This document shows, piece after piece, positions 1-64,000 of a stretch of DNA of 64,000 bases. Position 1 is the first letter of the stretch; every line of letters begins with the position of its first letter. Source of the DNA: Affinundibacterium baiyunense (GTDB taxonomy: Bacteria; Pseudomonadota; Gammaproteobacteria; Burkholderiales; Burkholderiaceae_D); contig NZ_JAGSPM010000007.1 in assembly GCF_018139645.1 (NCBI RefSeq), positions 124,001-188,000 of the forward strand, given 5' to 3'. The notes beneath the pieces are model-generated. The model saw only the letters and a list, made by a program, of their open reading frames with translations. It was not told the DNA's origin and made no database searches. A program made the position numbers and the translations under genes.

Positions 1-53
1 TGCAAATCCTTGGAATTGAATTTCTCTGCGCAGGTTGATGATGAACTTAAGAT

Positions 54-134
54 GTAGGGTGGGTGCAAGCCGCAACGCCTGAACGTAGAGCGCGACAGAC
101 TAATTTATATGCGGCGCGGGTTGCACCCGCCCTA
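54..134. repeat. Intergenic inverted repeat
   Basis: The arms GTAGGGTGGGTGCAAGCCGC (54-73) and its near-complement at 111-134 face each other across about 37 bases. GC-rich inverted elements of this look, with a GTAGGG..GGTGCAA arm, are common dispersed intergenic repeats in proteobacteria. No gene is visible between 1 and 404 apart from these repeats; the left edge of the window cuts whatever lies upstream. Confidence 0.6.
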
Positions 135-172
135 CGAAATTGCAATTGATTTTTATATTCGCGTTTTAAACT

Positions 173-328
173 CCCTCTCTCGCAAGCGGGAGAGGGTTGG
201 GGTGAGGGCGGTTCAGATTTGTAAGTTGAGCGTTTAGAATTAAAAAATGGATTATTGGAATTGAATGCACTTTGCGACTCGCTGAAGCACCCTCATCCCC
301 GGCCCTTCTCCCGCTTGCGGGAGAAGGG
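173..328. repeat. Pair of REP-like palindromes in inverted orientation
   Basis: The first palindrome (173-196) has arms CCCTCTCT and GGAGAGGG around CGCAAGCG; the second (303-328) has arms CCCTTCTCCCGC and GCGGGAGAAGGG. Their GGGGTGAGGG / CCCTCATCCCC flanks point towards each other, so the unit resembles a REP doublet (BIME-like). It lies just upstream of the acyl-CoA dehydrogenase gene and accounts for the apparent reading frame on the other strand. Confidence 0.65.
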
Positions 329-404
329 AGATGAAAGCTAGAAACAGAATGAACGCGTAAATGATGTGAACTCATTGCTCGCTTAAACAAATAACAGGAC
401 ACAC

Positions 405-1592
405 ATGTCAGATACTTCGTACCTAAGTTGGCCCTTCTTCAACGAAGAACACCGCCAATTACAAAGAAAATTAGACAACTGGGCGAGCCAGAATTTGCAT
501 CAAAGCCACGGTAAAGATGTCGATCAAGCTTGTCATGATTTAGTCAAACAACTAGGCGATGCCGGCTGGCTCAAACATGCAATCGGTGGCAAAGCCTACG
601 GCGCGAGTCAAGACGTGATCGATACTCGTGCGATTTGCATCTTGCGTGAAACCTTAGCACGCTATTCTGGTTTAGCCGATTTTGCGTTTGCGATGCAGGG
701 ACTGGGAACGGGCGCGATTAGCTTATTTGGTAGCGAACAACAAAAAGCCACTTACTTAGAAAAAGTCGGACAAGGCAAATTAATCTCCGCCTTTGCCTTA
801 TCCGAACCGAACGCGGGTTCCGATGTCGCCGCCATGCAATGTAGCGCTACTTTGGTACACGATGCGCAAGGTGATTATTACGTATTGGAAGGTGAAAAAA
901 CTTGGATCTCTAACGGTGGTATCGCCGATTTTTATGTGGTGTTTGCGCGTACAGGCGAAGCGGCTGGCGCACGCGGTATCTCTGCATTCATCGTTGACGC
1001 GAACATCGAAGGATTTGAAATTGCTGAGCGTATTGATGTGATCGCACCGCATCCTTTAGCACGTTTGAAATTCAATCAATGTCGCGTGCCAGTCAATCAG
1101 CGCATCGGAGAGAGCGGACAAGGATTTAAAGTCGCGATGGCGACGCTTGATGTATTCCGCACCTCGGTTGCCGCTGCCGCTTTAGGCTTTGCGCGCCGTG
1201 CTTTGGACGAAGCGATGGAGCGAGCTACCAGTCGTCCAATGTTTGGACAAACGCTGGCAGATTTTCAATTAACGCAAGTCAAGTTGGCACAGATGGCAAC
1301 TACGATTGATAGTGCGGCTTTGCTGGTGTATCGCGCTGCTTGGCAACGCGATCACGGACAGCGCGTCACTAAAGAAGCAGCGATGGCAAAAATGGTCGCG
1401 ACCGAAGGTGCGCAACAAGTGATCGACGCCGCAGTACAAATGTTTGGCGGCATGGGCGTGATGAGCGAAGTACCAGTCGAAAGACTGTATCGCGAAATTC
1501 GTGCATTGCGCATTTACGAAGGCGCGACCGAAGTGCAGCAATTGATCATCGCCCGTGAAATGCTGAAAGACTATAAGGATGCCAAGATATGA
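405..1592 (+). CDS. Acyl-CoA dehydrogenase family protein
   Basis: A flavoenzyme that would form an alpha,beta double bond in an acyl-CoA and pass electrons to ETF. Seen: the family signature [13 protein letters not shown] (near residue 130), TWISNGG for FAD contact, QMFGGMGV, and a C-terminal [11 protein letters not shown] in which E372 matches the catalytic glutamate of MCAD-type enzymes. The 395 aa length is usual. AGGA precedes the ATG. The thioesterase gene overlaps its stop by four bases and a RidA-like gene follows, so the three look like one transcript. The substrate cannot be read from sequence; the neighbours suggest catabolism of a nitrogen-containing or aromatic-derived CoA ester (inference). 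Confidence 0.88.
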
Positions 1593-2008
1593 GCTTAGTT
1601 TTTCGCACACCGATCAGCATACGATTTGCGCATTGTGATCCGGCCGGCATCGTGTTTTATCCGCGCTATTTTGAATTGATTAATGGCGTAGTCGAAGATT
1701 GGTGTGCGCAAGGCCTGGGCATGAGTTTTCATGAAATGCATATGGTGCAAGGCATAGGATTGCCGACCGTGCATATAGAAACGGACTTCGTTAAAACCAG
1801 CGTGATGGGTGATGAATTGATTGCTGAGTTACGCGTCATCAAACTAGGACGCGCATCAGCCACCGTAGAAATCCGTATGCTGGGGCAAGAACAAGATCTA
1901 AGACTCACAGCTCGGCTGGTATTGGTGATGGCGCAGGTACAAGAGCGCAAGGCGATTGCCTTACCCATCGCCTTACGTGAACAAATGCAAAACTATCTGG
2001 CGACTTAA
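1589..2008 (+). CDS. 4-hydroxybenzoyl-CoA thioesterase-like hotdog protein
   Basis: A 139 aa single-domain hotdog thioesterase predicted to hydrolyse an acyl- or aroyl-CoA. The motif [15 protein letters not shown] near residues 11-25 is the 4HBT/YbgC signature, and its Asp is the catalytic residue in the Pseudomonas enzyme. The start overlaps the upstream stop (ATGA), which indicates translational coupling. The cognate thioester is unknown. YbgC proteins of the Tol-Pal locus share the motif, but there are no tol genes here. Confidence 0.85.
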
Positions 2009-2047
2009 ATGCGCTAGCGCAAAGAATTTATTTTGAAAGGAATGACG

Positions 2048-2440
2048 ATGGACTTTTTACAACCACCTGGCTGGGTTCGACCTCGCGGTTATTCGAATGG
2101 CGTTGCGGCTAAAGGTCGAACCATTTGTGTGGGCGGCATGATAGGTTGGGATGGACAGGAGCAATTTCATTGTGACGATATCGCTGGGCAAACGCGCCAA
2201 GCATTACAAAATATTGTCGAAGTCTTGGCCGAAGGTGGCGCCAAACCTGAGCATATCGTGCGTATGACGTGGTATGTGATTGATAAAAAAGAATATGTCG
2301 CTGCGTATAAAGAAATCGGTGCAGCTTATCGCGAGGTAATAGGAAAGCACTTTCCAGCGATGGCGGCGGTGCAAGTGGCGGGATTAATAGAAGATAGAGC
2401 GCGAGTAGAAATTGAAGTCACGGCGATAGTGCCAGACTAA
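2048..2440 (+). CDS. RidA/YjgF family protein
   Basis: A 130 aa protein of the RidA superfamily, whose best-known members hydrolyse reactive enamine/imine intermediates. Seen: GGMIGWDGQ in the N-terminal half, and near the C-terminus the ARVEIEV segment carrying the conserved arginine. A TTG and an ATG lie upstream in frame at 2033 and 2042. The GAAAGGA at 2035-2041 is correctly spaced only for the ATG at 2048, so that start is used. It is last in the three-gene cluster and is followed by a terminator. Confidence 0.85.
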   Translation: MDFLQPPGWVRPRGYSNGVAAKGRTICVGGMIGWDGQEQFHCDDIAGQTRQALQNIVEVLAEGGAKPEHIVRMTWYVIDKKEYVAAYKEIGAAYREVIGKHFPAMAAVQVAGLIEDRARVEIEVTAIVPD

Positions 2441-2476
2441 AGCGCAGCCGTATTGTGGTCTGCGCTTTGGTTTTTG
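2439..2476 (+). terminator. Rho-independent terminator after the RidA gene
   Basis: Stem AAAGCGCAG (2439-2447) with CTGCGCTTT (2460-2468), followed by GGTTTTTGTTT. It closes the three-gene operon and separates it from the convergent decarboxylase gene. Confidence 0.8.
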
Positions 2477-2500
2477 TTTCTGCTTATGCGCTGTGTCTAT

Positions 2501-3949
2501 TTATTCCATCGATATTTTTTGCGCAACATCACGGATGACGTCTAGCAGGTAGTCGATGGAATCGGTAGTTTTTCGATGATTAATAATACAGGCTCGCAGC
2601 ACAAATTCTCCGCGCAAGCGTGTGCCAGTGATGAAAACGCGACCATCTTTTTCTAAAGCTGGAATTAAAGCTTGATTGATATTGACCACCTGTTCGTCGC
2701 TGAGTTGCTCACCTGTGTAGCGGAAACAAGCAATCGCCAAATCACTTTGCGACATTAATTCAAAGTCAGGTGCAGATGTGATTCTCTTTTCTAAGTAACG
2801 GGTGAGCTCCAAGTCTTTTTTCATCATTGCCTGAATTTGTTTAAATCCATAGGCTTTCAACGACATCCACACTTTAAATGCTTTAGCGCTACGAGAGAGC
2901 TGAAAGTAATGTTCGTTAAATTCGAGTCGATCAGTTTTGCTCTCTAATGCCGTGTCTAAATAATCCGCTTGTTTAAAATACGATTCTCTTAACACATCCC
3001 AATTTCGTACCAAGGTGCAACCTATTTCAAATGGTTGATACAACCACTTGTGAAAATCGAGTGCAATCGAATCAGCCAATTCCATCCCCGCATACTTTGC
3101 TTTTAGCTCCGGTAAAGATGAGACCAACCCGCCATACGCACCATCAACATGAAACCACATATCAAATTGCTTTGCGATATCTGCTAGTGCGGCTAAATCA
3201 TCAATCGCACCGGTGTTGACGGTGCCTGCGTTACCAACGATACAAAAAGGGGTAAAGCCAGCGGCAAGGTCTGCTTCAATTTGTGCGCGTAATTGTTGTA
3301 GATCGATTTTGAATTGCTCGTCAGTTGCAATGCGGCGCAACTGTTTGGTACCTATCCCTAAAAGTGAAATACTTTTGTCGGTGCTGCTGTGAGTCTCGGT
3401 GCTGCAATAGACTGTTAATGGCTTCATGCCAAACAAGCCTTGCTGGTTCACATTGAATTTGCGACAAAACACGTTGCGTGCCACCGTCAATCCCGTCAAT
3501 GTTGCCGCCGAACCACCACTGACCATGACCCCGCCTGCCTCTGGCGTATAGTTGATCATGTCGGCAGTCCATTTAATCACGCGTTTTTCTATTTCTGTCA
3601 TGGCAGGCCCAAGATGCCATTTGGTCGCGTTTTGATTAATCGTTGATGTTAAAAAGTCGGCGATACTAGAAATCTGATTGCCACCCGCCATCACATAGGC
3701 ATACATATTCGGCCCTAGATTACCGGTTGCAGTATCGAGCACACGCTGTTTGACGTGATCTAATAGTGCAATCGCATTACAACCTTCGGTCGGCAATGGC
3801 TCATCAAACCACGACGCGACTTCTGCTTGTGGATAATCATGAAACCCGTCTTGACGATCGATATTGGCATATTGCTGCATCACCAGATCGGTGGTTTTTT
3901 GTAAGATGCCTTGCAGTTCTTGCTGGCTATAGTCGAGACTGTTTTTCAT
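2501..3949 (-). CDS. Group II PLP-dependent amino acid decarboxylase
   Basis: A 482 aa pyridoxal-phosphate decarboxylase of the aromatic-L-amino-acid/glutamate decarboxylase fold. Seen: ETHSSTDKS (185-193) with the ring-stacking His, NAGTVNTGAIDD (240-251), HVDGAYGG (267-274) with the Asp that pairs with the pyridine nitrogen, and DFHKW (298-302), where K301 is the Schiff-base lysine. Length and motif order are complete. The substrate is not certain: tyrosine/DOPA, tryptophan, aspartate or glutamate are all possible in this family. It stands alone, convergent with the operon to its left. Confidence 0.88.
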   Translation of the reverse strand: MKNSLDYSQQELQGILQKTTDLVMQQYANIDRQDGFHDYPQAEVASWFDEPLPTEGCNAIALLDHVKQRVLDTATGNLGPNMYAYVMAGGNQISSIADFLTSTINQNATKWHLGPAMTEIEKRVIKWTADMINYTPEAGGVMVSGGSAATLTGLTVARNVFCRKFNVNQQGLFGMKPLTVYCSTETHSSTDKSISLLGIGTKQLRRIATDEQFKIDLQQLRAQIEADLAAGFTPFCIVGNAGTVNTGAIDDLAALADIAKQFDMWFHVDGAYGGLVSSLPELKAKYAGMELADSIALDFHKWLYQPFEIGCTLVRNWDVLRESYFKQADYLDTALESKTDRLEFNEHYFQLSRSAKAFKVWMSLKAYGFKQIQAMMKKDLELTRYLEKRITSAPDFELMSQSDLAIACFRYTGEQLSDEQVVNINQALIPALEKDGRVFITGTRLRGEFVLRACIINHRKTTDSIDYLLDVIRDVAQKISME

Positions 3950-4024
3950 AGTTAGATGCGCTGGAATGTTTGGATACGGTACTTAGTTTAAATTCTCTAT
4001 ATTCGCTATATTAGTGGTCATCGT

Positions 4025-4288
4025 TTATTTCGATTTCTTTTGACGCGACCAATAAGAGAATTCTTCAGCGTGCACGTCAATATCTAATTCTTGCACGCGT
4101 GTCTGCATATGGTTTTGTGCATCATTCACGGCTTGATTATAAATACTTGGTCCAATTTCTTCGAGTATGAAATCGAGTAAGGCGTTCGCTTGTAAATTGC
4201 CTAAACGTTCTTCCATGTTGAGGTCAAAATAACGTTGCAATGATTCTGTTGCTTGTTTACGTACTTCAGTTTTGAGTTGTATCGCCAT
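4025..4288 (-). CDS. DUF2164 family protein
   Basis: An 87 aa soluble protein of unknown function. Its pattern (SLQRYF..N.....GNLQANALLDFILEEIGPSIYNQAVNDAQ near residues 17-60, ending in EEFSYW) is that of the short DUF2164 family. It is downstream of, and codirectional with nothing but, the decarboxylase on its left, from which it is separated by about 75 bases. No catalytic motif is visible. Confidence 0.8.
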   Translation of the reverse strand: MAIQLKTEVRKQATESLQRYFDLNMEERLGNLQANALLDFILEEIGPSIYNQAVNDAQNHMQTRVQELDIDVHAEEFSYWSRQKKSK

Positions 4289-4552
4289 GGTGAAATCAAT
4301 GAGAGGGTGACTGATGTCTTAGTGTAGCTGAAGAAGACGGTTTTTTCAGTTCTAAACTGAGCAGATCTTTATACATGCTATTGAGATATCTAGATATTGA
4401 GAGCCGTTGCTTCTTATTTGTACGTATGATTCTTCAAGTTTTGCTGGTCGGAGGGGGCGATGGATGGTGTCGACTTAAAAGTAAAGCAAGCTTAAGTACC
4501 TACAAAGCAAAGCTCAACAATGTGACAAAAAAACGATAAAGAAAAATAAATC

Positions 4553-4592
4553 TTGAAAATACAATCCCACTGTATTAGTATATTCATACAGT
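4553..4592 (+). promoter_or_regulatory. Promoter with overlapping palindromic operator of the GntR gene
   Basis: TTGAAA (4553-4558), a 17-base spacer and TAGTAT (4576-4581) form a good sigma-70 promoter. A perfect inverted repeat, ACTGTAT (4569-4575) and ATACAGT (4586-4592), brackets the -10. This is the expected place for an autoregulatory operator of the GntR/YtrA-type repressor encoded 22 bases downstream. The rest of the 325-base gap (4289-4613) shows nothing else recognisable. Confidence 0.7.
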
Positions 4593-4613
4593 AAATTTTT
4601 AGAAAATTTTTCT

Positions 4614-5015
4614 ATGAGCGCAGATCGGGATTTGCCGGCCGATATTTTTCAGATCGTTACAGGTAGTAGCGAGCCCATTTATCGGCAAATGGTGGAGCAG
4701 CTTCGTCGCCAAATATTGGGCGGGCAGATACGCGCCGGCGATGCGATGCCGTCCGTGCGTGAAGTTGCCAGTCAATTGGGTGTTAATCCGATGACGGTAT
4801 CGAAGGCATACAGCTTATTAGAAAGTGATGGTTGGTTAACACGTCGTCGCGGAATGGGCATGGTGGTGGCAGAACCTGCGGAAGAGTTTGATCAAGCAGA
4901 GAATCGATTAGAGTTAATTCGACCTAGTTTAGAGCGGGTAGTCTTAGAGTCGCAGCAATTAAAACTGGCACCGAGCGCAGTCATCAAAATGTTGAAAGAA
5001 CTGATGAGTTCTTAA
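4614..5015 (+). CDS. GntR family regulator, YtrA subfamily
   Basis: A 133 aa repressor-type protein: an N-terminal winged helix-turn-helix (IYRQMVEQLRRQIL through SVREVASQLGVNPMTVSKAY to the GMGMVV wing, residues about 20-85) and a short C-terminal helical tail instead of a large ligand domain, which is the YtrA hallmark. YtrA regulators usually sit with the ABC transporter they control, and an ATPase/permease pair lies downstream. The operator candidate at 4569-4592 suggests autorepression. The effector is unknown. Confidence 0.85.
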   Translation: MSADRDLPADIFQIVTGSSEPIYRQMVEQLRRQILGGQIRAGDAMPSVREVASQLGVNPMTVSKAYSLLESDGWLTRRRGMGMVVAEPAEEFDQAENRLELIRPSLERVVLESQQLKLAPSAVIKMLKELMSS

Positions 5016-5198
5016 ATCAATGTAAGCATTTAAAAATTTTAAATTCGATATGAGAAATCAGAGAGTGGAAATGCAAAAGCCGTTTCTCGGTTTGCTGCAA
5101 TGCTTTGCTTGTAAATAAGTATTTTTAAATTTTATTTTTAAGAGTTACTTTAAAAAATTGTTTTTGAATTTTGTAGTTAAACATTGAATGGAGTTCTT

Positions 5199-6149
5199 AT
5201 GAATGTAATCCAACAACTGTCAGCTGTATTTTATAAAGTGTTAATGAGCTGCATTTTGATCGTATTGTCTTGCTTCTCTAGCTTAAGTCATGCACAAGTA
5301 ACGAGCGACAAGCCAGCGCAAGCCAAGGCACCAAGCGCTGAAGCAACTCGCGGATTGCTGTTCGAAATTAAATCTGGTCCGAAGACTGCCTATCTTTTTG
5401 GCTCTATTCACATTGCAAAAGCTGATTTCTATCCTATGTCACCTAAGGTTGAAGCAGCATATATGCAAGCGGATACGGTCGCGGTTGAAGCGGATACTTC
5501 TGATCCTGCTGCTACCCAAGCGATGATGCCAAAGTTGATGTACACAGCGCCTGATAAGTTAGAGAAGCATTTGAGTGCAGCAACTTGGAATGACTTCAAA
5601 GCGGTGTTTGGCCCTGGTGCAGAACAAATGCAAGCCTTAAAACCATTCATGATTAGTTCTGCGATTGCGATGCAGATCGGTATGCAATTGGGTTTTGATC
5701 CTATGCAAGGTATCGACATGCACTTCATTAAACGTGCCAAAGCCGATAAAAAAGCATTGGTAGAACTTGAGAGTTTGGGATTTCAAGCGGATATCGTTAG
5801 TAATCTAACAGATGAAGAAAGCGACGCTTTAATTGCTTCTTTGATTGATTCGATAAAAAAACGTGAAATGGCGAGCGAGTTGCAAAAGATTGTGGATGCA
5901 TGGAAGGCTGCGGATACAGAAGCTGTCGCAAAATTATTCGTTGACTCAGCGAATAAAAATCCTGGTTCCAAGCGTTTGATGAAAATGTTGATGGATGATC
6001 GCAATGAAGGCATGGTCAACAAAATTAATCAAATGATGAAGGAAGATAAAAAGCTGTTCGTCGTAGTCGGCGCTGGTCATTTAGCAGGTGAAAAAAGTGT
6101 GGTCGATCTGCTGAAAAAGCAAGGATTAGAAGTACAGCAAATTCGTTAA
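5199..6149 (+). CDS. TraB/GumN family protein, exported
   Basis: A 316 aa protein with a signal peptide (hydrophobic to about residue 30, cleavage likely after SHA). The mature part begins with the family's LFEIKSG...YLFGSIHIAKADFYPM block, including the GxxH motif, and ends with VVVGAGHLAGEKSVVDLL, the second conserved GxxH. GumN/TraB proteins are related to Tiki metalloproteases, but bacterial functions are poorly known. The ATG at 5199 is preferred over an in-frame TTG at 5184 because GGAG at 5190-5193 is spaced for it. It separates the regulator from the ABC genes and may share their transcript. Confidence 0.85.
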   Translation: MNVIQQLSAVFYKVLMSCILIVLSCFSSLSHAQVTSDKPAQAKAPSAEATRGLLFEIKSGPKTAYLFGSIHIAKADFYPMSPKVEAAYMQADTVAVEADTSDPAATQAMMPKLMYTAPDKLEKHLSAATWNDFKAVFGPGAEQMQALKPFMISSAIAMQIGMQLGFDPMQGIDMHFIKRAKADKKALVELESLGFQADIVSNLTDEESDALIASLIDSIKKREMASELQKIVDAWKAADTEAVAKLFVDSANKNPGSKRLMKMLMDDRNEGMVNKINQMMKEDKKLFVVVGAGHLAGEKSVVDLLKKQGLEVQQIR

Positions 6150-6195
6150 TCGATAAATAGATATTTTTTTGCGATAGAAATAGTTAGGACGCATC

Positions 6196-7062
6196 ATGCA
6201 AGCACCTATTCGTATTAAAGGCTTGAGTAAGCAATTTAAACCTCAGCGTGTTTTGAAAAATTTAGATTGGGAAATTGAAGCAGGTAGCATCGTTGGATTA
6301 CTCGGTCGAAATGGTGCCGGTAAATCGACTTTGATTGAATGTCTGCTAGGCTTGCGTAATGTGGAACCCGAGAGTGAAGTGTATCTATTTGGTGAAGACG
6401 TTCGTCACATGTCGGATGCGACTAAGGCGAAAATTGCCTATGTTCCTCAAAATAGTGATTTGTTTGAATGGCTAACACCGCGACAAATGCTGAATTATTT
6501 TAAAGCGTTTTATCCGCGTTGGAACGATGCCAAAGTGGACGCCTTGATGCAGCGTTGGAATTTGCCTTATGACAAAGTGATCAGTCAGTTTTCGGGAGGG
6601 CAAAAGCAACGCTTGTCGATTATTCGTGCCTTGGCTTATGAACCTGAATTATTAATTTTAGATGAGCCTGTAGCGAGCCTCGATCCGGCTGGGCGACGCG
6701 ATTTTCTGCGAGAGATCGTCGATAGTGTGATCGATAAAAATACCACCATCGTATTTTCCACCCACATCTTGTCTGATCTAGAACGTGTCGCAATGACGGT
6801 CGCCTTTTTAGCAAACGGGCGCATCGTGCATCAGCAGCAGCTTGATGATTTGATGGAAATCAGTTTGCAAGTGACGGGTAGCACGGACCTAGTGAATCAG
6901 TTGTCACCACAAAAAAATCTGCGTTCTTATCGTATTGATGAGACGCATTCGCGGCTATTGGGACAGTGGAGTGCGACGCAATCAGCCGAGTTGTTGGCAC
7001 GAACGGATTTGCGGGTCGAACGTTTGAGCTTGGAAGACCTTTTTATCGAGATGACCAAATGA
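6196..7062 (+). CDS. ABC transporter ATP-binding protein (YtrB-like)
   Basis: A 288 aa ABC ATPase with Walker A GRNGAGKS (37-44), signature FSGGQ (132-136), Walker B LLILDEP (152-158) and H-loop H190, plus a roughly 80-residue C-terminal extension. The closest pattern is the YtrB/CcmA-like exporter ATPase group. Its stop overlaps the permease start (ATGA), so the pair is coupled. With the YtrA-type regulator upstream, a cell-envelope or antibiotic-stress exporter is plausible, but the substrate is not known. Confidence 0.88.
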   Translation: MQAPIRIKGLSKQFKPQRVLKNLDWEIEAGSIVGLLGRNGAGKSTLIECLLGLRNVEPESEVYLFGEDVRHMSDATKAKIAYVPQNSDLFEWLTPRQMLNYFKAFYPRWNDAKVDALMQRWNLPYDKVISQFSGGQKQRLSIIRALAYEPELLILDEPVASLDPAGRRDFLREIVDSVIDKNTTIVFSTHILSDLERVAMTVAFLANGRIVHQQQLDDLMEISLQVTGSTDLVNQLSPQKNLRSYRIDETHSRLLGQWSATQSAELLARTDLRVERLSLEDLFIEMTK

Positions 7063-8525
7063 AAATTATCCTAAACATTTGGATGCAGCCTTTGTATGCG
7101 AGGATGAATGTTGATAGCAAAAAGACCTTGCTGATGGCTTTATTGTTTGTGCCTGCGGTAGCGCAATTGATTGCAGCGATTCTTTATGTTTCTCGCCCAG
7201 ATAAAGTCGATGCGAATATTTTTCTGTATAGTTTGTTGATTGGTATTGCTGCGAATATCGCTATTCTGTGTTTCATGTGGTTTGTCTCGCTGGTGCAAAA
7301 TGTAGGCCTACAGTTTTCGCCTGCGAATGCTGGATTGTTACCTAGGCAGGATTTCTATTTGAAGATTGCCTTGGCTTTGCCTGTGATGTTCTTTGCGGCG
7401 ATTGCCGCGCTACTGTCTTTTCTTTTTGAAAAACAGTTCTCAATGTGGCCAGCTTTCATCACAACGACGGTCTTGATGTTTTTGATTTTAATTGTGCGAT
7501 CACAATGGCTAGTACTTCCCATGATTTTGTTTTCTCAAGCACCAGTCTATATTAAGCGTGCCGGCTATAAAAATACGGAGGATTTGATCGTACGAGAGTT
7601 TGCTTTGTCTGTCACGATAACCCTGTTGATCGCTTCGGTTTTGCTGATTATCGGTGGTGTGCATTGGGTATTCTCGATGCGAAATGATAGCTTGTTTGAT
7701 CGTCATAAAAAGCTATTAGCTTATCGTGCGAATTTGTTGGGGCAAGGTATGGCTGATAATCGTTTTACCTTAAGTTTCTCCGTCCTATTTTTTTGGTGGA
7801 TGTCGATTAGCATTCAGCGTGTACGAAAGCAGTTGAATCCCGATATGAGCAAATTGCTTGGCTTTTTGTTTGGACCGAAATTGCACTGGACCACGATTTT
7901 TTTTCAAATGATCTCGATGGCGCTGGGTGGTGTATTGGCGGTGTCACTGCTTGAATTTTTTTCAGTGCGTCAGTCAAAAGATTTTTTAATGGGATTTGGG
8001 GTTGGCTTTGTTAGCGTATTGATTTTATCTATCCCACTATTTTTCTGTTTGATGTTGTTTTACAGCTTATATCAAACTCGTGGGGAACAGGGATTGCTAA
8101 GTCTGACGCCGGGTACGGGGAATGCGAGACAGCGAGATCGGTCTATCGTGGCTTTTTTTCTTCGGCAATTTGCCATCATGTATGGCATTAGTGTGTTTGC
8201 CGCATTGATGATTTTGATGTATGTCGATTTGAGCGAGACGAAGCAACTAGCATTGATTTTGTTTGTGACTTGCTTATTTCCCTTGATTCTCAATTTAGCC
8301 ACGCCGGTTGCGAAAATGAAGAATGCGAATGATCATCCATTATTAAAGAATTTGTTGTTATGTGTCGCCCTGTTCATACTCGGTGTTGTCCTCGTGCTGA
8401 TCGTGAATTCGGCCTGGATTAGGATATACGCGCCACTCATTTTTATCGGCACGACTTATGTGTTGTGGAAACGGCTGCGCGGTCATTTGCAGACGAGTGT
8501 TTTTCCAGTTGGTCGCGCCGTGTAG
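7059..8525 (+). CDS. ABC transporter permease, multi-spanning membrane protein
   Basis: A 488 aa integral membrane protein with about ten to twelve hydrophobic segments, e.g. LLMALLFVPAVAQLIAAILY and LLIGIAANIAILCFMWFVSL. The start at 7059 overlaps the ATPase stop by four bases; the frame runs open further upstream inside the ATPase gene, but that would be an artefact. There is no close match to a named permease family that I recognise; its role is inferred from coupling to the ATPase. Confidence 0.8.
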   Translation: MKIILNIWMQPLYARMNVDSKKTLLMALLFVPAVAQLIAAILYVSRPDKVDANIFLYSLLIGIAANIAILCFMWFVSLVQNVGLQFSPANAGLLPRQDFYLKIALALPVMFFAAIAALLSFLFEKQFSMWPAFITTTVLMFLILIVRSQWLVLPMILFSQAPVYIKRAGYKNTEDLIVREFALSVTITLLIASVLLIIGGVHWVFSMRNDSLFDRHKKLLAYRANLLGQGMADNRFTLSFSVLFFWWMSISIQRVRKQLNPDMSKLLGFLFGPKLHWTTIFFQMISMALGGVLAVSLLEFFSVRQSKDFLMGFGVGFVSVLILSIPLFFCLMLFYSLYQTRGEQGLLSLTPGTGNARQRDRSIVAFFLRQFAIMYGISVFAALMILMYVDLSETKQLALILFVTCLFPLILNLATPVAKMKNANDHPLLKNLLLCVALFILGVVLVLIVNSAWIRIYAPLIFIGTTYVLWKRLRGHLQTSVFPVGRAV

Positions 8526-8540
8526 TTGTGTAGTCGGATA

Positions 8541-8570
8541 GATTGCTGGGTTTATAAAAACTCAGCAATC
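8541..8570. terminator. Bidirectional terminator overlapping the recQ stop codon
   Basis: GATTGCTGGG (8541-8550) and CTCAGCAATC (8561-8570) form a stem with one wobble pair, with T and A runs at the loop side. It lies between the converging permease and recQ genes and includes the last codons of recQ. Confidence 0.5.
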
Positions 8571-10384
8571 AGCTTCACAATTTCTGCTCCATAACTTTCG
8601 AGCTTCTTTGCGCCGACGCCGGTGACACCGCGCAAATCTTCCATGGAGCGCGGTTTGGCTTTGGCGATTTCTCTCAATGTACTGTCGTGAAAAATAATAA
8701 AGGCAGCAGTGTTGTGGGCTTTCGCAGTTTCCACGCGCCACCAGCGCAATCGTTCGAAGATAGCTTGTTCACTTTCTGATAAATTCGCTTCAGAAAAGTC
8801 TTTGGCCGATTGGCGCTTATGTTTGACGGCTTTTTCGGCTTTCTTATACTGACGTAATTGAATCGTAATTTCGCTGCGAAGTACGGCACGCGAATGTTCA
8901 GTTAGTTTGAGCGCGCTATAGTTTTCGTAATCAACCGATACCAGACCCAGAGCAATCATTTGGCGTAGTATTGCGCGCCATTCCGCTTCGCTCTTATCCG
9001 AACCGATGCCGTAGGTGGATAATTGATCATGCCTCCATTGTTTGACGCGCTCGGTGTCGATGCCGCGCAATACTTCAATCACGTGACCAGCGGCAAAGCG
9101 TTGATCAACTCGATAGATAGTAGAAAGAATTTTCTGTGCGGCGACGGTGCCGTCAAAAGAACTTGGTGGCGATAAACAAGTATCGCAATTACCGCAGGCT
9201 TGTGAGCTTTGACCAAAGTAGTCAAGGATATGCACGCGTCGGCAATTGAGCGTTTCACATAAACCTAACATCGCATCGAGCTTGACCCCTTGCACGCGTT
9301 TAAAGGTTTCGTTTGCCTCTGATTCATCAATCATGCGGCGTTGTTGAACCACATCTTGTAGACCATAGGCCATCCAAGCATTGGCGCTGGCGCCATCGCG
9401 TCCTGCGCGCCCAGTTTCTTGATAATAACCTTCAATGCTTTTGGGTAAATCAAGGTGGGCGACGAAGCGCACATCCGGTTTATCGATCCCCATCCCAAAC
9501 GCGATGGTGGCGGTCATCACGATGCCATCTTCGCGTAAAAATCGAGCTTGATTTCGTGCGCGCTCAGATTGTTCCATGCCTGCATGATAGGGTAGTGCGG
9601 TGATGCCATTTTCGTTTAAAAATTCTGCCGTTTCTTCAACTTTTTTACGCGACAAACAATATACGATGCCAGCATCACCAGAGTGTTGTGCATTGATAAA
9701 GTCGAGTAGTTGTTTGCGTCCATTGGCTTTTTCGACGATTTGATAGCGTATGTTAGGTCTATCAAATGACGACACAAATTGCATCGCATTTTCTAACTGC
9801 AAACGATGGATAATTTCGTCGCGAGTTTGTTGGTCGGCAGTCGCTGTTAAGGCAATTCGTGGTACTTCAGGAAAGCGTTCATGTAGCACCGAGAGTTTGA
9901 TGTATTCTGGACGGAAATCGTGTCCCCATTGCGAGACGCAATGTGCTTCATCAATCGCAAATAAGGCGATCGGCGTGACGCTAAGTAATTCAAGACAACG
10001 CTGTGTCATTAATCGTTCTGGTGCGATATACACAAGATCGATTTCGCCCTCGCGCATCATGCGCTCGATTTTGAGTGCCTCGTCAAAACTCTGGGTCGAG
10101 TTCAAAAAAGCTGCGCGCACCCCGACTTCCGCAAGCGCATCGACTTGATCCTGCATCAATGCGATCAACGGTGACACAACAATTCCAACGCCATGGCGAA
10201 TTAAGGCTGGAATTTGATAGCACAAAGATTTGCCGCCACCGGTTGGCATCAGTACGAGCGCATCACCGCCTTTCACCACATGATCGACAATTTGCCCTTG
10301 CTGTGAGCGAAAAGCAGGATAACCAAATACCGTCTGCAATAAATGCAGCGCTTGATCTTGTTCTGGCGTAGATATCAATTGCAT
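8552..10384 (-). CDS. recQ: ATP-dependent DNA helicase RecQ
   Basis: A 610 aa RecQ helicase, the size of the E. coli protein. It unwinds DNA 3' to 5' in recombination and repair. Seen: Walker A MPTGGGKS (46-53), DEAH box (145-148) with the aromatic-rich loop [10 protein letters not shown], a C-terminal zinc site with CGNCDTC, a winged-helix region and an HRDC domain near [22 protein letters not shown]. The ATG at 10384 is chosen: the frame is open to 10516, but that would overlap uppP. It begins 14 bases after the uppP stop, suggesting an operon. Confidence 0.93.
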
Positions 10385-10398
10385 TGAGTGGAACTGCC

Positions 10399-11238
10399 TT
10401 ATTCCGCCCAATTGATAACGCCAGTGTAAGCGGTAATCAAGATCATGCAGCCGAACGCAATCCGATACCACGCAAACGCGTTGAAGCTGTGTGAACTGAC
10501 ATAGCGCAACAACCAACGCACACAGAAGAATGCGGAAATGAATGCAGCAATCGTACCTAGGCCGAACATCGGAATATCAGCGCTCGATAATTCGTTACGT
10601 GCTTTGTATAAAGAGTAGACGGTTGCGCCGAGTAAGGTTGGGATTGCTAGAAAAAATGAAAATTCAGTTGCTGCTTTTCGAGACATACCAAACCACATGC
10701 CACCAATAATCGAGGCGCCAGAGCGGCTGGTGCCGGGAATCAAAGCAAAGGCCTGCGCTAAGCCAATTTTAAGTGCATCGACTAGGCGCATATCATCCAG
10801 ATTATCAATGTGTGGTGCGCGGTGTTGGCTGTTGAGGTGATGACGGCGTTCAGTCCAAAGAATAAAAATGCCACCGAGAATAAAAGCCATCGCAACTGGC
10901 ACCGGTTTAAATAAATATGCCTTGATGTATTTACTAAACATTAGACCCAAGATTGCTGCAGGCAAGAATGCGACGATGACGTGCAGAGCAAAGCGTTGTG
11001 CCTTGATATCACTTCCCAAACCGCTCACAACATTGATAATTCGTTGGCGGTATTCCCAGCACACGGCAAAAATCGCACCAGCTTGAATCACAATTTCAAA
11101 GACTTTGACTTTTTCTCCCGTAAAGTCAAGCAAGCTACCAGCAAGGATCAGGTGGCCGGTTGAGGAAATGGGCAAAAATTCCGTCAGTCCTTCGACGATG
11201 CCCATAATGATGACTTTAAGTGCGAGAGATAAATCCAT
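10399..11238 (-). CDS. uppP: Undecaprenyl-diphosphatase UppP (BacA)
   Basis: A 279 aa integral membrane phosphatase that recycles undecaprenyl pyrophosphate for peptidoglycan and other envelope polymers; overproduction confers bacitracin resistance in other bacteria. Seen: [14 protein letters not shown] (16-29) and PGTSRSG (168-174), the two motifs that build the active site, within about eight membrane helices. It is first in the apparent uppP-recQ unit. Confidence 0.93.
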
Positions 11239-11355
11239 GTTTGGTGCTGATTAATTAAAAAACGAAGGGACGAAGCTTATCATGTGGGAGCGTGATTTGA
11301 GCTGTAATGAGCTGCAAATTACCGACCTTGATGTCGCTAATGGTGTTTAGCTAAC

Positions 11356-11631
11356 TTACTTTGCAGTCGATGGTGATGTTGTTAGTTCCAACTTGGTCAG
11401 CCAAGCAATCGCATATTCACGGTTATCACCGCACATCTCCGCAGAAGCCTGTAACCCAGAACAACATGCTGGGCGCCCAGCTTGTCCGAAAATGGCACAG
11501 CGTAAATCAGCTGTGAGTTGTATGCACGGCACGCCAGCTGGCTTGCCATTTGGCATTCCGGGGATAGGACTACTGATGGACGGTGCTGTGCAACAAGCGG
11601 CACAGCTAGGGCGGCAATGAAATGCGCTCAT
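11356..11631 (-). CDS. YkgJ-like cysteine-cluster protein
   Basis: A 91 aa cysteine-rich protein. Cysteines are arranged C..SCAACC near the N-terminus, C in GVPC, C in RCAIF, CC in PACCSGL and C in [11 protein letters not shown], which is the pattern of the YkgJ/UPF0153 putative zinc- or iron-binding family. An upstream in-frame TTG at 11649 is possible; the ATG at 11631 fits family length better. Function unknown; a solitary gene between uppP and the TetR regulator. Confidence 0.75.
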
Positions 11632-11792
11632 ATCATTCGACGAAATCAAAACGCTATTTTATCTGATTCATTTTATTGAAAGTATGTGGCAGCGATTGTT
11701 AGAGAGCGGGAGTAGAGCTGAGCTTGACCATTTTGCGCTGAAGGCTTACATTACTGACTCTTGAGTAAGTTAAATTTAGAGTGTTTTTTGTC

Positions 11793-12437
11793 ATGATGTC
11801 ATGTCCATTTAAGCCACGCTGGGAAAGACGAAAAGATGCGCGTCCGCAAGAACTGCTGGATGCGGCTTTGGATCATTTTGTTGCTAGGGGATTCGCAGCG
11901 ACCCGTTTAGATGATGTTGCAAAATCTGCAGGGGTATCAAAAGGGACCTTGTATTTGTATTTCTGTAGCAAAGAAGAATTGTTCAAGGCGGTTGTGCGTG
12001 AATCGATAGTCCCCTTGCTAGGCGAAGCAGAAGGGCTAATTGATCAATTTGATGGAACAAGCGAGGAGCTGTTTCGTATCATCACCAAAACTTGGTGGGA
12101 CAATATGGGCGCCTCTAAACTTTCTGGTTTGCCGAAGTTGATGACGGCAGAAGCGGGTAATTTCCCAGAACTTGCTAAGTTTTATCAGGAAGAAGTCGTT
12201 GATCGCGGAGAAAAACTGGTTACGACCTTGCTCAAGCGCGGTATGGAACGTGGTGAGATTCGTGCGATGGACTTAGAAGTTGCGCCAAAAATTTTAATGT
12301 CGCCCATGATTATGATGATGATGTGGAAGCATTCGAACGGTGTGTGCCAAGTGGAGCCAGAAAAGCTGGGCGCATATTTGGATTTTTATATTGATATGGC
12401 CTTACGCAGCATTTTGATTGATCAAAATCGCACTTAA
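11793..12437 (+). CDS. TetR/AcrR family transcriptional regulator
   Basis: About 214 aa. The N-terminal DNA-binding domain (RRKDARPQELLDAALDHF then FAATRLDDVAKSAGVSKGTLYLYF, residues about 10-60) is typical TetR; the C-terminal half is a helical ligand domain. The start is uncertain between GTG 11781, ATG 11793 and ATG 11796. It lies upstream of the pcm-like/rhodanese/tolC genes on the same strand but 266 bases away, so control of the tolC region is only a possibility. The gap 12438-12703 shows no gene or clear signal. Confidence 0.85.
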   Translation: MMSCPFKPRWERRKDARPQELLDAALDHFVARGFAATRLDDVAKSAGVSKGTLYLYFCSKEELFKAVVRESIVPLLGEAEGLIDQFDGTSEELFRIITKTWWDNMGASKLSGLPKLMTAEAGNFPELAKFYQEEVVDRGEKLVTTLLKRGMERGEIRAMDLEVAPKILMSPMIMMMMWKHSNGVCQVEPEKLGAYLDFYIDMALRSILIDQNRT

Positions 12438-12703
12438 TTTCTTGTCGAGATAATCACGGAAATATTGATCTATTTTAGGTTTTGAATAAATACGCAAATA
12501 ATCTGCATAGAAAATGTGAAAACCAGCGCGAAAACGATCATTTACAGACACGCTTTGATAAAATGGCGAATTTGGTTGAATCTTGAGCGAAGCTAATTGA
12601 TTGTAAGCCAAGCTTTTCGACCTCATCGTCAGTTCAGATGGAGATGCGTAGTTTTGTCACTTCTGAAAACTGACTTTTTAATTTAATGCCACGAGAAATG
12701 AAC

Positions 12704-13354
12704 ATGAATATCGAACAAGCCCGTTTTAATATGATTGAGCAGCAAATTCGTCCAACCAACGTCAGCGCGCCTGAAGTATTGGAATTATTGGGAATTGTGA
12801 AGCGTGAAAATTTCTTCCCTAAAGAACAACAAAGTTTGGCGTTTTTTGATACAGGTTTGCCGTTAGCTGCTGGTGTGACTTCTTTAAGTCCCAAATTAGA
12901 AGCAAGAATCGTTCAAGAAGTGGCAGCAAAGAAGACCGATTCTGTGTTGGTGATTGGCGCTGATAGTGGTTATTTGGCAGCCTTGTTGGCGCATCAAGCA
13001 CGTCATGTGACGGTGATGGAAGCGGTACCTGAAGTCAAGAGTTTAGCTCAAGCTAACATTAGCAAAAACGGCATTACAAATGTTGATGTTCAGTGGGGCG
13101 ACGCGTTAAAAAACACCAATTTCGCAAATTTTGACGTGATTGTTGTGACTGGCTCACTTGAATCTGTGCCGGAGAATTTGCAGCAACAATTGAATGTCGG
13201 TGGACGTTTGTTCGTGATCATTGGTAAGGCACCTGTAATGACCGCAACTTTAGTTGCTCGTGAGTCAGAATTGTTTTTTAATACCAAGGCATTGTTTGAG
13301 ACTTCGGTGCCAGCGTTGACGCAAGCTATTCCTGCGCCTACTTTCACTTTATAA
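12704..13354 (+). CDS. Protein-L-isoaspartate O-methyltransferase-like protein
   Basis: A 216 aa SAM-dependent methyltransferase of the PCMT fold. The start MNIEQARFNMIEQQIRP is the standard N-terminus of this betaproteobacterial group, so ATG 12704 is preferred over 12686 and 12698. The SAM-binding motif appears as VLVIGADSGYLAALLA, with the acidic motif VTVMEA after it. In this group the usual DGSGYLTAL pattern is altered (GADSGYL), so true isoaspartyl repair is uncertain. It precedes the rhodanese and tolC genes, a common arrangement in Burkholderiales. Confidence 0.8.
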   Translation: MNIEQARFNMIEQQIRPTNVSAPEVLELLGIVKRENFFPKEQQSLAFFDTGLPLAAGVTSLSPKLEARIVQEVAAKKTDSVLVIGADSGYLAALLAHQARHVTVMEAVPEVKSLAQANISKNGITNVDVQWGDALKNTNFANFDVIVVTGSLESVPENLQQQLNVGGRLFVIIGKAPVMTATLVARESELFFNTKALFETSVPALTQAIPAPTFTL

Positions 13355-13378
13355 TTTGTTGTAAATTAAATTTTATTT

Positions 13379-13702
13379 ATGGAACATATCTCTGCGTCTG
13401 AATTAGCAAATTGGCTGTCTGATTCATCAAAAAAAATGCCATTCCTACTCGATGTTAGGGAACCTTGGGAGTATGAAACTTGTCATATCGCGCAATCGCA
13501 ATTGATGCCTATGTCGGTTTTGCCCTTAAGGTTAGAAGAGTTAGACCGTGATGCCGAAATTGTTTGTATTTGTCATCACGGCGGACGTAGTATGCAGGTT
13601 GCACATTTCCTAGAGAGAAATGGTTTTAATCGAATCATCAATTTGACCGGTGGAGTACATGCGTGGGCATTGCAAGTTGATACTTCTATGCCCACATATT
13701 AA
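13379..13702 (+). CDS. Rhodanese-domain protein
   Basis: A 107 aa single-domain rhodanese. The active-site loop CHHGGRS has the sulfur-carrying C65, and the N-terminal LLDVREPWEYETCHI segment is the conserved CH2-type motif. It would carry persulfide sulfur in the cytoplasm; the acceptor is unknown. It is 24 bases downstream of the methyltransferase, without an obvious Shine-Dalgarno. Confidence 0.88.
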   Translation: MEHISASELANWLSDSSKKMPFLLDVREPWEYETCHIAQSQLMPMSVLPLRLEELDRDAEIVCICHHGGRSMQVAHFLERNGFNRIINLTGGVHAWALQVDTSMPTY

Positions 13703-13829
13703 GAGTTGTCTTTAGTGGTGCTAAAGACATTCGGTGTAGGTGGTTTATTGTCGTTTTTGCTTAGATTTTGCTTGGAATTTCAGAAGAGTAAATTAAGCGA
13801 GCGGCTTTTAATTTTTTTCGGAGCATTTT

Positions 13830-15149
13830 ATGCGTAAATCTATTATCGCTACTTTTATTGCGACCGCGTTTATTTCTTTAAACGCTGGTGCTAGCGATTT
13901 GCTACAAATTTACAAGGAAGCTTTAGTCAATGATGCACAGTTCAGTGCAGCTCGTGCTTCAAAATTAGCTGGTCAAGAGCGTTCTGTTCAAGGACGTGCG
14001 GGATTGTTACCTCGCGTGAATTTGACCGCAAATGCAAATCGCACACGTAGTGAGTTTGATCCAGACGTTGGATCAACAGTTAAGTCGACAAATAACGGCA
14101 ATACAATGAGTTTATCATTGACGCAACCCTTGTTTAACTGGGGTTCGTGGGAAACTTATGAACAGTCAAAGTTATCGGTAATCTCAACTGACTTGCAATT
14201 CGCAGCTGCACAGCAAGATTTGATGTTGCGAGTGAGTCAGGCCTATTTTGATGTGTTGGCTGCTGAAAATACCCTCAAGACACTGCAAGCGCAAAAAGTG
14301 GCAGTTGCCGAGCAATTAGCTTCAGCAAAACGTAATTTCGAGGTAGGAACGCAAACGATTACGGATACTCATGAAGCACAATCGCAATTCGATTTGATCA
14401 CTGCACAAGAGTTGGCTGGACAAGGTGATTTGGATGTAAAGCGCGCTGCATTACGGCAAATTATCGGTAAAGACGCAGGTGATTTAGCGAAGTTAAAAGA
14501 TGGCGTGCAATTGACCGCACCTGTTCCAGCACAGTTGAATGATTGGGTCACGACTGCAGAGAAACAAAACTTTGTGGTTGCTACTTCTCAGATTGGTTTA
14601 GAGGTAGCACAGCGTGAGATCAAGAAGAATCGTGCAGGTCATTTGCCAACCTTAGATTTGACTGCGACGACAGGGCGCAACTCTGTTAATGCTGGTGCTA
14701 CAACACCATCTGGTTACGCCAAACCAACTACAATTGGTGTGACATTAAATGTCCCAATTTTTGCAGGGTTTTCCACCGACAGTCGCGTGCGTGAATCCAT
14801 CGCTTTAGAAGACAAAGCGCGCAATGATTTGGAAACGGCGCGTCGTAATGCCGCCCAAGCTGCACGTCAATCGTACATTGGTGTGGTGAGTGGTTTAGCG
14901 CAAATTAAGGCATTTGAAGCAGCAGAAATTTCAAGCCAATCTGCGTTAGATTCCACTAAGCTCGGCTATCAAGTTGGTGTGCGTATCAATATTGATGTTT
15001 TGAATGCACAACAAAAACTGTCGAACACGCGTCAAAGTTTAGCAAAAGCGCGTTACGATTCGATCATGAGTGGCTTGCGTTTAAAAGCCGCGGCTGGATC
15101 CTTGAAAGAAGCTGATTTGGCTGAAGTAAATGCTTTATTGACGCAATAA
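13830..15149 (+). CDS. tolC: TolC family outer membrane channel
   Basis: A 439 aa outer-membrane efflux/type I secretion channel. The signal peptide is MRKSIIATFIATAFISLNAGA. The mature protein has the duplicated coiled-coil repeats of OEP proteins, e.g. LLQIYKEALVNDAQFSAARA at the start of repeat 1, with a matching second half beginning near ATSQIGLEVAQREIKKNRAG. Normal length for proteobacterial TolC. It is followed by a strong terminator. Confidence 0.9.
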   Translation: MRKSIIATFIATAFISLNAGASDLLQIYKEALVNDAQFSAARASKLAGQERSVQGRAGLLPRVNLTANANRTRSEFDPDVGSTVKSTNNGNTMSLSLTQPLFNWGSWETYEQSKLSVISTDLQFAAAQQDLMLRVSQAYFDVLAAENTLKTLQAQKVAVAEQLASAKRNFEVGTQTITDTHEAQSQFDLITAQELAGQGDLDVKRAALRQIIGKDAGDLAKLKDGVQLTAPVPAQLNDWVTTAEKQNFVVATSQIGLEVAQREIKKNRAGHLPTLDLTATTGRNSVNAGATTPSGYAKPTTIGVTLNVPIFAGFSTDSRVRESIALEDKARNDLETARRNAAQAARQSYIGVVSGLAQIKAFEAAEISSQSALDSTKLGYQVGVRINIDVLNAQQKLSNTRQSLAKARYDSIMSGLRLKAAAGSLKEADLAEVNALLTQ

Positions 15150-15169
15150 ATATAGCTATACGAAGTCAC

Positions 15170-15201
15170 AAAAAACCCGCTAAATCTAGCGGGTTTTTTA
15201 T
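15170..15201. terminator. Bidirectional terminator between tolC and nrdJ
   Basis: AAAAAACCCGC (15170-15180), loop TAAATCTA, GCGGGTTTTTT. The T-run on either strand can end both converging transcripts. Confidence 0.85.
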
Positions 15202-15252
15202 TGCACTCAGATCCTATTGTGAATCTGAAACTTTTCGTGCTTGAGGGAAAAA

Positions 15253-17742
15253 TTAGCCGCAGGCACCGACATAGCCGCAAGAAATGCAGCGTGAGCAACC
15301 ATCGATTTTTTGTAAAGCGTAAGCGCCACAATCAGGGCACTTCTTGCCTGTTGCTGTGTAGCTGATAGGTGCGGATTCTACTTCATAGGCTAAGTCATCC
15401 ATGCTGTAGGCAAGTTGCTTATTCTTGAATTTTTCTGCTAACACGACGATAGGCACTTGATTGCCGCTGGCATCTAGGAAGCCGCGTTTCATCAAAATGC
15501 GCTGCAGCGAATAGCCAATTGCCGCGACTTCTGATTCGTGAAAGAGAGGTGCTTGTGAGCCATCGTCTTTGGTGATCATGCCGCAGCGTACTGTTCCTTT
15601 ATCCCACACAACTTCGCGCATGTCTGCTAGTGCTTTCGCGATCGAACCACCAGATCGTGCTGCCATCGATAATAGACGCATGCTAGCGGAAATCCATTGT
15701 TGACCATCGTTTTTTTGTCCAGCAGGCATGAAAAACTCGAATGGTCGTTCGATTGTTGCTGGCTCTCCACCGACGATACCCTGAACATGTATGAAGCTAA
15801 CGGTGAGATAAACCGTCTTCTTGCCTTCATAAGTCATGTACTGGACTTTAGATGTGACTGATTCTAGGTCGCCAAATGGGCGCCCATCAAATTGTTTGCG
15901 TAATAAATCATCGTCGGGAATGACTTTGGTAGCGGGGGCTGTGTTTTCAGTGCTAACCGATAAAACACTTCCAAGCACATTGTTTGGTCGGTAGGTGGCA
16001 AGTCCCTTGAGACCAGCGCGCCAAGCATCCATGTAGAGATTTTGGAAATCTTCATAAGGATAATCTGCAGGGACATTAACAGTTTTTGAAATAGCAGAAT
16101 CTACATAGGGTTGTACCGCTTGTAGCATCAGCATGTGGTCATTGGCAGACATATTGAGTGCAGTGACAAATGCATGCGGTAATTTAGTATCGTCAGAGAC
16201 GTCATTGCCTAAATGACGATATAAGCGCCACGCATGATCAGCCACTTCGTAAATTTTGCTATCGCCAACTGCCATACGCTTTTTACGATTGTAAACCCAT
16301 GAAAATGCGGGTTCGATCCCGTTTGACGCATTATCAGCAAATGCCAAAGTAATCGTTCCAGTTGGTGCAATCGAGAGTAAGTGTGAGTTACGCAGGCCAT
16401 GCTGTGCAATTTGTTGGCGCAAATGATTTGGTAAGCGTTGTGCAAAAGCACCTTGCAGATAGAGTTCGCTATCGAACAGTGAGAATGCGCCTTTTTCTTT
16501 GGCAAGTTCAACCGAGGATTGGTAGGCTGTATCGCGCATAACTTCAGAAATGCGTTGGGCAAATGTACGTCCTTCGGCGGAATCATAGCGCAAGCCAAGC
16601 ATCACTAGAACGCTACCCAAGCCTAAAAAGCCTAAACCGACGCGGCGCTTCGACATCGCTTCATCTTGCTGTTGTTGTAGTGGCCATGCAGTTGCATCGA
16701 GCACGTTGTCGAGCATACGCGTTGCCACGCTCACAACAGCTTGGAAGGCCTCAAAATCAAAACTAGCTTGTTCAGTAAATGCCGATTTTGCGAAGCGCGT
16801 CAGATTAATCGAACCAAGGCAGCAGCAGCCATAGTCTGGCAATGGTTGTTCACCACATGGGTTGGTGGCTTCAATTGTTTCGCAATAGTACAAATTATTT
16901 TCGGCATTAATGCGCGATAAAAACAAAATTCCAGGCTCTGCATGATCGTAGGTTGAGGTCATTACCGCATCCCATAAATCACGCGCTCTAACCGTTTCAT
17001 AAACCCACAATCCAGAATCATTTTGGTAGGCGCCAGCCTCTTTTTTATCTTTGCTTGGTTCAGCTTTATGCGTCAACGCAAACTCAGAATCGCTGGCAAC
17101 CGCGCTCATAAACTCATCGGTAACGCCAATCGAAATATTGAAGTTCGTTAAGCCACCTTGATCTTTTGCGTGAATAAATTCGAGGATATCTGGATGATCG
17201 CAACGAAGTACGCCCATTTGAGCACCGCGACGTGCGCCCGCTGATTCCACAGTGGAGCATGAGGCGTTAAACACTTGCATAAAGGAAACTGGGCCCGAAG
17301 CGCGGGAGCGAGTTCCTTTTACCAAGGCATCTTTTGGTCGTATGGTGGAGAAATCATAACCAACCCCGCCGCCACGTCGCATGGTTTCAGCTGCATCAGA
17401 TAGTGCTGTGTAGATTCCAGGTTTGCCATCGGTTGTACTAGAAACGGAGTCGCCAACAGGTTGAACAAAGCAATTAATCAAAGTTGCATGTAAATCCATG
17501 CCAGCCGCTGAGTTGATTCGACCAGCTGGAACGAAGCCATTTTTTTGCGCCCATAGAAACTTCTCTTCGTAATAGGCCTGATAATCGGGCGCCTCGACAG
17601 TGGCAAGTGCCTTAGCAACGCGCGCTTGCACATCGTGGATTGTCGCCTCATCGCCTTTTGCGTATTTTTCAAGAAGTACGTCTAGGGATATTTCTTGTGG
17701 GGACATTTCAGTTAATCCTAGGATTTTATCGTTCGCATTCAT
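15253..17742 (-). CDS. nrdJ: Adenosylcobalamin-dependent (class II) ribonucleotide reductase
   Basis: An 829 aa enzyme that makes deoxyribonucleotides using adenosylcobalamin rather than oxygen or a glycyl radical. Seen: C91 in INCFVQP (redox pair), [16 protein letters not shown] with C296 as the thiyl-radical cysteine, FSTIRP and [10 protein letters not shown] substrate-site segments, PTGTITLAF, and a C-terminal zinc-ribbon-like CPDCG...[14 protein letters not shown] that probably feeds reducing equivalents. No cobalamin riboswitch or clear NrdR-box pair was recognised upstream. Confidence 0.93.
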
Positions 17743-17766
17743 ATGGTTTTTTTCTTGGAGGAGGTA

Positions 17767-17889
17767 ATGCTTTACAGCGGAAAGGAATACCTCATTATAG
17801 ACCTCTATCGTGGTTTTTCCTTGATTGGACTCAATTTAGGGTTGCTATCTATTTTTGATTTAATTGCATTTATTTTGCGTCGCCGATGA
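17767..17889 (+). CDS. Possible 40-aa single-span membrane microprotein
   Basis: Seen: GGAGGAGG (17757-17764) five bases (counted from GGAGG) before an ATG, then a 40-codon frame whose product has a polar N-terminus, a hydrophobic stretch [20 protein letters not shown] and a C-terminal RRR, as in single-span small membrane proteins. It is divergent from nrdJ and upstream of feoA. No homologue is recognised. The frame could be chance; the ribosome site and membrane-like product are the only support. Confidence 0.35.
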
Positions 17890-18028
17890 AGGGCATATTT
17901 AAGATTTTTGTTTTGCAAAAGCATTCTTGGATAATCAAATTGAGCTTAATGCTGATCTTGCGCGCGTATTTTCTGAACTATTGATCTTGCGTAAGAAATT
18001 TGCCCCTACTTGTCTACTGCCTTTGATT

Positions 18029-18050
18029 TACATAAGAATGATTCTCGTTT
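18029..18050 (+). promoter_or_regulatory. Fur box upstream of feoA
   Basis: Read on the minus strand the site is AAACGAGAATCATTCTTATG, close to classic Fur boxes of the AATGAGAATCATTCTCATT type. It lies 40 bases before the feoA start and would give iron-dependent repression of feoAB. The 347-base gap 17743-18089 otherwise holds only the possible microprotein gene at 17767-17889. Confidence 0.75.
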
Positions 18051-18089
18051 ATAGTTTTGCTTCAAGAAAATCTTTAAGAGTGCAAGTCT

Positions 18090-18443
18090 ATGAACTCAGT
18101 AAATATCAAGTTGGCAACGCATGAGGAAGTTGATACTCCTAACTATGCTTCGTCGATCGTAGCGAAGTATGTCAGTTCTGAAAGGGTGAAGAGTCTGTCA
18201 GACATCATGATTGGTGAGAGATGTGTAGTTCGTCAATTGATTACGCCTTCTGATATGCCAGAGTGGCAAACGCAGCTTGAAGATATTGGTTTTATTGCCG
18301 GAGAACCAGTCACATTAATGGCACGCGGCGCATTGGGCGGCGACCCAATGGTAATTCGAATTGGTTTATCGACTTTTGCTTTACGCAAGGCAGAGGCGGC
18401 CTGTGTTATGGTCGATGTATTGCAAGATAAGGCTGCTGCATGA
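18090..18443 (+). CDS. feoA: Ferrous iron transport protein A (FeoA)
   Basis: A 117 aa protein. Residues about 40-110 are a FeoA SH3-like domain (GERCVVRQLITP...LEDIGFIAGEPVTLMARGALGGDPMVIRIGLSTFALR). An unusual N-terminal stretch of about 38 residues precedes it; FeoA is normally 75-85 aa, so the true start could be internal, for example the ATG of SLSDIMIGERC, but the first ATG follows an AAGAGTG. The stop overlaps feoB by four bases. Confidence 0.88.
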   Translation: MNSVNIKLATHEEVDTPNYASSIVAKYVSSERVKSLSDIMIGERCVVRQLITPSDMPEWQTQLEDIGFIAGEPVTLMARGALGGDPMVIRIGLSTFALRKAEAACVMVDVLQDKAAA

Positions 18444-20347
18444 AACAAGTAAAACCGTCAGTCGTTCATTTTCATGCAAGTGGTCCTTTGGTTGCGTTGG
18501 TTGGGAACCCTAACTGCGGTAAGACCGCACTGTTCAATTTACTAACTGATAGTAAGCAAAAGGTGGCGAACTATGCGGGCGTCACCGTCGAGAGAAAAGA
18601 AGGGCGATTTAAGACAGCAACTGATAAAACCATACGAGTATTAGATTTGCCAGGTACTTATAGTTTGCATCCGCGCTCGCCAGATGAACGGGTGACACAT
18701 GATGTTTTATATGGAAATGCTGTTGGTGAAAAGCGTCCGGATTATGTTGTGTGTGTGGTCGATGCGACCAATTTACGACGTAGCCTTCGTTTAGTGATAG
18801 CCGTACAGCGACTTGGTATTCCCTGCATGGTCGCGTTGAATATGACCGATATGGCGGAGCAACGCGGTGTTCATGTCGACGAGCAAGCTTTAGCGCGTGA
18901 GCTGGGCGTTCCAGTGGTTCGCACTGTCGGGGTTCGGCAGGGCGGTGAAGCTGAACTGAGAGCGATGTTAGAAAATGTGGGCACCTTGAATCAAGTTAGT
19001 GTTGGCGCGCATTTGAGTGACGCCGATCCCGCAGTGCAATCGCATACCGATCTTGACCATGAGCGTGTGAGACAGATTTTAGCTAAGCTGGGTTTGGATG
19101 ACATTATTCCGCACATCGTTAGCGACAAAATTGATCGAGTGGTATTGCATCCGGTTGTTGGGCCATCCCTATTGGCGCTAATTTTGTTTTTGGTGTTCCA
19201 GGCAGTGTTTGCATGGGCAAATGTCCCGATGGACATGATCAAAGATGGTACCGAATGGCTTGGCGAGACAGTTACGGGATTGCTGCCCGAAGGATGGCTG
19301 CAAAGCTTAATTGTGAATGGAATTATCGCTGGTGCGGGCGGGGTCGTGGTTTTCTTACCGCAGATTTTAATTTTATTCTTCTTCATTTTAATTCTGGAAG
19401 AGTCAGGTTATTTGCCTCGTGCAGCATTTTTGCTAGACCGATTGATGGGTGGTGTGGGTTTGTCTGGACGCTCTTTTATTCCGCTGCTATCAAGTTTTGC
19501 CTGTGCAATTCCAGGGATTATGGCGGCTCGTACGATTGCTAATCCCCGTGATCGTATGGTAACTATTTTGATTGCGCCATTAATGACTTGTTCTGCGCGT
19601 TTGCCGGTGTATGCTTTGCTGATTGGCGCTTTTATTCCACAGCGCGAGGTGTGGGGATTTTTGGAGCTACAAGGTTTGGTCTTATTTGCGTTGTACGCAG
19701 CGGGAATTATTGGTGCTCTCGCTGTTGCTTGGGTTCTCAAACGGTTCACCGCCAAAAGTCAGATTCGTACTTTAATGATGGAATTACCTAGTTATCATTT
19801 GCCGACCATCAGAAATGTGTTAACCGGTCTCAAACAAAGAGTTGTGATCTTTATGAGTCGAGTTGGCGGGATCATCATGATCATGACCATCGCATTATGG
19901 TTCCTCGCAAGCTATCCCGGTGCTCCAGAAGGTGCGACAGGGGCTGCGATTGAATATAGTTTTGCTGGCTATATCGGCAAAGCATTAGCCGTGGTATTTG
20001 AACCGATTGGTTTTAACTGGCAAATTAGTATCGCCTTGGTGCCTGGTATGGCTGCCCGTGAAGTTGCTGTCAGCGCCTTGGGAACAGTTTATGCACTTGC
20101 CGCGTCGAATAGTGACACCGCTGAAGCTTTAGCGCCCTTGATCGCACAACAATGGAGTTTGGCAACTGCATTGTCATTATTGGCTTGGTACGTATTTGCA
20201 CCGCAATGCCTTTCAACTTTAGCGACAGTCAAGCGCGAGACAGGTGGTTGGAAAATGCCTGTGATTATGCTGACATATTTATTTGGCTTGGCTTATTTAG
20301 CGTCATTTATAACCTACAGAGTGGCGCTTGCTTGCGGATTGGGTTGA
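18440..20347 (+). CDS. feoB: Ferrous iron transporter FeoB
   Basis: A 635 aa Fe(II) permease of the inner membrane with a cytoplasmic G domain: G1 GNPNCGKT (22-29), G3 DLPG (69-72), G4 NMTD (134-137). The membrane part has about eight helices in two Gate-type repeats (GRSFIPLLSSFACAIPGIMAART and VPGMAAREVAVSALGTVYA). No separate feoC is seen. It is the last host gene before the prophage and is followed by hairpins at 20357-20396. Confidence 0.94.
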   Translation: MKQVKPSVVHFHASGPLVALVGNPNCGKTALFNLLTDSKQKVANYAGVTVERKEGRFKTATDKTIRVLDLPGTYSLHPRSPDERVTHDVLYGNAVGEKRPDYVVCVVDATNLRRSLRLVIAVQRLGIPCMVALNMTDMAEQRGVHVDEQALARELGVPVVRTVGVRQGGEAELRAMLENVGTLNQVSVGAHLSDADPAVQSHTDLDHERVRQILAKLGLDDIIPHIVSDKIDRVVLHPVVGPSLLALILFLVFQAVFAWANVPMDMIKDGTEWLGETVTGLLPEGWLQSLIVNGIIAGAGGVVVFLPQILILFFFILILEESGYLPRAAFLLDRLMGGVGLSGRSFIPLLSSFACAIPGIMAARTIANPRDRMVTILIAPLMTCSARLPVYALLIGAFIPQREVWGFLELQGLVLFALYAAGIIGALAVAWVLKRFTAKSQIRTLMMELPSYHLPTIRNVLTGLKQRVVIFMSRVGGIIMIMTIALWFLASYPGAPEGATGAAIEYSFAGYIGKALAVVFEPIGFNWQISIALVPGMAAREVAVSALGTVYALAASNSDTAEALAPLIAQQWSLATALSLLAWYVFAPQCLSTLATVKRETGGWKMPVIMLTYLFGLAYLASFITYRVALACGLG

Positions 20348-20356
20348 GTAAGTTAA

Positions 20357-20396
20357 ACGCTCGTATTTGAGGGTTCATAATTCGAGCGTAGTTTTC
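20357..20396 (+). terminator. Probable feoB terminator
   Basis: ACGCTCG (20357-20363) pairs with CGAGCGT (20383-20389), followed by AGTTTTC. A second stem, TTCGAGG (20394-20400) with CCTCGAA (20416-20422), follows directly. Both are weak in U content. Confidence 0.5.
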
Positions 20397-20502
20397 GAGG
20401 GTGCTCTTACTTCATCCTCGAATTGCATTTTGTGAGTTCTCTTTTTGTTATTAAGGCGTTTGTAAACGCTAAATTTAGACCTTGATTTTTGAGACTAGAA
20501 AT

Positions 20503-20535
20503 AAAAATGGCTACCGAGAGGGTAGCCATTTTTAT
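20503..20535 (-). terminator. Terminator, originally of ssrA, stranded by the prophage
   Basis: A perfect 13-bp stem, AAAAATGGCTACC (20503-20515) and GGTAGCCATTTTT (20521-20533), ends in a T-run on the minus strand (AATAAAAATGG... read in reverse). It lies 7 bases beyond attL. Before integration it would have followed the tmRNA CCA end directly, so it fits the ssrA terminator. Confidence 0.75.
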
Positions 20536-20541
20536 TTATTC

Positions 20542-20571
20542 TGGTGGAGTCGGCGGGAATCGAACCCGCGT
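20542..20571. other. attL: 30-bp duplicate of the tmRNA 3' end
   Basis: The 30 bases are identical to 62659-62688, the T-arm and acceptor end of tmRNA. Beyond 20571 the sequence diverges from ssrA and becomes phage DNA, with the integrase stop 28 bases away. This is the distal junction of an integration into the 3' end of ssrA. Confidence 0.9.
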
Positions 20572-20598
20572 TCATGTCGTCTTAAAACCTTTGATTGA

Positions 20599-21807
20599 CT
20601 AGCTTTTAGCTTTCTTGGGTTTGCTTGTGGGCGAAATTTGGGCGAAAAATTCAGAAAGTTTGAGATTGCTGTTTTCGGCTCCGTGATTTTCAACCGGTTC
20701 GATTCCTTGCTCAATCCATCGTCCATAGTTGCGGGTAATCATTTCAGTGTCGCGGTGCCCCATCTGCTTTGCAACGTAAAGTGGATTGCTTCCGGTGCTT
20801 AATAACGTACTGGCGAACGTGTGCCGTGTCTGGTACGGGTTTCGGTACCGGACTCCGGCGTTTCTCAAAATAATCATCCAGCGTTTTTTCAGCGGATCAT
20901 CACTAGCCCATGGCAATCCATAGCGCGGATCATGAAACACAAACTTACCTTGCAATTGCGTAAACTCTTTCTGAGCGACTAGGGCATCATGCGCGGCTTG
21001 CAGCATGTTTATTTGCCTTGCTCCAGCAAGTGTCTTGGTTTCATCCTTAATTATTCCTTCGACCATTGCACGACGCACTTGTATTTTTGCTCCAATCCAA
21101 TCGATCGATTTCCAATCCAGCGCGATAAATTCTGATGTTCTCATTCCAGTGGCGAAGGCAAACTGCCACAAATTGCGTTCTTGCCCTGTGCACGCGCCAA
21201 GAATTGCAGTGATTTCATCGAAAGAAAACGGGTCAACGATATAAGCACTTTTGCGCTGTTCTCGCGGAATGATCTTGTCTAACTTCACGCGCTCAAGCGG
21301 GTTTGAAGGTATCAAGTCATCATTAACTGCTTGCTCTAGTGCGTTGCGCAATGGCGTGATGATGTTGCGAATCGTCTTAATCTTGCAATCAAGCGTTGCG
21401 ATCCAAGCGCGAATGGCTGGCGGTGTTAGATCGACCAAAAGCGTTTTATCCCACTGTTTTTCCAGGTGCGAGTGATATACCTGCTTATAGCCTCTGGTGG
21501 TACTTGGCGAGAGAGTCTTTTCGGCGATTCTCAGTTGCTCTCGCAGTAATTCACCAATAGTCACCCGCGATGGCACGTTTCCAAATTTCGCTGCATTGTT
21601 TGAGCCTGGGAAGTAGTCGATATACCGGAAAGTATTTTTCTCGATCGCATTCAGAATCTCGCCACGCAATCGAACAGCATAGTTTATGTTCGCTTTTGTG
21701 TGCGCAAGCTTTAACGACTCTCTGCACTCCATGCCGCGATACATAAACTTGATGCGGATTGATTCACTGTTGACTCCCTTGCGCAGCTCGATTCCCTTGT
21801 GATCCAT
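20599..21807 (-). CDS. int: Tyrosine integrase
   Basis: A 402 aa phage integrase. An N-terminal arm-binding domain of the DUF3596 type (residues about 5-70) is followed by a core-binding SAM-like region and the catalytic domain: R223 (GMRTSEF), K258, R328 and H329 in QTRHTFAS, H351 in MGHRD, and nucleophile Y361 in TRNYGRW. It would integrate the phage at the tmRNA gene. The last codons contain two 11-bp GGGCGAAA repeats that also occur at the right prophage end. The start overlaps the excisionase-like gene by 44 bases. Confidence 0.94.
   Translation of the reverse strand: MDHKGIELRKGVNSESIRIKFMYRGMECRESLKLAHTKANINYAVRLRGEILNAIEKNTFRYIDYFPGSNNAAKFGNVPSRVTIGELLREQLRIAEKTLSPSTTRGYKQVYHSHLEKQWDKTLLVDLTPPAIRAWIATLDCKIKTIRNIITPLRNALEQAVNDDLIPSNPLERVKLDKIIPREQRKSAYIVDPFSFDEITAILGACTGQERNLWQFAFATGMRTSEFIALDWKSIDWIGAKIQVRRAMVEGIIKDETKTLAGARQINMLQAAHDALVAQKEFTQLQGKFVFHDPRYGLPWASDDPLKKRWMIILRNAGVRYRNPYQTRHTFASTLLSTGSNPLYVAKQMGHRDTEMITRNYGRWIEQGIEPVENHGAENSNLKLSEFFAQISPTSKPKKAKS
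20628..20648. repeat. Left copy of tandem GGGCGAAA element flanking att
   Basis: A 21-base block made of two TGGGCGAAA units 11 bp apart, inside the 3' end of int and 57 bases from attL. An identical block is at 62549-62569, 90 bases from attR. In the circular phage the two blocks would flank the att core. Confidence 0.6.
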
Positions 21808-21985
21808 GATTTTCTATCCGTTCTTCGACTTTTCGTAGGTTGACCCAGATATGGCCTTCATAAATTTTTGTCTCGACCCCATCTAGCCATTTTCCAACTT
21901 TTCGGCGGTTTCGGACAGATTCTTTGGTATCGCCTGATAGTTCAATGTACTTTTCGAGCTTAACCCATGTAAGTGGGTGATTCAT
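21764..21985 (-). CDS. Excisionase-like small DNA-binding protein
   Basis: 73 aa. The pattern WVKLEKYIELSGDTKESVRNRRKVGKWLDGVETKI resembles the winged-helix excisionases that sit next to tyrosine integrases, with the start overlapping int. It would bend DNA and direct excision. The C-terminal tail is polar and probably unstructured. Assignment rests on position and pattern. Confidence 0.6.
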   Translation of the reverse strand: MNHPLTWVKLEKYIELSGDTKESVRNRRKVGKWLDGVETKIYEGHIWVNLRKVEERIENHGSQGNRAAQGSQQ

Positions 21986-22221
21986 GGCTTTATCTCCGGA
22001 TCTACATATTTTTCAACTAGAGCGTATTCGCCCATGCTTGTCATTCGACATTTGTCAGAATTGATGCGAGTCATATTTTTCTGCAATTCAAGTCTGTCTG
22101 AATCTGGCATTTCGTTTAAAGCATGCCAGTTTGCATCATGAAGGCACGATCGGCATTTATCGTGCGTATATCCAAGACAGTAGGTTTTCATTTCTTGATA
22201 CACTGGTTTTATTTCACTCAT
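21982..22221 (-). CDS. Hypothetical early phage protein
   Basis: 79 aa, stop overlapping the excisionase-like start (ATGA). It contains CLGYTHDKCRSCLHDANWHAL, with three closely spaced cysteines and a histidine that could bind a metal, plus a fourth cysteine at DKCRMTS. No family recognised. Part of a run of overlapping minus-strand genes from the early promoter. Confidence 0.6.
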   Translation of the reverse strand: MSEIKPVYQEMKTYCLGYTHDKCRSCLHDANWHALNEMPDSDRLELQKNMTRINSDKCRMTSMGEYALVEKYVDPEIKP

Positions 22222-22411
22222 GACTAAATCCCTTCCAATAATCTTTCAAGTTGCGAAGCGGCACAGCGTATTGGTCAAAACCTTGTCTGCAATGCTTCCC
22301 CGCCCATACTCGGCTGTCATGTTTTAAAAAATCAATCAGGTAGCCTGAGTGCTTTCCGACATACCATCCCTCGCGCTGATTGCGGCTCTTTAGTGTGCGT
22401 GTGTTAGTCAT
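22214..22411 (-). CDS. Hypothetical small early phage protein
   Basis: 65 aa, basic, rich in aromatic residues (GWYVGKHSGYLIDFL and DQYAVPLRNLKDYW). It overlaps both neighbours by a few bases, which supports translation in the polycistronic early message. No domain recognised. Confidence 0.55.
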   Translation of the reverse strand: MTNTRTLKSRNQREGWYVGKHSGYLIDFLKHDSRVWAGKHCRQGFDQYAVPLRNLKDYWKGFSHE

Positions 22412-22668
22412 GATTGACCTTGCAAAAGTGCTGTATCAACTGATTTTCGGCTGTCCAAGTTAAGCGTCTCACTGCGACCAAAGCATGTAATGCCGTCTGT
22501 AAAACCTGCTGAAATTGGCTTTGCATACTCGCGCCGCCAATTCCTGCCGCCTGTCTTAATGTAAGAGAGAACTTCGGCAAATTCATTGTGGTCAATGTTG
22601 GTCGGGAAAATGTAGATTTCTTCTGGGTTGTCGCCGCGTTTGACGACTACATATTTCATCTTGCTCAC
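22408..22668 (-). CDS. Hypothetical early phage protein
   Basis: 86 aa beginning MSKMKYVVVKRGDNPEEIYIFP, a beta-rich start, with HNEFAEVL helix and a polar C-terminus. Overlaps the next gene by four bases (ATGA). An overlapping 63-residue frame at 22404-22595 is judged a shadow. No function recognised. Confidence 0.55.
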   Translation of the reverse strand: MSKMKYVVVKRGDNPEEIYIFPTNIDHNEFAEVLSYIKTGGRNWRREYAKPISAGFTDGITCFGRSETLNLDSRKSVDTALLQGQS

Positions 22669-22994
22669 TTGTCGCCTCCCTCTGGTGCTGGCGGTTTGAA
22701 CTGTTCGGGATTTCCTAATAGTTCGCTTGAAAGTTTTCTGGCATCAACAGCCCACTCTCGCATAAGTCCATGCCCGTGGCTATGAGCAATCTCTAGTCTT
22801 GCTATTGCCCTAGTAACTAGCTCTAAAAGTTCGGGTGCTGCACACATCAATTTTGCGTTTGCTTGACACTCGGAATCACTTTTTTGTGTAGCCATTACTC
22901 CTTCAAACGTGTTTCCGATTCTTTGCCCAAACTTATCGTAAATTGTGCATTTGTCTTTGCCTCCAACATGCCAAGGTGCTTTTGTGTTATTCAT
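22665..22994 (-). CDS. Phage protein with NAKLMCAAPELLE motif
   Basis: 109 aa. The beginning APWHVGGKDKCTIYDKFGQRIGN and the block ANAKLMCAAPELLELVTRAIARLE are widespread in accessory proteins of temperate phages, whose function is unknown. The C-terminus, KPPAPEGGDK, resembles that of its upstream neighbour (LPPAPEGDKDE), pointing to exchange between accessory genes. Confidence 0.65.
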   Translation of the reverse strand: MNNTKAPWHVGGKDKCTIYDKFGQRIGNTFEGVMATQKSDSECQANAKLMCAAPELLELVTRAIARLEIAHSHGHGLMREWAVDARKLSSELLGNPEQFKPPAPEGGDK

Positions 22995-23925
22995 CTTTAT
23001 CTCCCTCTGGTGCTGGTGGTAGTGCCGACTCTATTTCTTTAGCCCATACTTTATGAATAAATTTACCTTTATATTCGTCGGCTTCTGGAATATACGTTTT
23101 CAACTCCTTTGCGATCCGCTTTAGAGCTGATATGTCGGGCAATTGTGACTCTTGCTGTGATGCATAAAGCGGTATTGCGCCTTCTGGCAATGGGTTGTTG
23201 TACTTGGTGAAGTAGATTGCATAGGCTAACTCTGTGCCGTCTTTTGTCGGCACGTCATACGCATAAGGCTCTTCTTCCTTCGTGCAGAATTGACATTCCC
23301 CAAGATATTCGCCTGTCGGTGAATGAATGTATGTTTGCCCGTCGCATTCTTTGCAGCCTTGCTTGCTCTCTTGCTGTGCCTGTGATTGCATGCCAAACTC
23401 AGCAAATATTTCAGCACTTAGAATTGGGTGTGTTTCTTTGCAATCTTCCGCATATCCGCGCATCGCTGCTGGCGCATGTTTATCATGGTCAAGATCAAGA
23501 ACCCAATATCTGCAACCGTGATGCTTTCCACCTTTTGCGCTACTACCGTCCACACGCTCAACATGGAATTTGCTGAACATACCTTGCTGCTCGGCTGGCT
23601 TTGTCAAATCGCGTGGCGGGAATGCTGGCTGCTGTGCCTGTGATTGCATGGCAGCGTAAAGCGGGACAATCTCCAAGTCGCAGCTTTTACGAACAACTTT
23701 TTCATCTAATTCAGACATGCGCGTAAATTCCAATGAATCGCGCACAACTTCACCATTCGCTGATGCAATTACTCGGTAGGCTGTTGGCTGCTGTGCCTGT
23801 GATGCTAGGGCTGCTTGGTAGCCAGCGTTAAAAACGCGCTCAGTCATATTGCAGCCATCTGGAAACTTTTCATCGTTTGCCATGAATGCTTCAAACGCTT
23901 TCTGTATCGCTTCTTTGTTATTCAT
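22987..23925 (-). CDS. Modular accessory protein with repeated SQAQQP linkers
   Basis: 312 aa. Short unrelated segments are joined by near-identical linkers (ASQAQQP near residue 42; MQSQAQQP near 94; MQSQAQQE near 180; ASQQES near 255). One segment has CKECDGQTYIHSPTGEYLGECQFC, a four-cysteine zinc-ribbon-like site. The first 45 residues (EAFMANDEKFPDGCNMTERVFNAGYQAALAS) match the opening seen in many phage accessory proteins. It looks assembled by recombination at the linkers. Function unknown. Confidence 0.6.
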   Translation of the reverse strand: MNNKEAIQKAFEAFMANDEKFPDGCNMTERVFNAGYQAALASQAQQPTAYRVIASANGEVVRDSLEFTRMSELDEKVVRKSCDLEIVPLYAAMQSQAQQPAFPPRDLTKPAEQQGMFSKFHVERVDGSSAKGGKHHGCRYWVLDLDHDKHAPAAMRGYAEDCKETHPILSAEIFAEFGMQSQAQQESKQGCKECDGQTYIHSPTGEYLGECQFCTKEEEPYAYDVPTKDGTELAYAIYFTKYNNPLPEGAIPLYASQQESQLPDISALKRIAKELKTYIPEADEYKGKFIHKVWAKEIESALPPAPEGDKDE

Positions 23926-24191
23926 TGCTGCTCCTTAATTGCTGCGTCAATTTGTTTATCAAGTAAATCTAAACTTGGACAATATGCGCCTAGCTTTACG
24001 TTTAATTTTGGCTTTACAACCACACACAAATTCGATTGATTACAATTTTGTGATCTAATCCACTGATACCGCGCTTGATCTTTTCTCGCCTCTGCTAGCT
24101 CTGCCTCTAGCTGTGCAATGCGAGACTGCAACTGTTCAACATCTGGCAAGTGCGGGTAAGTCGTGTCGCCCAAGAATAAGTTTTCACTCAC
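23922..24191 (-). CDS. Small phage protein with coiled coil
   Basis: 89 aa starting at GTG, which overlaps the upstream TGA as GTGA. A short coiled coil (VEQLQSRIAQLEAELAEARKD) is followed by ARYQWIRSQNCNQ and a LLDKQIDAAI tail, a layout common in temperate phages of Burkholderiales. Function unknown. Confidence 0.6.
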   Translation of the reverse strand: MSENLFLGDTTYPHLPDVEQLQSRIAQLEAELAEARKDQARYQWIRSQNCNQSNLCVVVKPKLNVKLGAYCPSLDLLDKQIDAAIKEQQ

Positions 24192-24343
24192 GCTTCCACC
24201 TCGATCTGATAAATAACCTGCACAACTGCATCAGTGCTTACGCCAAGCATTTTTGAAACTGCTGCGATACGTTCGGCATCGTTCTTATGAAGTCCGTAGA
24301 TGTCCTCATACGTTTCTTGGATTCTTTGTTTGCTTACGATCAT
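24188..24343 (-). CDS. 51-aa coupled early protein, HTH-like
   Basis: The gene fits exactly between its neighbours: its ATG (24343) overlaps the upstream stop as ATGA and its TGA overlaps the downstream GTG start as GTGA. The product is M-I-V-S-K-Q-R-I..., ending in IEVEA, with AERIAAVSKMLGVSTDAVVQV resembling a helix-turn-helix. A weak GCGAG precedes the start. The double overlap is strong support for translation; the function is unknown. Confidence 0.65.
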   Translation of the reverse strand: MIVSKQRIQETYEDIYGLHKNDAERIAAVSKMLGVSTDAVVQVIYQIEVEA

Positions 24344-24954
24344 TGTTCTACTCGCTTAAATTCTAAAACCCATACCCATGGATTTGCTTCCCATGACTCT
24401 GCGCCGTTGATGGATTCCCAAATATGCTTGAAGTGCTCGACTGGTGTTGCCGCATACTGATAGTTTGGAATCGCACCATGGCCGCCAATTGCTCCCTCTG
24501 ACATTGCGTCTTCCTCGCTGATGTCCTGCAGGCGCTCAACACGAACACCGGTGATTTCGAGCGTGATCCTGCTTGCCCAGCGTGGCATGTGGATTGATGT
24601 CCGAGTCTTTCCTTTAGTATTCCCATGAAAAGCGCCATGGGTAAGAACTTTTCCGTCTGCTTCGTACTTCACTGGCCAGCTAGCGAATGTCGAAGGTGCT
24701 TTGCTGTCTAGGCTGTCGTCGGTTCGCCATGTTTCGCGAACCCATAGTTGATCGCCAACTTGACCATAGGGGCATTCTTTGCCTGATTGCTTTAGCAATT
24801 GCGCAAGCACTTTCGCGTCGCCTTCCCAATCTATGATCTTGTTTTCTGAAACCGCTTGAGGTTGTGGCGTAATGATCCTACGCGTCTGAGTTTTGCTACC
24901 ATCAAGCAAAGCGCGCACCATCGGGGCACTGAATAGAATAGGGCGCTGTTTCAT
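24340..24954 (-). CDS. ASCH/PUA-like phage protein
   Basis: 204 aa. The start KQRPILFSAPMVRALLDGSKTQTRR, the middle GQVGDQLWVRETWRTD, and the end WESINGAESWEANPWVWVLEFKRVE are the hallmarks of a widespread temperate-phage family related to ASCH/PUA-like RNA-binding domains. The first segment resembles the family's beta strand plus TQTRR site. The role is not known. Overlaps rdgC by four bases. Confidence 0.75.
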   Translation of the reverse strand: MKQRPILFSAPMVRALLDGSKTQTRRIITPQPQAVSENKIIDWEGDAKVLAQLLKQSGKECPYGQVGDQLWVRETWRTDDSLDSKAPSTFASWPVKYEADGKVLTHGAFHGNTKGKTRTSIHMPRWASRITLEITGVRVERLQDISEEDAMSEGAIGGHGAIPNYQYAATPVEHFKHIWESINGAESWEANPWVWVLEFKRVEQ

Positions 24955-25886
24955 GCTGTCACCTTCGCAGTTTCATTAACCAAATCCATCTGATAATCCA
25001 GCTCGCCACCAAGCGAATAAACGATGTCGTCCAACATCTTGTTTAGCTCGGCTGTCATCAGCAAAAAGTCAGCATCGAAACGCTCTTGCTCATCTTGGAC
25101 GTCCTGTTTTGACTCTGCCAAAATATCCAATGGCTTGATACGCTTGATTACTAGGCTATCGGTCAAAATAAACGAGATACGATCATCCCAAGTCATAGCC
25201 AGTTTCGTGCATTGCTTGCCTGCTGCGATGTGGCGCTGTACATCGTCAGGATCGATAGAGTGACGAACGTAGCGAACCGTGGCTTTATCTTCGGTATGTG
25301 CTCGCAAATCGGCGTCTTGGTCAATCGTGAAACCTTTAGGTGCTTCGTTGCCAGCTAGCCAATCGGTCATTGCGGTTTGAGGTGCAGTCTTGGAGCGCAG
25401 CGACTCAATAGGGAACGTATCGATAGACTTGAGCAGGTGCTTAAGAATGTCATCTGCCTTGCTTTGGCTGCTTGTGTCCATCACTAGCCAGCCGTTAACC
25501 GGATCGATCCAGATTCCTACCGCGCTTTGAACTGTGAATGCACGCGGCAACAGTTCGTCAATAATGCGTTCCTTCAAATCCTTTTGGGCTTTGCGTCCTG
25601 GTCGGAATCCTTGCTGTTCTTCCAATTCATCGACGCGAGCTTTCAAGACTTGGCTAACCACTGATGACGGAAGCAATTTCTTCGCAGTCATGAACTTGAG
25701 CAAGAATTGATGATTGACGCAGTGTGCAAGCAAGCCTTTTTCAATCGGTGGCACAAAGCCAGAACTAGAATCATCAGACGATCCGCAGTCGGAAAACTGC
25801 ATGCGGGTCAAAAATGCGTGCAGGGCTTCTACCGTGATCGCGTAATTCTTTGGCAAGCGGAATACTGTTAGATTTTTGAACCACAT
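24951..25886 (-). CDS. rdgC: Recombination-associated protein RdgC, phage-borne
   Basis: 311 aa, full length for RdgC, a ring-shaped DNA-binding protein that restrains RecA. Seen: MWFKNLTVFRL start, GFVPP after an acidic linker, LLPRAF, WIDPVNGWLVMDT, and SIDTFPIESL in the expected order. It lies in the phage recombination block with the YqaJ exonuclease and RecT, so it probably tunes recombination of phage DNA (inference). Confidence 0.9.
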   Translation of the reverse strand: MWFKNLTVFRLPKNYAITVEALHAFLTRMQFSDCGSSDDSSSGFVPPIEKGLLAHCVNHQFLLKFMTAKKLLPSSVVSQVLKARVDELEEQQGFRPGRKAQKDLKERIIDELLPRAFTVQSAVGIWIDPVNGWLVMDTSSQSKADDILKHLLKSIDTFPIESLRSKTAPQTAMTDWLAGNEAPKGFTIDQDADLRAHTEDKATVRYVRHSIDPDDVQRHIAAGKQCTKLAMTWDDRISFILTDSLVIKRIKPLDILAESKQDVQDEQERFDADFLLMTAELNKMLDDIVYSLGGELDYQMDLVNETAKVTA

Positions 25887-25919
25887 GGTTTCTCTCTGAG
25901 TTTTGGTTAATGTTGGCTA

Positions 25920-27455
25920 TTAAGCCGCTTTTGCGGATTCAAAGAATGTGGATTCGATCCACCCAGCCGCTGTTCGTGCATCCGTTTTAAAGTGCATTGC
26001 TACAGCAAAGATGATTTGATCTCGCGTTGGTTTCATTGATACGACTTCCGCGACAGGGGAATCTTGCTGAACTTGCGCGGTCGATTTCAAAATAGCCTTC
26101 TCGGCTTCGAGTTGTGCAGCTTCTTGTGCCTTTGCTTGCTCTTCGACTTTGGCTGCATCTTCGGCTTTTTTCGCTTCGGCTGCTTTGTGCGCATCAATGC
26201 GGCTGTTCACTAGCAATTGAAAGTCATCCGCTGGTTTGAATACGATTTGCTGCAGGTCATGGAACAAGAATTTATGTTCTGCTGCGACTGACTCATACCA
26301 GGTGATCTGTTCGCGCAATGCGTTGGCTACAGCGTTGGCCGCTGCCTTGCCTTGTGCCACAGTCGTATCAACAGCATCGTTTAGGCTCGCCAATGTGCGT
26401 TTGTTTTTAATTGCTGTTGCTAAATCGATAGCAGGCAACACCAGCTTGATCGGCGCGAATGGCTTTTCCAGTGCGTCAACGTATGATTGATATTCCTGCT
26501 TGCCGCGATTCAAAATATCCAGTTTGATCGACTCTTTCTTGGATTTGACCAGCTTCTCAAGCATTAGGCGCTTACTACGCAATTGCTCCTGAATGTAATC
26601 AACGGTGCGCATCAATTTGTCAATGCTAGACGTTTGAGCGATTGCGGCGGCCTTTGCTAGTTCTAAGTCTTTTTCGGCCTTTTCGCAAAACTTCACTGTT
26701 GCGTCAGCATCTGCAAAGTCTTGATCTGTTTCAAGGTCTGTCTTTATGTTGTTAATGAATGCTTCAGCTTGAGCCTTGAACTCTGGCATATTGCTTACAA
26801 CGACTTCGCCGCGAATCTGTACGGCGAGGGCGGGTAAGCGCATGATTGACTCTGCCTTTGGCGCTTCGACTATTTCTGCGATGACGTGGTTTTCCAAGTC
26901 TTCTGCAAACTGGCACCAGCCTTGAATTATTGCATCGCGAATTTCTTGATCTGATTCGTACCAGTGATGTACTTCCTCAACCAGTGTTTCGCCTTCCCAC
27001 TTTGACGCCATAAAGAGGCACTTTGTGGCATTGGCAATCATCAACTGCTGTTCCATTTGAACGCGTAAATGTGCGCCTAGATCCGCCGCGCATGTGGCTG
27101 CACGGATTTCGTCATTGATCGTTTTATGTTCAAAACAAATGGTTTCATCCATAGTCAAACCGTCGAATGAAGCGCTTAACTTACCCTCTGAGCCTGTCAC
27201 AGGATAAAGATCTTGACCAATGATTTCTTCTGCCAGTGGACGTGCCAAAGCTTCGAAGCGGTGACCGTCATCAAAACGGCGCTGTGTTTCTGCGTCGATC
27301 TCTGGCGCAATACCGGATTTCATTTCATTCAGCAATTGAGTGCGCGTTTTGTAAGGTGATAAGCCAAGCATTGCTGGCGCATCAGAGGCATTAAAATGCG
27401 TTGCGCGATAGGCTTTCCATTCTGGCGAGCCTTGAACCAAGTTTTGATATTCCAT
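25920..27455 (-). CDS. YqaJ-type phage exonuclease with long coiled-coil C-terminus
   Basis: 511 aa. Residues about 1-210 are a YqaJ/lambda-exonuclease-like nuclease: QGSPEWKAYRATHFNASDAPAMLG at the start, then ASFDGL and CFEHK carrying the acidic and lysine metal-site residues. The remaining 300 residues are helical and charged (for example AAEAKKAEDAAKVEEQAKAQ), ending in a compact QIIFAVAMHFKTDARTAAGWIE module. GAGG spaced 7 bases supports ATG 27455 rather than the TTG at 27467. It would resect double-strand ends for the neighbouring RecT annealase. Confidence 0.82.
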   Translation of the reverse strand: MEYQNLVQGSPEWKAYRATHFNASDAPAMLGLSPYKTRTQLLNEMKSGIAPEIDAETQRRFDDGHRFEALARPLAEEIIGQDLYPVTGSEGKLSASFDGLTMDETICFEHKTINDEIRAATCAADLGAHLRVQMEQQLMIANATKCLFMASKWEGETLVEEVHHWYESDQEIRDAIIQGWCQFAEDLENHVIAEIVEAPKAESIMRLPALAVQIRGEVVVSNMPEFKAQAEAFINNIKTDLETDQDFADADATVKFCEKAEKDLELAKAAAIAQTSSIDKLMRTVDYIQEQLRSKRLMLEKLVKSKKESIKLDILNRGKQEYQSYVDALEKPFAPIKLVLPAIDLATAIKNKRTLASLNDAVDTTVAQGKAAANAVANALREQITWYESVAAEHKFLFHDLQQIVFKPADDFQLLVNSRIDAHKAAEAKKAEDAAKVEEQAKAQEAAQLEAEKAILKSTAQVQQDSPVAEVVSMKPTRDQIIFAVAMHFKTDARTAAGWIESTFFESAKAA

Positions 27456-27456
27456 G

Positions 27457-28350
27457 TTATGCCTCAACTGTCATGTTGATTATTGATTTGAGTTCTGCTT
27501 TTTGTTTCTCGGACAGAACAGCTTTTGATGAAACGGTGCTGATGATTTGATCTGCGGTTTTCTTGCCGTCTTTGATCAGCTTTTCCCATGCGCCAATGTT
27601 CTTGTCGAAATCAGCATCAGAGTAGGGCGGCAAAACTTTTTCTTGTTCTTGTGATGGCTTTGGAGTGATGTCTATTTCTTTTGGAATTGAGAACTCTTCG
27701 AGTTCATCACCGGTATAAACGCCAAGAATTACATCAGGGCAGTACATGCGAGACCAGCGCTTAACCGCTAAATATGAAAGCTGCAGTTTCGGGTCGGTAG
27801 CCCAAAGAGGAGAATTTCTAACGCTAGCTTGAACCAAAAGAAGTTCAAGAACGCGAGGCTCATTTTCGCCTTTTAGCGTTGCGGAAATGCGCACGCCCAG
27901 CCCAGCTTCGTCAGCCATGCCGTAATCAGGCACGCGGAATTCATACGCTTTTTTGTCTTCTTTGGCTGGAACAGAAATCACCTTTGTCTTGCCGATGATC
28001 TTTTCCCATGCTCCGAAGAACTCATAATTGAAACGATCTTTTGTTACGCCGCTGGACTGAATAGCGGCATTTACCAATTGGGCTTCATAGCCTAAGGTTC
28101 CATTGACCAGATGTGTTTTTTGAGCGACCGCAAAAGGATTCATTTGCCACTGCATTGCTTGCATGATCACAGCCAAGCAATCGCCTTCATTGCGCTGAAG
28201 GTGCTTCGGAACTGTGCAGCTACCACCCGCCATAATTTTAGAAAGGGCGATCATACTAGTCATGCTAGCTTGGTCTAATATCAGGGAGGCTGTATTTGTC
28301 ACCAGCTTCATATCCTCTGATTTATCGCTTACTTGTACTATTTCGTTCAT
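27457..28350 (-). CDS. recT: RecT family single-strand annealing protein
   Basis: 297 aa. The family core runs through SMIALSKIMAGGSCTVPKHLQRNEGDCLAVIMQAMQW, with LGYEAQLVNAAI, WATDPKLQLSYLAVKRWSRMYCPDVILGVYT. It anneals ssDNA and works with the adjacent exonuclease. Its 3' end abuts the exonuclease start, giving translational coupling. First large gene of the early leftward operon. Confidence 0.88.
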   Translation of the reverse strand: MNEIVQVSDKSEDMKLVTNTASLILDQASMTSMIALSKIMAGGSCTVPKHLQRNEGDCLAVIMQAMQWQMNPFAVAQKTHLVNGTLGYEAQLVNAAIQSSGVTKDRFNYEFFGAWEKIIGKTKVISVPAKEDKKAYEFRVPDYGMADEAGLGVRISATLKGENEPRVLELLLVQASVRNSPLWATDPKLQLSYLAVKRWSRMYCPDVILGVYTGDELEEFSIPKEIDITPKPSQEQEKVLPPYSDADFDKNIGAWEKLIKDGKKTADQIISTVSSKAVLSEKQKAELKSIINMTVEA

Positions 28351-28450
28351 TTGTAATACTCCTTGTGAATAGTGTTCTTTGCTAACTTGAATGCGTTTTT
28401 AAACGTGTGGCCAATGCTCCGGTACCACATAAAATCTTTAATGAAATTGA

Positions 28451-28588
28451 TCATATTTCTGTCACCGTTAAACCGAATGCTTCCTCTGGTAAATCAATGT
28501 TTTCACCAGCCGCTTTAGCGCTTGGAGCAATCGCGAAAACCTGCGTTGTGCCAGTCGCTGTTCTGATTTTTATTGAGTAGGTTTTCAT
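28451..28588 (-). CDS. 45-aa early phage protein
   Basis: MKTYSIKIRTATGTTQVFA... with SAKAAGENIDLP and ending GLTVTEI. CAGGAGCG six bases before the ATG at 28588 is a strong ribosome site and decides the start; the frame open further upstream runs through the tRNA-like element and is not used. Probably the first protein made from PL. No function recognised. Confidence 0.65.
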   Translation of the reverse strand: MKTYSIKIRTATGTTQVFAIAPSAKAAGENIDLPEEAFGLTVTEI

Positions 28589-28608
28589 GCTCGCTCCTGT
28601 TAAATTGA

Positions 28609-28680
28609 TGTGGTGGAAGGACTCGAACCTTCTCGCGTTTCGCTGTGCTAGGCACATTACTAGCGCTGCCATTCACCACA
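28609..28680 (-). ncRNA. tRNA-like element in the early leader
   Basis: Read on the minus strand, 72 bases fold with a perfect 7-bp acceptor stem TGTGGTG/CACCACA, a D-arm with GGCA/TGCC, and a perfect 5-bp T-arm GAAGG-TTCGAGT-CCTTC. The region between D- and T-arms is only 18 bases and forms no canonical anticodon arm (it contains GCG-AAA-CGC). No CCA is encoded. It may be a decayed phage tRNA or a tRNA mimic. Confidence 0.45.
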
Positions 28681-28753
28681 TGACTGACGACTGATACCTG
28701 CCGTCACAGAGCGATCTAACGGAATCGCATCTCTCAATCATCAGTCATGTGGT
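28675..28753. repeat. 13-bp inverted repeat overlapping the tRNA-like acceptor
   Basis: ACCACATGACTGA (28675-28687) and TCAGTCATGTGGT (28741-28753) are perfect complements. The left arm shares ACCACA with the 5' acceptor strand of the tRNA-like element, so the two folds exclude one another in RNA. Confidence 0.6.
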
Positions 28754-29090
28754 TCCTGCACACTTGCGCGGTGCAGGTTACGCAAAACAAATTCCTATTA
28801 ATCTCTACGTATTCAGTTCGTCGCATTTCAGCGAGGCTTACCCAAGCCCGTAAGCAAGGCGGCGTTTTACATGATTGCCTCCATATCGTTAGCGCATCGG
28901 TTTCGGCGTATGCGCAGCGCCATCGAAATTTTTACGGCTCCTAACGCAGAGCAAGCGGGTCATCATCGGCAAGACCATCGAGGCATTTTGGGGCACTGCC
29001 AACGCTGCATAAGAACACTGGCTTATGCGCCTGAACTGGTCGGTTTGCTGCTTTGCCGATTCACTGGCTGCTTTCGGTGATTCGATGAAG
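28754..29090 (-). other. Gene-poor early leader with hairpins
   Basis: From the predicted PL start (about 29087) to the first convincing start codon (28588) lie about 500 bases. Hairpins: GCTTAC/GTAAGC (28836-28841, 28850-28855), GCGCAT/ATGCGC (28892-28897, 28910-28915) and GCATAAG/CTTATGC (29007-29013, 29022-29028). A 70-codon frame at 28889-29101 starts with GTG upstream of the predicted transcript start and is not trusted. A structured, perhaps antiterminating, leader is possible. Confidence 0.4.
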
Positions 29091-29093
29091 ATA

Positions 29094-29137
29094 ATTATCA
29101 CATACGTGTTTAACTGAAGTCAAACACATTTGTGTTT
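29094..29137 (-). promoter_or_regulatory. Early leftward promoter PL with two repressor operators
   Basis: Minus-strand TTGACT (29123-29118), 18 bases, GATAAT (29099-29094). Two operator-like 16-mers overlap it: 29096-29111 and 29122-29137 (AAACACATTTGTGTTT), each matching 12 of 16 bases of the AAACACGAACGTGTTT site at the repressor/cro region. This mirrors lambda OL. Confidence 0.75.
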
Positions 29138-29211
29138 ATTTTCCAAATATTTTTTTCTTGGCTGAAAATTTGTGCAAAAGAGACGACTTTAAGGGTGACG
29201 GGTAAAATTAT

Positions 29212-29243
29212 TTACACGTAATTTGCATGTAAATTACGTGTAA
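29212..29243. repeat. 32-bp near-perfect palindrome beside PL
   Basis: TTACACGTAATTT (29212-29224) and AAATTACGTGTAA (29231-29243) are exact complements around GCATGT. It lies between the PL operators and the terminator of the immunity-region cassette. ACGTGT within the arms recalls the operator half-site, but the spacing differs. Confidence 0.65.
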
Positions 29244-29284
29244 GTGTTGCGGAAATGGGAAAGTGAAGCGGGTTAGGGCGTAAA

Positions 29285-29306
29285 AAAACCCGCCGTAGCG
29301 GGTTTA
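29285..29306 (-). terminator. Terminator of the immunity-region cassette
   Basis: AAACCCGC (29286-29293) and GCGGGTTT (29298-29305) around CGTA, with a run of seven A on the plus strand giving a T-run on the minus strand. It ends transcription coming from the repressor side before PL. Confidence 0.8.
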
Positions 29307-29324
29307 GTTGGGTGTTTTCAGTAG

Positions 29325-30005
29325 CTACTTTGGCGCAGTCTGCTTTGGTTGATTAAGTTTTTCCAATAACGCACGGGTAGCTTCATTTTGCTTTTGAATG
29401 GCTAGCTGTATTTCGTCACTTTGTTTCTTAATCTGCTCGCTTTGTTGCTTTAACTCAGCTTGACTCTGCGATAAATTTTTCCCAGACTCAAATGCCGCCA
29501 GCATTGTTTGTAGCGTCGCAATATTTGCGCCAAACAACCCAATTACTGTAGCTATGGCAGTAACAATTATTGTAGTTTTTAAGGATGAAATATCTTTCTT
29601 GCGCTCGCGCTTGTCTTCTTCAAGTCCTAATTCAATTTTGTCAAATGTCTTTTCGATTCTTTCGAAGCGAAAGGTGGCACTTTTTTCTCTTTCTTCTGAT
29701 CTTGCCATTGCCTCATCAATTTTGCCTATCGCAGACGCAATTCGGCCGTCCATTCTTGCTTCAATGGCTTCAAGTTTTGCATTAAGTTCATCTTTTGACG
29801 GTGTATTCATGACGCCATCTTCACCAATTTTCTTTGTGGTGTCAACGCCTAACGTTTTTTTTAGTTTTGGTATGTTCGTATAATAATGGATGGTCTGCTT
29901 GGATCCCCCTGTAGAAGTTCTTATTTCTTGTTCTACTTGTTTTGGATGCAAACTATATTTTCTAAGAAGTTCGCTCGCCTCTTTGGTGCCTAATTCACGG
30001 CTCAT
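29325..30005 (-). CDS. Membrane-anchored coiled-coil protein of unknown function
   Basis: 226 aa. Order: an N-terminal basic region (EASELLRKYSLHPKQVEQEI) that could be a small DNA- or protein-binding fold; heptad-rich helices from about 70 to 130; one membrane segment TTIIVTAIATVIGLFGANIA near 147-166; then a long second coiled coil rich in Q/K/E. It is the last gene of the cassette between repressor and PL, where lambda carries rexB, also a membrane protein. Membrane-acting exclusion is a guess. Confidence 0.65.
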   Translation of the reverse strand: MSRELGTKEASELLRKYSLHPKQVEQEIRTSTGGSKQTIHYYTNIPKLKKTLGVDTTKKIGEDGVMNTPSKDELNAKLEAIEARMDGRIASAIGKIDEAMARSEEREKSATFRFERIEKTFDKIELGLEEDKRERKKDISSLKTTIIVTAIATVIGLFGANIATLQTMLAAFESGKNLSQSQAELKQQSEQIKKQSDEIQLAIQKQNEATRALLEKLNQPKQTAPK

Positions 30006-30432
30006 TTTTTGAAATCTCCTTAAGAGTGCTTTCGAAAAAAGATTTCATGCTTTCACTAGATATTTTCCCGATAATTTTGTTTAAAAATTCCGGGTTATGC
30101 GCCCAAGCAAGCCTTGGCTCTTCAAAAGGATTCTCGATAATATTTTCGAATTCCTCAACAGAAAGATCCCACCATGAAATATGTCCACATGATTTACAAA
30201 TGCTCGTGAACGCTAATAATTGAAGCTCATCAAGTGGCACAGTTGCTTGTGTACGAATTGAGTTTCTTGTCTCACGATTTACGTCCAAAAGCCATCTAAT
30301 AAAATACTGCTCAATCGGCATTGAAAATGCAGACATCTGGAGCGCCGTAACAGGCTCTTTGCACGCAGGGCAGTTTCGTTTCCGTTGCCTAAATGGCTTC
30401 GATTCTTCTTTGTTTTCGGTTTCTTTCGTCAT
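29995..30432 (-). CDS. Hypothetical zinc-ribbon protein
   Basis: 145 aa starting at MTKETENKEESKPF; the open frame further upstream lies over the nuclease gene and is ignored. CPACKEPV (near 23) and CKSCGHISWWDL (near 85) give two CxxC pairs that could hold one zinc. The rest is helical and acidic. Its stop overlaps the next gene by 11 bases. No family recognised. Confidence 0.6.
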   Translation of the reverse strand: MTKETENKEESKPFRQRKRNCPACKEPVTALQMSAFSMPIEQYFIRWLLDVNRETRNSIRTQATVPLDELQLLAFTSICKSCGHISWWDLSVEEFENIIENPFEEPRLAWAHNPEFLNKIIGKISSESMKSFFESTLKEISKNEP

Positions 30433-30469
30433 ATATTCGTATCTCGATTCCAATTTATGTATGCGCAAA

Positions 30470-30928
30470 TTACCTTGTTCGAAGTTGCCTCCTAAACTCC
30501 CAAGGCGCAACCGGCTCCCGATCACTCCAAAGTCCAATCTTCTTATCTCGCGCATCTGCCTCAATCGCTGGCAGCATCGAATCCTTGTTGTATTTCGGAT
30601 AAACCCAAGCCATGCCTCGGCGAACTTGCTCTGTATTGGCTTCAACGTCATTGCAAAACACTACCGCAACAGTGCGCCCATATCGATCGACAGTCTGAGC
30701 CTCATAAGTCGCATCAGTTCCCCAGCAAATATCCGATAGTGACTCTTTGGACTTTTGCCCGAATGCTTGCTTCCTCTCTGGTGCGTCGATGTTGGCTAAG
30801 CGTATTTTCAGCGGCTTTCCTTCGACAAGCAGCGTCATTGTGTCTCCATCGCTGATTCCTACAACTTTGTGCGCATAAGCAGTGGGAATGCAAAGTGTCA
30901 AAAGTATTGAAAATATCAGCTTTTGCAT
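30470..30928 (-). CDS. Exported thermonuclease-family (SNase-like) nuclease
   Basis: 152 aa. A signal peptide (MQKLIFSILLTLCIPTAYA) precedes an OB-fold nuclease: VVGISDGDTMTLL, KIRLANIDAPERKQAFG with R43 and E51, and DRYGRTVAVV with R85, the residues equivalent to staphylococcal nuclease Arg35, Glu43 and Arg87; AWVYPKY follows. All catalytic residues are present. It would act in the periplasm or outside the cell on DNA or RNA. Carried in the lysogenically expressed position. Confidence 0.85.
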   Translation of the reverse strand: MQKLIFSILLTLCIPTAYAHKVVGISDGDTMTLLVEGKPLKIRLANIDAPERKQAFGQKSKESLSDICWGTDATYEAQTVDRYGRTVAVVFCNDVEANTEQVRRGMAWVYPKYNKDSMLPAIEADARDKKIGLWSDREPVAPWEFRRQLRTR

Positions 30929-31758
30929 TTGCGAATCACGCTCAATATTAATATTGGCGTAATCCCGTATTGATTTATCGGTCTGCCTAGTGATTGCCGT
31001 ATGCCGGCTTTCATTGGGTCTAGATGCGCAGCTACTGATCCAATTTGCGAAAGATCAATTGCCGAATTATTTGCATCTGGTTTCGCATCAAGAACACCCA
31101 TTACGTACCAGTTTCCTTGAATTTTCCCACCATGCTTCAACATCAGATCCCCGCTTGAAATAAGCATAGAGTCGGGCTTTAATGTGTACCAGCATTGAAT
31201 GTCGTCTTCAGTTTTTATACTGCCTTGTATCAAGTGTGGCACGTGCTTGACCAGCTCCAAGATCATTTTAGAATCTCTTCTTGCGTTGTCAGTAAATGCT
31301 TTTCTGTCTTTTGGCGACTTCAGTTCGGCCTCATTCTTAATATTCATTTCTAGAATTGCTGGCCACATCTCTTTGAGCATTGAGAAATCCATCAGCGTGA
31401 GACTGCCATTAACCAACACCATCGACCCAAGGTCGGCATTTTTTATCTTCTCTTCTAGGAAGCCATTTTCCCACAGCGAATTCAGAACATCAGATGGGCG
31501 TGAATAGCTGGTATCAATCTGGTGCTCGATACCAGATTCGGCGCCACTCTCTCCAGTGTAGTCGCCTTTTAATACGCCAATGCTTGCGCCTCCTTTAAAG
31601 ACATCTTTATCCGAATGCCTTTGGGTTTTTTTGGAGCTTGAAATTAAGCCATCGTTTGATAGCTGCGCATAAATGTGAGAAAGTCGTAACTGATCAATGT
31701 ATAAAAAATTAAAGATCGATTCGACGTTTTGTGAGTTTTGTTCCGCGCTTGATGTCAT
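30916..31758 (-). CDS. DUF6414-like protein
   Basis: 280 aa. The opening NFLYIDQLRLSHIYAQLSNDGLI and the following pattern with DTSYSRPSDVLNSLWENG resemble the DUF6414 group of uncharacterised proteins; this is recalled by pattern and is not certain. The second half includes MVLVNGSLTLMDFSMLKEMWP and WYVMGVLDAK. No catalytic motif is evident. It overlaps the nuclease gene by 13 bases and the small gene upstream by 50. A phage-exclusion role is suggested only by location. Confidence 0.6.
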   Translation of the reverse strand: MTSSAEQNSQNVESIFNFLYIDQLRLSHIYAQLSNDGLISSSKKTQRHSDKDVFKGGASIGVLKGDYTGESGAESGIEHQIDTSYSRPSDVLNSLWENGFLEEKIKNADLGSMVLVNGSLTLMDFSMLKEMWPAILEMNIKNEAELKSPKDRKAFTDNARRDSKMILELVKHVPHLIQGSIKTEDDIQCWYTLKPDSMLISSGDLMLKHGGKIQGNWYVMGVLDAKPDANNSAIDLSQIGSVAAHLDPMKAGIRQSLGRPINQYGITPILILSVIRKCKS

Positions 31759-31906
31759 CTTTTACTTTCGCAATGTGAGCACTTGTCTGAGCATGCGATT
31801 GTTTCAATGACTTGATGAGGGGATTTACAGCAACAGCAATATCTCTCTCAGCATTTTGCTGTGAGATAACTAGTTTCTTTAGCGAATCAAAGAATGTGCC
31901 GTTCAT
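31709..31906 (-). CDS. Hypothetical small helical protein
   Basis: 65 aa, helical and basic, with SLKKLVISQQNAERDIAVAVNPLIKSLKQSHAQTSAHIAKVKDDIKRG. Its 3' end overlaps the DUF6414-like gene by 50 bases in another frame, an unusually long overlap, so either it is coupled or one start is misplaced. Confidence 0.5.
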   Translation of the reverse strand: MNGTFFDSLKKLVISQQNAERDIAVAVNPLIKSLKQSHAQTSAHIAKVKDDIKRGTKLTKRRIDL

Positions 31907-32025
31907 GACTCCATCTTAATCATTGATATTGAAAACCGCAAGTATTGTTATTTGTTAAGCAAAATCGCCCAGGAGTAGGGCGATTCTCAAAGCTAAATAT
32001 TTTCTTATCGATCGAATTGGCAGTT

Positions 32026-32253
32026 TTAAGGCTTGACTCCATATTTCTTTATGAAGTTTTCTTCCATCATTTCACAAGCGCCTGCTATAAACCTTGCTTC
32101 TTCAGGTGTGTTTGACTTCTTTGCTTGATTTTCCCAGCAAAGACTTATCGCATCTCGATTGTTCGCCTTTTCTTTATCTTCAGGGCTTTGATTTAATCCC
32201 GCTATTATTAAAATAAAAATTACAGCGCCAATCATGATAAATACAGTCCTCAT
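32026..32253 (-). CDS. Small phage protein with N-terminal membrane anchor
   Basis: 75 aa. An N-terminal hydrophobic segment (TVFIMIGAVIFILIIAGL) is followed by a soluble part with AISLCWENQAKKSNTPEEARFIAGACEMMEENFIKKYG, a pattern found beside repressors in temperate phages of Burkholderiales; the two cysteines may pair in the periplasm. Function unknown. Confidence 0.65.
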   Translation of the reverse strand: MRTVFIMIGAVIFILIIAGLNQSPEDKEKANNRDAISLCWENQAKKSNTPEEARFIAGACEMMEENFIKKYGVKP

Positions 32254-32322
32254 CTAACAACCTTTATAAAAATTTTAAAAACGCGCAGATGAGCTTTATG
32301 GCAATAACTGTGCCAGAAAGAA

Positions 32323-33000
32323 TTATTTCTTACGATAACGACGATGCTCAACCATGGTTCCAATAATTTTCAACGGAACTATGTCAGAGTGCATAGGAGG
32401 GTAGTCGGGATTTAGGGGCAGCAAATCAAATACTGGATTGCCGTTTTCGTCGTATTTACCACGGGGGCGAAACTTTTTGAATGTCGCTTCCTCATGACCA
32501 TTTTTTGCGACAACAAAATCGCCTGGCATAGGCTCTATCAATGGATCAACAATAATTCGATCACCTTCCTTGAAGTCAGGCAGCATTGATTCGCCACGAA
32601 TTTCAAGCGCAAAAGCATTTGCACTCAAATCAATAAGGTCTGTTTGTAGGTACTCCGAAGCGTCCCCGATTTGATACGGGTCAACGATCTCAGCCATACC
32701 ACCAGCCTGTACGTAGCTTATTAATGGAATGCGCCTAACACCCATGGATATGATTAATTGACCTTTAGAGTCAAGGGTTTGCGTATCGGCAGCTTCTGCA
32801 ATTCCTTTTCCCTCTGCGAGCCATACCGGATTAACGCCTAATGCGGTTGCTATGGCTGTAATGCTTCTAGCGGTTAGACGAATCCCTGCCTCAAGGTTTC
32901 CAATTGTTGATTGCGAAACGCCAGATTTCTTGGCCAATTCAGCCTGAGATAAATTTTTTTGCTCCCTAGCCCATGCTAGGCGCGTTGCTAATGTTTTCAT
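32323..33000 (-). CDS. CI-like S24 phage repressor
   Basis: 225 aa. An N-terminal XRE helix-turn-helix (LSQAELAKKSGVSQSTIGNLEAG, residues 18-39) is joined to a LexA/S24 peptidase domain: cleavage site A99-G100 in VQAGGM, nucleophile S138 in RGESMLP and base K175 in ATFKKF. RecA-stimulated self-cleavage on DNA damage is therefore expected to trigger induction. Its start codon abuts an operator (33000-33015), consistent with control of its own promoter. Confidence 0.92.
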   Translation of the reverse strand: MKTLATRLAWAREQKNLSQAELAKKSGVSQSTIGNLEAGIRLTARSITAIATALGVNPVWLAEGKGIAEAADTQTLDSKGQLIISMGVRRIPLISYVQAGGMAEIVDPYQIGDASEYLQTDLIDLSANAFALEIRGESMLPDFKEGDRIIVDPLIEPMPGDFVVAKNGHEEATFKKFRPRGKYDENGNPVFDLLPLNPDYPPMHSDIVPLKIIGTMVEHRRYRKK

Positions 33001-33066
33001 AACACGAATGTATTACATAACTAACTCACGTAGGTGTTGACATGAGAAACACGAACGTGTTTAAAT
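33000..33066. promoter_or_regulatory. Right operator region with three sites and promoter PR
   Basis: Three related 16-mers: 33000-33015 (TAACACGAATGTATTA), 33024-33039 (ACTCACGTAGGTGTTG) and 33047-33062 (AAACACGAACGTGTTT, nearly perfect palindrome). Their centres are 24 and 23 bases apart, as in lambda OR. PR is TTGACA (33037-33042) with TTTAAA/TTAAAT at 33060-33066. The -10 lies so near the cro start that the mRNA may be leaderless. Confidence 0.8.
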
Positions 33067-33072
33067 GTGGCT

Positions 33073-33288
33073 ATGGATACCCAAAAAATCACATCAGAAC
33101 TACTCGCCTCCGGCTTGACTCAGCAGGAACTTGCGTCAATGGCTAAGTGCAGCCAATCGCTTATCAGCGCATTACTTCGCGGTGAGCGCGGCACTCGGCT
33201 TTCTTTTGAAATTGGCAATCGTTTGATTCGCTTGCATAAGCGTCGATGCGCTAAACGAAAAGACGAGGCCGAAGTAATCGCAGCATAA
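33073..33288 (+). CDS. Cro-like helix-turn-helix protein
   Basis: 71 aa. An HTH (LTQQELASMAKCSQSLISALLRGER, about 14-38) is followed by a basic tail (RRCAKRKDE). Divergent from the repressor across the operators, as Cro is. A GTG at 33067 is an alternative start; neither has a clear ribosome site, and the promoter -10 ends at about 33066, so leaderless translation is plausible. Confidence 0.8.
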   Translation: MDTQKITSELLASGLTQQELASMAKCSQSLISALLRGERGTRLSFEIGNRLIRLHKRRCAKRKDEAEVIAA

Positions 33289-33412
33289 ATAAAAATGTTT
33301 TTTCAATTTTTAAACCTTGTCTCTTTATTGAATTTGCAGTGAAAGACCCCTGATTTTTCACAGTATCAACTTAAAACTTTAGCTTGTCACATTTAAAAGA
33401 AAGAAAAAACAA

Positions 33413-33859
33413 ATGACTACTCCACAAGACGCTTTTTACCAAACCTGCAAAAAATATCCGGGCGGATTTGAATCTCTCGCCCCACGCATGGGCATGAGCG
33501 GCCAAGTTTTGCGCAACAAAGCAAACCCAAACTGCGCACAGAATCACATCAATCTGTCTGATGTTGAGCAGATCATGACCTTGACCGGCGACTTATCCAT
33601 TCTTCACGCGCTTGCAGAAGAGCAGGGGTGCGCGTTGGTAAAAGTAGATGCCAGCGGCAATGCTTCTGACCTTGCAGTTTTGGAGCTAGTGACAAAGGTA
33701 TGGATGCATAACGGGAATGTCGGCGCGGAAGTCAGTCGCACATTGGAGGATGGTCGCGTTGAGGCATGTGAGGTTGAAAAGGTCGCGGAGGCTGTTTTCC
33801 GCACCACAGAAGCTTTGATGACTATGTTGGGGCGTTTGCGTGGGATGGCTGAAAAATGA
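33413..33859 (+). CDS. CII-like phage regulatory protein (CP76 type)
   Basis: 148 aa. The start DAFYQTCKKYPGGFESLAPRMGMSGQVLRNKANP and LSDVEQIMTLTGDLSILHALAEEQG match the phage regulatory CII/CP76 (YmfL-like) family. It probably influences the lysis-lysogeny choice. The 124-base leader holds a short stem, GTGAAA/TTTCAC, and an AAGAAAG ribosome site. Confidence 0.8.
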   Translation: MTTPQDAFYQTCKKYPGGFESLAPRMGMSGQVLRNKANPNCAQNHINLSDVEQIMTLTGDLSILHALAEEQGCALVKVDASGNASDLAVLELVTKVWMHNGNVGAEVSRTLEDGRVEACEVEKVAEAVFRTTEALMTMLGRLRGMAEK

Positions 33860-34167
33860 GAACCCAAGTGCGCGATACATCAATTGATGCTTATCACGGC
33901 ATTGGCAATGCTTACAAAGCGACTGTTTGCGATTCGATTTACTCAATCGTAGCTGAATCAAAATCTGCTTTGTCTCTGCGTGAAATCCAATCACGTTATA
34001 ACGATCTATTCGAGGCGAATATTGACGTGTCAACGGTAAGCGCACGAGTAAATGAATTAATTACAGCGGGGCGGCTCGAGCGCACGGCGCCAATGCGCAA
34101 ATGCAATTTCAGCGGCAAGACTGTTCATCCTGTTTCTGTTGTACCTGTTCAGTTGAGGCTTGTATGA
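33856..34167 (+). CDS. Small winged-helix phage protein
   Basis: 103 aa. Residues about 28-75 (DSIYSIVAESKSALSLREIQSRYNDLF...ISTVSARVNELITAGRLER-like) form a winged helix with the DVSTVSARVNEL recognition helix. Overlaps both neighbours by ATGA. Probably an early regulator; target unknown. Confidence 0.6.
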   Translation: MRTQVRDTSIDAYHGIGNAYKATVCDSIYSIVAESKSALSLREIQSRYNDLFEANIDVSTVSARVNELITAGRLERTAPMRKCNFSGKTVHPVSVVPVQLRLV

Positions 34168-34703
34168 AAGCCTTGGTCATGCGCAATCGTGCGATTCAAA
34201 TGTCATCCATTGAGAAAGAGGCTGCAACTAAAGCGCTTCAAGAATGCATTCATGGCGTTGACGAAAAAAATCAGAAATCTTGGATGCGATTCTTACGCAA
34301 TTTGTTTTCTCTCGAAGATGGGGAGATCGCTGAAATAGGCACACGCATTCCGCGCTCGGGACCTTTTCATCGTTTTCACATGGCGATGGAACAAGCTTTA
34401 TTTGATGCGCAAGACCGCTTCAATGAATTCGAGCAGTTCCGCAACTGGCTCAAGATCGGCTCTGGTCATGTTGTTTGGGTACCAGGTGCCAAAGGTGGCA
34501 TCGTTCCTTTGCCGAAATCAATCAGCTACATTGATTTAGAAGAATCTGCGATGCGCGAGTTTCATCAAAACATGCTGGCTTTCTTGCGTGGCGCACATGC
34601 AGCGCCTTACCTTTGGAAGCACTTAGGCGAAAAGTCTCACGACATGATGGCTTCGGTGCTTGTCGAGTTTGAAGATCGCTCTGTCGCGCGGAGGGCTGCA
34701 TGA
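34164..34703 (+). CDS. DUF1367 family phage protein
   Basis: 179 aa from the ATG at 34164, which overlaps the upstream stop; the frame open to 34101 is ignored. The block PFHRFHMAMEQALFDAQDRFNEFEQFRNWLK with WVPGAKGGIVPLPKSISYIDLEES is characteristic of DUF1367, common in lambdoid early regions near ninB-like recombination genes. Function unknown. Overlaps the methyltransferase start (ATGA). Confidence 0.7.
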   Translation: MKALVMRNRAIQMSSIEKEAATKALQECIHGVDEKNQKSWMRFLRNLFSLEDGEIAEIGTRIPRSGPFHRFHMAMEQALFDAQDRFNEFEQFRNWLKIGSGHVVWVPGAKGGIVPLPKSISYIDLEESAMREFHQNMLAFLRGAHAAPYLWKHLGEKSHDMMASVLVEFEDRSVARRAA

Positions 34704-35902
34704 GATACCTATCAGTATGCAGCGGCATCGAAGCCGCGACGGTAGCTTGGCACTCACTAGGATGGACACCGGTAGCATTTAGTGAAATTGAGAAATTCCC
34801 TTCTCAGGTGCTTTCTCATCACTACCCAACAGTGCCTAACCTGGGCGACATGACGAAATTTAAGGAGTGGAATCTTGGAGCAATTGACCTTCTTGTCGGC
34901 GGAACCCCATGTCAATCATTCTCAGTTGCAGGACTTAGAAAAGGATTGGATGACCCGCGTGGCAACCTCATGCTTACCTACCTTGCCATTGCTGAACAAT
35001 TTAAGCCCAAGTGGCTGGTATGGGAAAACGTCCCCGGTGTTCTGTCATCAAACGGAGGAAAAGACTTTGGTTCCTTGCTCGGAGGGTTGGCAGAACTCGG
35101 GTATGGGTTCGCCTACCGCATTCTTGACGCTCAATACTTCGGAGTTCCACAGCGCCGCCGCCGTGTGTTCGTTGTCGGATGTCTTGGAGACTGGCGAGCT
35201 GCCGCAGCGGTACTTTTTGAGCGCCACAGCTTGCAGGGGAATTCTGCGCCGCAGCGTGAAGCGGGGAAAGGCGTTGCCGGCACAATTAGCAAGTGCTCTT
35301 TCGATGGCGGCGCAGGAGGAAGACCAGAAGGCGCTGCCGCAGGGCATTTCCAAGTAGTTGGCACGCTAGGCGCAAGAACAGGCTTATCAATCGGTGCACA
35401 AGATGCTGCATGTGGTCACATGATAGCAACTTTCGATCGTCAATCATCAGGTGAATATGGGACTGCAAAAATCGCATCTACGGTAAGCGCGCGCGATTAT
35501 AAAGGCGCTGCCGATTTAGTTACTTATGAAACTGTGCCAACCCTCACCAGCAACGGCGATGCACATTCTGGCTTCCGTGATGAACATGGCTTGGGGGTTG
35601 GCTGGTCAGAAGAATTAACGGCTTCAGTTGATCTAGCAGGAACCTTGCAACGCGGTGGTAATGGTGGTCGCCATGATGGCGTGATGGTTCACTCACAAGT
35701 GCGCAGATTAACCCCACGAGAGTGCGAAAGATTACAAGGCTTTCCCGATGACTACACGCTGATTCCAGTTGGCAAAAGGATTGCGGCTGATGGCCCGCGT
35801 TACAAAGCACTTGGAAACAGCATGGCTGTGCCGGTCATGCATTGGATCGGCGATCGTATTGCTCAAGTAGAGCAGATTTCTGACGCAAAGGTGGCCGCAT
35901 GA
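34700..35902 (+). CDS. C5 cytosine DNA methyltransferase, phage orphan
   Basis: 400 aa. Motif I SVCSGIEA (5-12), motif IV GGTPCQSFS with catalytic C71, motif VI ENVPG, motif VIII QRRRRVF, a variable target-recognition region of about 130 residues, and motif X with GNSMAVPV are all present. No cognate endonuclease is next to it, so it is likely to protect phage DNA from host restriction or modify the lysogen's DNA (inference). Target sequence unknown. Confidence 0.92.
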   Translation: MRYLSVCSGIEAATVAWHSLGWTPVAFSEIEKFPSQVLSHHYPTVPNLGDMTKFKEWNLGAIDLLVGGTPCQSFSVAGLRKGLDDPRGNLMLTYLAIAEQFKPKWLVWENVPGVLSSNGGKDFGSLLGGLAELGYGFAYRILDAQYFGVPQRRRRVFVVGCLGDWRAAAAVLFERHSLQGNSAPQREAGKGVAGTISKCSFDGGAGGRPEGAAAGHFQVVGTLGARTGLSIGAQDAACGHMIATFDRQSSGEYGTAKIASTVSARDYKGAADLVTYETVPTLTSNGDAHSGFRDEHGLGVGWSEELTASVDLAGTLQRGGNGGRHDGVMVHSQVRRLTPRECERLQGFPDDYTLIPVGKRIAADGPRYKALGNSMAVPVMHWIGDRIAQVEQISDAKVAA

Positions 35903-36195
35903 AACGCTCAAGCACAGTAGCAGAAAAACGCCACATGCAGCGCGTAGCAGAGATGGGCTGCATCGTATGTTCGCACATCTACGATCACAAAGACACGCCA
36001 GCACAAGTGCACCACGTTCGCGTAAATCATGGTTGGGGTCGATCAAGTCACTTCATGACGATCCCTTTGTGCGTCGAACATCACACAGGAAAAACAGGCG
36101 TTCATTCAATGGGGCGCGATGAATTCGAATCGCTGCACGGGTACAGCGAATTGCGCTTGCTTGAAATCGTACAAGATAAATTAGGGGTTAATTGA
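35899..36195 (+). CDS. Ref-like HNH-type nuclease
   Basis: 98 aa. CIVCSHI, QVHHVRVNHGWGRSSHFMTIPLCVEHHTGKTGVHSMGRDEFESLHG fits the Ref (P1 recombination enhancement function)/DUF968 family: a zinc-binding cysteine pair, HH motif, and C..HH with GxxGVH. Ref is a RecA-directed DNA endonuclease. Overlaps the methyltransferase stop by four bases. Confidence 0.78.
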   Translation: MKRSSTVAEKRHMQRVAEMGCIVCSHIYDHKDTPAQVHHVRVNHGWGRSSHFMTIPLCVEHHTGKTGVHSMGRDEFESLHGYSELRLLEIVQDKLGVN

Positions 36196-36944
36196 TGGAA
36201 TGGTTCCGCATGTATTCAGAGTTCTGCTCTGATCCAAAAGTTCAATCAATGAGTGAAGCCATGCAGCGTCGTTTAGTCATGCTGTTATGCCTTCGTTGCA
36301 GTAACACCCTTGTAACGTTACATGATGATGAGATTGCATTTGCATTGCGTATTGATGAAACAGAGTTAGCGCAAACAAAGGAACTATTTCTGCGCAAAGG
36401 CTTCATTGATTCAACGTGGGAAATTCAGAATTGGGATAAACGCCAATTCGTCTCAGACTCAAGCGCACCAAGGGTTGCAAAGCACAGAGCGGCAAAAAAA
36501 GAGGCTCAAAATCAAGCAGAAAATGAATGTAACGTTACTGTAACGCCCCAGATACAGAACAGAACAGATACAGAACAGATACAGAACAAAGAAGAAATAA
36601 AACCTAGCGCCAAGGCGCAAAAGTTTGATTTTACTGCCAAGTTGATTGAGCTTGGTGCTGACGAAAAATCTGTTCGTGATTGGCTAGCTGTTCGCAAATT
36701 GAAGCGAGCAGCTAACACAGAAACCGTGATTGAAAACCTTGTTCGTGAGGCCGCAAAGGCGCAAGTATCCGTCGCAGATGCTGTCCTAATTTGCGCTACC
36801 CGCAGTTGGCAGGGGTTTGAGGCTGAGTGGCTAAAGCCAAAGGCCCAAGCGTCGCCAGTTCGTGATGGATCAAAACTCGGTGTACATGGGCAAGCCACAG
36901 CAAACGCAGCACAAAAATGGTTGGAGAGCAAAAATGCAGGATAA
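36195..36944 (+). CDS. Phage replication protein, initiator-like
   Basis: 249 aa. The N-terminal 100 residues (WFRMYSEFCSDPKVQSMSEAMQRRLVMLLCLRCSN...DEIAFALRIDETELAQTKELFLRKGFI) are the winged-helix start of phage replication O-like proteins; a low-complexity Q/N/E linker with DNA repeats follows, then a C-terminal helical domain. ATG 36195 overlaps the upstream TGA. It is paired with the DUF6475 gene in the O-P position. An origin may lie inside it. Confidence 0.72.
   Translation: MEWFRMYSEFCSDPKVQSMSEAMQRRLVMLLCLRCSNTLVTLHDDEIAFALRIDETELAQTKELFLRKGFIDSTWEIQNWDKRQFVSDSSAPRVAKHRAAKKEAQNQAENECNVTVTPQIQNRTDTEQIQNKEEIKPSAKAQKFDFTAKLIELGADEKSVRDWLAVRKLKRAANTETVIENLVREAAKAQVSVADAVLICATRSWQGFEAEWLKPKAQASPVRDGSKLGVHGQATANAAQKWLESKNAG
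36529..36587. repeat. Candidate origin repeats inside the replication gene
   Basis: Three copies of the 11-mer AGATACAGAAC start at 36550, 36566 and 36577. They follow a palindrome GTAACGTTAC at 36529-36538, which also occurs at 36312-36321, and precede the A-rich AAAGAAGAAATAAAACC. Lambda keeps its iterons and AT-rich origin inside gene O in the same way. Confidence 0.45.
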
Positions 36945-37575
36945 CGATCAAGTGAAATTTGTAACGATTTTGACCGGCATTGCCGACTACTACGGCAAAA
37001 CTTTGGCGCAAGGCGTTATCGAGTTGTACTGGCAGGGATTGCGCCAATACGACATTGAAGCCGTGGAAAAGGCGCTTTGGGAGCATACGCAAAATCCAGA
37101 CAACGGCCAATTCATGCCGAAAATCGCAGATGTGACGCGAACACTGCAAGGCAGAACTCAAGATCAGGCGTCAATTGCCTGGTCAAAAGTTGATGCCGCA
37201 GTTCGAAAGATTGGCACCTATCGCGATGTCGTTTTCGATGACGGAATTATTCATCGCGTTCTGTCAGATATGGGCGGGTGGATCGGTCTTGGCATGAAAA
37301 CAGAGGACGACTGGCCATTCGTAGCGCGTGAGTTTGAGAATCGGTATCGAGGCTACAAGCTGCGTGGCGAAGTCCCTGAATATCCTCCCTTAATGCTTGG
37401 AATTGCGAATGCTCAGAATGCAATGAGCGGCATGCAGGGGCAAGAGCCAGTGCTGATTGGTAAAGCTGAAAAAGCACAACAGGTTCTTCTTGGCGGAACA
37501 GATAAACCAATGATTGCGATGACCGATGCATCTGAAAAGCTTCCTGAATTTAAACCAAGGTTGATCGCCGCATGA
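36934..37575 (+). CDS. DUF6475-type phage replication protein
   Basis: 213 aa from MQDNDQVKFVTIL, with GGAGAG spaced for ATG 36934. KFVTILTGIADYYGKTL...LYWQGLRQYDIEAVEKALWEHTQNPDNGQFMPKIADVTRTLQG matches the DUF6475 domain found in temperate phages after the O-like gene, where a lambda P-type helicase loader would be. It begins inside the 3' end of the upstream gene. Loader function is inferred from position. Confidence 0.75.
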   Translation: MQDNDQVKFVTILTGIADYYGKTLAQGVIELYWQGLRQYDIEAVEKALWEHTQNPDNGQFMPKIADVTRTLQGRTQDQASIAWSKVDAAVRKIGTYRDVVFDDGIIHRVLSDMGGWIGLGMKTEDDWPFVAREFENRYRGYKLRGEVPEYPPLMLGIANAQNAMSGMQGQEPVLIGKAEKAQQVLLGGTDKPMIAMTDASEKLPEFKPRLIAA

Positions 37576-37784
37576 CCGAATGCATCAAATGCCAAAACCT
37601 AGACCTAAAAGCAGATGAGCGCATGACTAAGGTCGGATTTAGTCGGTGCAAGAAGCTGTCAGCGTATGAGTTTGTGAGTATCAAGCGCGACATTCATTGC
37701 AGCGATTACAAAGAGGATAAGCCTGAAGTGATCGAAAAGCGGATTGCATGGAGGGCTCAACGTGAGGCATGCAAAACGTACTGA
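37572..37784 (+). CDS. Small cysteine-containing phage protein
   Basis: 70 aa, overlapping the upstream stop (ATGA). CIKCQNLDL, GFSRCKKL and HCSDY give a four-cysteine pattern of a type common in Burkholderiales phages next to replication genes; probably a zinc-binding mini-domain. Function unknown. Confidence 0.62.
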   Translation: MTECIKCQNLDLKADERMTKVGFSRCKKLSAYEFVSIKRDIHCSDYKEDKPEVIEKRIAWRAQREACKTY

Positions 37785-38058
37785 TGAAAACCATGCAGAA
37801 GTAAGAGACGGTTTGAGAGCGCAAGGTTACGAGGTGTACGACTTTAGCGCGGTAGGCGGTGGAGTGGCAGATTTGGCGGTAAAGATCAGCACAACGATGT
37901 CGGTATGGCTTGAAGTTAAGCGCGACAAAAAAGAAAAGCTGACCGACAAAGAAGTGATTTTCAAAATGCTGTGGTTTGACTGTTACCGAGTGGTGACAAG
38001 TGTCGATGAAGCCGTGGCAGCGATAGAACAAACGAAGATCAAATTTAAGGAGTTGTGA
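37762..38058 (+). CDS. VRR-NUC-like small nuclease-fold protein
   Basis: 98 aa from a GTG preceded by GGAGGG at six bases. EVRDGLRAQGYEVYDFSAVGGGVADLAVKI...VWLEVKRDKKEKLTDKEVIFKMLWFDCYRVV gives the E...G-x-D...E-x-K signature of the restriction-endonuclease-like (VRR-NUC) fold, with D in VADLAV and E-V-K as the metal site. It may be a junction resolvase. The start overlaps the preceding gene. Confidence 0.72.
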   Translation: MRHAKRTDENHAEVRDGLRAQGYEVYDFSAVGGGVADLAVKISTTMSVWLEVKRDKKEKLTDKEVIFKMLWFDCYRVVTSVDEAVAAIEQTKIKFKEL

Positions 38059-38381
38059 TGGCAAAGCGAGGTGAAGTTAAAAAGCCAGAAGACAAGGCAA
38101 TCGCAACTGCAAAAGCAATGCGAATTTATGGACGCGCACGCGCACGAATAGCCTTCTTCTTTATCGGCGGAAAACTGTTTGGGTGTCAGGCCGATAAGCC
38201 AGTATTTGAAAAGCGCGTAAACCAATATTCATCAACCTTAGTCGGCATTTACGACATAAATCGCGACTATCGGGAAATTCTCGATGATTTAGACGCTTAT
38301 TACGCAACGTTTTTAGATGTGGTTCAGGTGCCGAAGTTCACGGGTTTGACGAATAGCGGCGATTTTAAATCTATTTCTTGA
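38058..38381 (+). CDS. Hypothetical phage protein
   Basis: 107 aa, AAGGAG spaced for ATG 38058, overlapping the upstream TGA. Basic start, GRARARIAFFFIGGKLFGC in the middle and an acidic helical end (YREILDDLDAYYATFLDVV). No family recognised. Confidence 0.6.
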   Translation: MAKRGEVKKPEDKAIATAKAMRIYGRARARIAFFFIGGKLFGCQADKPVFEKRVNQYSSTLVGIYDINRDYREILDDLDAYYATFLDVVQVPKFTGLTNSGDFKSIS

Positions 38382-38389
38382 GGTGAATT

Positions 38390-38575
38390 ATGGGCATTGA
38401 TACTTATTTGACGGTTGCTTTCTGGCTTGGAATTCTTGGGTTATTAATTAGAAGTAGTCAAGTAATTGGAAAACACCCGCGAAAAGTTGAGCATGAGGTT
38501 GGCGGCGATGTGTTTGGTTTACTTATCGCAATAGCCTTCTTTGTTTGGGTTTGCTTTCTCAAGTTCGGAGGGTGA
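38390..38575 (+). CDS. Small two-span membrane protein
   Basis: 61 aa with two hydrophobic segments, TYLTVAFWLGILGLLI and VFGLLIAIAFFVWVCFL, joined by a basic loop. TTGAGGTG precedes the ATG. It is not near the lysis genes. Function unknown. Confidence 0.6.
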   Translation: MGIDTYLTVAFWLGILGLLIRSSQVIGKHPRKVEHEVGGDVFGLLIAIAFFVWVCFLKFGG

Positions 38576-38579
38576 GCGC

Positions 38580-38771
38580 GTGAACAAAGCCGAAAAGAAG
38601 CTAGTAAAGCACCTAAAGGAAATGGCAGAGGGAATCGAGCGCGGTGAAATCAAAGTGCATACGGTAAGTGCAACCATTGGTGATCCGATTTCAATTGGCG
38701 AAAAAGGCTCGGTAAATATGCAGATTCTGAGCTTTGAGTTTTATCGCAAACCTAAAGGCAAAGCCACATGA
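38580..38771 (+). CDS. Hypothetical small phage protein
   Basis: 63 aa from a GTG with GGAGGG upstream, overlapping the previous stop region only at the ribosome site. NKAEKKLVKHLKEMAEGIERGEIKVHTVSATIGD then SFEFYRKP; a helix followed by beta strands. Function unknown. Confidence 0.58.
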   Translation: MNKAEKKLVKHLKEMAEGIERGEIKVHTVSATIGDPISIGEKGSVNMQILSFEFYRKPKGKAT

Positions 38772-38950
38772 CCATCTACCCACAAGGACGCTACAAAGAC
38801 CCGCTAGAGCAGATGATCAAGCGCGAGTCTGTGACCTGTAAAGGCTGTATTTATTCGCGGTCTGAGCAGGTATTCGACAAGGTAATCATGATTTGCAGCA
38901 AGGGACGAAAGCACGGTAAGAAGTGCGTTAATTATAAGGAGCGGGAATAA
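38768..38950 (+). CDS. Small four-cysteine phage protein
   Basis: 60 aa with CKGCIYSRSEQVFDKVIMICSKGRKHGKKCVNY: cysteines that could form a zinc site, in a pattern recurrent in phages. Overlaps its upstream neighbour (ATGA). Function unknown. Confidence 0.6.
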   Translation: MTIYPQGRYKDPLEQMIKRESVTCKGCIYSRSEQVFDKVIMICSKGRKHGKKCVNYKERE

Positions 38951-39262
38951 ATGAACAAAGAAAACGCAAAAGACTACCTACCACTAGTGCAGGCATTAGC
39001 AGAGGGTAAGACGATCCAAAGGATTTACGGGCGCGATTATGAATGGACTGATGTTGGCGAAATCAACTTTGAAATACCTGTTTCTTGGCATCGAATCAAG
39101 CCAGAGCAAAAGAAACAATGGTATCGAGTGGCGCTATTTAAAGACGGGTTAACAGATACGGCAGATAATTTGATGCATGAAGTTATTTTTAAGGATCATA
39201 AAAATTTCGTTCGCTGGCTAACAGACCGCATTGAATACACTCTGCCAGAAGGTGACGCATGA
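38951..39262 (+). CDS. Hypothetical phage protein
   Basis: 103 aa. KDYLPLVQALAEGKTIQRIYGRDYEWTDVGEINFEIPVSWHRIKP is a pattern shared by small phage proteins of unknown role. AAGGAGCGGG before the ATG is a strong ribosome site. Overlaps the next gene by ATGA. Confidence 0.62.
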   Translation: MNKENAKDYLPLVQALAEGKTIQRIYGRDYEWTDVGEINFEIPVSWHRIKPEQKKQWYRVALFKDGLTDTADNLMHEVIFKDHKNFVRWLTDRIEYTLPEGDA

Positions 39263-39678
39263 AAACAATTGACCAGTTAGAGCAAGAAGCCAAGCAAGCG
39301 CGAGAAGTAGCTCAGGATGAATTTATTGACAATTTTGTGTTTTCAGAAGAGTCATCAAGAAAGCTTGTTGATAAGCTCATAGAAGCATCGGTCGCAATGG
39401 TCACATATCAATTTGCGCTAGGTATGCAGGAAGTATCAGGCGATGGCAGCGGTGAGGCTTTGCCGGAAGCACACCAAGAAGAGCGCGATAGTGATGGGTG
39501 GGTTGAATGGAATGGTGGTGATTGTCCGGTTCAGTCATTTGAAAAGGTCGAGGTAATGTTTAAGGGGCAAACCATAGAAAATAAAATAGATTTTGCTGGA
39601 AAACTAAGCTGGCAACATCATTCAAACCCATGGCCTGTGTTTAGCAGAAATATCATTGCTTATCGTATTTCAAAGTAG
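39259..39678 (+). CDS. Hypothetical phage protein
   Basis: 139 aa. A charged helical N-terminal half (IDQLEQEAKQAREVAQDEFIDNF) is followed by a second part with DGWVEWNGGDCPVQSFEKVEVMFKGQT and WQHHSNPWPVFSRNIIAYRI, the latter resembling phage proteins that describe a small beta domain. Two modules may have been fused. Function unknown. Confidence 0.6.
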   Translation: MKTIDQLEQEAKQAREVAQDEFIDNFVFSEESSRKLVDKLIEASVAMVTYQFALGMQEVSGDGSGEALPEAHQEERDSDGWVEWNGGDCPVQSFEKVEVMFKGQTIENKIDFAGKLSWQHHSNPWPVFSRNIIAYRISK

Positions 39679-39688
39679 AGGGGCTGAA

Positions 39689-39865
39689 ATGACATCAGAA
39701 AAGAAAAGCGTTCAATTGGCTATTTTAGTAGGCGAGCTTAAAGAGAACTTGATTGCGCATATTGAGATCGAGCAACTTCAAGCGCGACTAATTCGTGAGA
39801 AGTATTTAGCCTTAGTCAAGAATGGATTTACTGAAACCCAAGCATTGGAGCTATGCAAACGATGA
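39689..39865 (+). CDS. Small helical phage protein
   Basis: 58 aa starting at an ATG with GAGGGG upstream, preferred over the longer frame that overlaps the previous gene. AILVGELKENLIAHIEIEQLQARLIREKYLALVKNGFTETQALELCK is one long helix plus a UBA-like end. Function unknown. Confidence 0.55.
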   Translation: MTSEKKSVQLAILVGELKENLIAHIEIEQLQARLIREKYLALVKNGFTETQALELCKR

Positions 39866-40209
39866 GCCAATCACCAATAGACCGAATCAAAGACGACCTG
39901 CGATTTTGGGCGGCGATCACGGAGGAGCGATCTAACCTCGGTTATCCAAAGTCGTACTCAATCAATGAGCGAGTGCAGGCTAACCGAAGCACAGATACTT
40001 ACGTTGCCGAGGAATTGCCAGAAGAAGTGCAGCGCTTAATGATGCACTTACACAGCTTTGCGCCAGCATTCGTCGCAGTAGTCACGCTGGAATACAAAGA
40101 TAAGCGCCCACAGAAGACCAAGGCGCAACTGCTAAATCTCACACGTGAGCGCTATTCGCAACGACTAGCTTTCATGCATGAGAATTTGGCTCATTGTATG
40201 TATGGATAA
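39853..40209 (+). CDS. Hypothetical protein in the late-regulator (Q) position
   Basis: 118 aa. SPIDRIKDDLRFWAAITEERSNLGYPKSYSINERVQ and a helical C-terminus VVTLEYKDKRPQKTKAQLLNLTRERYSQRLAFMHENL, which could be a small helix-turn-helix. It is the last gene before two terminators and the late genes, where antiterminator Q normally lies. The sequence does not show a clear Q motif. ATG 39862 is an alternative start. Confidence 0.55.
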   Translation: MQTMSQSPIDRIKDDLRFWAAITEERSNLGYPKSYSINERVQANRSTDTYVAEELPEEVQRLMMHLHSFAPAFVAVVTLEYKDKRPQKTKAQLLNLTRERYSQRLAFMHENLAHCMYG

Positions 40210-40305
40210 CACAACACTTTGTGACACAAAATAGATGTTGATGAGCTGTGTCACAAGTTGTACCATGTTTTCGCTAGTGTTGAGTTTTGCGCACTAAAGA
40301 AATAC

Positions 40306-40343
40306 AAAGCCTCGGTTCTTAATTGAATCGGGGCTTTTTTACA
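40306..40343 (+). terminator. Rho-independent terminator
   Basis: AAAGCCTCG...GTTC (40306-40318) pairs with GAATCGGGGCTTT (40325-40337), then TTTTTTAC. It ends the rightward early transcript after the Q-position gene. Confidence 0.75.
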
Positions 40344-40464
40344 TCTAAGCCAGTAAGGATTGCGGGTTCGCGGTCGCTGGTATAGCCGACTATTAGTTGC
40401 GTGTGGCAAGCGCTTAACGGATCAATTAGCCTAGAAAACTCCTTCCACTGTCACGGTGGTTTAT

Positions 40465-40491
40465 AGCTTGCTTCGGCAGGCTTTTTTATTT
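40465..40491 (+). terminator. Rho-independent terminator with UUCG loop
   Basis: AGCTTGC-TTCG-GCAGGCT followed by TTTTTATTT. A strong tetraloop terminator in front of the HNH gene, the likely place where late transcription has to be antiterminated. Confidence 0.75.
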
Positions 40492-40571
40492 GTGGTTACG
40501 CAACTCAGATACAAGAGCTTTGATTAGCGAATCGATCTAGACAATCGAGTCTGATGTTTGCGTATTACGGT

Positions 40572-40880
40572 ATGGCGCTCACGACACTCAAGACAAGACT
40601 TAAAGCTGCTTCACTAGGCCGTGTAAGCGTGCTTGCGACAAAGGCAGGTGCAACCAAACGCGAGACAGGTAGAACGTGGCAGCGTAAGCGCGAGAGCGTA
40701 TTACTTGGTTCTGATTGCATGTGTGCATTGTGTAAGACGGCAGCAGCTACTGAGGTTGATCACATTGTTCCACTTGAGCAAGGTGGAAGTAATGACGAAA
40801 TAAATTTACAACCGCTCTGTAAAGAGTGTCATCAGGCAAAGACTAAGCAAGAGATGCGAGCGAGACTCGGGAAGATGTAG
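40572..40880 (+). CDS. HNH endonuclease next to terminase
   Basis: 102 aa from MALTTLKTRL, a usual start of this phage HNH group; ATG 40554 is an alternative. CALCKTAAATEVDHIVPLEQGGSNDEINLQPLCKECHQAK shows two zinc-binding CxxC pairs and the H-N-H residues. HNH proteins adjacent to terminase genes are needed for DNA packaging and cos cleavage in HK97-like phages. Confidence 0.85.
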   Translation: MALTTLKTRLKAASLGRVSVLATKAGATKRETGRTWQRKRESVLLGSDCMCALCKTAAATEVDHIVPLEQGGSNDEINLQPLCKECHQAKTKQEMRARLGKM

Positions 40881-40888
40881 CAAGTAAT

Positions 40889-40915
40889 AGGCTCACTTAG
40901 GTGGGCTTTTTTTAC
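40889..40915 (+). terminator. Rho-independent terminator
   Basis: GCTCAC (40891-40896) and GTGGGC (40901-40906) around TTAG, followed by seven T. It lies just after the packaging-type HNH gene. Confidence 0.7.
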
Positions 40916-40991
40916 GTCCCAAATAAACAAAGCCCAGTAACGCGTCAACGCTACTGAGCCTCTAATCAACTGCAATATCTGAGGTATCACA

Positions 40992-41831
40992 GTGACTGAA
41001 AATAATTATACATCACGCTTGTGTAGCGTAGCCAACTGCACATCTGCGATTAAAGGTTTGGGCTACTGTTCAAAGCATTACATGCAGCACAAGCGCGGCG
41101 GTGTCAAGGAGCCAGCAAGTGTATGCAAGGTATGCGGCGCAAGTCTGCAAGGTCGCATGAGCAATACTGTTTATTGCAGCAAGCTTTGTGGATTGAGGCA
41201 GTTTAAAGGGATAACACTGGCATCCATAAAGACATATCTCGATAACAGGCTGGAAGCTCGGCAAGTTAAGGCGCAGCAACGAGAACAGAAGAAAGTTGCG
41301 AGAGAAGAGGCGCAAAGAATAGTGGCCTTGAATAAGCAGCTTAAAGATGCTCATTCAAGGATAAGGGCTAGCAAACCATGTTTAGGTTGTGGTAATCCGG
41401 TAGGCACTTCGATTGGAAGACCAAAGGATTATTGCTGCGATAAGTGTAAGCCAATAACAGAAGCGCACAAGGCTTCCAAGCTAAAGCAAAAGATTATTAG
41501 AGCATACAAGAAAAGAGTAACAGCAGTTGAAGCAGTATCTCCAATGAAAGTATTTAAGCAGGCTAACTGGAAGTGCCAATGGTGTGGAGTTGATACGCCA
41601 AGAGAGAAGCGCGGAACATATGAAGATTGCGCTCCTGAATTGGATCACATCATTCCATTGAGTAGAGGTGGATCGCACACATACGCAAACGTTCAATGCT
41701 TGTGTAGGAAGTGCAACGGACTTAAGGGAAACAAAGACACTCCCCCGCCGCACCTTCAGTCTCTGGAAGGTATTGAGACTGAAAACCGACTGTTTCCTCA
41801 CGCAGAGAATAAATCCCCTTTTTTAATATAG
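40992..41831 (+). CDS. Free-standing HNH endonuclease with zinc fingers
   Basis: 279 aa. N-terminal cysteine-rich modules (CSVANCTSAIKGLGYCSKHY, CKVCGASLQG..YCSKLCG, CLGCGNP..YCCDKCKP), a charged helix between 70 and 130, and a C-terminal HNH domain CQWCGVDTPREKRG..ELDHIIPLSRGGSHTYANVQCLCRKCN. The DNA-binding fingers and nuclease fit a mobile homing-type endonuclease. It lies between the packaging HNH gene and terminase, with a terminator before it. Confidence 0.82.
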   Translation: MTENNYTSRLCSVANCTSAIKGLGYCSKHYMQHKRGGVKEPASVCKVCGASLQGRMSNTVYCSKLCGLRQFKGITLASIKTYLDNRLEARQVKAQQREQKKVAREEAQRIVALNKQLKDAHSRIRASKPCLGCGNPVGTSIGRPKDYCCDKCKPITEAHKASKLKQKIIRAYKKRVTAVEAVSPMKVFKQANWKCQWCGVDTPREKRGTYEDCAPELDHIIPLSRGGSHTYANVQCLCRKCNGLKGNKDTPPPHLQSLEGIETENRLFPHAENKSPFLI

Positions 41832-41842
41832 GAAATCAGCAA

Positions 41843-42262
41843 ATGGTAGGCGTTGCAGGAAGGAGCGGAGGTGCGCGCGCAAATTCTGGCGGGGCTAGAC
41901 CTGGTGCGGGGCGCAAGCCAAAAGCAGTTGTTGAGAAATCAGCAAATAAGCGAGGTGCCAGTGTAGAAACAAAGCTTGAGCCTCAAGCGCATGGCGGCGC
42001 ATTAAAGCGCGAAAAGTCAGTTCCGGTGGAATTGCCAGAGCGCGACATGCTTACTTTGCTGAAGGATATTGCTCTTGGTAGGGTGGAAGCCTCGGCAGGG
42101 CAGATTAGAGCGGCGATTGCTGCGGTTCAGTACACTCATGTTAAGCGTGCTGATGGTGGCAAGAAAGAAGAAGGTCAAGAGGCTGCGAAAAAAGCAGCAG
42201 CTGGAAAATTCGCGGCAGCTTCCGCCCCTAGATTGGTAGCTAACGGTGGGCGCAAGGTCTAA
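41843..42262 (+). CDS. terS: Terminase small subunit
   Basis: 139 aa. The start GGARANSGGARPGAGRKPK is the common opening of phage small terminases, followed by a helical region (DMLTLLKDIALGRVEASAGQIRAAIAAVQYTHVK). TAGGAAA precedes the ATG. It recognises phage DNA for packaging and hands it to the large subunit encoded next, whose ATG overlaps its stop. Confidence 0.78.
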   Translation: MVGVAGRSGGARANSGGARPGAGRKPKAVVEKSANKRGASVETKLEPQAHGGALKREKSVPVELPERDMLTLLKDIALGRVEASAGQIRAAIAAVQYTHVKRADGGKKEEGQEAAKKAAAGKFAAASAPRLVANGGRKV

Positions 42263-43917
42263 TGGTTGAATGGTCAACGGCGTGTCCTGATTGGGCTGAC
42301 CGAATTAGGCGTGGTGATTCAATAATTCCACCGCCAATTTTCGAAGATCAGGCAGAGCAAGCACTTGCCATTTTCAAAGAGCTGAAGATTGTAGATGCAC
42401 CTGGTAGCCCGACGTTTGGCGATTCATGCGCTGAATGGGTTTTTGATTTGGTGCGCAGCATCTTTGGCGCATACGAGGAAGAAACTGGACGGCGACTCAT
42501 TGTTGAATGGTTCATTCTGATTCCAAAGAAGAACAGTAAATCAACAATTGCTGCGGGAATAATGCTTACGGCTGTAATCCTGAATTGGAGACAGTCGGCA
42601 GAGTTTTCGGTATTAGCCCCAACGGTTGAAGTGGCGAACAATGCGTATGCACCAGCGCGTGACATGGTGCAAAAAGATGATGAATTAGATGTCTTAATGC
42701 ATGTGCAATCGCATGTTAAGACGATCACGCACCGGGAAAGTGGCGCCACATTAAAAGTATTGGCGGCAGATCAGAACACGGTCGGCGGCAAAAAATCTGT
42801 TGGAACCCTTGTTGATGAGTTGCATTTATTTGGCAAAATCAGCAGCGCAGAAAATATGTTTCGCGAGGCATTGGGGGGTAGGGCTTCGCGCCCGGAAGGG
42901 TTTGTAATTTGGCTATCCACTCAATCAGATGAGCCGCCTGCAGGAATATTTAAGCAAAAGCTTGATTATGCACGCAAGGTTCGTGACGGTGAAATAGTTG
43001 ACCCGGGCTTTGTGCCTATCATTTTCGAGCATCCACCTGAAATGGTGAAAAATGGCGATTGTCTGAAGCTCGAAAATCTAGCAATGGTCAATCCCAACAT
43101 AGGGTTTTCTGTTGATAACAATTTCCTAGAGCGCGAATACAAGATTGCTCATGATGCTGGCGGCGATTCGTTCCGTGGCTTCATGGCGAAGCATGGCAAC
43201 GTAGAAATAGGAATCAATCTGCGCTCGGATCGCTGGGCTGGCGCAGATTTCTGGCTACAGCAAGAAGACAAAACGATCACGCTGCAATCGCTGATTGACC
43301 GGTGTGAAGTAATTTGCCCGGGCATCGATGGCGGCGGTCTTGATGACTTGCTAGGCGTAACAATTGGCGGTAGAGAGAAAGATACTCGGCGCTGGCTCAC
43401 ATGGTCACATGCTTGGGCGCATAAATCTGTTTTAGAGCGCAGGAAATCGGAGGCTTCAAAGTTCGATGATTTCGTGCGTGAAGGCTCTTTCACTATCGTT
43501 GAAAACGTTGGCGATGACATTGCCGAAGTCGCTGAAATTATGTCGATGGTGTACGAGTCGGGCAAGTTGGACAAAATCGGCACTGACCCGCACGGGCTAG
43601 GTGGCATTCTTGACGCGCTGGCAGAAGCAGGAATACCCGAAGACAAGATTATAGGTATTTCGCAGGGGTGGAAACTTGCGGGGGCCATTAAGACAGCAGA
43701 GCGAAAGCTTGCTGAAAAGGTTTTATGGCATGGCGGCACATTGCTAATGGCTTGGTGTGTTGGTAATGCAAAAGTTATCCCGCAAGGTAACGCAGTAAAT
43801 ATTACAAAACAGGTTTCAGGCTCGGCAAAGATCGATCCTTTGATGGCTTTATTCAACTCAATCACATTGTTATCGCTTAACCCCGAGGGGCAGGGCGGTT
43901 CATTCTGGGATAACTAA
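42262..43917 (+). CDS. terL: Terminase large subunit
   Basis: 551 aa, HK97-type (Terminase_1) packaging motor. Walker A-like PKKNSKST (88-95), Walker B ending in VDELHLFG (D185-E186), and the RNase H-like nuclease from GIDGGGLDDLLGVTIGG onwards with a late acidic KIGTDPHGLGG. Full length. Overlaps the small subunit stop by one base and is followed two bases later by the portal start. Confidence 0.92.
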   Translation: MVEWSTACPDWADRIRRGDSIIPPPIFEDQAEQALAIFKELKIVDAPGSPTFGDSCAEWVFDLVRSIFGAYEEETGRRLIVEWFILIPKKNSKSTIAAGIMLTAVILNWRQSAEFSVLAPTVEVANNAYAPARDMVQKDDELDVLMHVQSHVKTITHRESGATLKVLAADQNTVGGKKSVGTLVDELHLFGKISSAENMFREALGGRASRPEGFVIWLSTQSDEPPAGIFKQKLDYARKVRDGEIVDPGFVPIIFEHPPEMVKNGDCLKLENLAMVNPNIGFSVDNNFLEREYKIAHDAGGDSFRGFMAKHGNVEIGINLRSDRWAGADFWLQQEDKTITLQSLIDRCEVICPGIDGGGLDDLLGVTIGGREKDTRRWLTWSHAWAHKSVLERRKSEASKFDDFVREGSFTIVENVGDDIAEVAEIMSMVYESGKLDKIGTDPHGLGGILDALAEAGIPEDKIIGISQGWKLAGAIKTAERKLAEKVLWHGGTLLMAWCVGNAKVIPQGNAVNITKQVSGSAKIDPLMALFNSITLLSLNPEGQGGSFWDN

Positions 43918-43918
43918 A

Positions 43919-45151
43919 TTGAAATTTCTTGATCGTATATTGGGGCGTAAGTCTGCCCAGCTCAGTTACGACCAGGTCGCGGATTTAATCGGCGGTCATG
44001 GTGGAGTGACAATTGCTGGCGTATCGGTCAACGAAAAAACCGCTTTACAAGTATCTACTGTGCTGGCATGCGTGAAAGTTATTGCGGATGGGTGCGCAAC
44101 TCCACCATTGCACGTTTATCGTGAAATCAAGGACGGTGATCGAGTAACGCGCCAAAAAGCAATGAATATTCCTGAATATCGTCTATTAAATCGACGTGCT
44201 AATGAGTGGCAAACGTCCTTTGAATGGCGCCGTTTGATGACTGTTCACGCTGCTTTGACTGGTACTGGTCTATCAATAAAGGTTCGCGGCGATAACGGGC
44301 GCGTCCGTGAATTAATTCCTGTTCCGCCAGATCAATGGACGATGCACAAAATATCTCGTTATGAGATCCGCTATCGCTGCTATGACGAATTTGGGTTGAT
44401 TGGCGAGTTTAAGCCAGAAGACGTTTTCCTTATCCATGGTGTTCAGTGGGATTGGGCGTCAAGTATGGATGCCGTTGCTTTGGCTCGATCTGCAATTGGT
44501 CTTGCCATGGCTACAGAGCAAAGCCAAGCAGCGATGCATAAAAATGGCTTGCGTCCGAGTGGTACTTATTCAGTGGAAGGAACATTAAGCGCTGAGCAAC
44601 ACGAACGCTTAACGGCTTGGATTAAGAAGAATTCAGGCGTAAGCAATACAGGCAATCCACTTGTAATGGATCGCGGTGCAAAGTGGCTTAGTACATCAAT
44701 TAGTGGCGTTGATGCTCAGCACGTAGAGACTCGCAGGCTCCAAATTGAAGAAGTATGCCGTGGCTACGGCGTGTTCCCGATCATGATCGGACACAGCGAC
44801 AAGACAAGCACATTTGCAAGCTCTGAGGCTTTCTTTGCCGCGCATTTGATCCATTGCCTAGCACCTTGGCATCGTGCATGGACGCAAAGACTCGATGAAA
44901 CCTTGTTGGATGGTTCGGGGCCATTGTTTGCAGAGTTTGACACTCGCTACATGCGTGCTGGCTCCATGAAAGACCGTGCTCAATGGGCTAGAACGATGGC
45001 TGAAATGGGCATTTATACCAGAAATGAAATCCGCGACGAAGAAGGAAAAGACCCATTAACCGGACTCGATGAGCCGCTTACGCCTTTAAATATGACGCAA
45101 GGCAAAGGAACAAATGATGCAAACACTGCCAATCAAGACGTTACCGCTTGA
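43919..45151 (+). CDS. HK97-type portal protein
   Basis: 410 aa. KTALQVSTVLACVKVIADGCATPPLHVYRE, LLNRRANEWQTSFEWRRLM, the VPPDQW block and the C-terminal ETLLDGSGPLFAEFDTRYMRAGSMKDRAQWARTMAEMGIYTRNEIRDEEG with GLDEPL are the standard HK97 portal features. Starts at TTG with GGGA eight bases before. Forms the dodecameric DNA gate of the head. Confidence 0.92.
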   Translation: MKFLDRILGRKSAQLSYDQVADLIGGHGGVTIAGVSVNEKTALQVSTVLACVKVIADGCATPPLHVYREIKDGDRVTRQKAMNIPEYRLLNRRANEWQTSFEWRRLMTVHAALTGTGLSIKVRGDNGRVRELIPVPPDQWTMHKISRYEIRYRCYDEFGLIGEFKPEDVFLIHGVQWDWASSMDAVALARSAIGLAMATEQSQAAMHKNGLRPSGTYSVEGTLSAEQHERLTAWIKKNSGVSNTGNPLVMDRGAKWLSTSISGVDAQHVETRRLQIEEVCRGYGVFPIMIGHSDKTSTFASSEAFFAAHLIHCLAPWHRAWTQRLDETLLDGSGPLFAEFDTRYMRAGSMKDRAQWARTMAEMGIYTRNEIRDEEGKDPLTGLDEPLTPLNMTQGKGTNDANTANQDVTA

Positions 45152-45908
45152 TCAAAAAAATATGAAGAATCCAGCCAGTAAAATCAATGCGCCACATAAG
45201 AAGATGAGTGCGCCCGAGAAAAAAGATGTTTCTGGTGGCCGCGAAACTAGATCGTTTTCTTTGCAAATAAAGTCAACTGGTGAAGATGGCACGATTGAGG
45301 GTTACGGCTCCGTGTTTGGCGTTCGCGACAATTACGATGATGTGATCTTGAAAGGTGCGTTCACCCAAAGCCTAAAAGAACATAAGGCAGCAGGAACAAT
45401 GCCGGCAATGCTTTGGCAGCATGATGCCGATGAGCCCATCGGTGTTTGGACTGATATGGTCGAGGATTCAAACGGCTTGCTCATCAAAGGAAAGCTTGAG
45501 CTGAACACTACAAAAGGCAAAGAAGCTCACGCCCTGTTAAAAATCGGCGCACTGAACGGTCTTTCAATCGGCTTTGTTTCAAAGTCTTGGGATTACGCTA
45601 CCGTTGACGGCGCCGATGTTCGCCGCCTAAAAGAAATTGACTTGTGGGAAGTGTCTATTGTGACCTTTCCCGCGAATCAAAAAGCTCGTGTAACCAATGT
45701 CAAATCATCTGATGACATGGCTACACCAAAAGATGCTGAAAGAATCTTGCGTGATGCAGGTTTCAGCAAGTCGGACTCTACGGCATTTGTGTCGCGAGTC
45801 ATGCGGATGGGAGAAGTGCGGAGAGATTCCGTTGATTCGACCGCCGTGGCAATGAAGGCAGCAAACAAGCTGCTTAATTCCCTCACATCCACTAAAGGAA
45901 AATCATGA
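45114..45908 (+). CDS. HK97-type prohead protease (S78)
   Basis: 264 aa. FSLQIKSTGEDGTIEGYGSVFGVRDNYDDVILKGAF, catalytic H103 in LWQHD and S151 in NGLSIGF, and LWEVSIVTFPANQKA near 210 are in family order. Its first bases overlap the portal gene in another frame; AAAGGA fits ATG 45114 or 45117. It cleaves the scaffold (delta) domain of the capsid protein encoded next. Confidence 0.92.
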   Translation: MMQTLPIKTLPLDQKNMKNPASKINAPHKKMSAPEKKDVSGGRETRSFSLQIKSTGEDGTIEGYGSVFGVRDNYDDVILKGAFTQSLKEHKAAGTMPAMLWQHDADEPIGVWTDMVEDSNGLLIKGKLELNTTKGKEAHALLKIGALNGLSIGFVSKSWDYATVDGADVRRLKEIDLWEVSIVTFPANQKARVTNVKSSDDMATPKDAERILRDAGFSKSDSTAFVSRVMRMGEVRRDSVDSTAVAMKAANKLLNSLTSTKGKS

Positions 45909-47290
45909 AAACTATTGATAAGCACTACAGCGCATTCCGCGCAAAATTGGCAATGTTGACCGCAATCGGTATTGCGGCGGCATACGAAAAACGCGAAGAC
46001 GTTAGCATTAAGAATGTCGCTGATTCACTCGATAAGATCGCCACAGCTTTTGACGAGTACAAGAAGACTAACGACGCTCGCTTAGAAGCGATCAAGTCTG
46101 GTAAGTCTACCGCCGATTTTGACGCCAAATTGGCGAAGATAGATGAAGCAATTGATTCTTTGAACGAGCAAAAAAGCCGTTTGGAGAAGATGGAAACCAA
46201 GCTTGCACGCCCAGGTGTTTTCCATGAAGAAAAGCAAAGCAACGAAACACGCGAAGCGGTTGAATATCGCCATGCATTCTTGGATTGGATGCGCGCACCT
46301 TCTGATCATGAGCGTCAACAAAAGGCGAGTGCAGCAGCAAAAGCGCTTGAGGCTAAATCAAAGGCAGATGGCCGCGAGACTCGTTCTACTCAAACTGTAA
46401 CATCTACCGGTTCTGCTGGTGGCTTTGCTTTGCCTGAAATCATCGAGCGTCAAATCCAGCGTTTGAGCGTTGATATTTCCCCTATCCGTCAAATCGCAAC
46501 GGTTCGCACTGTTGGTAGCGTCGACTATAAAGAGCTGTTCGATGTAAATGGCGCTGGCTTTGAATGGGTTGGTGAGACTGACCCTCGCAATCAGACAAAT
46601 ACGCCAGACTTGGCAGAAGTTGCGCCTACATTCGGCACGGCATCTGCTAAACCCCAAGCATCTGAAGAATCCTTGGATGACTTGTTTTTCAATGTCGAAG
46701 ATTGGCTGATTAACTCTGCCGCTGAAGCAATGGCACAAGGTGAAGGTATTGCATTCGTCTCTGGCAACGGCACTAAAAAGCCTACAGGCTTTTTAGCGGG
46801 GCCAACTCCAGTAACAACAGCAGATTCAGCGCGTGCATTTGGTACGCTGCAATACATCGCATCAGGTCAAGCGGCTGCATTGCCAACATCTGCCGATATT
46901 TTCTACGATCTGATCTACTCTTTGCGTGCACGCTATCGTGCAAACGCTCAGTTCGTTACATCTAAATTGGTATTGGCCGCCTTGCGCAAATACAAAGACA
47001 GCCAAAATCAATATTTGTGGCAACCAGCTCTGACAGCTGGTCAACCAGCTACATTCATGGGTTATGGCATCACAGAGGCAGAAGATATGCCTGCGGTTGG
47101 TGCTGGCGCATTCTCCTTGGCTTTCGGTGACTTCAAAGAAGGTTACTTGATTACTGATCGTGTTGGTATGCGTATCACTCGCGATGAAATCACTACACCT
47201 GGCTTCGTGAAGTTCTATGTTCGCAAGCGTGTTGGCGGCAAGTTGCGCAATACGCAGGCAATCAAGCTGTTGAAAATCGCAGCTTCCTAA
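45905..47290 (+). CDS. HK97-type major capsid protein
   Basis: 461 aa. Residues about 1-105 form a coiled-coil delta domain (DKIATAFDEYKKTNDARLEAIKSG...LNEQKSRLEKME) that serves as internal scaffold and is removed by the protease. The fold follows: GGFALPEIIERQIQRLSVDISPIRQIATVRTV, EWVGETDPRNQTNTPDLAEVAPTFG, AFVSGNGTKKPTGFLAG, and RDEITTPGFVKFYVRKRVGG. The N-terminal 110 residues precede the usual SGGFAIP-type start. Confidence 0.94.
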   Translation: MKTIDKHYSAFRAKLAMLTAIGIAAAYEKREDVSIKNVADSLDKIATAFDEYKKTNDARLEAIKSGKSTADFDAKLAKIDEAIDSLNEQKSRLEKMETKLARPGVFHEEKQSNETREAVEYRHAFLDWMRAPSDHERQQKASAAAKALEAKSKADGRETRSTQTVTSTGSAGGFALPEIIERQIQRLSVDISPIRQIATVRTVGSVDYKELFDVNGAGFEWVGETDPRNQTNTPDLAEVAPTFGTASAKPQASEESLDDLFFNVEDWLINSAAEAMAQGEGIAFVSGNGTKKPTGFLAGPTPVTTADSARAFGTLQYIASGQAAALPTSADIFYDLIYSLRARYRANAQFVTSKLVLAALRKYKDSQNQYLWQPALTAGQPATFMGYGITEAEDMPAVGAGAFSLAFGDFKEGYLITDRVGMRITRDEITTPGFVKFYVRKRVGGKLRNTQAIKLLKIAAS

Positions 47291-47313
47291 TCTAAGCCTG
47301 AATTAAGCCAATC

Positions 47314-47343
47314 AAAAAAAGCCCCAGCAATGGGGCTTTTTCT
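47314..47343 (+). terminator. Terminator after the capsid gene
   Basis: AAAAAGCCCCA-GCAA-TGGGGCTTTTT followed by CTT. Likely an attenuating stop between the strongly expressed capsid gene and the connector genes. Confidence 0.8.
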
Positions 47344-47357
47344 TAGGAGTAGTAAAT

Positions 47358-47636
47358 ATGAAAATCATAATTCTGCAAGACTTTACTTACTGGCACAACG
47401 GTTGCAATCGCGTTGACTATGTTGCTGGCGATGAAATTGACACCGAAGATTCAGAAATGGTGAGCGTTGCGGTAGGCGAAGGTTGGGCGAAGGCTGACGA
47501 TGCGCAGCAGAAGTCAGCCGAGCAAACTCCAGCCGAGCAAACTCCAGCCGAGCAAACTCCAGCCGAGCAAACTCCAGCCGAGCAAACTCCAGCCGAGCAA
47601 ACTCCAGCTAAGAAAACAAAATCCAGCAAGGAATAA
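47358..47636 (+). CDS. Small head protein with AEQTP tandem repeats
   Basis: 92 aa. The first 50 residues (IILQDFTYWHNGCNRVDYVAGDEIDTEDSEMVSVAVGEGWAK) resemble the small domain found after major capsid proteins in many phages; residues 54-83 are six exact AEQTP repeats, then a basic KKTKSSK tail. AGGAG precedes the ATG. It may be a head-decoration or connector accessory; the repeat tract is probably an extended linker. Confidence 0.7.
   Translation: MKIIILQDFTYWHNGCNRVDYVAGDEIDTEDSEMVSVAVGEGWAKADDAQQKSAEQTPAEQTPAEQTPAEQTPAEQTPAEQTPAKKTKSSKE
47517..47606 (+). repeat. Six identical 15-bp tandem repeats
   Basis: The unit GCCGAGCAAACTCCA is present six times without a single difference (47517-47606) and encodes (AEQTP)x6 in frame. 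A 15-bp unit keeps the frame whatever the copy number. Confidence 0.95.
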
Positions 47637-47638
47637 AG

Positions 47639-48202
47639 ATGTCCTTACGTCTTCACACAGCGCCAACATTAAAGCCAGTGACTCTCTCAGCGATACAAGA
47701 GCACTTGCGCATTGATGCTGGTGTTGAAGAGTCGTTAATTGATGCCTTAATCGATGCAGCAACAGCAAGCGCAGAACACATCATGGGGCGCGCAATCATG
47801 CCGCAAAAGTGGCAATTGATGACCAATTCCTTCGATGATCTGCTGCTGAAAATGCCAACCGTCACGGCTGTTGATTCTGTGAAGTACGTGAACACGTCAG
47901 GCACTTTGACAACGCTCGATCCAAGTGTGTATCAAACTGTTTTAGGTAGCGACTACGAAGCCTCGGTGCAACTCGCTTACGGTCAATCGTGGCCTGAAAT
48001 CCGAGATCAGGCTGAAAGTGTGCAGGTCATATTTTCATGTGGCTATGCTGATGCTGCAAGTGTTCCTGCGCCTATCGTGGCATGGATCAAATTATGTGTC
48101 GGCGCATTGTTCGCGAATCGCGAGCTTGAAACTGACCGTCAAACATATTCGCTCGGCATTGCTGATCGAATGCTTGATCGTTACAAGGTCTATGCAATAT
48201 GA
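47639..48202 (+). CDS. Phage head-tail connector (gp6-like)
   Basis: 187 aa. PVTLSAIQEHLRIDAGVEESLIDALIDAATASAEHIMGRAIMPQKWQL is the standard start of gp6-like adaptor proteins, and the C-terminal helix has PIVAWIKLCVGALFANRE. It attaches under the portal. Overlaps the next gene by ATGA. Confidence 0.88.
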   Translation: MSLRLHTAPTLKPVTLSAIQEHLRIDAGVEESLIDALIDAATASAEHIMGRAIMPQKWQLMTNSFDDLLLKMPTVTAVDSVKYVNTSGTLTTLDPSVYQTVLGSDYEASVQLAYGQSWPEIRDQAESVQVIFSCGYADAASVPAPIVAWIKLCVGALFANRELETDRQTYSLGIADRMLDRYKVYAI

Positions 48203-48516
48203 AAGCGGGTTTGCTTAATCGGAAGATCACAATTCAGAGTTTTGGTCCGACTCAAGATTCAATCGGGCAGGAGATACAGGATTGGGCGCCATTTGCGACC
48301 ACTTGGGCAAATATCAGGTTTCTAAATGGCGTTGAGTCGGTTAAAGCTGATGCAGAGGTAAGTGTATCAAAGGCATCTATTCGCATTCGCTATCGCCAAG
48401 ACATTACCGAAGCAATGCGCGTTGTTTATAACGGCATCACGTATCAAATTAAAGCAGTATTGCCAGATGAGGTGGGTCGCGATCACGTTGATCTGTCTTG
48501 TGAGGTGGTCAAGTGA
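48199..48516 (+). CDS. Head closure protein (head-tail adaptor)
   Basis: 105 aa. GLLNRKITIQSFGPTQDSIGQEIQDWAPFATTWANIRFLNG...RIRYRQDITEAMRVVYNGITYQIKAVLPDE is the SPP1 gp16/HK97 gp7-type stopper fold in sequence. Joins the connector to the tail. Ends overlapping the next gene start. Confidence 0.88.
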   Translation: MKAGLLNRKITIQSFGPTQDSIGQEIQDWAPFATTWANIRFLNGVESVKADAEVSVSKASIRIRYRQDITEAMRVVYNGITYQIKAVLPDEVGRDHVDLSCEVVK

Positions 48517-48950
48517 TGAACATCAAAATGGATACGTCTGGCTTTGTAAGTGCCTTGCGCAAGAAAGCTGGCGAGATTCAGGCGGCAACGCGACCAGCGG
48601 CGCAAGCTGGCGCACAAGTTATTTATGATCAAGCGCGGCTAAATGTTCCGGTAAGTAGCGGCGCTCATTTTTTTTACGGGACCTCGTATCAGAAGACTGG
48701 AAAGAGATATTTCTTTTCGCCCGGTAATCTGCGAAATTCGATTTACCAAGTCTATTCCAAATCCAATAGCGGAGAAAACAAAGCAACGTATCACATCAGT
48801 TGGAATCATACGAAAGCACCTTACGGATTCATGGTTGAGTTCGGCACAAGCCGCGCTCCCGCGCATCCATTTCTCGGACCTGCTATCCACGACAAGCAAG
48901 ACGTGGCAGCAGCCGCAATGAAAACAAAATTTCTAGGTCTTGTGAAATGA
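48516..48950 (+). CDS. HK97 gp10-family tail component
   Basis: 144 aa. SGFVSALRKKAGEIQAATRPAAQAGAQVIYDQARLNVPVSSG...GNLRNSIYQVYS...YGFMVEFGTSRAPAHPFLGPAI is the HK97 gp10 family signature (neck/tail completion). ATG 48516 is used with GAGGTGG upstream; a GTG at 48513 is also in frame. Overlaps the DUF3168 gene by ATGA. Confidence 0.88.
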   Translation: MNIKMDTSGFVSALRKKAGEIQAATRPAAQAGAQVIYDQARLNVPVSSGAHFFYGTSYQKTGKRYFFSPGNLRNSIYQVYSKSNSGENKATYHISWNHTKAPYGFMVEFGTSRAPAHPFLGPAIHDKQDVAAAAMKTKFLGLVK

Positions 48951-49300
48951 CTTTCGAAGTTGATTTGTACGCGGTCATCAAGACTGTTACGCCAAAAGTA
49001 TATCCCGATGTGGCGCCAGAAGGCACGACAGCGCCTTATGCAACATGGCAAGGAATCGGCGGTAAGTCGATTAGGTTTCTAAATAACCAAGCAGGTGACA
49101 AGCGCAATACCTTGATGCAAGTCAGCGTGTGGAGCTTAACGCGACTTGAGGCATTAAATTTAATTCGGCAGATTGAAGATGCGCTGTGTGCTGCGAGTCA
49201 ATTTGTCTGCACACCCGAAGGTGAGCCGCTGTCAATGAAAGAGCCTGATACGGGGCTCTACGGTTCAGTTCAAAGATTTTCGATTTACAGCAACAGATAA
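48947..49300 (+). CDS. DUF3168-type tail completion protein
   Basis: 117 aa. APYATWQGIGGKSIRFLNNQAGDKRNTLMQVSVWSLTRLEALNLIRQIEDAL is the DUF3168 (gp17-like tail terminator) pattern. It caps the tail tube end that binds the head. Last gene of the connector block; two terminators follow. Confidence 0.85.
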   Translation: MTFEVDLYAVIKTVTPKVYPDVAPEGTTAPYATWQGIGGKSIRFLNNQAGDKRNTLMQVSVWSLTRLEALNLIRQIEDALCAASQFVCTPEGEPLSMKEPDTGLYGSVQRFSIYSNR

Positions 49301-49319
49301 GGCGAAAGCCAACCAGTTA

Positions 49320-49390
49320 AGCCACCTTCGGGTGGCTTTTTTATTGCCCGTTATGGGCGCAACCGACCGCTGAAAGGCGGTTTTTTTTCG
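49320..49390 (+). terminator. Two tandem terminators before the tail tube gene
   Basis: AGCCACC-TTCG-GGTGGCT with a T-run (49320-49342) and ACCGC-TGAAAG-GCGGT with eight T (49366-49388). The pair probably insulates expression of the tail tube gene. Confidence 0.8.
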
Positions 49391-49405
49391 TCCAAAGGAA
49401 CCAAA

Positions 49406-50047
49406 ATGGCTTATTTTTTCCCTGAGGGTAGCTCTCAGCAATTCTCAAATACATTAGCTGCGGCAAAGACAATTACCGCAATCACAAACGCCAATCCAGC
49501 TGTAGCAACGTGCACGGCTCACGGCTACTCAACAGGCGATGAAATCTTGCTGACTTCTGGCTGGGAGGACGCAACTGATACCGTTTGGCGTGTCACAAGC
49601 ATTGATGCGAATAGTTTTTCAATTCAAGGTTTGGACACTACTAATACTGGCTTCTATCCAGTTGGCACCGGTGCTGGTACCGCGCAAAAAATAAGTGGCT
49701 GGACAACCATTCCGCAAGTTTTAACAATCAGCGGTTCAGGTGGTGATGCCCGTTTCACTGATGTGAATCCATTGTCCAAGCGTAACGGCATCAAGATCCC
49801 AACTGGTTTTAATGCCACGTCAGTGACCTTGAGTCTCGCCCACGATGCAAGTCAAGCGAACTATATCACCATGGTTGGCATTAGCCGCAATTTGTCGAAA
49901 GTCGCTTTCAAGCAAGTTATTTCTGGCGGCGCGGTGACGTATGGCTACGGCTATATGAGTGTTTCTGAAATGCCAAAACTCAATAACAACCAGGTGAATA
50001 CCGTCGATGCCGCATTGACGATTCTCGGTCGTTCCATCTCCTACTAA
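49406..50047 (+). CDS. Major tail tube protein
   Basis: 213 aa. An N-terminal insert of about 70 residues with repeated GYSTGDEILLTSGWEDATDTVWRVTSIDANSFSIQG, a beta-sandwich module, is followed by the tail-tube part: TISGSGGDARFTDVNPLSKRNGIKIPTGFNATSVTLSLAHD...LSKVAFKQVISGG...YMSVSEMPKLNNNQVNTVDAALTILGR. AAGGAACC precedes the ATG. It polymerises around the tape measure. Confidence 0.85.
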   Translation: MAYFFPEGSSQQFSNTLAAAKTITAITNANPAVATCTAHGYSTGDEILLTSGWEDATDTVWRVTSIDANSFSIQGLDTTNTGFYPVGTGAGTAQKISGWTTIPQVLTISGSGGDARFTDVNPLSKRNGIKIPTGFNATSVTLSLAHDASQANYITMVGISRNLSKVAFKQVISGGAVTYGYGYMSVSEMPKLNNNQVNTVDAALTILGRSISY

Positions 50048-50074
50048 TCGAGCGGAAGCTCTCCTTTGCACTGA

Positions 50075-50128
50075 CCAGATCGCCGTCTTCCTTTCGCGGG
50101 GAGCGGTGGTCTGGCACAGGCTTTTTTA
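50075..50128 (+). terminator. Hairpin and T-run after the tail tube gene
   Basis: CCAGATCGCCG (50075-50085) pairs with CGGTGGTCTGG (50104-50114) using two wobble pairs, and CTTTTTTATC follows at 50120. Probable attenuator that lowers chaperone expression relative to the tube protein. Confidence 0.5.
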
Positions 50129-50148
50129 TCTCGCGAAAGTAAAAAATC

Positions 50149-50541
50149 ATGGCAAAAATTATCCTCGGCAAACGCCCAAAGAACTTCAAAAAAACGATCA
50201 CTGTAACGATGCTGGAAGGCGGCGAAGGCTCGGTAGAAATGAGCTACAAGTATCGCACTCGCACAGAGTTCGGTACTTTCATTGATGAGTTATTCAACGA
50301 CGCGGGCGTAAAGCCTGCAAGTCAAGACGATGCAGATGTGAAATTCAGTCTCGCTGAGGCGTTAAAGAAAACTCTCGACGTCAATGCTGACTACATCATG
50401 AAAGTGGCTGATGGCTGGAATTTGGATATTGAGTTCAGCCGCGACAGCGTTGCTCAGTTGTGCGATGAATTGCCAGGTGTCGCTTTGCAGATCATCGATT
50501 CATATCGTTTGGCGATCACTGAAGGTCGCTTGGGAAACTAA
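50149..50541 (+). CDS. Tail assembly chaperone, short form (G-like)
   Basis: 130 aa. IILGKRPKNFKKTITVTMLEGGEGSVEMSYKYRTRTEFGTFIDELF...YIMKVADGWNLDIEFSRDSVAQLCDELPG is the tail assembly chaperone N-terminal domain. The last sense codons, TTG GGA AAC, hold a slippery heptamer immediately before TAA, so a part of the ribosomes should continue into the longer form annotated over 50149-50858. Confidence 0.88.
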   Translation: MAKIILGKRPKNFKKTITVTMLEGGEGSVEMSYKYRTRTEFGTFIDELFNDAGVKPASQDDADVKFSLAEALKKTLDVNADYIMKVADGWNLDIEFSRDSVAQLCDELPGVALQIIDSYRLAITEGRLGN

Positions 50542-50858
50542 GAAGGGTCGCGGCGGCTTTCTATTCAAGCGAAGAAAAAGCCGCTCCGGCAAATGCATTT
50601 CTCGCCGCAATCGCGGCAAAAAACAAACCTGTTGACGTTGAAGTGTGGCCTGAAAATCAGGCCGCATTCTACCTATTCGCCCAACTGCAAACCCAATGGT
50701 ATGTCGCGGCGGGTGGGCGTACAGGACTAAATCACCTAGTAGTTCTGGCACGAATAGACCGTATGAAGCTCAGTGAAGAAGATGCTGAGCAGATGTTTGA
50801 AGACATTTGGACGATGGAACTAGCGGCACTTGAAGAAATGAATAAAGGCGATGACTAA
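50149..50858 (+). CDS. Tail assembly chaperone frameshift product (GT-like), DUF1799 C-terminus
   Basis: A -1 slip on G GGA AAC (50532-50538) takes ribosomes past the TAA at 50539-50541 into a frame open from 50538 to 50858, giving a protein of about 236 aa. The added part runs through ENQAAFYLFAQLQTQWYVAAGGRTGLNHLVVLARI, a DUF1799 domain. Lambda G/GT works by the same mechanism with GGGAAAG. The C-terminal domain has no start codon of its own with a ribosome site (only an internal GTG), supporting the fusion. It would bind the tape measure protein encoded next. Confidence 0.88.
50532..50538 (+). other. Programmed -1 frameshift site
   Basis: GGGAAAC in the zero-frame register G GGA AAC fits X XXY YYZ exactly and sits directly before the stop codon TAA. 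The -1 frame is open both over the site and for 106 codons beyond it. Confidence 0.88.
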
Positions 50859-53800
50859 TGTCTGACTTAAAAATTCAAGGCGAGGTCTCACTTGACACGA
50901 CCAATGCAGACGAAGCACTGGTCAAAGTTGAGAAGGGCGCTAGCCGTATGGCCGAAGCTGTCGGCAATGCCGGCAAGAAGGCAGGCACCGGACTAAGCGA
51001 AATCGGTAATGGCGGCGATGCAAGTGCAGCGAAGGTTGATAAATCAACGAAAAGCATTGTTGCGTCTATCCAGCGCGCAACGGCACTTATGGAGGCTGGT
51101 TCGAAAACCAGCACTAAGTACTACGAGGCTTTAGCGAATCAGCGTGGCGTGTCTGTTGATGCCCTACGTCCTTATCTTGACCAGTTAGAAAAAGTTCAGC
51201 AGTCACAAACAAAGGTCGGCATTTCTGCTGCGCAAACATCTGCAGCAATGCGCAGTATCCCTGCGCAATTCACAGACATTATCACTAGCTTACAGGGCGG
51301 CCAGGCTCCTTTGACTGTTTTCTTGCAACAAGGCGGTCAGTTAAAAGATATGTTTGGTGGCGCTGGTAATGCTGCTAAGGCTTTGGGTGGGTACGTCGCA
51401 GGATTGGTCAATCCTTTTACGATTGCTGCGGCAGCTGCAACGGCTCTTGGCGCAGCTTATTACTACGGCAATGAGCAGTCTAAGGCATTGCAAAAATCTC
51501 TTATTGTGAGCGGCAATTATGCTGGTACTACGTCAGCAAAACTTAACGAAGTAGCCGAAAAAGTAGGGCTTATCACTGGTAAGTTTTCAGAATCTCGCGA
51601 GGCTGTGACCCTGCTTGCTGAGTCTGGTAAATTTTCATTTGAATCAATTCAAAAGCTATCTCAATCAATAGTTTCCGCATCGTCAGTAACTGGGAAGAGT
51701 ATTGGTGAAACTATTTCGCAATTTGAAAAATTGAAGGGCGATCCGGCCAAAGCAATTCTTGAGTTGAACCAGCAATATAATTTTTTAACGGCCGATATTT
51801 ACAAACAAATAAAGGCACTTGAAGAGCGTGGAGAAAAGGAAAGGGCTGGATCTGAAGCTATAAAAGCCTATTCTGAAAGCGTGAATTTAAAGCAGGGAAA
51901 GATTGTTGAAAATCTTGGTTATATTGAGAAAGCATGGCGCGGGATTAAATCAGAAACACTAGGCGCAATTGATACATTCCTTAGCTTTGGTCGTGCAGCT
52001 GACGATGCTCAAAAACTGGCAGTTGCAAAAAACCAACTACAAAGCATGCGTCAGACTGCTGGCAATGTCTCGAAAGACTCTTTAGCGGCAAAAGAAATCG
52101 CAGAGCAAGAGCAGCTTATCAAGACAATTGAGGCTCGCATTAATGCTGAGGCAGCATCCGCAGATGCTGCGGGTGTTGCAAGTCGTCAAAAAAAGGAAGC
52201 GATTGATCAACTAGTGGTCTATGACGGCTATCTGAAGAAGAATACGGAAACATTAAAAGATGCAGCATTGGCGGCCGCAAAAAATGATTTCAGTGCTGCT
52301 GTAAAAGGCTTGTCAAATACGTCGCAAGAGTACAAAAAAGCATTTGAAATATATCAAACTATTGAGAAAAAGATTGAAGATCAATTCAAAGAAAAGAAGG
52401 TTGCGATAAGCAGAGAGGAAAGTGCCTATAAGTTGCTCAGTAAGTCAATTTCCGAGCGCATTGCCCTTTCTGAAATGGAATTGCGGACTGGCATTTCACT
52501 CACAGAAGGTCAGAAATTAAAAGTAAAGCTGAATGAGTTAGAGCAAGCATCAAATAGCAAGCTCGCAAAGTCCGAAATTGAAAAGCAAAAAGCTCGTCTG
52601 TTATTGCTTGATGCAAATATTCGAGATATTGATTATTCCAAGAAGATTGTGGAGGAACATGCCAATCTAATTAAGTCGATGGATCTTGAGACAGATTCAA
52701 TTAGAAAGCAAATCGAGTCGCAGAGTGAATACAATGAAAAAGTTGGTTTGACCAAAGAAGCTATTTCAGAACTAGAAATCGCAAAGCTCAATGACATTGC
52801 GGCAGGAAAAGAGCAAAACGCACAGATGCTTGAAGCGATCGGTCTAGAGACTGATTTAATTCAACGTCTTCGCGATCAAGCAAAGGAATATAGGGAACTT
52901 GCAATAGCCAAGGGCATTGGCGCACAGAAAACGCAAGAGAACGATTTAAAGAAAATCGAAATTGATCAAGCTAAAAAAACACTTATTGAATTAGAGCAGG
53001 AATCAAAACGATTCTATGATGACTTGTATAGAGGGCTAAGCGATTCCCTGTACCGCGGGTTTGAAGCTGGCAAAGGCTTCTTCCAGTCGTTCTGGGATGG
53101 CATCAAAAACCTGTTTAAGACGACTGTTTTAAAGTTAGCAGTTCAGGGCGTGATGACTGGCGTATTAGGCTTGGGTGCTGTTGGTCAGGCTGGCGCGGCT
53201 CAATCGAATCCGTTAGGGCAAGCGTTTGATGCGATCTCAACTGGCAAGTCTATTTGGGAAGGTTTTTCTACAGCTGGCGCTTCATTTACTTCATCCTTAT
53301 CAAGCGGCATAACTTCACTTGCGAACTTAACCGGCTCAAATGGAGGCTTCTTGTCGTCCATAGCCGGCGGAATGAATGGCGCAGGAGTCGGCAGCGGATT
53401 GCAGTCAAGTCTAGGCCTCAGTATCGGTCAAAGTGCGGCATCAGTTACCTCGATGATGCCATATGTTGCGGCGGCTGTTGCTGCGTTCCAAGGTGTAAAA
53501 GCCATCAATGGCGATTATCGACTAGGCGGCTTATCGGCTGATGTCGGCGCACTACTTGGCATCGCTCCAAGATTATTCGGTCGCAAAGCGCCTGAGTTGC
53601 AACAGTCTGAGTTGTCGGGTACGGTTGGTCCTGATGGCTTCTCTGCAACCACGCGTGACGTGTATATGGCGAAAGGCGGCTTGTTCCGCTCGGATAAATG
53701 GTCAGAGACGAAAACACCGTTTGCTGATGCTGCTGGCTTATCTGCGCAATACGAAGCGATCAAGGCAGTTGCTAGCTCCTATGCTGGTTTGCTCGGCTTA

Positions 53801-56161
53801 TCAACTGACGCGCTCGCATCGTTCAGCAAGAGTTTTACTTTCAATCTGTCAAAAACTGGCGATGCAGCTAAGGATGCAGAGGCAAATCAAAAGCTGATAA
53901 ATGATTTGTTCGTTGGTATTACTAACGACGTTTCAACTTTGTTGGTCCCATCGATTGCAACGTTTGCAAAAAGCGGTGAGACCGCATCGCAAACCCTGCA
54001 ACGCTTGGCGATAGGATTGACCGATGTTAATTCGGTTATGAAATCGTTTGGGTTTACTCAGTTTGCCAAGAGCTTAGAAGGCTCTAATGCAGCTACCAGA
54101 CTCGCTGAATTGACGGGCGGCATCGAGAAGTTAGCTAGCGGTGCACAGTACTTCTTTGAAAACTTCCTGACAGAAGCTGAAAAGATTAAGCCGAGTGCTG
54201 ATCTGGTCACAGACACAATGAAGCGTCTTGGGCAGTCTTCAGTGGATACGATTGATGAATTCAAGATGCTGGTTCAAGGGCTAGATTTGGCGACAGAATC
54301 AGGCTCGAAGATGTACGCTGAACTGATCGCAATTGCGCCGCAATTTAAGGCGGTGGCAGATTTTGCGAAACAAAGCGCAGAAGAGGTCAAGAAAGCCGAA
54401 GAGGAAAAAACTAAGACTATCCAAAAAGGAAACGCAGAGCGTGCAGCAATATTGGCTGATCGTCGCGCTGCGGATTCTGCACAGGAGGCAATTAAAAAAG
54501 CATCTGATGAGGCATTCAAAACGCTTACAGAATCAGTCACCAGCGGCATGCAATCAATGCTGCGTGCTGGAAATGTTGGTGCTGCATTAGCAGCGCAAAT
54601 GTCAATCACGTCGTTTAATCCTGCGCAGTACACCGACGCGGGCGGTTTTAACGCAGGTGCATTCAATCGTACCTATGCACTCGCGAAAGCCAATGCGGCA
54701 AAAGGTTTAATGAGCTCAGTGAGTGCAGATGCGCTCAATGTGCAAGACGTTAGCAAAGTCATGCAAGATCTGATTGCGACTGTGTTTGATGACGCAATCG
54801 TCGCAAGTAATAAATCGAACCTGATTGATCAACTCAAGCTGCCTGCCAGTGATCTCATTCGAACTGCAATGAACGGCTTGCTCGATGCGGGTGTGCAGTC
54901 GTACATGGTGCAAAACGACATCGGGCGCGGTGCAGGTATCGCATCGGTGCTGGGCGCTCAAATGGACTATCTGTTTGCGTCGTTCGAAGGCATGGGGCGC
55001 GATGTTGTTGAGTACACCAAGTTTGTCGATGGCTTGAGCTGGTCACTCGACAAAGGCAAGATCAGTCAAGGTGATTACACGGCCGCGCTCGAAGCGGCAA
55101 ATAAAATCGTCGGCTCAAATATCGACTTGCTCGGCAACGAAGCAGCGCAGCGCGAACGAATCGCAGCATCACAAAAAGCCTTGAATGATGCCGGGCTGAA
55201 CTCTGTCTCGTTCTACTTCAACCAGATCAGCAAATCGGTCGAATCACTGAATGAAGCCGCTTCTCTGGCAAACGCGCCACTGGCACAAGTCACGGCAGGC
55301 ATAGGCCGCTTAACATCATTGTCCGACGTTTTTAGCCAATCCGCAAAAGCAGCGCTCAGCGGCGGTGCAAACTTGGGCAATGGCTCATTGATCAATGCAC
55401 AGATCGTCGCAGAGGCAGCAGCAAAAGCAGCATCAGTAATCACCACGGCAGACGCAGCGCAGGCAGCCAAGTTGCTAGGCAGCAAAGAGAGTTTTGCAGG
55501 TGTGGGTGGTTCGCAGTTGCGCGATGTGTCGTTATTACTGGATGGGCTGAAAGCCTTTGACGCAGTCTCGTTTGAAGCTTCGTTCATGCGGATAAATGAT
55601 GCATTGAATAAAGGTGCACTCACGCAAGAACAGTATCAAGACATCTTCCAGCAGAGTCTAAACACATTCTCTGGCGTCGATGATGTCACCAAACAGCTCA
55701 CAGACAGCATGACAAAGCTGCGCGACTCGATGGGCAGTTTTGCTGATCAAATTTTGATCGATAAGAGCAAAACAACACTTGGAGCCGGTGCAACGCTCGA
55801 AGAGATCGCGCGCCAATATGACATCGCACGCGTTAGTGCAATGACTGGTGATAGTACCTCAATCAGTCAATACCAGACATTAGCAAATCAATTGTTGGAT
55901 GTGAATAAGTACAAAAGCCGCGCAGATTACAACTTGGCTTTCGGGTCGGTGTACGCAGATGCGCGGAATTTGGAAAACATCGGTGTGCGTGCTTTATCTC
56001 AAAACAGTGGTGAAAGCGTTGTCAACGAGCTTCGCTCAATGAATGCCAATTTAGCGAAGAAGGTTGAGAATTTAGAATCGTCATTGATGGCAGCGCTAGC
56101 GCAAATCGCCCAAAACACCAAAGACACAGCGAATAACATTGAAGCGAGCAATATAACGTGA
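50858..56161 (+). CDS. Tail length tape measure protein
   Basis: 1767 aa, much the largest gene. MRSIPAQFTDIITSLQGGQAPLTVFLQQGGQLKDMFGGAGNAAKALGGYVAGLVNPFTIA near residues 130-190 is the lambda H-type tape measure start. Long coiled coils lie between 380 and 720 (LEQASNSKLAKSEIEKQKARLLL), a hydrophobic Gly/Ala part near 750-850, and further helices to the C-terminus. Length should set the tail at about 250 nm on the usual scale of 0.15 nm per residue (inference). ATG overlaps the chaperone stop. Confidence 0.93.
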   Translation: MSDLKIQGEVSLDTTNADEALVKVEKGASRMAEAVGNAGKKAGTGLSEIGNGGDASAAKVDKSTKSIVASIQRATALMEAGSKTSTKYYEALANQRGVSVDALRPYLDQLEKVQQSQTKVGISAAQTSAAMRSIPAQFTDIITSLQGGQAPLTVFLQQGGQLKDMFGGAGNAAKALGGYVAGLVNPFTIAAAAATALGAAYYYGNEQSKALQKSLIVSGNYAGTTSAKLNEVAEKVGLITGKFSESREAVTLLAESGKFSFESIQKLSQSIVSASSVTGKSIGETISQFEKLKGDPAKAILELNQQYNFLTADIYKQIKALEERGEKERAGSEAIKAYSESVNLKQGKIVENLGYIEKAWRGIKSETLGAIDTFLSFGRAADDAQKLAVAKNQLQSMRQTAGNVSKDSLAAKEIAEQEQLIKTIEARINAEAASADAAGVASRQKKEAIDQLVVYDGYLKKNTETLKDAALAAAKNDFSAAVKGLSNTSQEYKKAFEIYQTIEKKIEDQFKEKKVAISREESAYKLLSKSISERIALSEMELRTGISLTEGQKLKVKLNELEQASNSKLAKSEIEKQKARLLLLDANIRDIDYSKKIVEEHANLIKSMDLETDSIRKQIESQSEYNEKVGLTKEAISELEIAKLNDIAAGKEQNAQMLEAIGLETDLIQRLRDQAKEYRELAIAKGIGAQKTQENDLKKIEIDQAKKTLIELEQESKRFYDDLYRGLSDSLYRGFEAGKGFFQSFWDGIKNLFKTTVLKLAVQGVMTGVLGLGAVGQAGAAQSNPLGQAFDAISTGKSIWEGFSTAGASFTSSLSSGITSLANLTGSNGGFLSSIAGGMNGAGVGSGLQSSLGLSIGQSAASVTSMMPYVAAAVAAFQGVKAINGDYRLGGLSADVGALLGIAPRLFGRKAPELQQSELSGTVGPDGFSATTRDVYMAKGGLFRSDKWSETKTPFADAAGLSAQYEAIKAVASSYAGLLGLSTDALASFSKSFTFNLSKTGDAAKDAEANQKLINDLFVGITNDVSTLLVPSIATFAKSGETASQTLQRLAIGLTDVNSVMKSFGFTQFAKSLEGSNAATRLAELTGGIEKLASGAQYFFENFLTEAEKIKPSADLVTDTMKRLGQSSVDTIDEFKMLVQGLDLATESGSKMYAELIAIAPQFKAVADFAKQSAEEVKKAEEEKTKTIQKGNAERAAILADRRAADSAQEAIKKASDEAFKTLTESVTSGMQSMLRAGNVGAALAAQMSITSFNPAQYTDAGGFNAGAFNRTYALAKANAAKGLMSSVSADALNVQDVSKVMQDLIATVFDDAIVASNKSNLIDQLKLPASDLIRTAMNGLLDAGVQSYMVQNDIGRGAGIASVLGAQMDYLFASFEGMGRDVVEYTKFVDGLSWSLDKGKISQGDYTAALEAANKIVGSNIDLLGNEAAQRERIAASQKALNDAGLNSVSFYFNQISKSVESLNEAASLANAPLAQVTAGIGRLTSLSDVFSQSAKAALSGGANLGNGSLINAQIVAEAAAKAASVITTADAAQAAKLLGSKESFAGVGGSQLRDVSLLLDGLKAFDAVSFEASFMRINDALNKGALTQEQYQDIFQQSLNTFSGVDDVTKQLTDSMTKLRDSMGSFADQILIDKSKTTLGAGATLEEIARQYDIARVSAMTGDSTSISQYQTLANQLLDVNKYKSRADYNLAFGSVYADARNLENIGVRALSQNSGESVVNELRSMNANLAKKVENLESSLMAALAQIAQNTKDTANNIEASNIT

Positions 56162-57042
56162 AAATAATTATTCCAACTGGGGTGACATCAAGCATGGTGT
56201 CAGCAAGCACAGCGGTAAATGCTGATGCTGATTATGCGCCAGCCACAACATATGTTTTTGGTGCAAAAGTCACGTTTGAAAACTATATCTACAAGTCGCT
56301 GCAGAACGGTAACTTGGGGAATCAACCTGATTTGACAACATCGGCGGCTTGGTGGGCATTGCAAGGTCCTGCAAACAAATGGGCAATGTTTGACGATGAA
56401 GTTCAAACGCAAACAACCGCAACAAGCACGCTATCGACAACGATTGATGCAAGTTATGTCAATTCGATTTCATGCACCAACATCGCAGGGTCAAGCGTTA
56501 CGGTTACAGTGAAAAAAGATGCTGTCACTATCTACACGCGCACACTCGATCTCGCGGATTACTCTTTGATTGGCGATTGGTCAGACTATTACTTTTCAGA
56601 GCATGAATTTCAGTCTGAGTTCTCCTTGACTGATTTGCCGCCAGTTCCAGGTGTCCAGATCATTGTAACTATTACTAAGCCATCAAATACCGTTGCAATA
56701 GGGCATTTGATTATAGGTCGTTTGCTTGATGTTGGTCTTGAGCAGTACGGGCTTAATCGCGAGGGTATTGATCACACTATTGCCACGACAGATAAATTCG
56801 GCAAACTCACTCGCGAAAAGCAAGCCTATGCGCGCAAGTATTCAACGCAAGCGATTTTGAATAACGAACGTTTTGACTATGTTTCTAAAAAGCTAGATTC
56901 AATCGCCTCGGTGCCGGTTGTCTGCATTGGTGGGAACGGCTTCAAAAGCACGCTTACTGTTTATGGACTGGTCAGCTATTCGATCTCGCTCCAGCACCTC
57001 TCAATTTCTTATGTTTCGATCAAAGTTATAGGACTAATCTAA
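56158..57042 (+). CDS. Minor tail protein with carbohydrate-binding-like N-terminus
   Basis: 294 aa. Residues about 22-80 (YAPATTYVFGAKVTFENYIYKSLQNGNLGNQPDLTTSAAWWAL) resemble the CBM5/12-type module often found in phage tails, with aromatic sugar-stacking residues. The rest is beta-rich with DLPPVPGVQIIVTITKP and GHLIIGRLLDVGLEQYG, as in tail-tip proteins. Overlaps its neighbours by ATGA/one base. A distal-tail role is inferred from order. Confidence 0.68.
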   Translation: MKIIIPTGVTSSMVSASTAVNADADYAPATTYVFGAKVTFENYIYKSLQNGNLGNQPDLTTSAAWWALQGPANKWAMFDDEVQTQTTATSTLSTTIDASYVNSISCTNIAGSSVTVTVKKDAVTIYTRTLDLADYSLIGDWSDYYFSEHEFQSEFSLTDLPPVPGVQIIVTITKPSNTVAIGHLIIGRLLDVGLEQYGLNREGIDHTIATTDKFGKLTREKQAYARKYSTQAILNNERFDYVSKKLDSIASVPVVCIGGNGFKSTLTVYGLVSYSISLQHLSISYVSIKVIGLI

Positions 57043-58574
57043 TGCCTACCCCTACCGAAATTCCATCACTTAATCCAGTTCCAGATCCAAATTCAGCAAC
57101 ATTTGGTGCGGACTGCTATCCATTTACTCAGCGAATGGCCGCTGCTGGCGAGGCTATGAATTTGTTGGCAGCTGAGTTAAATACGGCGCTTAATTTATCG
57201 CTGCTTGGCGTAACCTCATCAAGCACAACATCGCTCACTATCGGCACTGGCTCAAAGACGCTGACAGTCGGCACAGGTTTAGGCTATGCAGTCGGCATGC
57301 CGCTAAAAATCCCAAGCGCTGCGAATGTTGCGAACTTTATGAAGGGCGTGGTCACAGCATACAACAGTGGCACAGGTTCACTGACGGTCAATGTCGCAAG
57401 TATCGGCGGCTCGGGGACTTTTGCAGATTGGGCGGTGTTTTTTGATATTCCCGATGCTGGCTCTGGATTTGTTCCAATTGGCGGCTTGGTCGCAAATAAA
57501 AATCGTGGCAACAGCTTTACAGAAAACGGCACAACGTATTTAAAAACGGGTGTTATTTCGCCAACTGCGACATATCCATTGGCTCCGACGACTACGATCA
57601 ACGACGGCTCAACCTGGTTGTCAAAAACGGGTGTTGCAATGATCAATTGCAATCTCGCATCCAATGGATCCGGTACTGTTCTTGGGATGCCGCGAGCGAA
57701 CAACGATGCAAACTATGCAATCTCGACGGACTATGGTGCCACGTGGTCGACAGCAACGTTTCCAGCAGCTATCAGCGGTATTCCAGTCTGGTGTGGGTCA
57801 TTCTTTTTGATTGTGAATGTCAATGGTGGGGCTGCGTCTACTACATTTTACACATCGACTACGGGCGCGACTGGTAGCTGGACCGCGAGGACTGTTCCGT
57901 CCAATGTATTCGTCAATGCGGTATATGGCGCGCAGGGATGCATTATCACAACCAGTACTACGCAAGGGTATTTAACAACCGATGGTATCAATTACACATC
58001 AATAACAATGCCAGCTGCCAATTTGTCTGGATGTTTCGGTAATGGATTCTATGTGTTCTTGACACCATCATCATCAACAACAACGTGTTACAAAACAGCG
58101 AACGGATCTACGTTTGTCACAAAAACCTTGCCGGTTGCTGTGGCTGGTAATGGTACTTGGGATAGACCGATAACATTTGGTGAAGGGGCGTTTTTGTGGG
58201 CGCAGAGTTCCGCTGTCGCAAAATGTTTCACGACCGCAGACTTTGAGACCTTCTCAATAAATGACACAGGAATTCCATTGACCAATACGTATTTAAGAGT
58301 GTTTGGCAATGGCACCTTCTTGCTGATCAATCCGTTTGGTTCGTCGACCTGCTACACATCAGACAATCAAGGTGTGACATGGACGCCAAGAACTTTTATT
58401 TCATCAGCGAACTTTCCTGCGGTTGCGTTCACTGGTACGTCATTTGTTGCCCTTGAATATAACTCGACAAACGCAACGCAAAGCGTGTCAGGCGGCACTT
58501 ATACCGACACAGCAAAAGCCATGTTTGCAGACTCACCGGAAAACACTAGACCATTTTATATGAGGGTAGCGTAA
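57042..58574 (+). CDS. Probable tail receptor-binding protein, beta-propeller-like
   Basis: 510 aa, low in charge and rich in T, S, G, N. A short tail-attachment N-terminus (about 1-60) and a beta region with SLTIGTGSKTLTVGTGLGYAVGMPL precede five or six repeats of the type STDYGATWST, TSTTGATGSWTART, TTDGINYTS, TANGSTFVTKT, TSDNQGVTWTPRT. These Asp-box-like loops with intervening GNGxFL strands indicate a propeller. Host-receptor contact is inferred. A DUF-type family is not recognised. Confidence 0.65.
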   Translation: MPTPTEIPSLNPVPDPNSATFGADCYPFTQRMAAAGEAMNLLAAELNTALNLSLLGVTSSSTTSLTIGTGSKTLTVGTGLGYAVGMPLKIPSAANVANFMKGVVTAYNSGTGSLTVNVASIGGSGTFADWAVFFDIPDAGSGFVPIGGLVANKNRGNSFTENGTTYLKTGVISPTATYPLAPTTTINDGSTWLSKTGVAMINCNLASNGSGTVLGMPRANNDANYAISTDYGATWSTATFPAAISGIPVWCGSFFLIVNVNGGAASTTFYTSTTGATGSWTARTVPSNVFVNAVYGAQGCIITTSTTQGYLTTDGINYTSITMPAANLSGCFGNGFYVFLTPSSSTTTCYKTANGSTFVTKTLPVAVAGNGTWDRPITFGEGAFLWAQSSAVAKCFTTADFETFSINDTGIPLTNTYLRVFGNGTFLLINPFGSSTCYTSDNQGVTWTPRTFISSANFPAVAFTGTSFVALEYNSTNATQSVSGGTYTDTAKAMFADSPENTRPFYMRVA

Positions 58575-58891
58575 TGACTGAAATCGTAATTGATACGGGT
58601 GCAAAGCCCGTGCAAGACACTTCAAATCTCATCGACATTGGGCCATTTTTTGACCGATTTGGCGCTGCGAAAATGGCAGTTCTGATGAGTACAGACCCAG
58701 TTGTTCAGGCGATTTTACGTGATGTGCAAGTTCGCAAGTGGATTGATTTAAGCCGTCAAGATGTGGCGGATTCGCTGACTTACATCACAACAAAGGTTCC
58801 TGCGCTTACTCCTGAAATTGTGGCTAATGTTATTCATCTTCCAGTTGAAGAATCGGAAAACATGGCACTCAAAAAACTCTATTTCTCATAA
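58574..58891 (+). CDS. Conserved small phage tail-region protein
   Basis: 105 aa. LIDIGPFFDRFGAAKMAVLMSTDPVVQAILRDVQVRKWIDLSRQDVADSLTYI is a pattern recurrent downstream of tail fibre genes in phages of Burkholderiales. Role unknown; helical. Overlaps the receptor-binding gene by one base. Confidence 0.68.
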   Translation: MTEIVIDTGAKPVQDTSNLIDIGPFFDRFGAAKMAVLMSTDPVVQAILRDVQVRKWIDLSRQDVADSLTYITTKVPALTPEIVANVIHLPVEESENMALKKLYFS

Positions 58892-58904
58892 CAAGAGGTG
58901 AGCA

Positions 58905-59237
58905 ATGTTTAAGATGACTCGTCAAAAATTAAAGTTAGTTCGCGCGAAGCTCGACCCACTTTTTAAAATCTTGTTGCACGGCTTGACTCAAATGTTTATC
59001 GCGTTTGATCAATTGCTCAACGTGTGGCTATTCCCGTTTTCGTGGAATACCTGGGCTGATGAGACTTTTTCAAGTCGCTGCGGTCGCCTGCAACATCGCT
59101 ATCCCTACAAGATTTTTGGATTTATTGTCGATCTCTTGTTCTACTTTCAGAACAACGACCTCGAACACTGTAGGCGTGCGTATGAGAAAGAGAAAACGCG
59201 CTACCACTTTCCTCCTGATATGCGTGAACCAAAATGA
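58905..59237 (+). CDS. Hypothetical phage protein with hydrophobic segment
   Basis: 110 aa. LHGLTQMFIAFDQLLNVWLFPF is amphipathic/hydrophobic, then WADETFSSRCGRLQHRYPYKIFGFIVDLLFYFQNNDLEHCRRAYEKEKTRYHFPPDMREP, a pattern found in phages just before the lysis genes. Possibly membrane-associated; function unknown. GAGGTGAG precedes the ATG. Confidence 0.65.
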   Translation: MFKMTRQKLKLVRAKLDPLFKILLHGLTQMFIAFDQLLNVWLFPFSWNTWADETFSSRCGRLQHRYPYKIFGFIVDLLFYFQNNDLEHCRRAYEKEKTRYHFPPDMREPK

Positions 59238-59248
59238 AAGGGTGGCAC

Positions 59249-59545
59249 ATGCAAGATGATTTCGGCAATGAAATACCTACTCTTAGCCAGATGTGGGAGC
59301 GCATCACCAACTTTAACGATGAACTATCCACTGTAAAAGAGCAGCTTGCCGAAAATACTGAGGCAACTAAGCGCATAGAGACAAACACGGGCGAGTTGAT
59401 CGAGATACTTACCAGCTTTAAAGGTGCATTTAAAGTGCTGGCATGGATAGGGAAATTAGCTGTACCACTCGCTGCAATCATTGGATTGTTTACTGCTGCT
59501 TATGCCGCGTGGCAGGCAATCAAAACAGGGATCATGCCGAAATGA
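59249..59545 (+). CDS. XhlA-like holin-associated protein
   Basis: 98 aa. An N-terminal coiled coil (WERITNFNDELSTVKEQLAENTEATKRIETN) is followed by one membrane segment (FKVLAWIGKLAVPLAAIIGLFTAAYAAW). This layout is that of XhlA-type proteins and some holins. ATG 59234, overlapping the upstream stop, is an alternative; AAAGGGTGG favours 59249. It should act with the SAR endolysin whose start overlaps its end. Confidence 0.7.
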   Translation: MQDDFGNEIPTLSQMWERITNFNDELSTVKEQLAENTEATKRIETNTGELIEILTSFKGAFKVLAWIGKLAVPLAAIIGLFTAAYAAWQAIKTGIMPK

Positions 59546-60012
59546 CAGATGCGACGATTAAGCAAAGACTGATTGCAAAGATTGGCGCGGGATCGCTCGC
59601 GCTGCTTGTGCCGCTGGTGATGTTCTTTGAAGGGACTGTCACCAAAACTTATAAAGACCCGATTGGCGTCATCACAGCTTGCGTTGGTCATACGGGGCCA
59701 GAGTTAAAGATTGGGCAGACTTTCACGCCTGAGCAGTGTCAAGAAATGCTCTATGCCGATTTACTCAAGCATTCGAGCGACATTGATTGTATTAAGCGAC
59801 CTTTAACAGATGGACAGAAAGCCGCGTTTATTTCATTTGGCTTTAACGTTGGCAAAGAAAAACTGTGTAAATCGACGCTGGCAAAACGTGCCAATGCTGG
59901 CGACATGGTCGGCGCTTGTAATGAGTTAATGCGCTGGACGTTGGCAGGCGGTAAAGAATTACCTGGTCTTGTGAAGCGACGTGAAGCAGAAAGAAAATTA
60001 TGTTTAACATAA
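59542..60012 (+). CDS. SAR endolysin (GH24 lysozyme)
   Basis: 156 aa. An uncleaved N-terminal signal-anchor (GAGSLALLVPLVMFFEG) leads straight into the lysozyme site. E30, D39 and T45 fit the E-8-D-5-T catalytic triad of R21/P1-type muramidases. SAR endolysins are exported by Sec, stay tethered and inactive, and are released when the membrane is depolarised by a pinholin. The ATG overlaps the upstream stop. Confidence 0.88.
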   Translation: MTDATIKQRLIAKIGAGSLALLVPLVMFFEGTVTKTYKDPIGVITACVGHTGPELKIGQTFTPEQCQEMLYADLLKHSSDIDCIKRPLTDGQKAAFISFGFNVGKEKLCKSTLAKRANAGDMVGACNELMRWTLAGGKELPGLVKRREAERKLCLT

Positions 60013-60482
60013 AAATCTATATCTACGCGTTAATCGGTATTTCCATTGGTATGTTCGTTTTACTAATGCCAGAGCATTACAGGGAGCAGGGCAGACTAGA
60101 AGAGCGTGCGGCTTATAAGCGAGCAGCCGACATGGCAGTCATTAAATCATGGCGAGATTTAACAGCAACAGAACAGCAATTGACTAAAGAGAGGCAGCAT
60201 CATGCAGACGAAATCGCCAAACATGAAGAGAAGTTTAATCAGTATGTCAGTGATGTGCGCGCTGGCCGCATTGCAGGGCTGCGCATCCCCCGAAGTGATT
60301 TATGTACCGCAGGAAGTGAAAAAGCCTCAAGCCCCAGCCGAGTTGTCGAAGAAACGACGGTTAGACTCCCAAGAGCAATTGAGGAAGGTCTTTTCCGATT
60401 CGCAAACGATCGAGACCAGATAATTGCGGACTTCGAGTCGTTTAAACAAGAGGTCCGCTTGGCTAAGTGTTTTGCTGATTAA
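60000..60482 (+). CDS. Rz: Rz-like inner-membrane spanin
   Basis: 160 aa. N-terminal membrane anchor (IKIYIYALIGISIGMFVLLM) followed by a periplasmic coiled coil (EERAAYKRAADMAVIKSWRDLTATEQQLTKERQHH), as in i-spanins. It contains the Rz1 gene in another frame, and starts inside the endolysin 3' end. Together they fuse inner and outer membranes at the end of lysis. Confidence 0.85.
   Translation: MFNIKIYIYALIGISIGMFVLLMPEHYREQGRLEERAAYKRAADMAVIKSWRDLTATEQQLTKERQHHADEIAKHEEKFNQYVSDVRAGRIAGLRIPRSDLCTAGSEKASSPSRVVEETTVRLPRAIEEGLFRFANDRDQIIADFESFKQEVRLAKCFAD
60202..60423 (+). CDS. Rz1: Rz1-like outer-membrane lipoprotein spanin, nested in Rz
   Basis: 73 aa in the +1 frame within Rz. MSVMCALAALQGC carries a lipobox (ALQGC), and the mature part is short and proline-rich (SPEVIYVPQEVKKPQAPAEL), as in Rz1. 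GAGAGG stands eight bases before ATG 60202; ATG 60223 would also give a good lipoprotein signal. Fully embedded Rz1 is the lambda arrangement. Confidence 0.85.
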   Translation: MQTKSPNMKRSLISMSVMCALAALQGCASPEVIYVPQEVKKPQAPAELSKKRRLDSQEQLRKVFSDSQTIETR

Positions 60483-60901
60483 TCAGCGGACAGCGACAAG
60501 CTAAGCGTTTTGCCAAGCGCGCGCAGTGCGTCATTGATCGAGTCAATCTTCGTTGTGTGCTTCAAGTCAATTAATCGATTAACGACTTGGGGCGATGTGT
60601 TTAATCTGCGCGCAAGCTCCGAGGCCGTTACTTTTTGCTCAAGCATTTCATTTAGTAAGTGAATCTTCGCTGCAGCGGATAGCGGCAAAGAGATTAAGCG
60701 ATCGCCAGCTTTTCTTTTTGATGGCGGCGGCACTTGTCGACCATCTTCAAAGTAAAAATCCATCGAGCAGAGAAGGGCATCTTCCGCCATCTCAATTGCT
60801 TCTTTTTCATCATCGCCCTGTGTGATGCATTCAGGAATATCTCTGAATGTGACGACAAAGCCGCCCTCTGGTGCTGGTGTGAAAGTTGCTGGGTATTTCA
60901 T
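60479..60901 (-). CDS. hicB: HicB-type antitoxin
   Basis: 140 aa. The N-terminal HicB fold (MKYPATFTPAPEGGFVVTFRDIPECITQGDDEKEAIEMAEDAL) is followed by a C-terminal helix-turn-helix (VTASELARRLNTSPQVVNRLIDL). It should neutralise HicA and bind the hic promoter. Convergent with Rz, its stop overlapping the Rz stop region. Confidence 0.9.
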   Translation of the reverse strand: MKYPATFTPAPEGGFVVTFRDIPECITQGDDEKEAIEMAEDALLCSMDFYFEDGRQVPPPSKRKAGDRLISLPLSAAAKIHLLNEMLEQKVTASELARRLNTSPQVVNRLIDLKHTTKIDSINDALRALGKTLSLSLSAD

Positions 60902-60938
60902 TGGTATTGCTCCTATTTCGCGTGATGTGCTTCAAGAA

Positions 60939-60952
60939 GCCCCTTTCGGGGC
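60939..60952 (-). other. Hairpin between hicA and hicB
   Basis: GCCCC-GAAA-GGGGC on the minus strand, a stable GNRA tetraloop in the 56-base gap between hicA stop and hicB start. No T-run follows, so it may slow read-through or protect the mRNA. Confidence 0.5.
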
Positions 60953-60957
60953 ATCTC

Positions 60958-61134
60958 TCATTTCAAGTTAAGTTGTTTTAAAATTCCCTCGACTAGCGGC
61001 TGTTTCAGTTCTTTGGCTGGGTGTCTTGGGACTTGGCTTCTTTTTCCGTTTAGATACACATTTAAGTGATTCTTACCATGTGTAAATGTCGCCCCTTGCT
61101 TCCTCAACCATCGAACAAACTCACTTTGTTTCAC
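60958..61134 (-). CDS. hicA: HicA-type mRNA interferase toxin
   Basis: 58 aa from a GTG with AGGAGGTGAT upstream. MKQSEFVRWLRKQGATFTHG then KNHLNVYLNGKRSQVPRHPAKEL...IKQL-like GILKQLNLK is the HicA double-stranded-RNA-binding fold; H23 is the catalytic histidine position. It would cleave mRNA unless bound by HicB, encoded 56 bases downstream. Its short length explains why such genes are easily missed. Confidence 0.88.
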   Translation of the reverse strand: MKQSEFVRWLRKQGATFTHGKNHLNVYLNGKRSQVPRHPAKELKQPLVEGILKQLNLK

Positions 61135-61164
61135 ATCACCTCCTGTTGTTGTTACGATGATGCT

Positions 61165-61193
61165 AGTTTAAACAAAAACGTTTAAATAGTCAA
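61165..61193 (-). promoter_or_regulatory. hicAB promoter with GTTTAAA operator repeats
   Basis: Minus-strand TTGACT (61193-61188), 17-base spacer, TAAACT (61170-61165). The spacer holds two GTTTAAA-type motifs (TTTAAACG and GTTTAAAC), a likely binding site for the HicB HTH. Confidence 0.65.
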
Positions 61194-61231
61194 GATTTTT
61201 TAAGCATTTTTGTGTAAATTTTTGCGAAAAA

Positions 61232-61253
61232 AAAGCCCTGTTGAAAGGGCTTT
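61232..61253 (-). terminator. Terminator of the Arc-like gene
   Basis: AAAGCCCT (61232-61239) and AGGGCTTT (61246-61253), followed on the minus strand by a run of eight T. It separates the Arc-like gene from hicAB. The remaining gap 61254-61399 shows no gene. Confidence 0.75.
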
Positions 61254-61399
61254 ACTATGTTTCATTTTGTGCTTATACTGTGTTTTTATACAGTAGTTTT
61301 GGTATTATAAAGTTTCGTTGTTGTGTCTTGCATATCACATAAATCTGATTTTCGCACGCAACAAATTTCTCGATTTATTTCTCGCAATAACAACAAAAA

Positions 61400-61675
61400 C
61401 TAGTCACACTTGTCTGTCGGAAGCGTGACTTTGAACCCCGCTCTTTTTAAAACCTTAACAGCGAAATCAACGCGATCAAGTGGTTGAATTTCTTCGCAAG
61501 CTGACGAGATGTCGGCGGGAACAAATAACGATGACGCGAGCCGATGAATTATTTCAGCGTTCAAGCTTCGGTTATTTTTTTCAGCAATCTTTTTTAATTC
61601 GGCGCGCATTCCGTCCGGCATGCGAACCATAAATTTATCTTCATCCTGAAGAATTGATGTTTTTTTATTTTCCAT
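61400..61675 (-). CDS. Arc/Mnt-like ribbon-helix-helix regulator
   Basis: 91 aa. DEDKFMVRMPDGMRAELKKIAEKNNRSLNAEIIHRLASSL (about 11-50) is the Arc ribbon-helix-helix motif; the roughly 40 C-terminal residues are a separate helical tail. Two palindromes upstream are candidate operators. In phage P22 Arc controls late-early switching; here the target is not known. Confidence 0.82.
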   Translation of the reverse strand: MENKKTSILQDEDKFMVRMPDGMRAELKKIAEKNNRSLNAEIIHRLASSLFVPADISSACEEIQPLDRVDFAVKVLKRAGFKVTLPTDKCD

Positions 61676-61694
61676 CCGAAGATGGTAGAGATAA

Positions 61695-61729
61695 ACTAAA
61701 TTTAGTTAAATAGTAGCTAATAGCTACTA
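61695..61729. promoter_or_regulatory. Two palindromes upstream of the Arc-like gene
   Basis: ACTAAATTTAGT (61695-61706) and TAGTAGCTA-A-TAGCTACTA (61711-61729, perfect arms) lie 20 to 54 bases before the start codon, with TAG-rich half-sites like the Arc operator. Autoregulation is likely. Confidence 0.6.
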
Positions 61730-61925
61730 TGTAATACTGAAATTTGATCGACGGAAAAACAGCGTCTTTGCAAGCGATTTGACCGAACAAGAACGATCGT
61801 TATTCTGTTAAATTTTTCGGTCGAATTTCGTTGGCGTGTCAATCATCAGGATTTTGAAAAGTTGTGGGTTACAAGCTCCGAATCACAAAATAATATACAC
61901 AAACATTAACCAATAAAACAATAAA

Positions 61926-62111
61926 ATGAATCAAGAAAAAATGATGTGGGCTCCAAAAATCGGCATTCAAAAAGACGGGGGCGTACAAGAAATTAGGAAA
62001 TTTGACGCAGTTGAAGACCGAGCGGCGGCGGTCAGATTCGCCGAAAAAATCTTTGATGAAAATATTAATGCAGCGTGGTTTGGTGTTGAGAGGGTCTTGG
62101 TAGATCGATAA
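61926..62111 (+). CDS. Hypothetical small phage protein
   Basis: 61 aa: WAPKIGIQKDGGVQEIRKFDAVEDRAAAVRFAEKIFDENINAAWFGVERVLV, a compact alpha-beta pattern with plausible composition. No clear ribosome site (A-rich leader). The 250-base space before it (61676-61925) holds only the palindromes. Function unknown. Confidence 0.5.
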   Translation: MNQEKMMWAPKIGIQKDGGVQEIRKFDAVEDRAAAVRFAEKIFDENINAAWFGVERVLVDR

Positions 62112-62184
62112 AAGCGATTGAAAATTTAAGTAAACATATTCTGTGGTTTACGCGAAAATACTGATTATTTATTCAGTATTTGTT

Positions 62185-62511
62185 ATGAAATGCCACATGC
62201 TAAAAATGCGGGAGCGAGGAATAGTCATCCCAAAAGGTCGCCTCTTTGATCGCTATCACCCTGCAAATGTTGGTGTCTTGAGCCTGCGGGAAACCACTTC
62301 AAGTCAACTTCACCGAATGTCTCGAACTGCAGAGTTCAAACTTGGAGAGTCATCAAGTTATCTTCTCGACGCTCAGATACTTTGGATCGAGGGCGGCAGA
62401 TTTGTTTTGACTGGTTTTGAACAAGTAAAAACACATGAAGGTGTTGCAGAATATGCACAGTCTTGGCTGATCATTACTCACGGCGCACCGACAGGGCAAG
62501 AGGGAAGGTAA
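62185..62511 (+). CDS. Hypothetical phage protein near attR
   Basis: 108 aa from MKCHMLKMRERG; the frame is open to 62143. RGIVIPKGRLFDRYHPANVGVLSLRETTSSQLHRMSRT then YLLDAQILWIEGGRFVLTGFEQV look like a genuine small beta-rich protein. No family recognised. It is the last phage gene before the att region and may be a lysogeny-expressed accessory. Confidence 0.5.
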   Translation: MKCHMLKMRERGIVIPKGRLFDRYHPANVGVLSLRETTSSQLHRMSRTAEFKLGESSSYLLDAQILWIEGGRFVLTGFEQVKTHEGVAEYAQSWLIITHGAPTGQEGR

Positions 62512-62548
62512 TTAACTGTGTATACATACAGTCAATATAAAATAAATT

Positions 62549-62569
62549 TGGGCGAAATTTGGGCGAAAA
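62549..62569. repeat. Right copy of tandem GGGCGAAA element flanking att
   Basis: Identical over 21 bases to 20628-20648. The two units of TTTGGGCGAAA are 11 bp apart (about one helical turn), as expected for an integrase or accessory-protein binding pair. Confidence 0.6.
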
Positions 62570-62583
62570 CGGGGACTGAAAAC

Positions 62584-62643
62584 AACTTCGCCAAACCTTA
62601 ATACTTTGGCAAAAGCCTAGTATTGATGGGGTTTGGCGAGGTT
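62584..62643. repeat. Long imperfect hairpin next to attR
   Basis: AACTTCGCCAAAC (62584-62596) pairs with GTTTGGCGAGGTT (62631-62643) with one G-T pair; inside, AATACT/AGTATT and GGC-AAAA-GCC extend the fold. It lies 15 bases from the tmRNA CCA end on the downstream side, where it might substitute for the lost ssrA terminator, though no U-run follows. Confidence 0.6.
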
Positions 62644-62658
62644 TATTGCGGTATAAAT

Positions 62659-62688
62659 TGGTGGAGTCGGCGGGAATCGAACCCGCGT
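62659..62688. other. attR: tmRNA 3' end shared with attL
   Basis: Thirty bases identical to 20542-20571, covering the CCA end, acceptor 3' strand and T-arm of tmRNA. The intact ssrA gene lies on this side, so integration restored the RNA gene. Confidence 0.9.
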
Positions 62689-63019
62689 CCAGAAGCACTC
62701 TACAGACAGTTCTACATACTTAGTGCTGCCATTTAATTTAATTTTAACGACGCGGACGCACACGCTGCGTTAAAACGAGTTACCTATTATTTAGGCCCAA
62801 GCTAAGTAACCCAGCTTAGGACGATTCCCTATAAATGACTCTACTGCTGTTGCCAGCCCACCCTAGGGAAGAGGCGGTGTAGAGCTAGCGAGCGATTAAG
62901 CTGCTAATGCGTACGAATTATCGTTTGCAGTTATATAGTTCTGATTGTATTTACGAGGTAGTCAGGCCTCGGTATGCCCTGCGCTGCTTTGCAACCCCTG
63001 TCGAAACCAGGTCGACCCC
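62659..63019 (-). ncRNA. ssrA: Transfer-messenger RNA (tmRNA)
   Basis: 361 bases. The 5' GGGGUCG pairs with CGACUCC before A-CCA, with a G3-U wobble as in alanine tRNA. The open frame GCA AAC GAU AAU UCG UAC GCA UUA GCA GCU UAA (62928-62896) encodes the tag ANDNSYALAA. Pseudoknot-forming GC-rich segments surround it. It rescues stalled ribosomes and tags products for degradation. Its 3' end is the phage attachment site. Confidence 0.95.
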
Positions 63020-63031
63020 AAAGCAATGCTT

Positions 63032-63061
63032 AGTATACTCTATATAGAGTGTGTGTTTCAA
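63032..63061 (-). promoter_or_regulatory. ssrA promoter
   Basis: Minus-strand TTGAAA (63061-63056), an 18-base spacer and TATACT (63037-63032), 13 bases before the mature tmRNA 5' end. CTATATAGAG within the spacer is a palindrome. Confidence 0.7.
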
Positions 63062-63088
63062 TTTTCAAGTCGCGATTCAAAACTTAAT

Positions 63089-63766
63089 TTAGGCGATTTG
63101 TGTTTGTTGTATTTTGCCGCGCACTAGTTCTAGCAATTCAAGCGGCGAATCTAAAATCGCGTCCGCTTTCCAATGGGTAGGCTCAGTCGCACCGCAGTAG
63201 CCCCAAGCCGCAGCAATACTCGTCATTCCAGCGGCTTGCGCTGCTTGCATATCACGTAAATCGTCGCCAACATACCAGCAATCCGTCGTAGTAATCCCAA
63301 TCCGTCTTGCAGCTTCCAAGAGTGGTTCTGGATGCGGCTTTGCATGTGCAGTTGTGTCACCCGAGATCACACAAGCTGCTTTTTCTAAACTGATCAGCGG
63401 AATTAGTGGCGTGGTAAATCTTGCTGCTTTGTTTGTAATGATGCCCCATGTGACGTCAAGATTTTCTAAGCCGGAAATCAGTTCTCTCACGCCAGAAAAT
63501 AATTTACTTTGAGCTGCAATCGCAGATTCGTAGTTGGCAAGAAATTCTACACGCATTGCTTCATATTCAGCATGATCTGGGGTTATCTGAAATGCCGCCC
63601 CAATTAGTCCACGTGCACCAGCAGAGGCGAATGGTCTTAAGCTAAGGTAGGGTGCTGGCTCTAAGCCACGTCTAATACGCATTAAGTTGACCGCTGCAGC
63701 GAGGTCGGGTGCGGTATCTGCTAAGGTGCCGTCGAGGTCAAATAAAACAGCTTTTGGTGTAATCAT
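63089..63766 (-). CDS. gph: Phosphoglycolate phosphatase-like HAD hydrolase
   Basis: 225 aa HAD phosphatase. DLDGTLADTAPDL gives nucleophile D10 and acid/base D12; TNK (near 113) is motif II, KPHPEPLL motif III with the Lys, and VGDDLRDMQAAQAAGM motif IV. The cap domain is the helical Gph type. It overlaps ubiG by four bases, an arrangement common in betaproteobacteria, and removes phosphate from 2-phosphoglycolate or similar compounds. Confidence 0.88.
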   Translation of the reverse strand: MITPKAVLFDLDGTLADTAPDLAAAVNLMRIRRGLEPAPYLSLRPFASAGARGLIGAAFQITPDHAEYEAMRVEFLANYESAIAAQSKLFSGVRELISGLENLDVTWGIITNKAARFTTPLIPLISLEKAACVISGDTTAHAKPHPEPLLEAARRIGITTTDCWYVGDDLRDMQAAQAAGMTSIAAAWGYCGATEPTHWKADAILDSPLELLELVRGKIQQTQIA

Positions 63767-64000
63767 AGTGGGCGAGTGCAGGCAACTAGATAGTTAACGC
63801 TAGTATCTTGATTGAGTGAATAAATTTTGCTGATTGGGTTGTAGCTCATGCCTTTCATGGCATCAACGATCAGTCCGGCGTTGCGAATGTCTTGTGTTAG
63901 CTCCGCTGGTGTGATGAACTTTTCATAATCATGTGTACCTTTCGGTAGCATTTGTAAAAGATATTCGGCGCCAATGATCGCAAACAGATAGGCTTTAGGA
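63763..64000 (-). CDS. ubiG: 3-demethylubiquinol 3-O-methyltransferase UbiG, 3' part
   Basis: Only the C-terminal 78 residues are in the window. The reading PKAYLFAIIGAEYLLQMLPKGTHDY, then KFITPAELTQDIRNAGL, DAMKGMSYNPISKIYSL and VNYLVACTRP are the conserved end of UbiG, a SAM-dependent ubiquinone biosynthesis enzyme. The gene continues beyond 64000. Its stop overlaps the gph start (ATGA). Confidence 0.9.
   Translation of the reverse strand, partial: PKAYLFAIIGAEYLLQMLPKGTHDYEKFITPAELTQDIRNAGLIVDAMKGMSYNPISKIYSLNQDTSVNYLVACTRPL

Follow-up and report, generated by a model that had tools for sequence, protein, structure and literature searches.

Genes in the rex slot are among the few prophage genes positioned for transcription in the lysogen, several of the known ones being defence systems. 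The RexAB-type system of prophage P1 from Pseudomonas putida is described as a RexA-like DNA-binding protein with a membrane effector (PMC12894663). BstA of prophage BTP1 is reported to lie downstream of the CI repressor, an association that is kept throughout Gram-negative bacteria (PMC8585504). A nuclease-based strategy is represented by SNIPE, described as a membrane-bound, cytoplasm-facing protein with GIY-YIG and DUF4041 domains that cleaves the DNA of phages as it is injected (PMC13190303).

The rex slot of the prophage

We analysed a 64,000-nucleotide stretch of the Affinundibacterium baiyunense genome (hereafter, the window), in which six genes, g1-g6, lie between a prophage repressor and a candidate left promoter. 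The features of this region are as follows.

20542..62688, no strand: prophage of ~42 kb, delimited by 30-bp direct repeats that match the ssrA (tmRNA) 3' end
20599-21807: integrase, on the basis of reading its translation
29097..29136, no strand: candidate OL/PL, two operator-like sites that overlap a promoter-like site on the minus strand
29286..29305, minus strand: intrinsic-terminator-like hairpin after g6 that closes the cassette (8-bp perfect stem, 4-nt loop, TTTT tail)
29325..30005, minus strand: g6, 226 aa, coiled-coil-like, near-orphan
29995..30432, minus strand: g5, 145 aa, weak zinc-ribbon match (listed ORF 29995-30651; likelier start at 30432)
30470..30928, minus strand: g4, 152 aa, SNase-type nuclease with a hydrophobic N-terminus and the putative catalytic residues
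30916..31758, minus strand: g3, 280 aa, DUF6414 protein, phrog_9699
31709..31906, minus strand: g2, helical protein of 65 aa whose gene shares 50 bp with g3; C-terminus of the family GARxTKHRxxL
31963..31985, minus strand: hairpin resembling an intrinsic terminator in the g1-g2 gap (perfect 8-bp stem, 7-nt loop)
32026..32253, minus strand: g1, 75 aa, hydrophobic N-terminal segment, phrog_32667
32323..33000, minus strand: CI-type repressor with HTH_3 and Peptidase_S24 matches
33001..33061, no strand: candidate OR, two operator-like sites between the repressor and cro
33067..33288, plus strand: Cro-like HTH protein, by family matches
33413..33859, plus strand: CII-like regulator (Phage_CP76), by family matches

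The two copies of the ssrA-end repeat are identical (20542-20571 and 62659-62688), with the tmRNA at 62659-63019, and the prophage sits in ssrA. The operator-like motif AACACGNNCGTGTT, which was derived by reading the same window in which its occurrences were counted, is found seven times in the 64 kb when up to two mismatches are allowed; shuffled sequences gave a mean of 2.45 and reached seven in 1 of 100 shuffles. Four of the seven sites (29097, 29123, 33001 and 33048) fall within the two gaps of the immunity region, the former two overlapping the promoter-like site 29123->29094. Judged by gene order and operator-like sites, the six-gene slot is a true rex slot, as the initial annotation had proposed for these codirectional genes between repressor and PL.

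All six minus-strand ORFs are present in 29325-32253. They had been called mostly overlapping, but just three of the five junctions overlap (g2/g3 by 50 bp, g3/g4 by 13, g5/g6 by 11), whereas gaps of 37 and 119 separate g4 from g5 and g1 from g2, respectively. The terminator attributed to the cassette corresponds to the hairpin 29305->29286, but the other hairpin, 31985->31963, splits off g1, and therefore g2-g6 rather than all six genes seem to form the terminator-bounded unit. A scan of the minus strand over 29201-33000, with criteria set after both hairpins had been seen, returned just these two, compared with an average of 0.1 in 40 random sequences; a standard terminator scan reports neither. 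No sigma-70-like minus-strand site in the g1-g2 gap is present in the list of promoter sites for the window. Two marks of a moron, an accessory unit of genes in a prophage, were observed, namely a terminator of its own, as given by the two window hairpins, and, for the g2-g3 pair, occurrence in unrelated phages at unrelated sites (behind the repressor, among tail genes and beside the integrase).

A two-gene module with a DUF6414 protein

The assignment of g3 as a DUF6414-like protein was confirmed by a match with an E-value of 2.1e-7 (31.4 bits against a 25-bit cut-off). A viral scan with the single g3 sequence gave 0 loci, whereas an alignment-based scan gave 73. The stop codon of the small upstream gene falls at an identical DUF6414 nucleotide in 85 of 89 sequences, the exceptions being L015, L073 (at a contig edge), L083 and L089. 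The small gene is under coding selection, with a pN/pS of 0.45 versus 0.88 and 0.92 in the other frames (L035, of differing length, excluded). An in-frame DUF6414 start codon is located 8-16 codons before the anchor in all 32 representatives (at least 250 aa, 95% identity; the window, L015 and L089 excluded). Clustering, from which L083 (104 aa) was excluded as too short, yielded 24 DUF6414 clusters, reduced to 22 for the start-codon and terminator counts by dropping L015 (frame-disrupted, with masked letters) and L089 (distant). Among these 22 representatives, the DUF6414 start lies at exactly 33 nt in 20, and a terminator-like hairpin occurs within 300 nt downstream of the pair in 14 and upstream of it in only three; none was found inside the DUF6414 coding sequence in 17,595 nt.

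A repressor is located upstream of the pair in 11 of the 24 clusters, the window included, while the remaining 13 have none within 1.7 kb. By gene order, the lambdoid prophages of E. coli TUM9868 and 13TMH22 carry the pair directly behind the repressor and before the left operon. Other sites are among tail genes or beside an integrase, with no repressor near in the stretch shown. In E. coli the pair is uncommon, occurring in 9 of 5,426 genomes, and the PF19952 profile has hits in 7 of 398 genomes from the phylum (the window's own counted) and in a single one of the 14 control genomes, that of Haloferax volcanii. In the three of the six other PF19952 genomes that were inspected closely, an AAA+ ATPase, a gene with an FRG domain, and genes for GmrSD_N and EcsC are among the neighbours, which is suggestive of defence, although three loci are too few to count. 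At the sequence level, g2 and g3 make up a two-gene module whose overlap is fixed and which recurs in other temperate phages.

Structure prediction models g2 as a single helix, with low confidence (pTM 0.30), and g2 has no match to Pfam models at E up to 1. In a 19-residue hydrophobicity test g2 scored 0.39 and g3 1.32, with no strongly hydrophobic segment in either. It should be noted that 14 of 33 small proteins of the pair match phrog_6447, which is called a membrane protein, a label that is not expected for a cytoplasmic helix; g2 of the window has no hydrophobic segment. DUF6414 displays no recognisable catalytic motif and no match to a toxin family or fold. Foldseek returned no solved or viral structure for the DUF6414 model at E up to 0.001; names of nucleic-acid-binding proteins stand near the top of its list and carry no evidential weight. 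A literature search found no paper on DUF6414.

The SNase-type nuclease and the remaining genes

The nuclease family named in the initial annotation was recovered for g4 as PF00565 (E 1.5e-22). Residues D27, D29, R43, D48, E51 and R85, which we take to be the catalytic set of the SNase family, are all retained in 57 of 58 relatives. All 58 relatives, by comparison with 96 of 563 controls, have a hydrophobic stretch within the 50 residues that precede DGDT, their start codons being provisional; g4 is putatively an exported nuclease.

The genomic context was counted for the best 80 of 242 viral relatives (59 clusters at 80% identity). Among the 54 non-redundant representatives with more than 1.5 kb of upstream sequence, a codirectional repressor lies within 2 kb upstream of the nuclease in 31, leaving 23 with none at that distance, and an opposite-strand repressor in 4; the downstream control gave 2 of 50 for either orientation. 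Across all 59 representatives, including those with shorter upstream stretches, the count is 33. The linkage persists in the more distant half of the relatives (18 of 36), and the 44 repressors fall into 26 clusters at 40% identity and 14 at 30%. Among genome-derived relatives, 1 of 29 has this linkage. By these counts, g4 is a member of an SNase-type group with hydrophobic N-termini that recurs just downstream of prophage repressors. Eight of the nine aligned nucleases match C3a212 (SNase + LTD), a model for a candidate defence system. The SNase family is frequent in bacterial genomes (159 of 300), so other roles exist. We found no paper tying a thermonuclease to superinfection and a repressor in prophage lysogens, and none of the papers listed for superinfection exclusion by prophages in the periplasm mentioned staphylococcal nuclease.

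The remaining genes are inferred to be passengers. The small anchored protein of the initial annotation is g1, with its hydrophobic N-terminus. The zinc-ribbon label of g5 could be retained only as a weak match (E 0.022, under the cut-off), and no g5 relatives were found in the searches made, phage records included. The g6 protein has a single hydrophobic stretch (residues 146-164), one weak and partial relative among the 299 other genomes searched in the order, and no useful match in phage records or the viral scan; its three weak matches to PADLOC models, the best being LmuB (E 0.0012), are consistent with a coiled coil. For g1, g2, g3 and g5, a search at E up to 1 gave no PADLOC model.

We looked for the six genes together elsewhere, as had been proposed, and their linkage was found nowhere else. 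The stretches around 88 other DUF6414 sequences contain no relatives of g1, g4, g5 or g6, and those around the 80 viral SNase loci (best 80 of 242) contain none of g1, g2, g3, g5 or g6. A single six-gene system was therefore rejected. The exclusion-slot reading is favoured by the recurrence of the pair and of the nuclease behind repressors, but as separate modules. The membrane coiled-coil partner once suggested for the nuclease has no comparative support, because no family is seen three times among the genes lying between repressor and nuclease at the viral SNase loci and g6 is a near-orphan.

Possible functions and comparison with known systems

We give about even chances to the reading that the locus is a composite cargo island in the rex slot, in which exclusion genes expressed in lysogeny, the pair and an exported nuclease, have been stacked without forming one system. 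The lysogen would transcribe this cargo from its prophage. The DUF6414 pair may act in the cytoplasm as an exclusion unit resembling abortive infection, with the small helical protein as the obligate partner or regulator of DUF6414. The nuclease would be secreted to the periplasm and cut DNA arriving from outside, i.e., phage DNA at injection and possibly other DNA, while the DNA of the host is proposed to be spared because it lies in another compartment. Recurrence beside repressors suggests that these modules keep rival viruses or foreign DNA out; the sequences counted are related, and therefore the linkage counts are not independent. More tentatively, and with clearly more doubt than belief, g4 may represent an undescribed and widespread form of lysogenic immunity, in which an SNase-type nuclease is exported, is expressed together with the repressor, cuts DNA crossing the periplasm and discriminates self from non-self by compartment alone, and the DUF6414 pair a separate, locked exclusion unit that takes the rexAB place in some lambdoid prophages, both being stacked here. 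If so, many prophages would guard the periplasm with compartment as their sole means of self-recognition. Since the pair occupies the rexAB place in E. coli prophages, its function is immediately accessible to testing in a standard laboratory strain.

The main rival for the nuclease, which we regard as rather unlikely though worth serious weight, is that it shields the prophage from natural transformation (incoming DNA and loss by recombination) and not from phages. Moraxella catarrhalis is a competent species, and its phage Mcat8 has a relative of g4 behind the repressor; moreover, an exported nuclease would attack any incoming DNA. In Campylobacter jejuni, prophage-borne extracellular DNases are described as associated with non-transformable strains (PMC10893306). 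However, expression in the lysogen explains the repressor linkage equally well for both purposes, and sequence cannot separate them.

For the pair, a toxin-antitoxin or addiction module, with a small helical antitoxin upstream of a larger, translationally coupled toxin, would account for the gene order, the size ratio, the fixed overlap and the differing sites in different phages; we consider it unlikely, given that the small protein is a single low-confidence helix lacking a Pfam match in the window's copy and that DUF6414 gave no match to a toxin family or fold. The toxin-antitoxin and abortive-infection readings of the pair overlap. It is still less probable that the pair regulates the lysis-lysogeny switch or development of its own phage. 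RexA is reported to bias the lambda switch (PMC11077077) and the slot belongs to the immunity region, but the locations among tail genes or beside an integrase, with no repressor near in the stretch shown, would ill suit a dedicated switch regulator, and the pair is rare in E. coli. The least probable alternative is that the small ORF encodes only the beginning of a DUF6414 protein produced by frameshifting, through a prfB-like +1 shift at CUU UGA. Although the codons before and at the stop are CTT-TGA or CTT-TAA in 43 of 85 sequences, ATA, CTA, GTA, TTA or CTC precedes it in 31, where re-pairing is expected to fail, and every one of the 32 representatives has an in-frame start; a frameshift fusion was thus rejected as the general case.

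Among described systems, lambda RexAB resembles the pair in position, since in the two E. coli lambdoid prophages the pair, like rexA-rexB in lambda, comes directly after the repressor and ahead of the left operon, and in composition, both being two-gene units with a large member of ~280 aa. In contrast to rexA-rexB, the small gene comes first and overlaps the large one, and, judged by the hydrophobicity of g2 and g3, the multi-span membrane effector RexB has no counterpart in the pair. DUF6414 was rejected as a RexA homologue by sequence profile (33 DUF6414 proteins versus lambda RexA, hhalign probability 0.1%), and the g2 family compared with RexB gave 0.04%. The P. putida P1 system is likewise described as a two-gene defence downstream of a CI-like repressor, but differs from the pair in its RexA-like DNA-binding protein and membrane effector (PMC12894663). 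BstA is similar by position, as a prophage gene downstream of the CI repressor, and is reported as a single gene (PMC8585504). The C. jejuni DNases of integrated elements are, like g4, prophage-carried and, as proposed for g4, directed at incoming DNA, a likeness drawn from their description, in which the effect is on transformation (PMC10893306). At E up to 1, Pfam listed neither DUF4041 nor GIY-YIG for any protein of the six-gene cassette. SNIPE shares with the proposed role of g4 an envelope-placed nuclease that spares self DNA by location, whereas g4 belongs to the SNase family, carries a putative signal peptide and is expected to be periplasmic (PMC13190303).

Immunity region and composition of the cassette

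The prophage is integrated at the tmRNA gene, with a 30-bp repeat of the ssrA 3' end at 20542-20571 and 62659-62688. From left to right, its immunity region comprises a candidate PL, a terminator-like hairpin, six minus-strand genes, a CI-type repressor (HTH_3 plus Peptidase_S24), and Cro-like and CII-like genes. The six genes are numbered from g1, nearest the repressor, to g6, nearest the candidate PL; g2 encodes a 65-aa helical protein, g3 a DUF6414 protein, g4 an SNase-type nuclease, g5 a weakly zinc-ribbon-like protein and g6 a coiled-coil-like protein.

Operator-like and terminator-like elements of the immunity region
29097, operator-like site at the candidate PL
29123, operator-like site at the candidate PL
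33001, operator-like site between the repressor and the Cro-like gene
33048, operator-like site between the repressor and the Cro-like gene
29305->29286, minus strand, terminator-like hairpin 3' of g6
31985->31963, minus strand, terminator-like hairpin between g1 and g2

Gene order and the operator-like sites flanking the immunity region bear out the initial annotation in placing the cassette in the rex position, between the CI repressor and the left operon, where lambda keeps rexAB. The operator motif, which was derived by reading the window itself and counted with up to two mismatches, has seven occurrences across the 64 kb (shuffled sequences average 2.45, and one in 100 reaches seven), and four of these occurrences fall inside the two immunity-region gaps. 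A near-perfect 32-nt palindrome (TTACACGTAATTTGCA / TGTAAATTACGTGTAA, 94% complementary) at 29212-29243, between the cassette terminator and the candidate PL, may be a further operator or terminator. On the PL strand downstream of the candidate promoter and before the recombination genes (28680-29100), the sole ORF of at least 40 aa encodes 70 aa (28889-29101), and no N- or Kil-type gene was identified in this interval. By eye, a minus-strand gene close to the right end of the prophage (60479-60901) is HicB-type antitoxin-like, and the early rightward operon contains a DNA cytosine methyltransferase-like gene (34700-35902).

Both hairpins have perfect 8-bp stems and T-rich tails on the coding strand, and they were the only ones in a scan of 29201-33000 (mean 0.1 in 40 random sequences) by criteria set after both had been noticed; a simple terminator scan lists neither. 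The hairpin following g6 agrees with the claim that the cassette ends at its own terminator. The genes had been described as mostly overlapping, which holds at three of the five junctions and fails at the other two. Because of these limited overlaps and the internal hairpin parting g1 from g2-g6, g1 seems to stand apart from a terminator-bounded g2-g6 unit, and the idea of a single six-gene cassette was not sustained. The expected recurrence of the gene set in other prophages also failed, as the six genes were not found together at the other loci examined. In the stretches examined around relatives of g2+g3 (module 1) or of g4 (module 2), there was no relative of the other module, g1, g5 or g6. 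As far as sequence can tell, the rex slot is composed of two separately recurring modules adjoining each other, plus g5, g6 and g1. Among 299 other genomes of the order, g5 has no relative and g6 has one weak partial relative, and a relative of g1 adjoins tail genes in an Aeromonas phage.

One viral contig (L096, 2274-4510) has, by its sequence, a rex slot closely related to this one and filled with different cargo. It has a repressor-like N-terminus with 73% identity to that of the window over 66 aa, followed by a protein of 291 aa that includes a hydrophobic segment, and then by an SNase 68% identical to g4; the DUF6414 pair is absent from the 4.9 kb examined.

The overlapping DUF6414 pair

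The g3 protein matches DUF6414 (E 2.1e-7) and phrog_9699 (2.4e-60). Among 50,697 phage records, 13 contain a relative (Bordetella, Moraxella, Acinetobacter), and further relatives lie at 10 loci among genome contigs and 73 among viral contigs. Within the order, two of 399 genomes have one, including that of the window; so do a single plasmid record out of 72,556, a Klebsiella entry of 5.4 Mb, and nine of 5,426 E. coli genomes, the larger E. coli figure of 21 genomes taking in short-piece matches. The first five relatives examined each have a small ORF that overlaps the DUF6414 start and ends in the same motif as g2 (GARxTKHRxxL); of the four annotated records, two leave this ORF unannotated.

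Among 89 DUF6414 sequences (redundant, window included), the small-ORF stop codon begins two bases into the same DUF6414 codon in 85, and truncation, a disrupted frame or distant relationship accounts for the four exceptions. The DUF6414 proteins that reach 150 aa fall into 32 clusters at 90% identity, 24 at 70% and 16 at 50%. The stop arises, in 21 of 22 representatives, from a Phe or Tyr codon ending in T, never C, with a C-ended share of such codons in these genes of 5-62% (product of chances about 1e-4, clusters assumed independent); the remaining one has Ser, and the stop is nevertheless retained. Outside the overlap, the small gene has a pN/pS of 0.45, with 0.88 and 0.92 for the two remaining frames (79-81 pairs from 17 sequences), and is, on this measure, under coding selection. 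The DUF6414 start codon lies 8-16 codons upstream of the anchor in all 32 representatives and is identical in position in 20 of 22, while the window and its Duganella relative start four codons upstream. The constant stop position, coding selection and constant start thus mark module 1, at the sequence level, as a fixed two-gene unit with overlap.

The small proteins are mostly 56-76 aa long, with two longer; phrog_15141 is matched by 25 of the 33 family members, and phrog_6447, named membrane protein, by 14. No hydrophobic segment was found in g2 of the window, which was modelled as a single helix with low confidence. The DUF6414 model has a confident core (pLDDT 78, pTM 0.71) and no structural match at E <=0.001 in PDB or BFVD. 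A terminator-like hairpin lies within 300 nt downstream of module 1 in 14 of 22 cases and within 500 nt upstream in three of 22, and none occurs in 17,595 nt of DUF6414 coding sequence.

A codirectional repressor-like gene lies within 1.7 kb upstream of the pair in 11 of 24 clusters, window counted, with a repressor query panel enlarged by its own first matches and a weak match for one locus (L089). The pair follows the repressor in Bordetella IFTN4, adjoins the integrase in IFTN2, and sits amid tail genes in Acinetobacter qsb1 and Moraxella Mcat17. Both E. coli prophages, in TUM9868 and 13TMH22, have replication genes, an HTH gene, the CI-type repressor, a 59-aa protein, DUF6414, the cell division inhibitor (Kil), Gam, Bet and the exonuclease, in that order. 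Lambda rexA/rexB occupy this same place after the repressor, but RexA and RexB have no profile likeness to either protein of the pair.

On one viral contig (L022, 6104-6766), repressor and pair are separated by a gene for a protein of 220 aa, which begins with a zinc ribbon (Zn_Ribbon_1, E 3.7e-7) and is unrelated to g5 by BLAST. Wider DUF6414 proteins, possibly a broader defence family, adjoin an AAA+ ATPase (L142, 5879-8479), lie in a superintegron-like run of small spaced codirectional genes including an FRG gene (L143), or are close to GmrSD_N and EcsC genes (L144).

Repressor linkage of the nuclease

The g4 protein has a hydrophobic stretch at its start and retains all residues that we take to be the SNase catalytic set. 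The family is widespread in bacteria (159 of 300 genomes), and the sole defence model matched was C3a212 (SNase + LTD, E 2.5e-7). In the three named phages examined for linkage, out of seven records with a relative, the relative directly follows the repressor in Moraxella Mcat8, is separated from it by one gene in Curvibacter TJ1, and has no recognisable repressor ahead in Microcystis Mae-JY22.

A viral scan with an alignment of nine sequences found 242 relatives, the best 80 of which formed 59 clusters at 80% identity and underlie the following counts. Upstream within 2 kb, a repressor-like gene was codirectional in 31 and on the opposite strand in four of the 54 representatives with >1.5 kb of upstream sequence; downstream, the figures were two and two among the 50 with >1.5 kb on that side. 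The upstream count for all 59 representatives was 33. When any cluster with an upstream hit inside 1.5 kb was counted, the figure was 33 of 56 (six of 11 at 60% identity), and single loci were linked in 24 of 37 in the closer half and 18 of 36 in the farther half. Clustering of the 44 neighbouring repressors gave 26 groups at 40% identity and 14 groups at 30%. A hydrophobic stretch within 50 residues before the DGDT motif is found in 58 of 58 relatives (random internal pieces, 96 of 563), and all six residues are retained in 57 of these 58. No gene family occurs three times between repressor and nuclease, so the constant element is the nuclease itself. For the genome-derived relatives, whose flanks reached just 1.5 kb, a repressor was seen in one of 29, a weak match.

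Possible functions and comparison with known systems

Several known genes at this place are described as exclusion systems, including lambda RexAB, the corresponding P. putida system (PMC12894663), actinophage Rex-like pairs (PMC11077077) and BstA (PMC8585504); we therefore infer that the cargo would be expressed in the lysogen and have an exclusion role. For g4 an explanation by compartment has appeal, since a nuclease located in the periplasm would encounter entering DNA and leave that of the host untouched. According to the report on SNIPE, DNA cutting at injection works as a defence (PMC13190303), although with a different nuclease and on the other side of the membrane from the place proposed for g4. 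The sequence fits equally well a nuclease that blocks transformation, as phage-borne DNases are reported to do in Campylobacter (PMC10893306). For the DUF6414 pair, an abortive-infection-like unit is favoured, in which synthesis of the small partner would have to be matched to that of the large one; such a need would explain the fixed overlap. A toxin-antitoxin pair is a close alternative to this abortive-infection-like reading.

In the open-access literature searched, which leaves most subscription papers and preprints outside its coverage, there was no mention of DUF6414 and no report joining thermonuclease with prophage, superinfection, repressor and lysogen together. Rex-slot cargo for lysogenic exclusion is a kind already known; within that literature, two variants of it appear to be undescribed, namely the DUF6414 unit with its overlap and the nuclease with a hydrophobic N-terminus that recurs in linkage to repressors.
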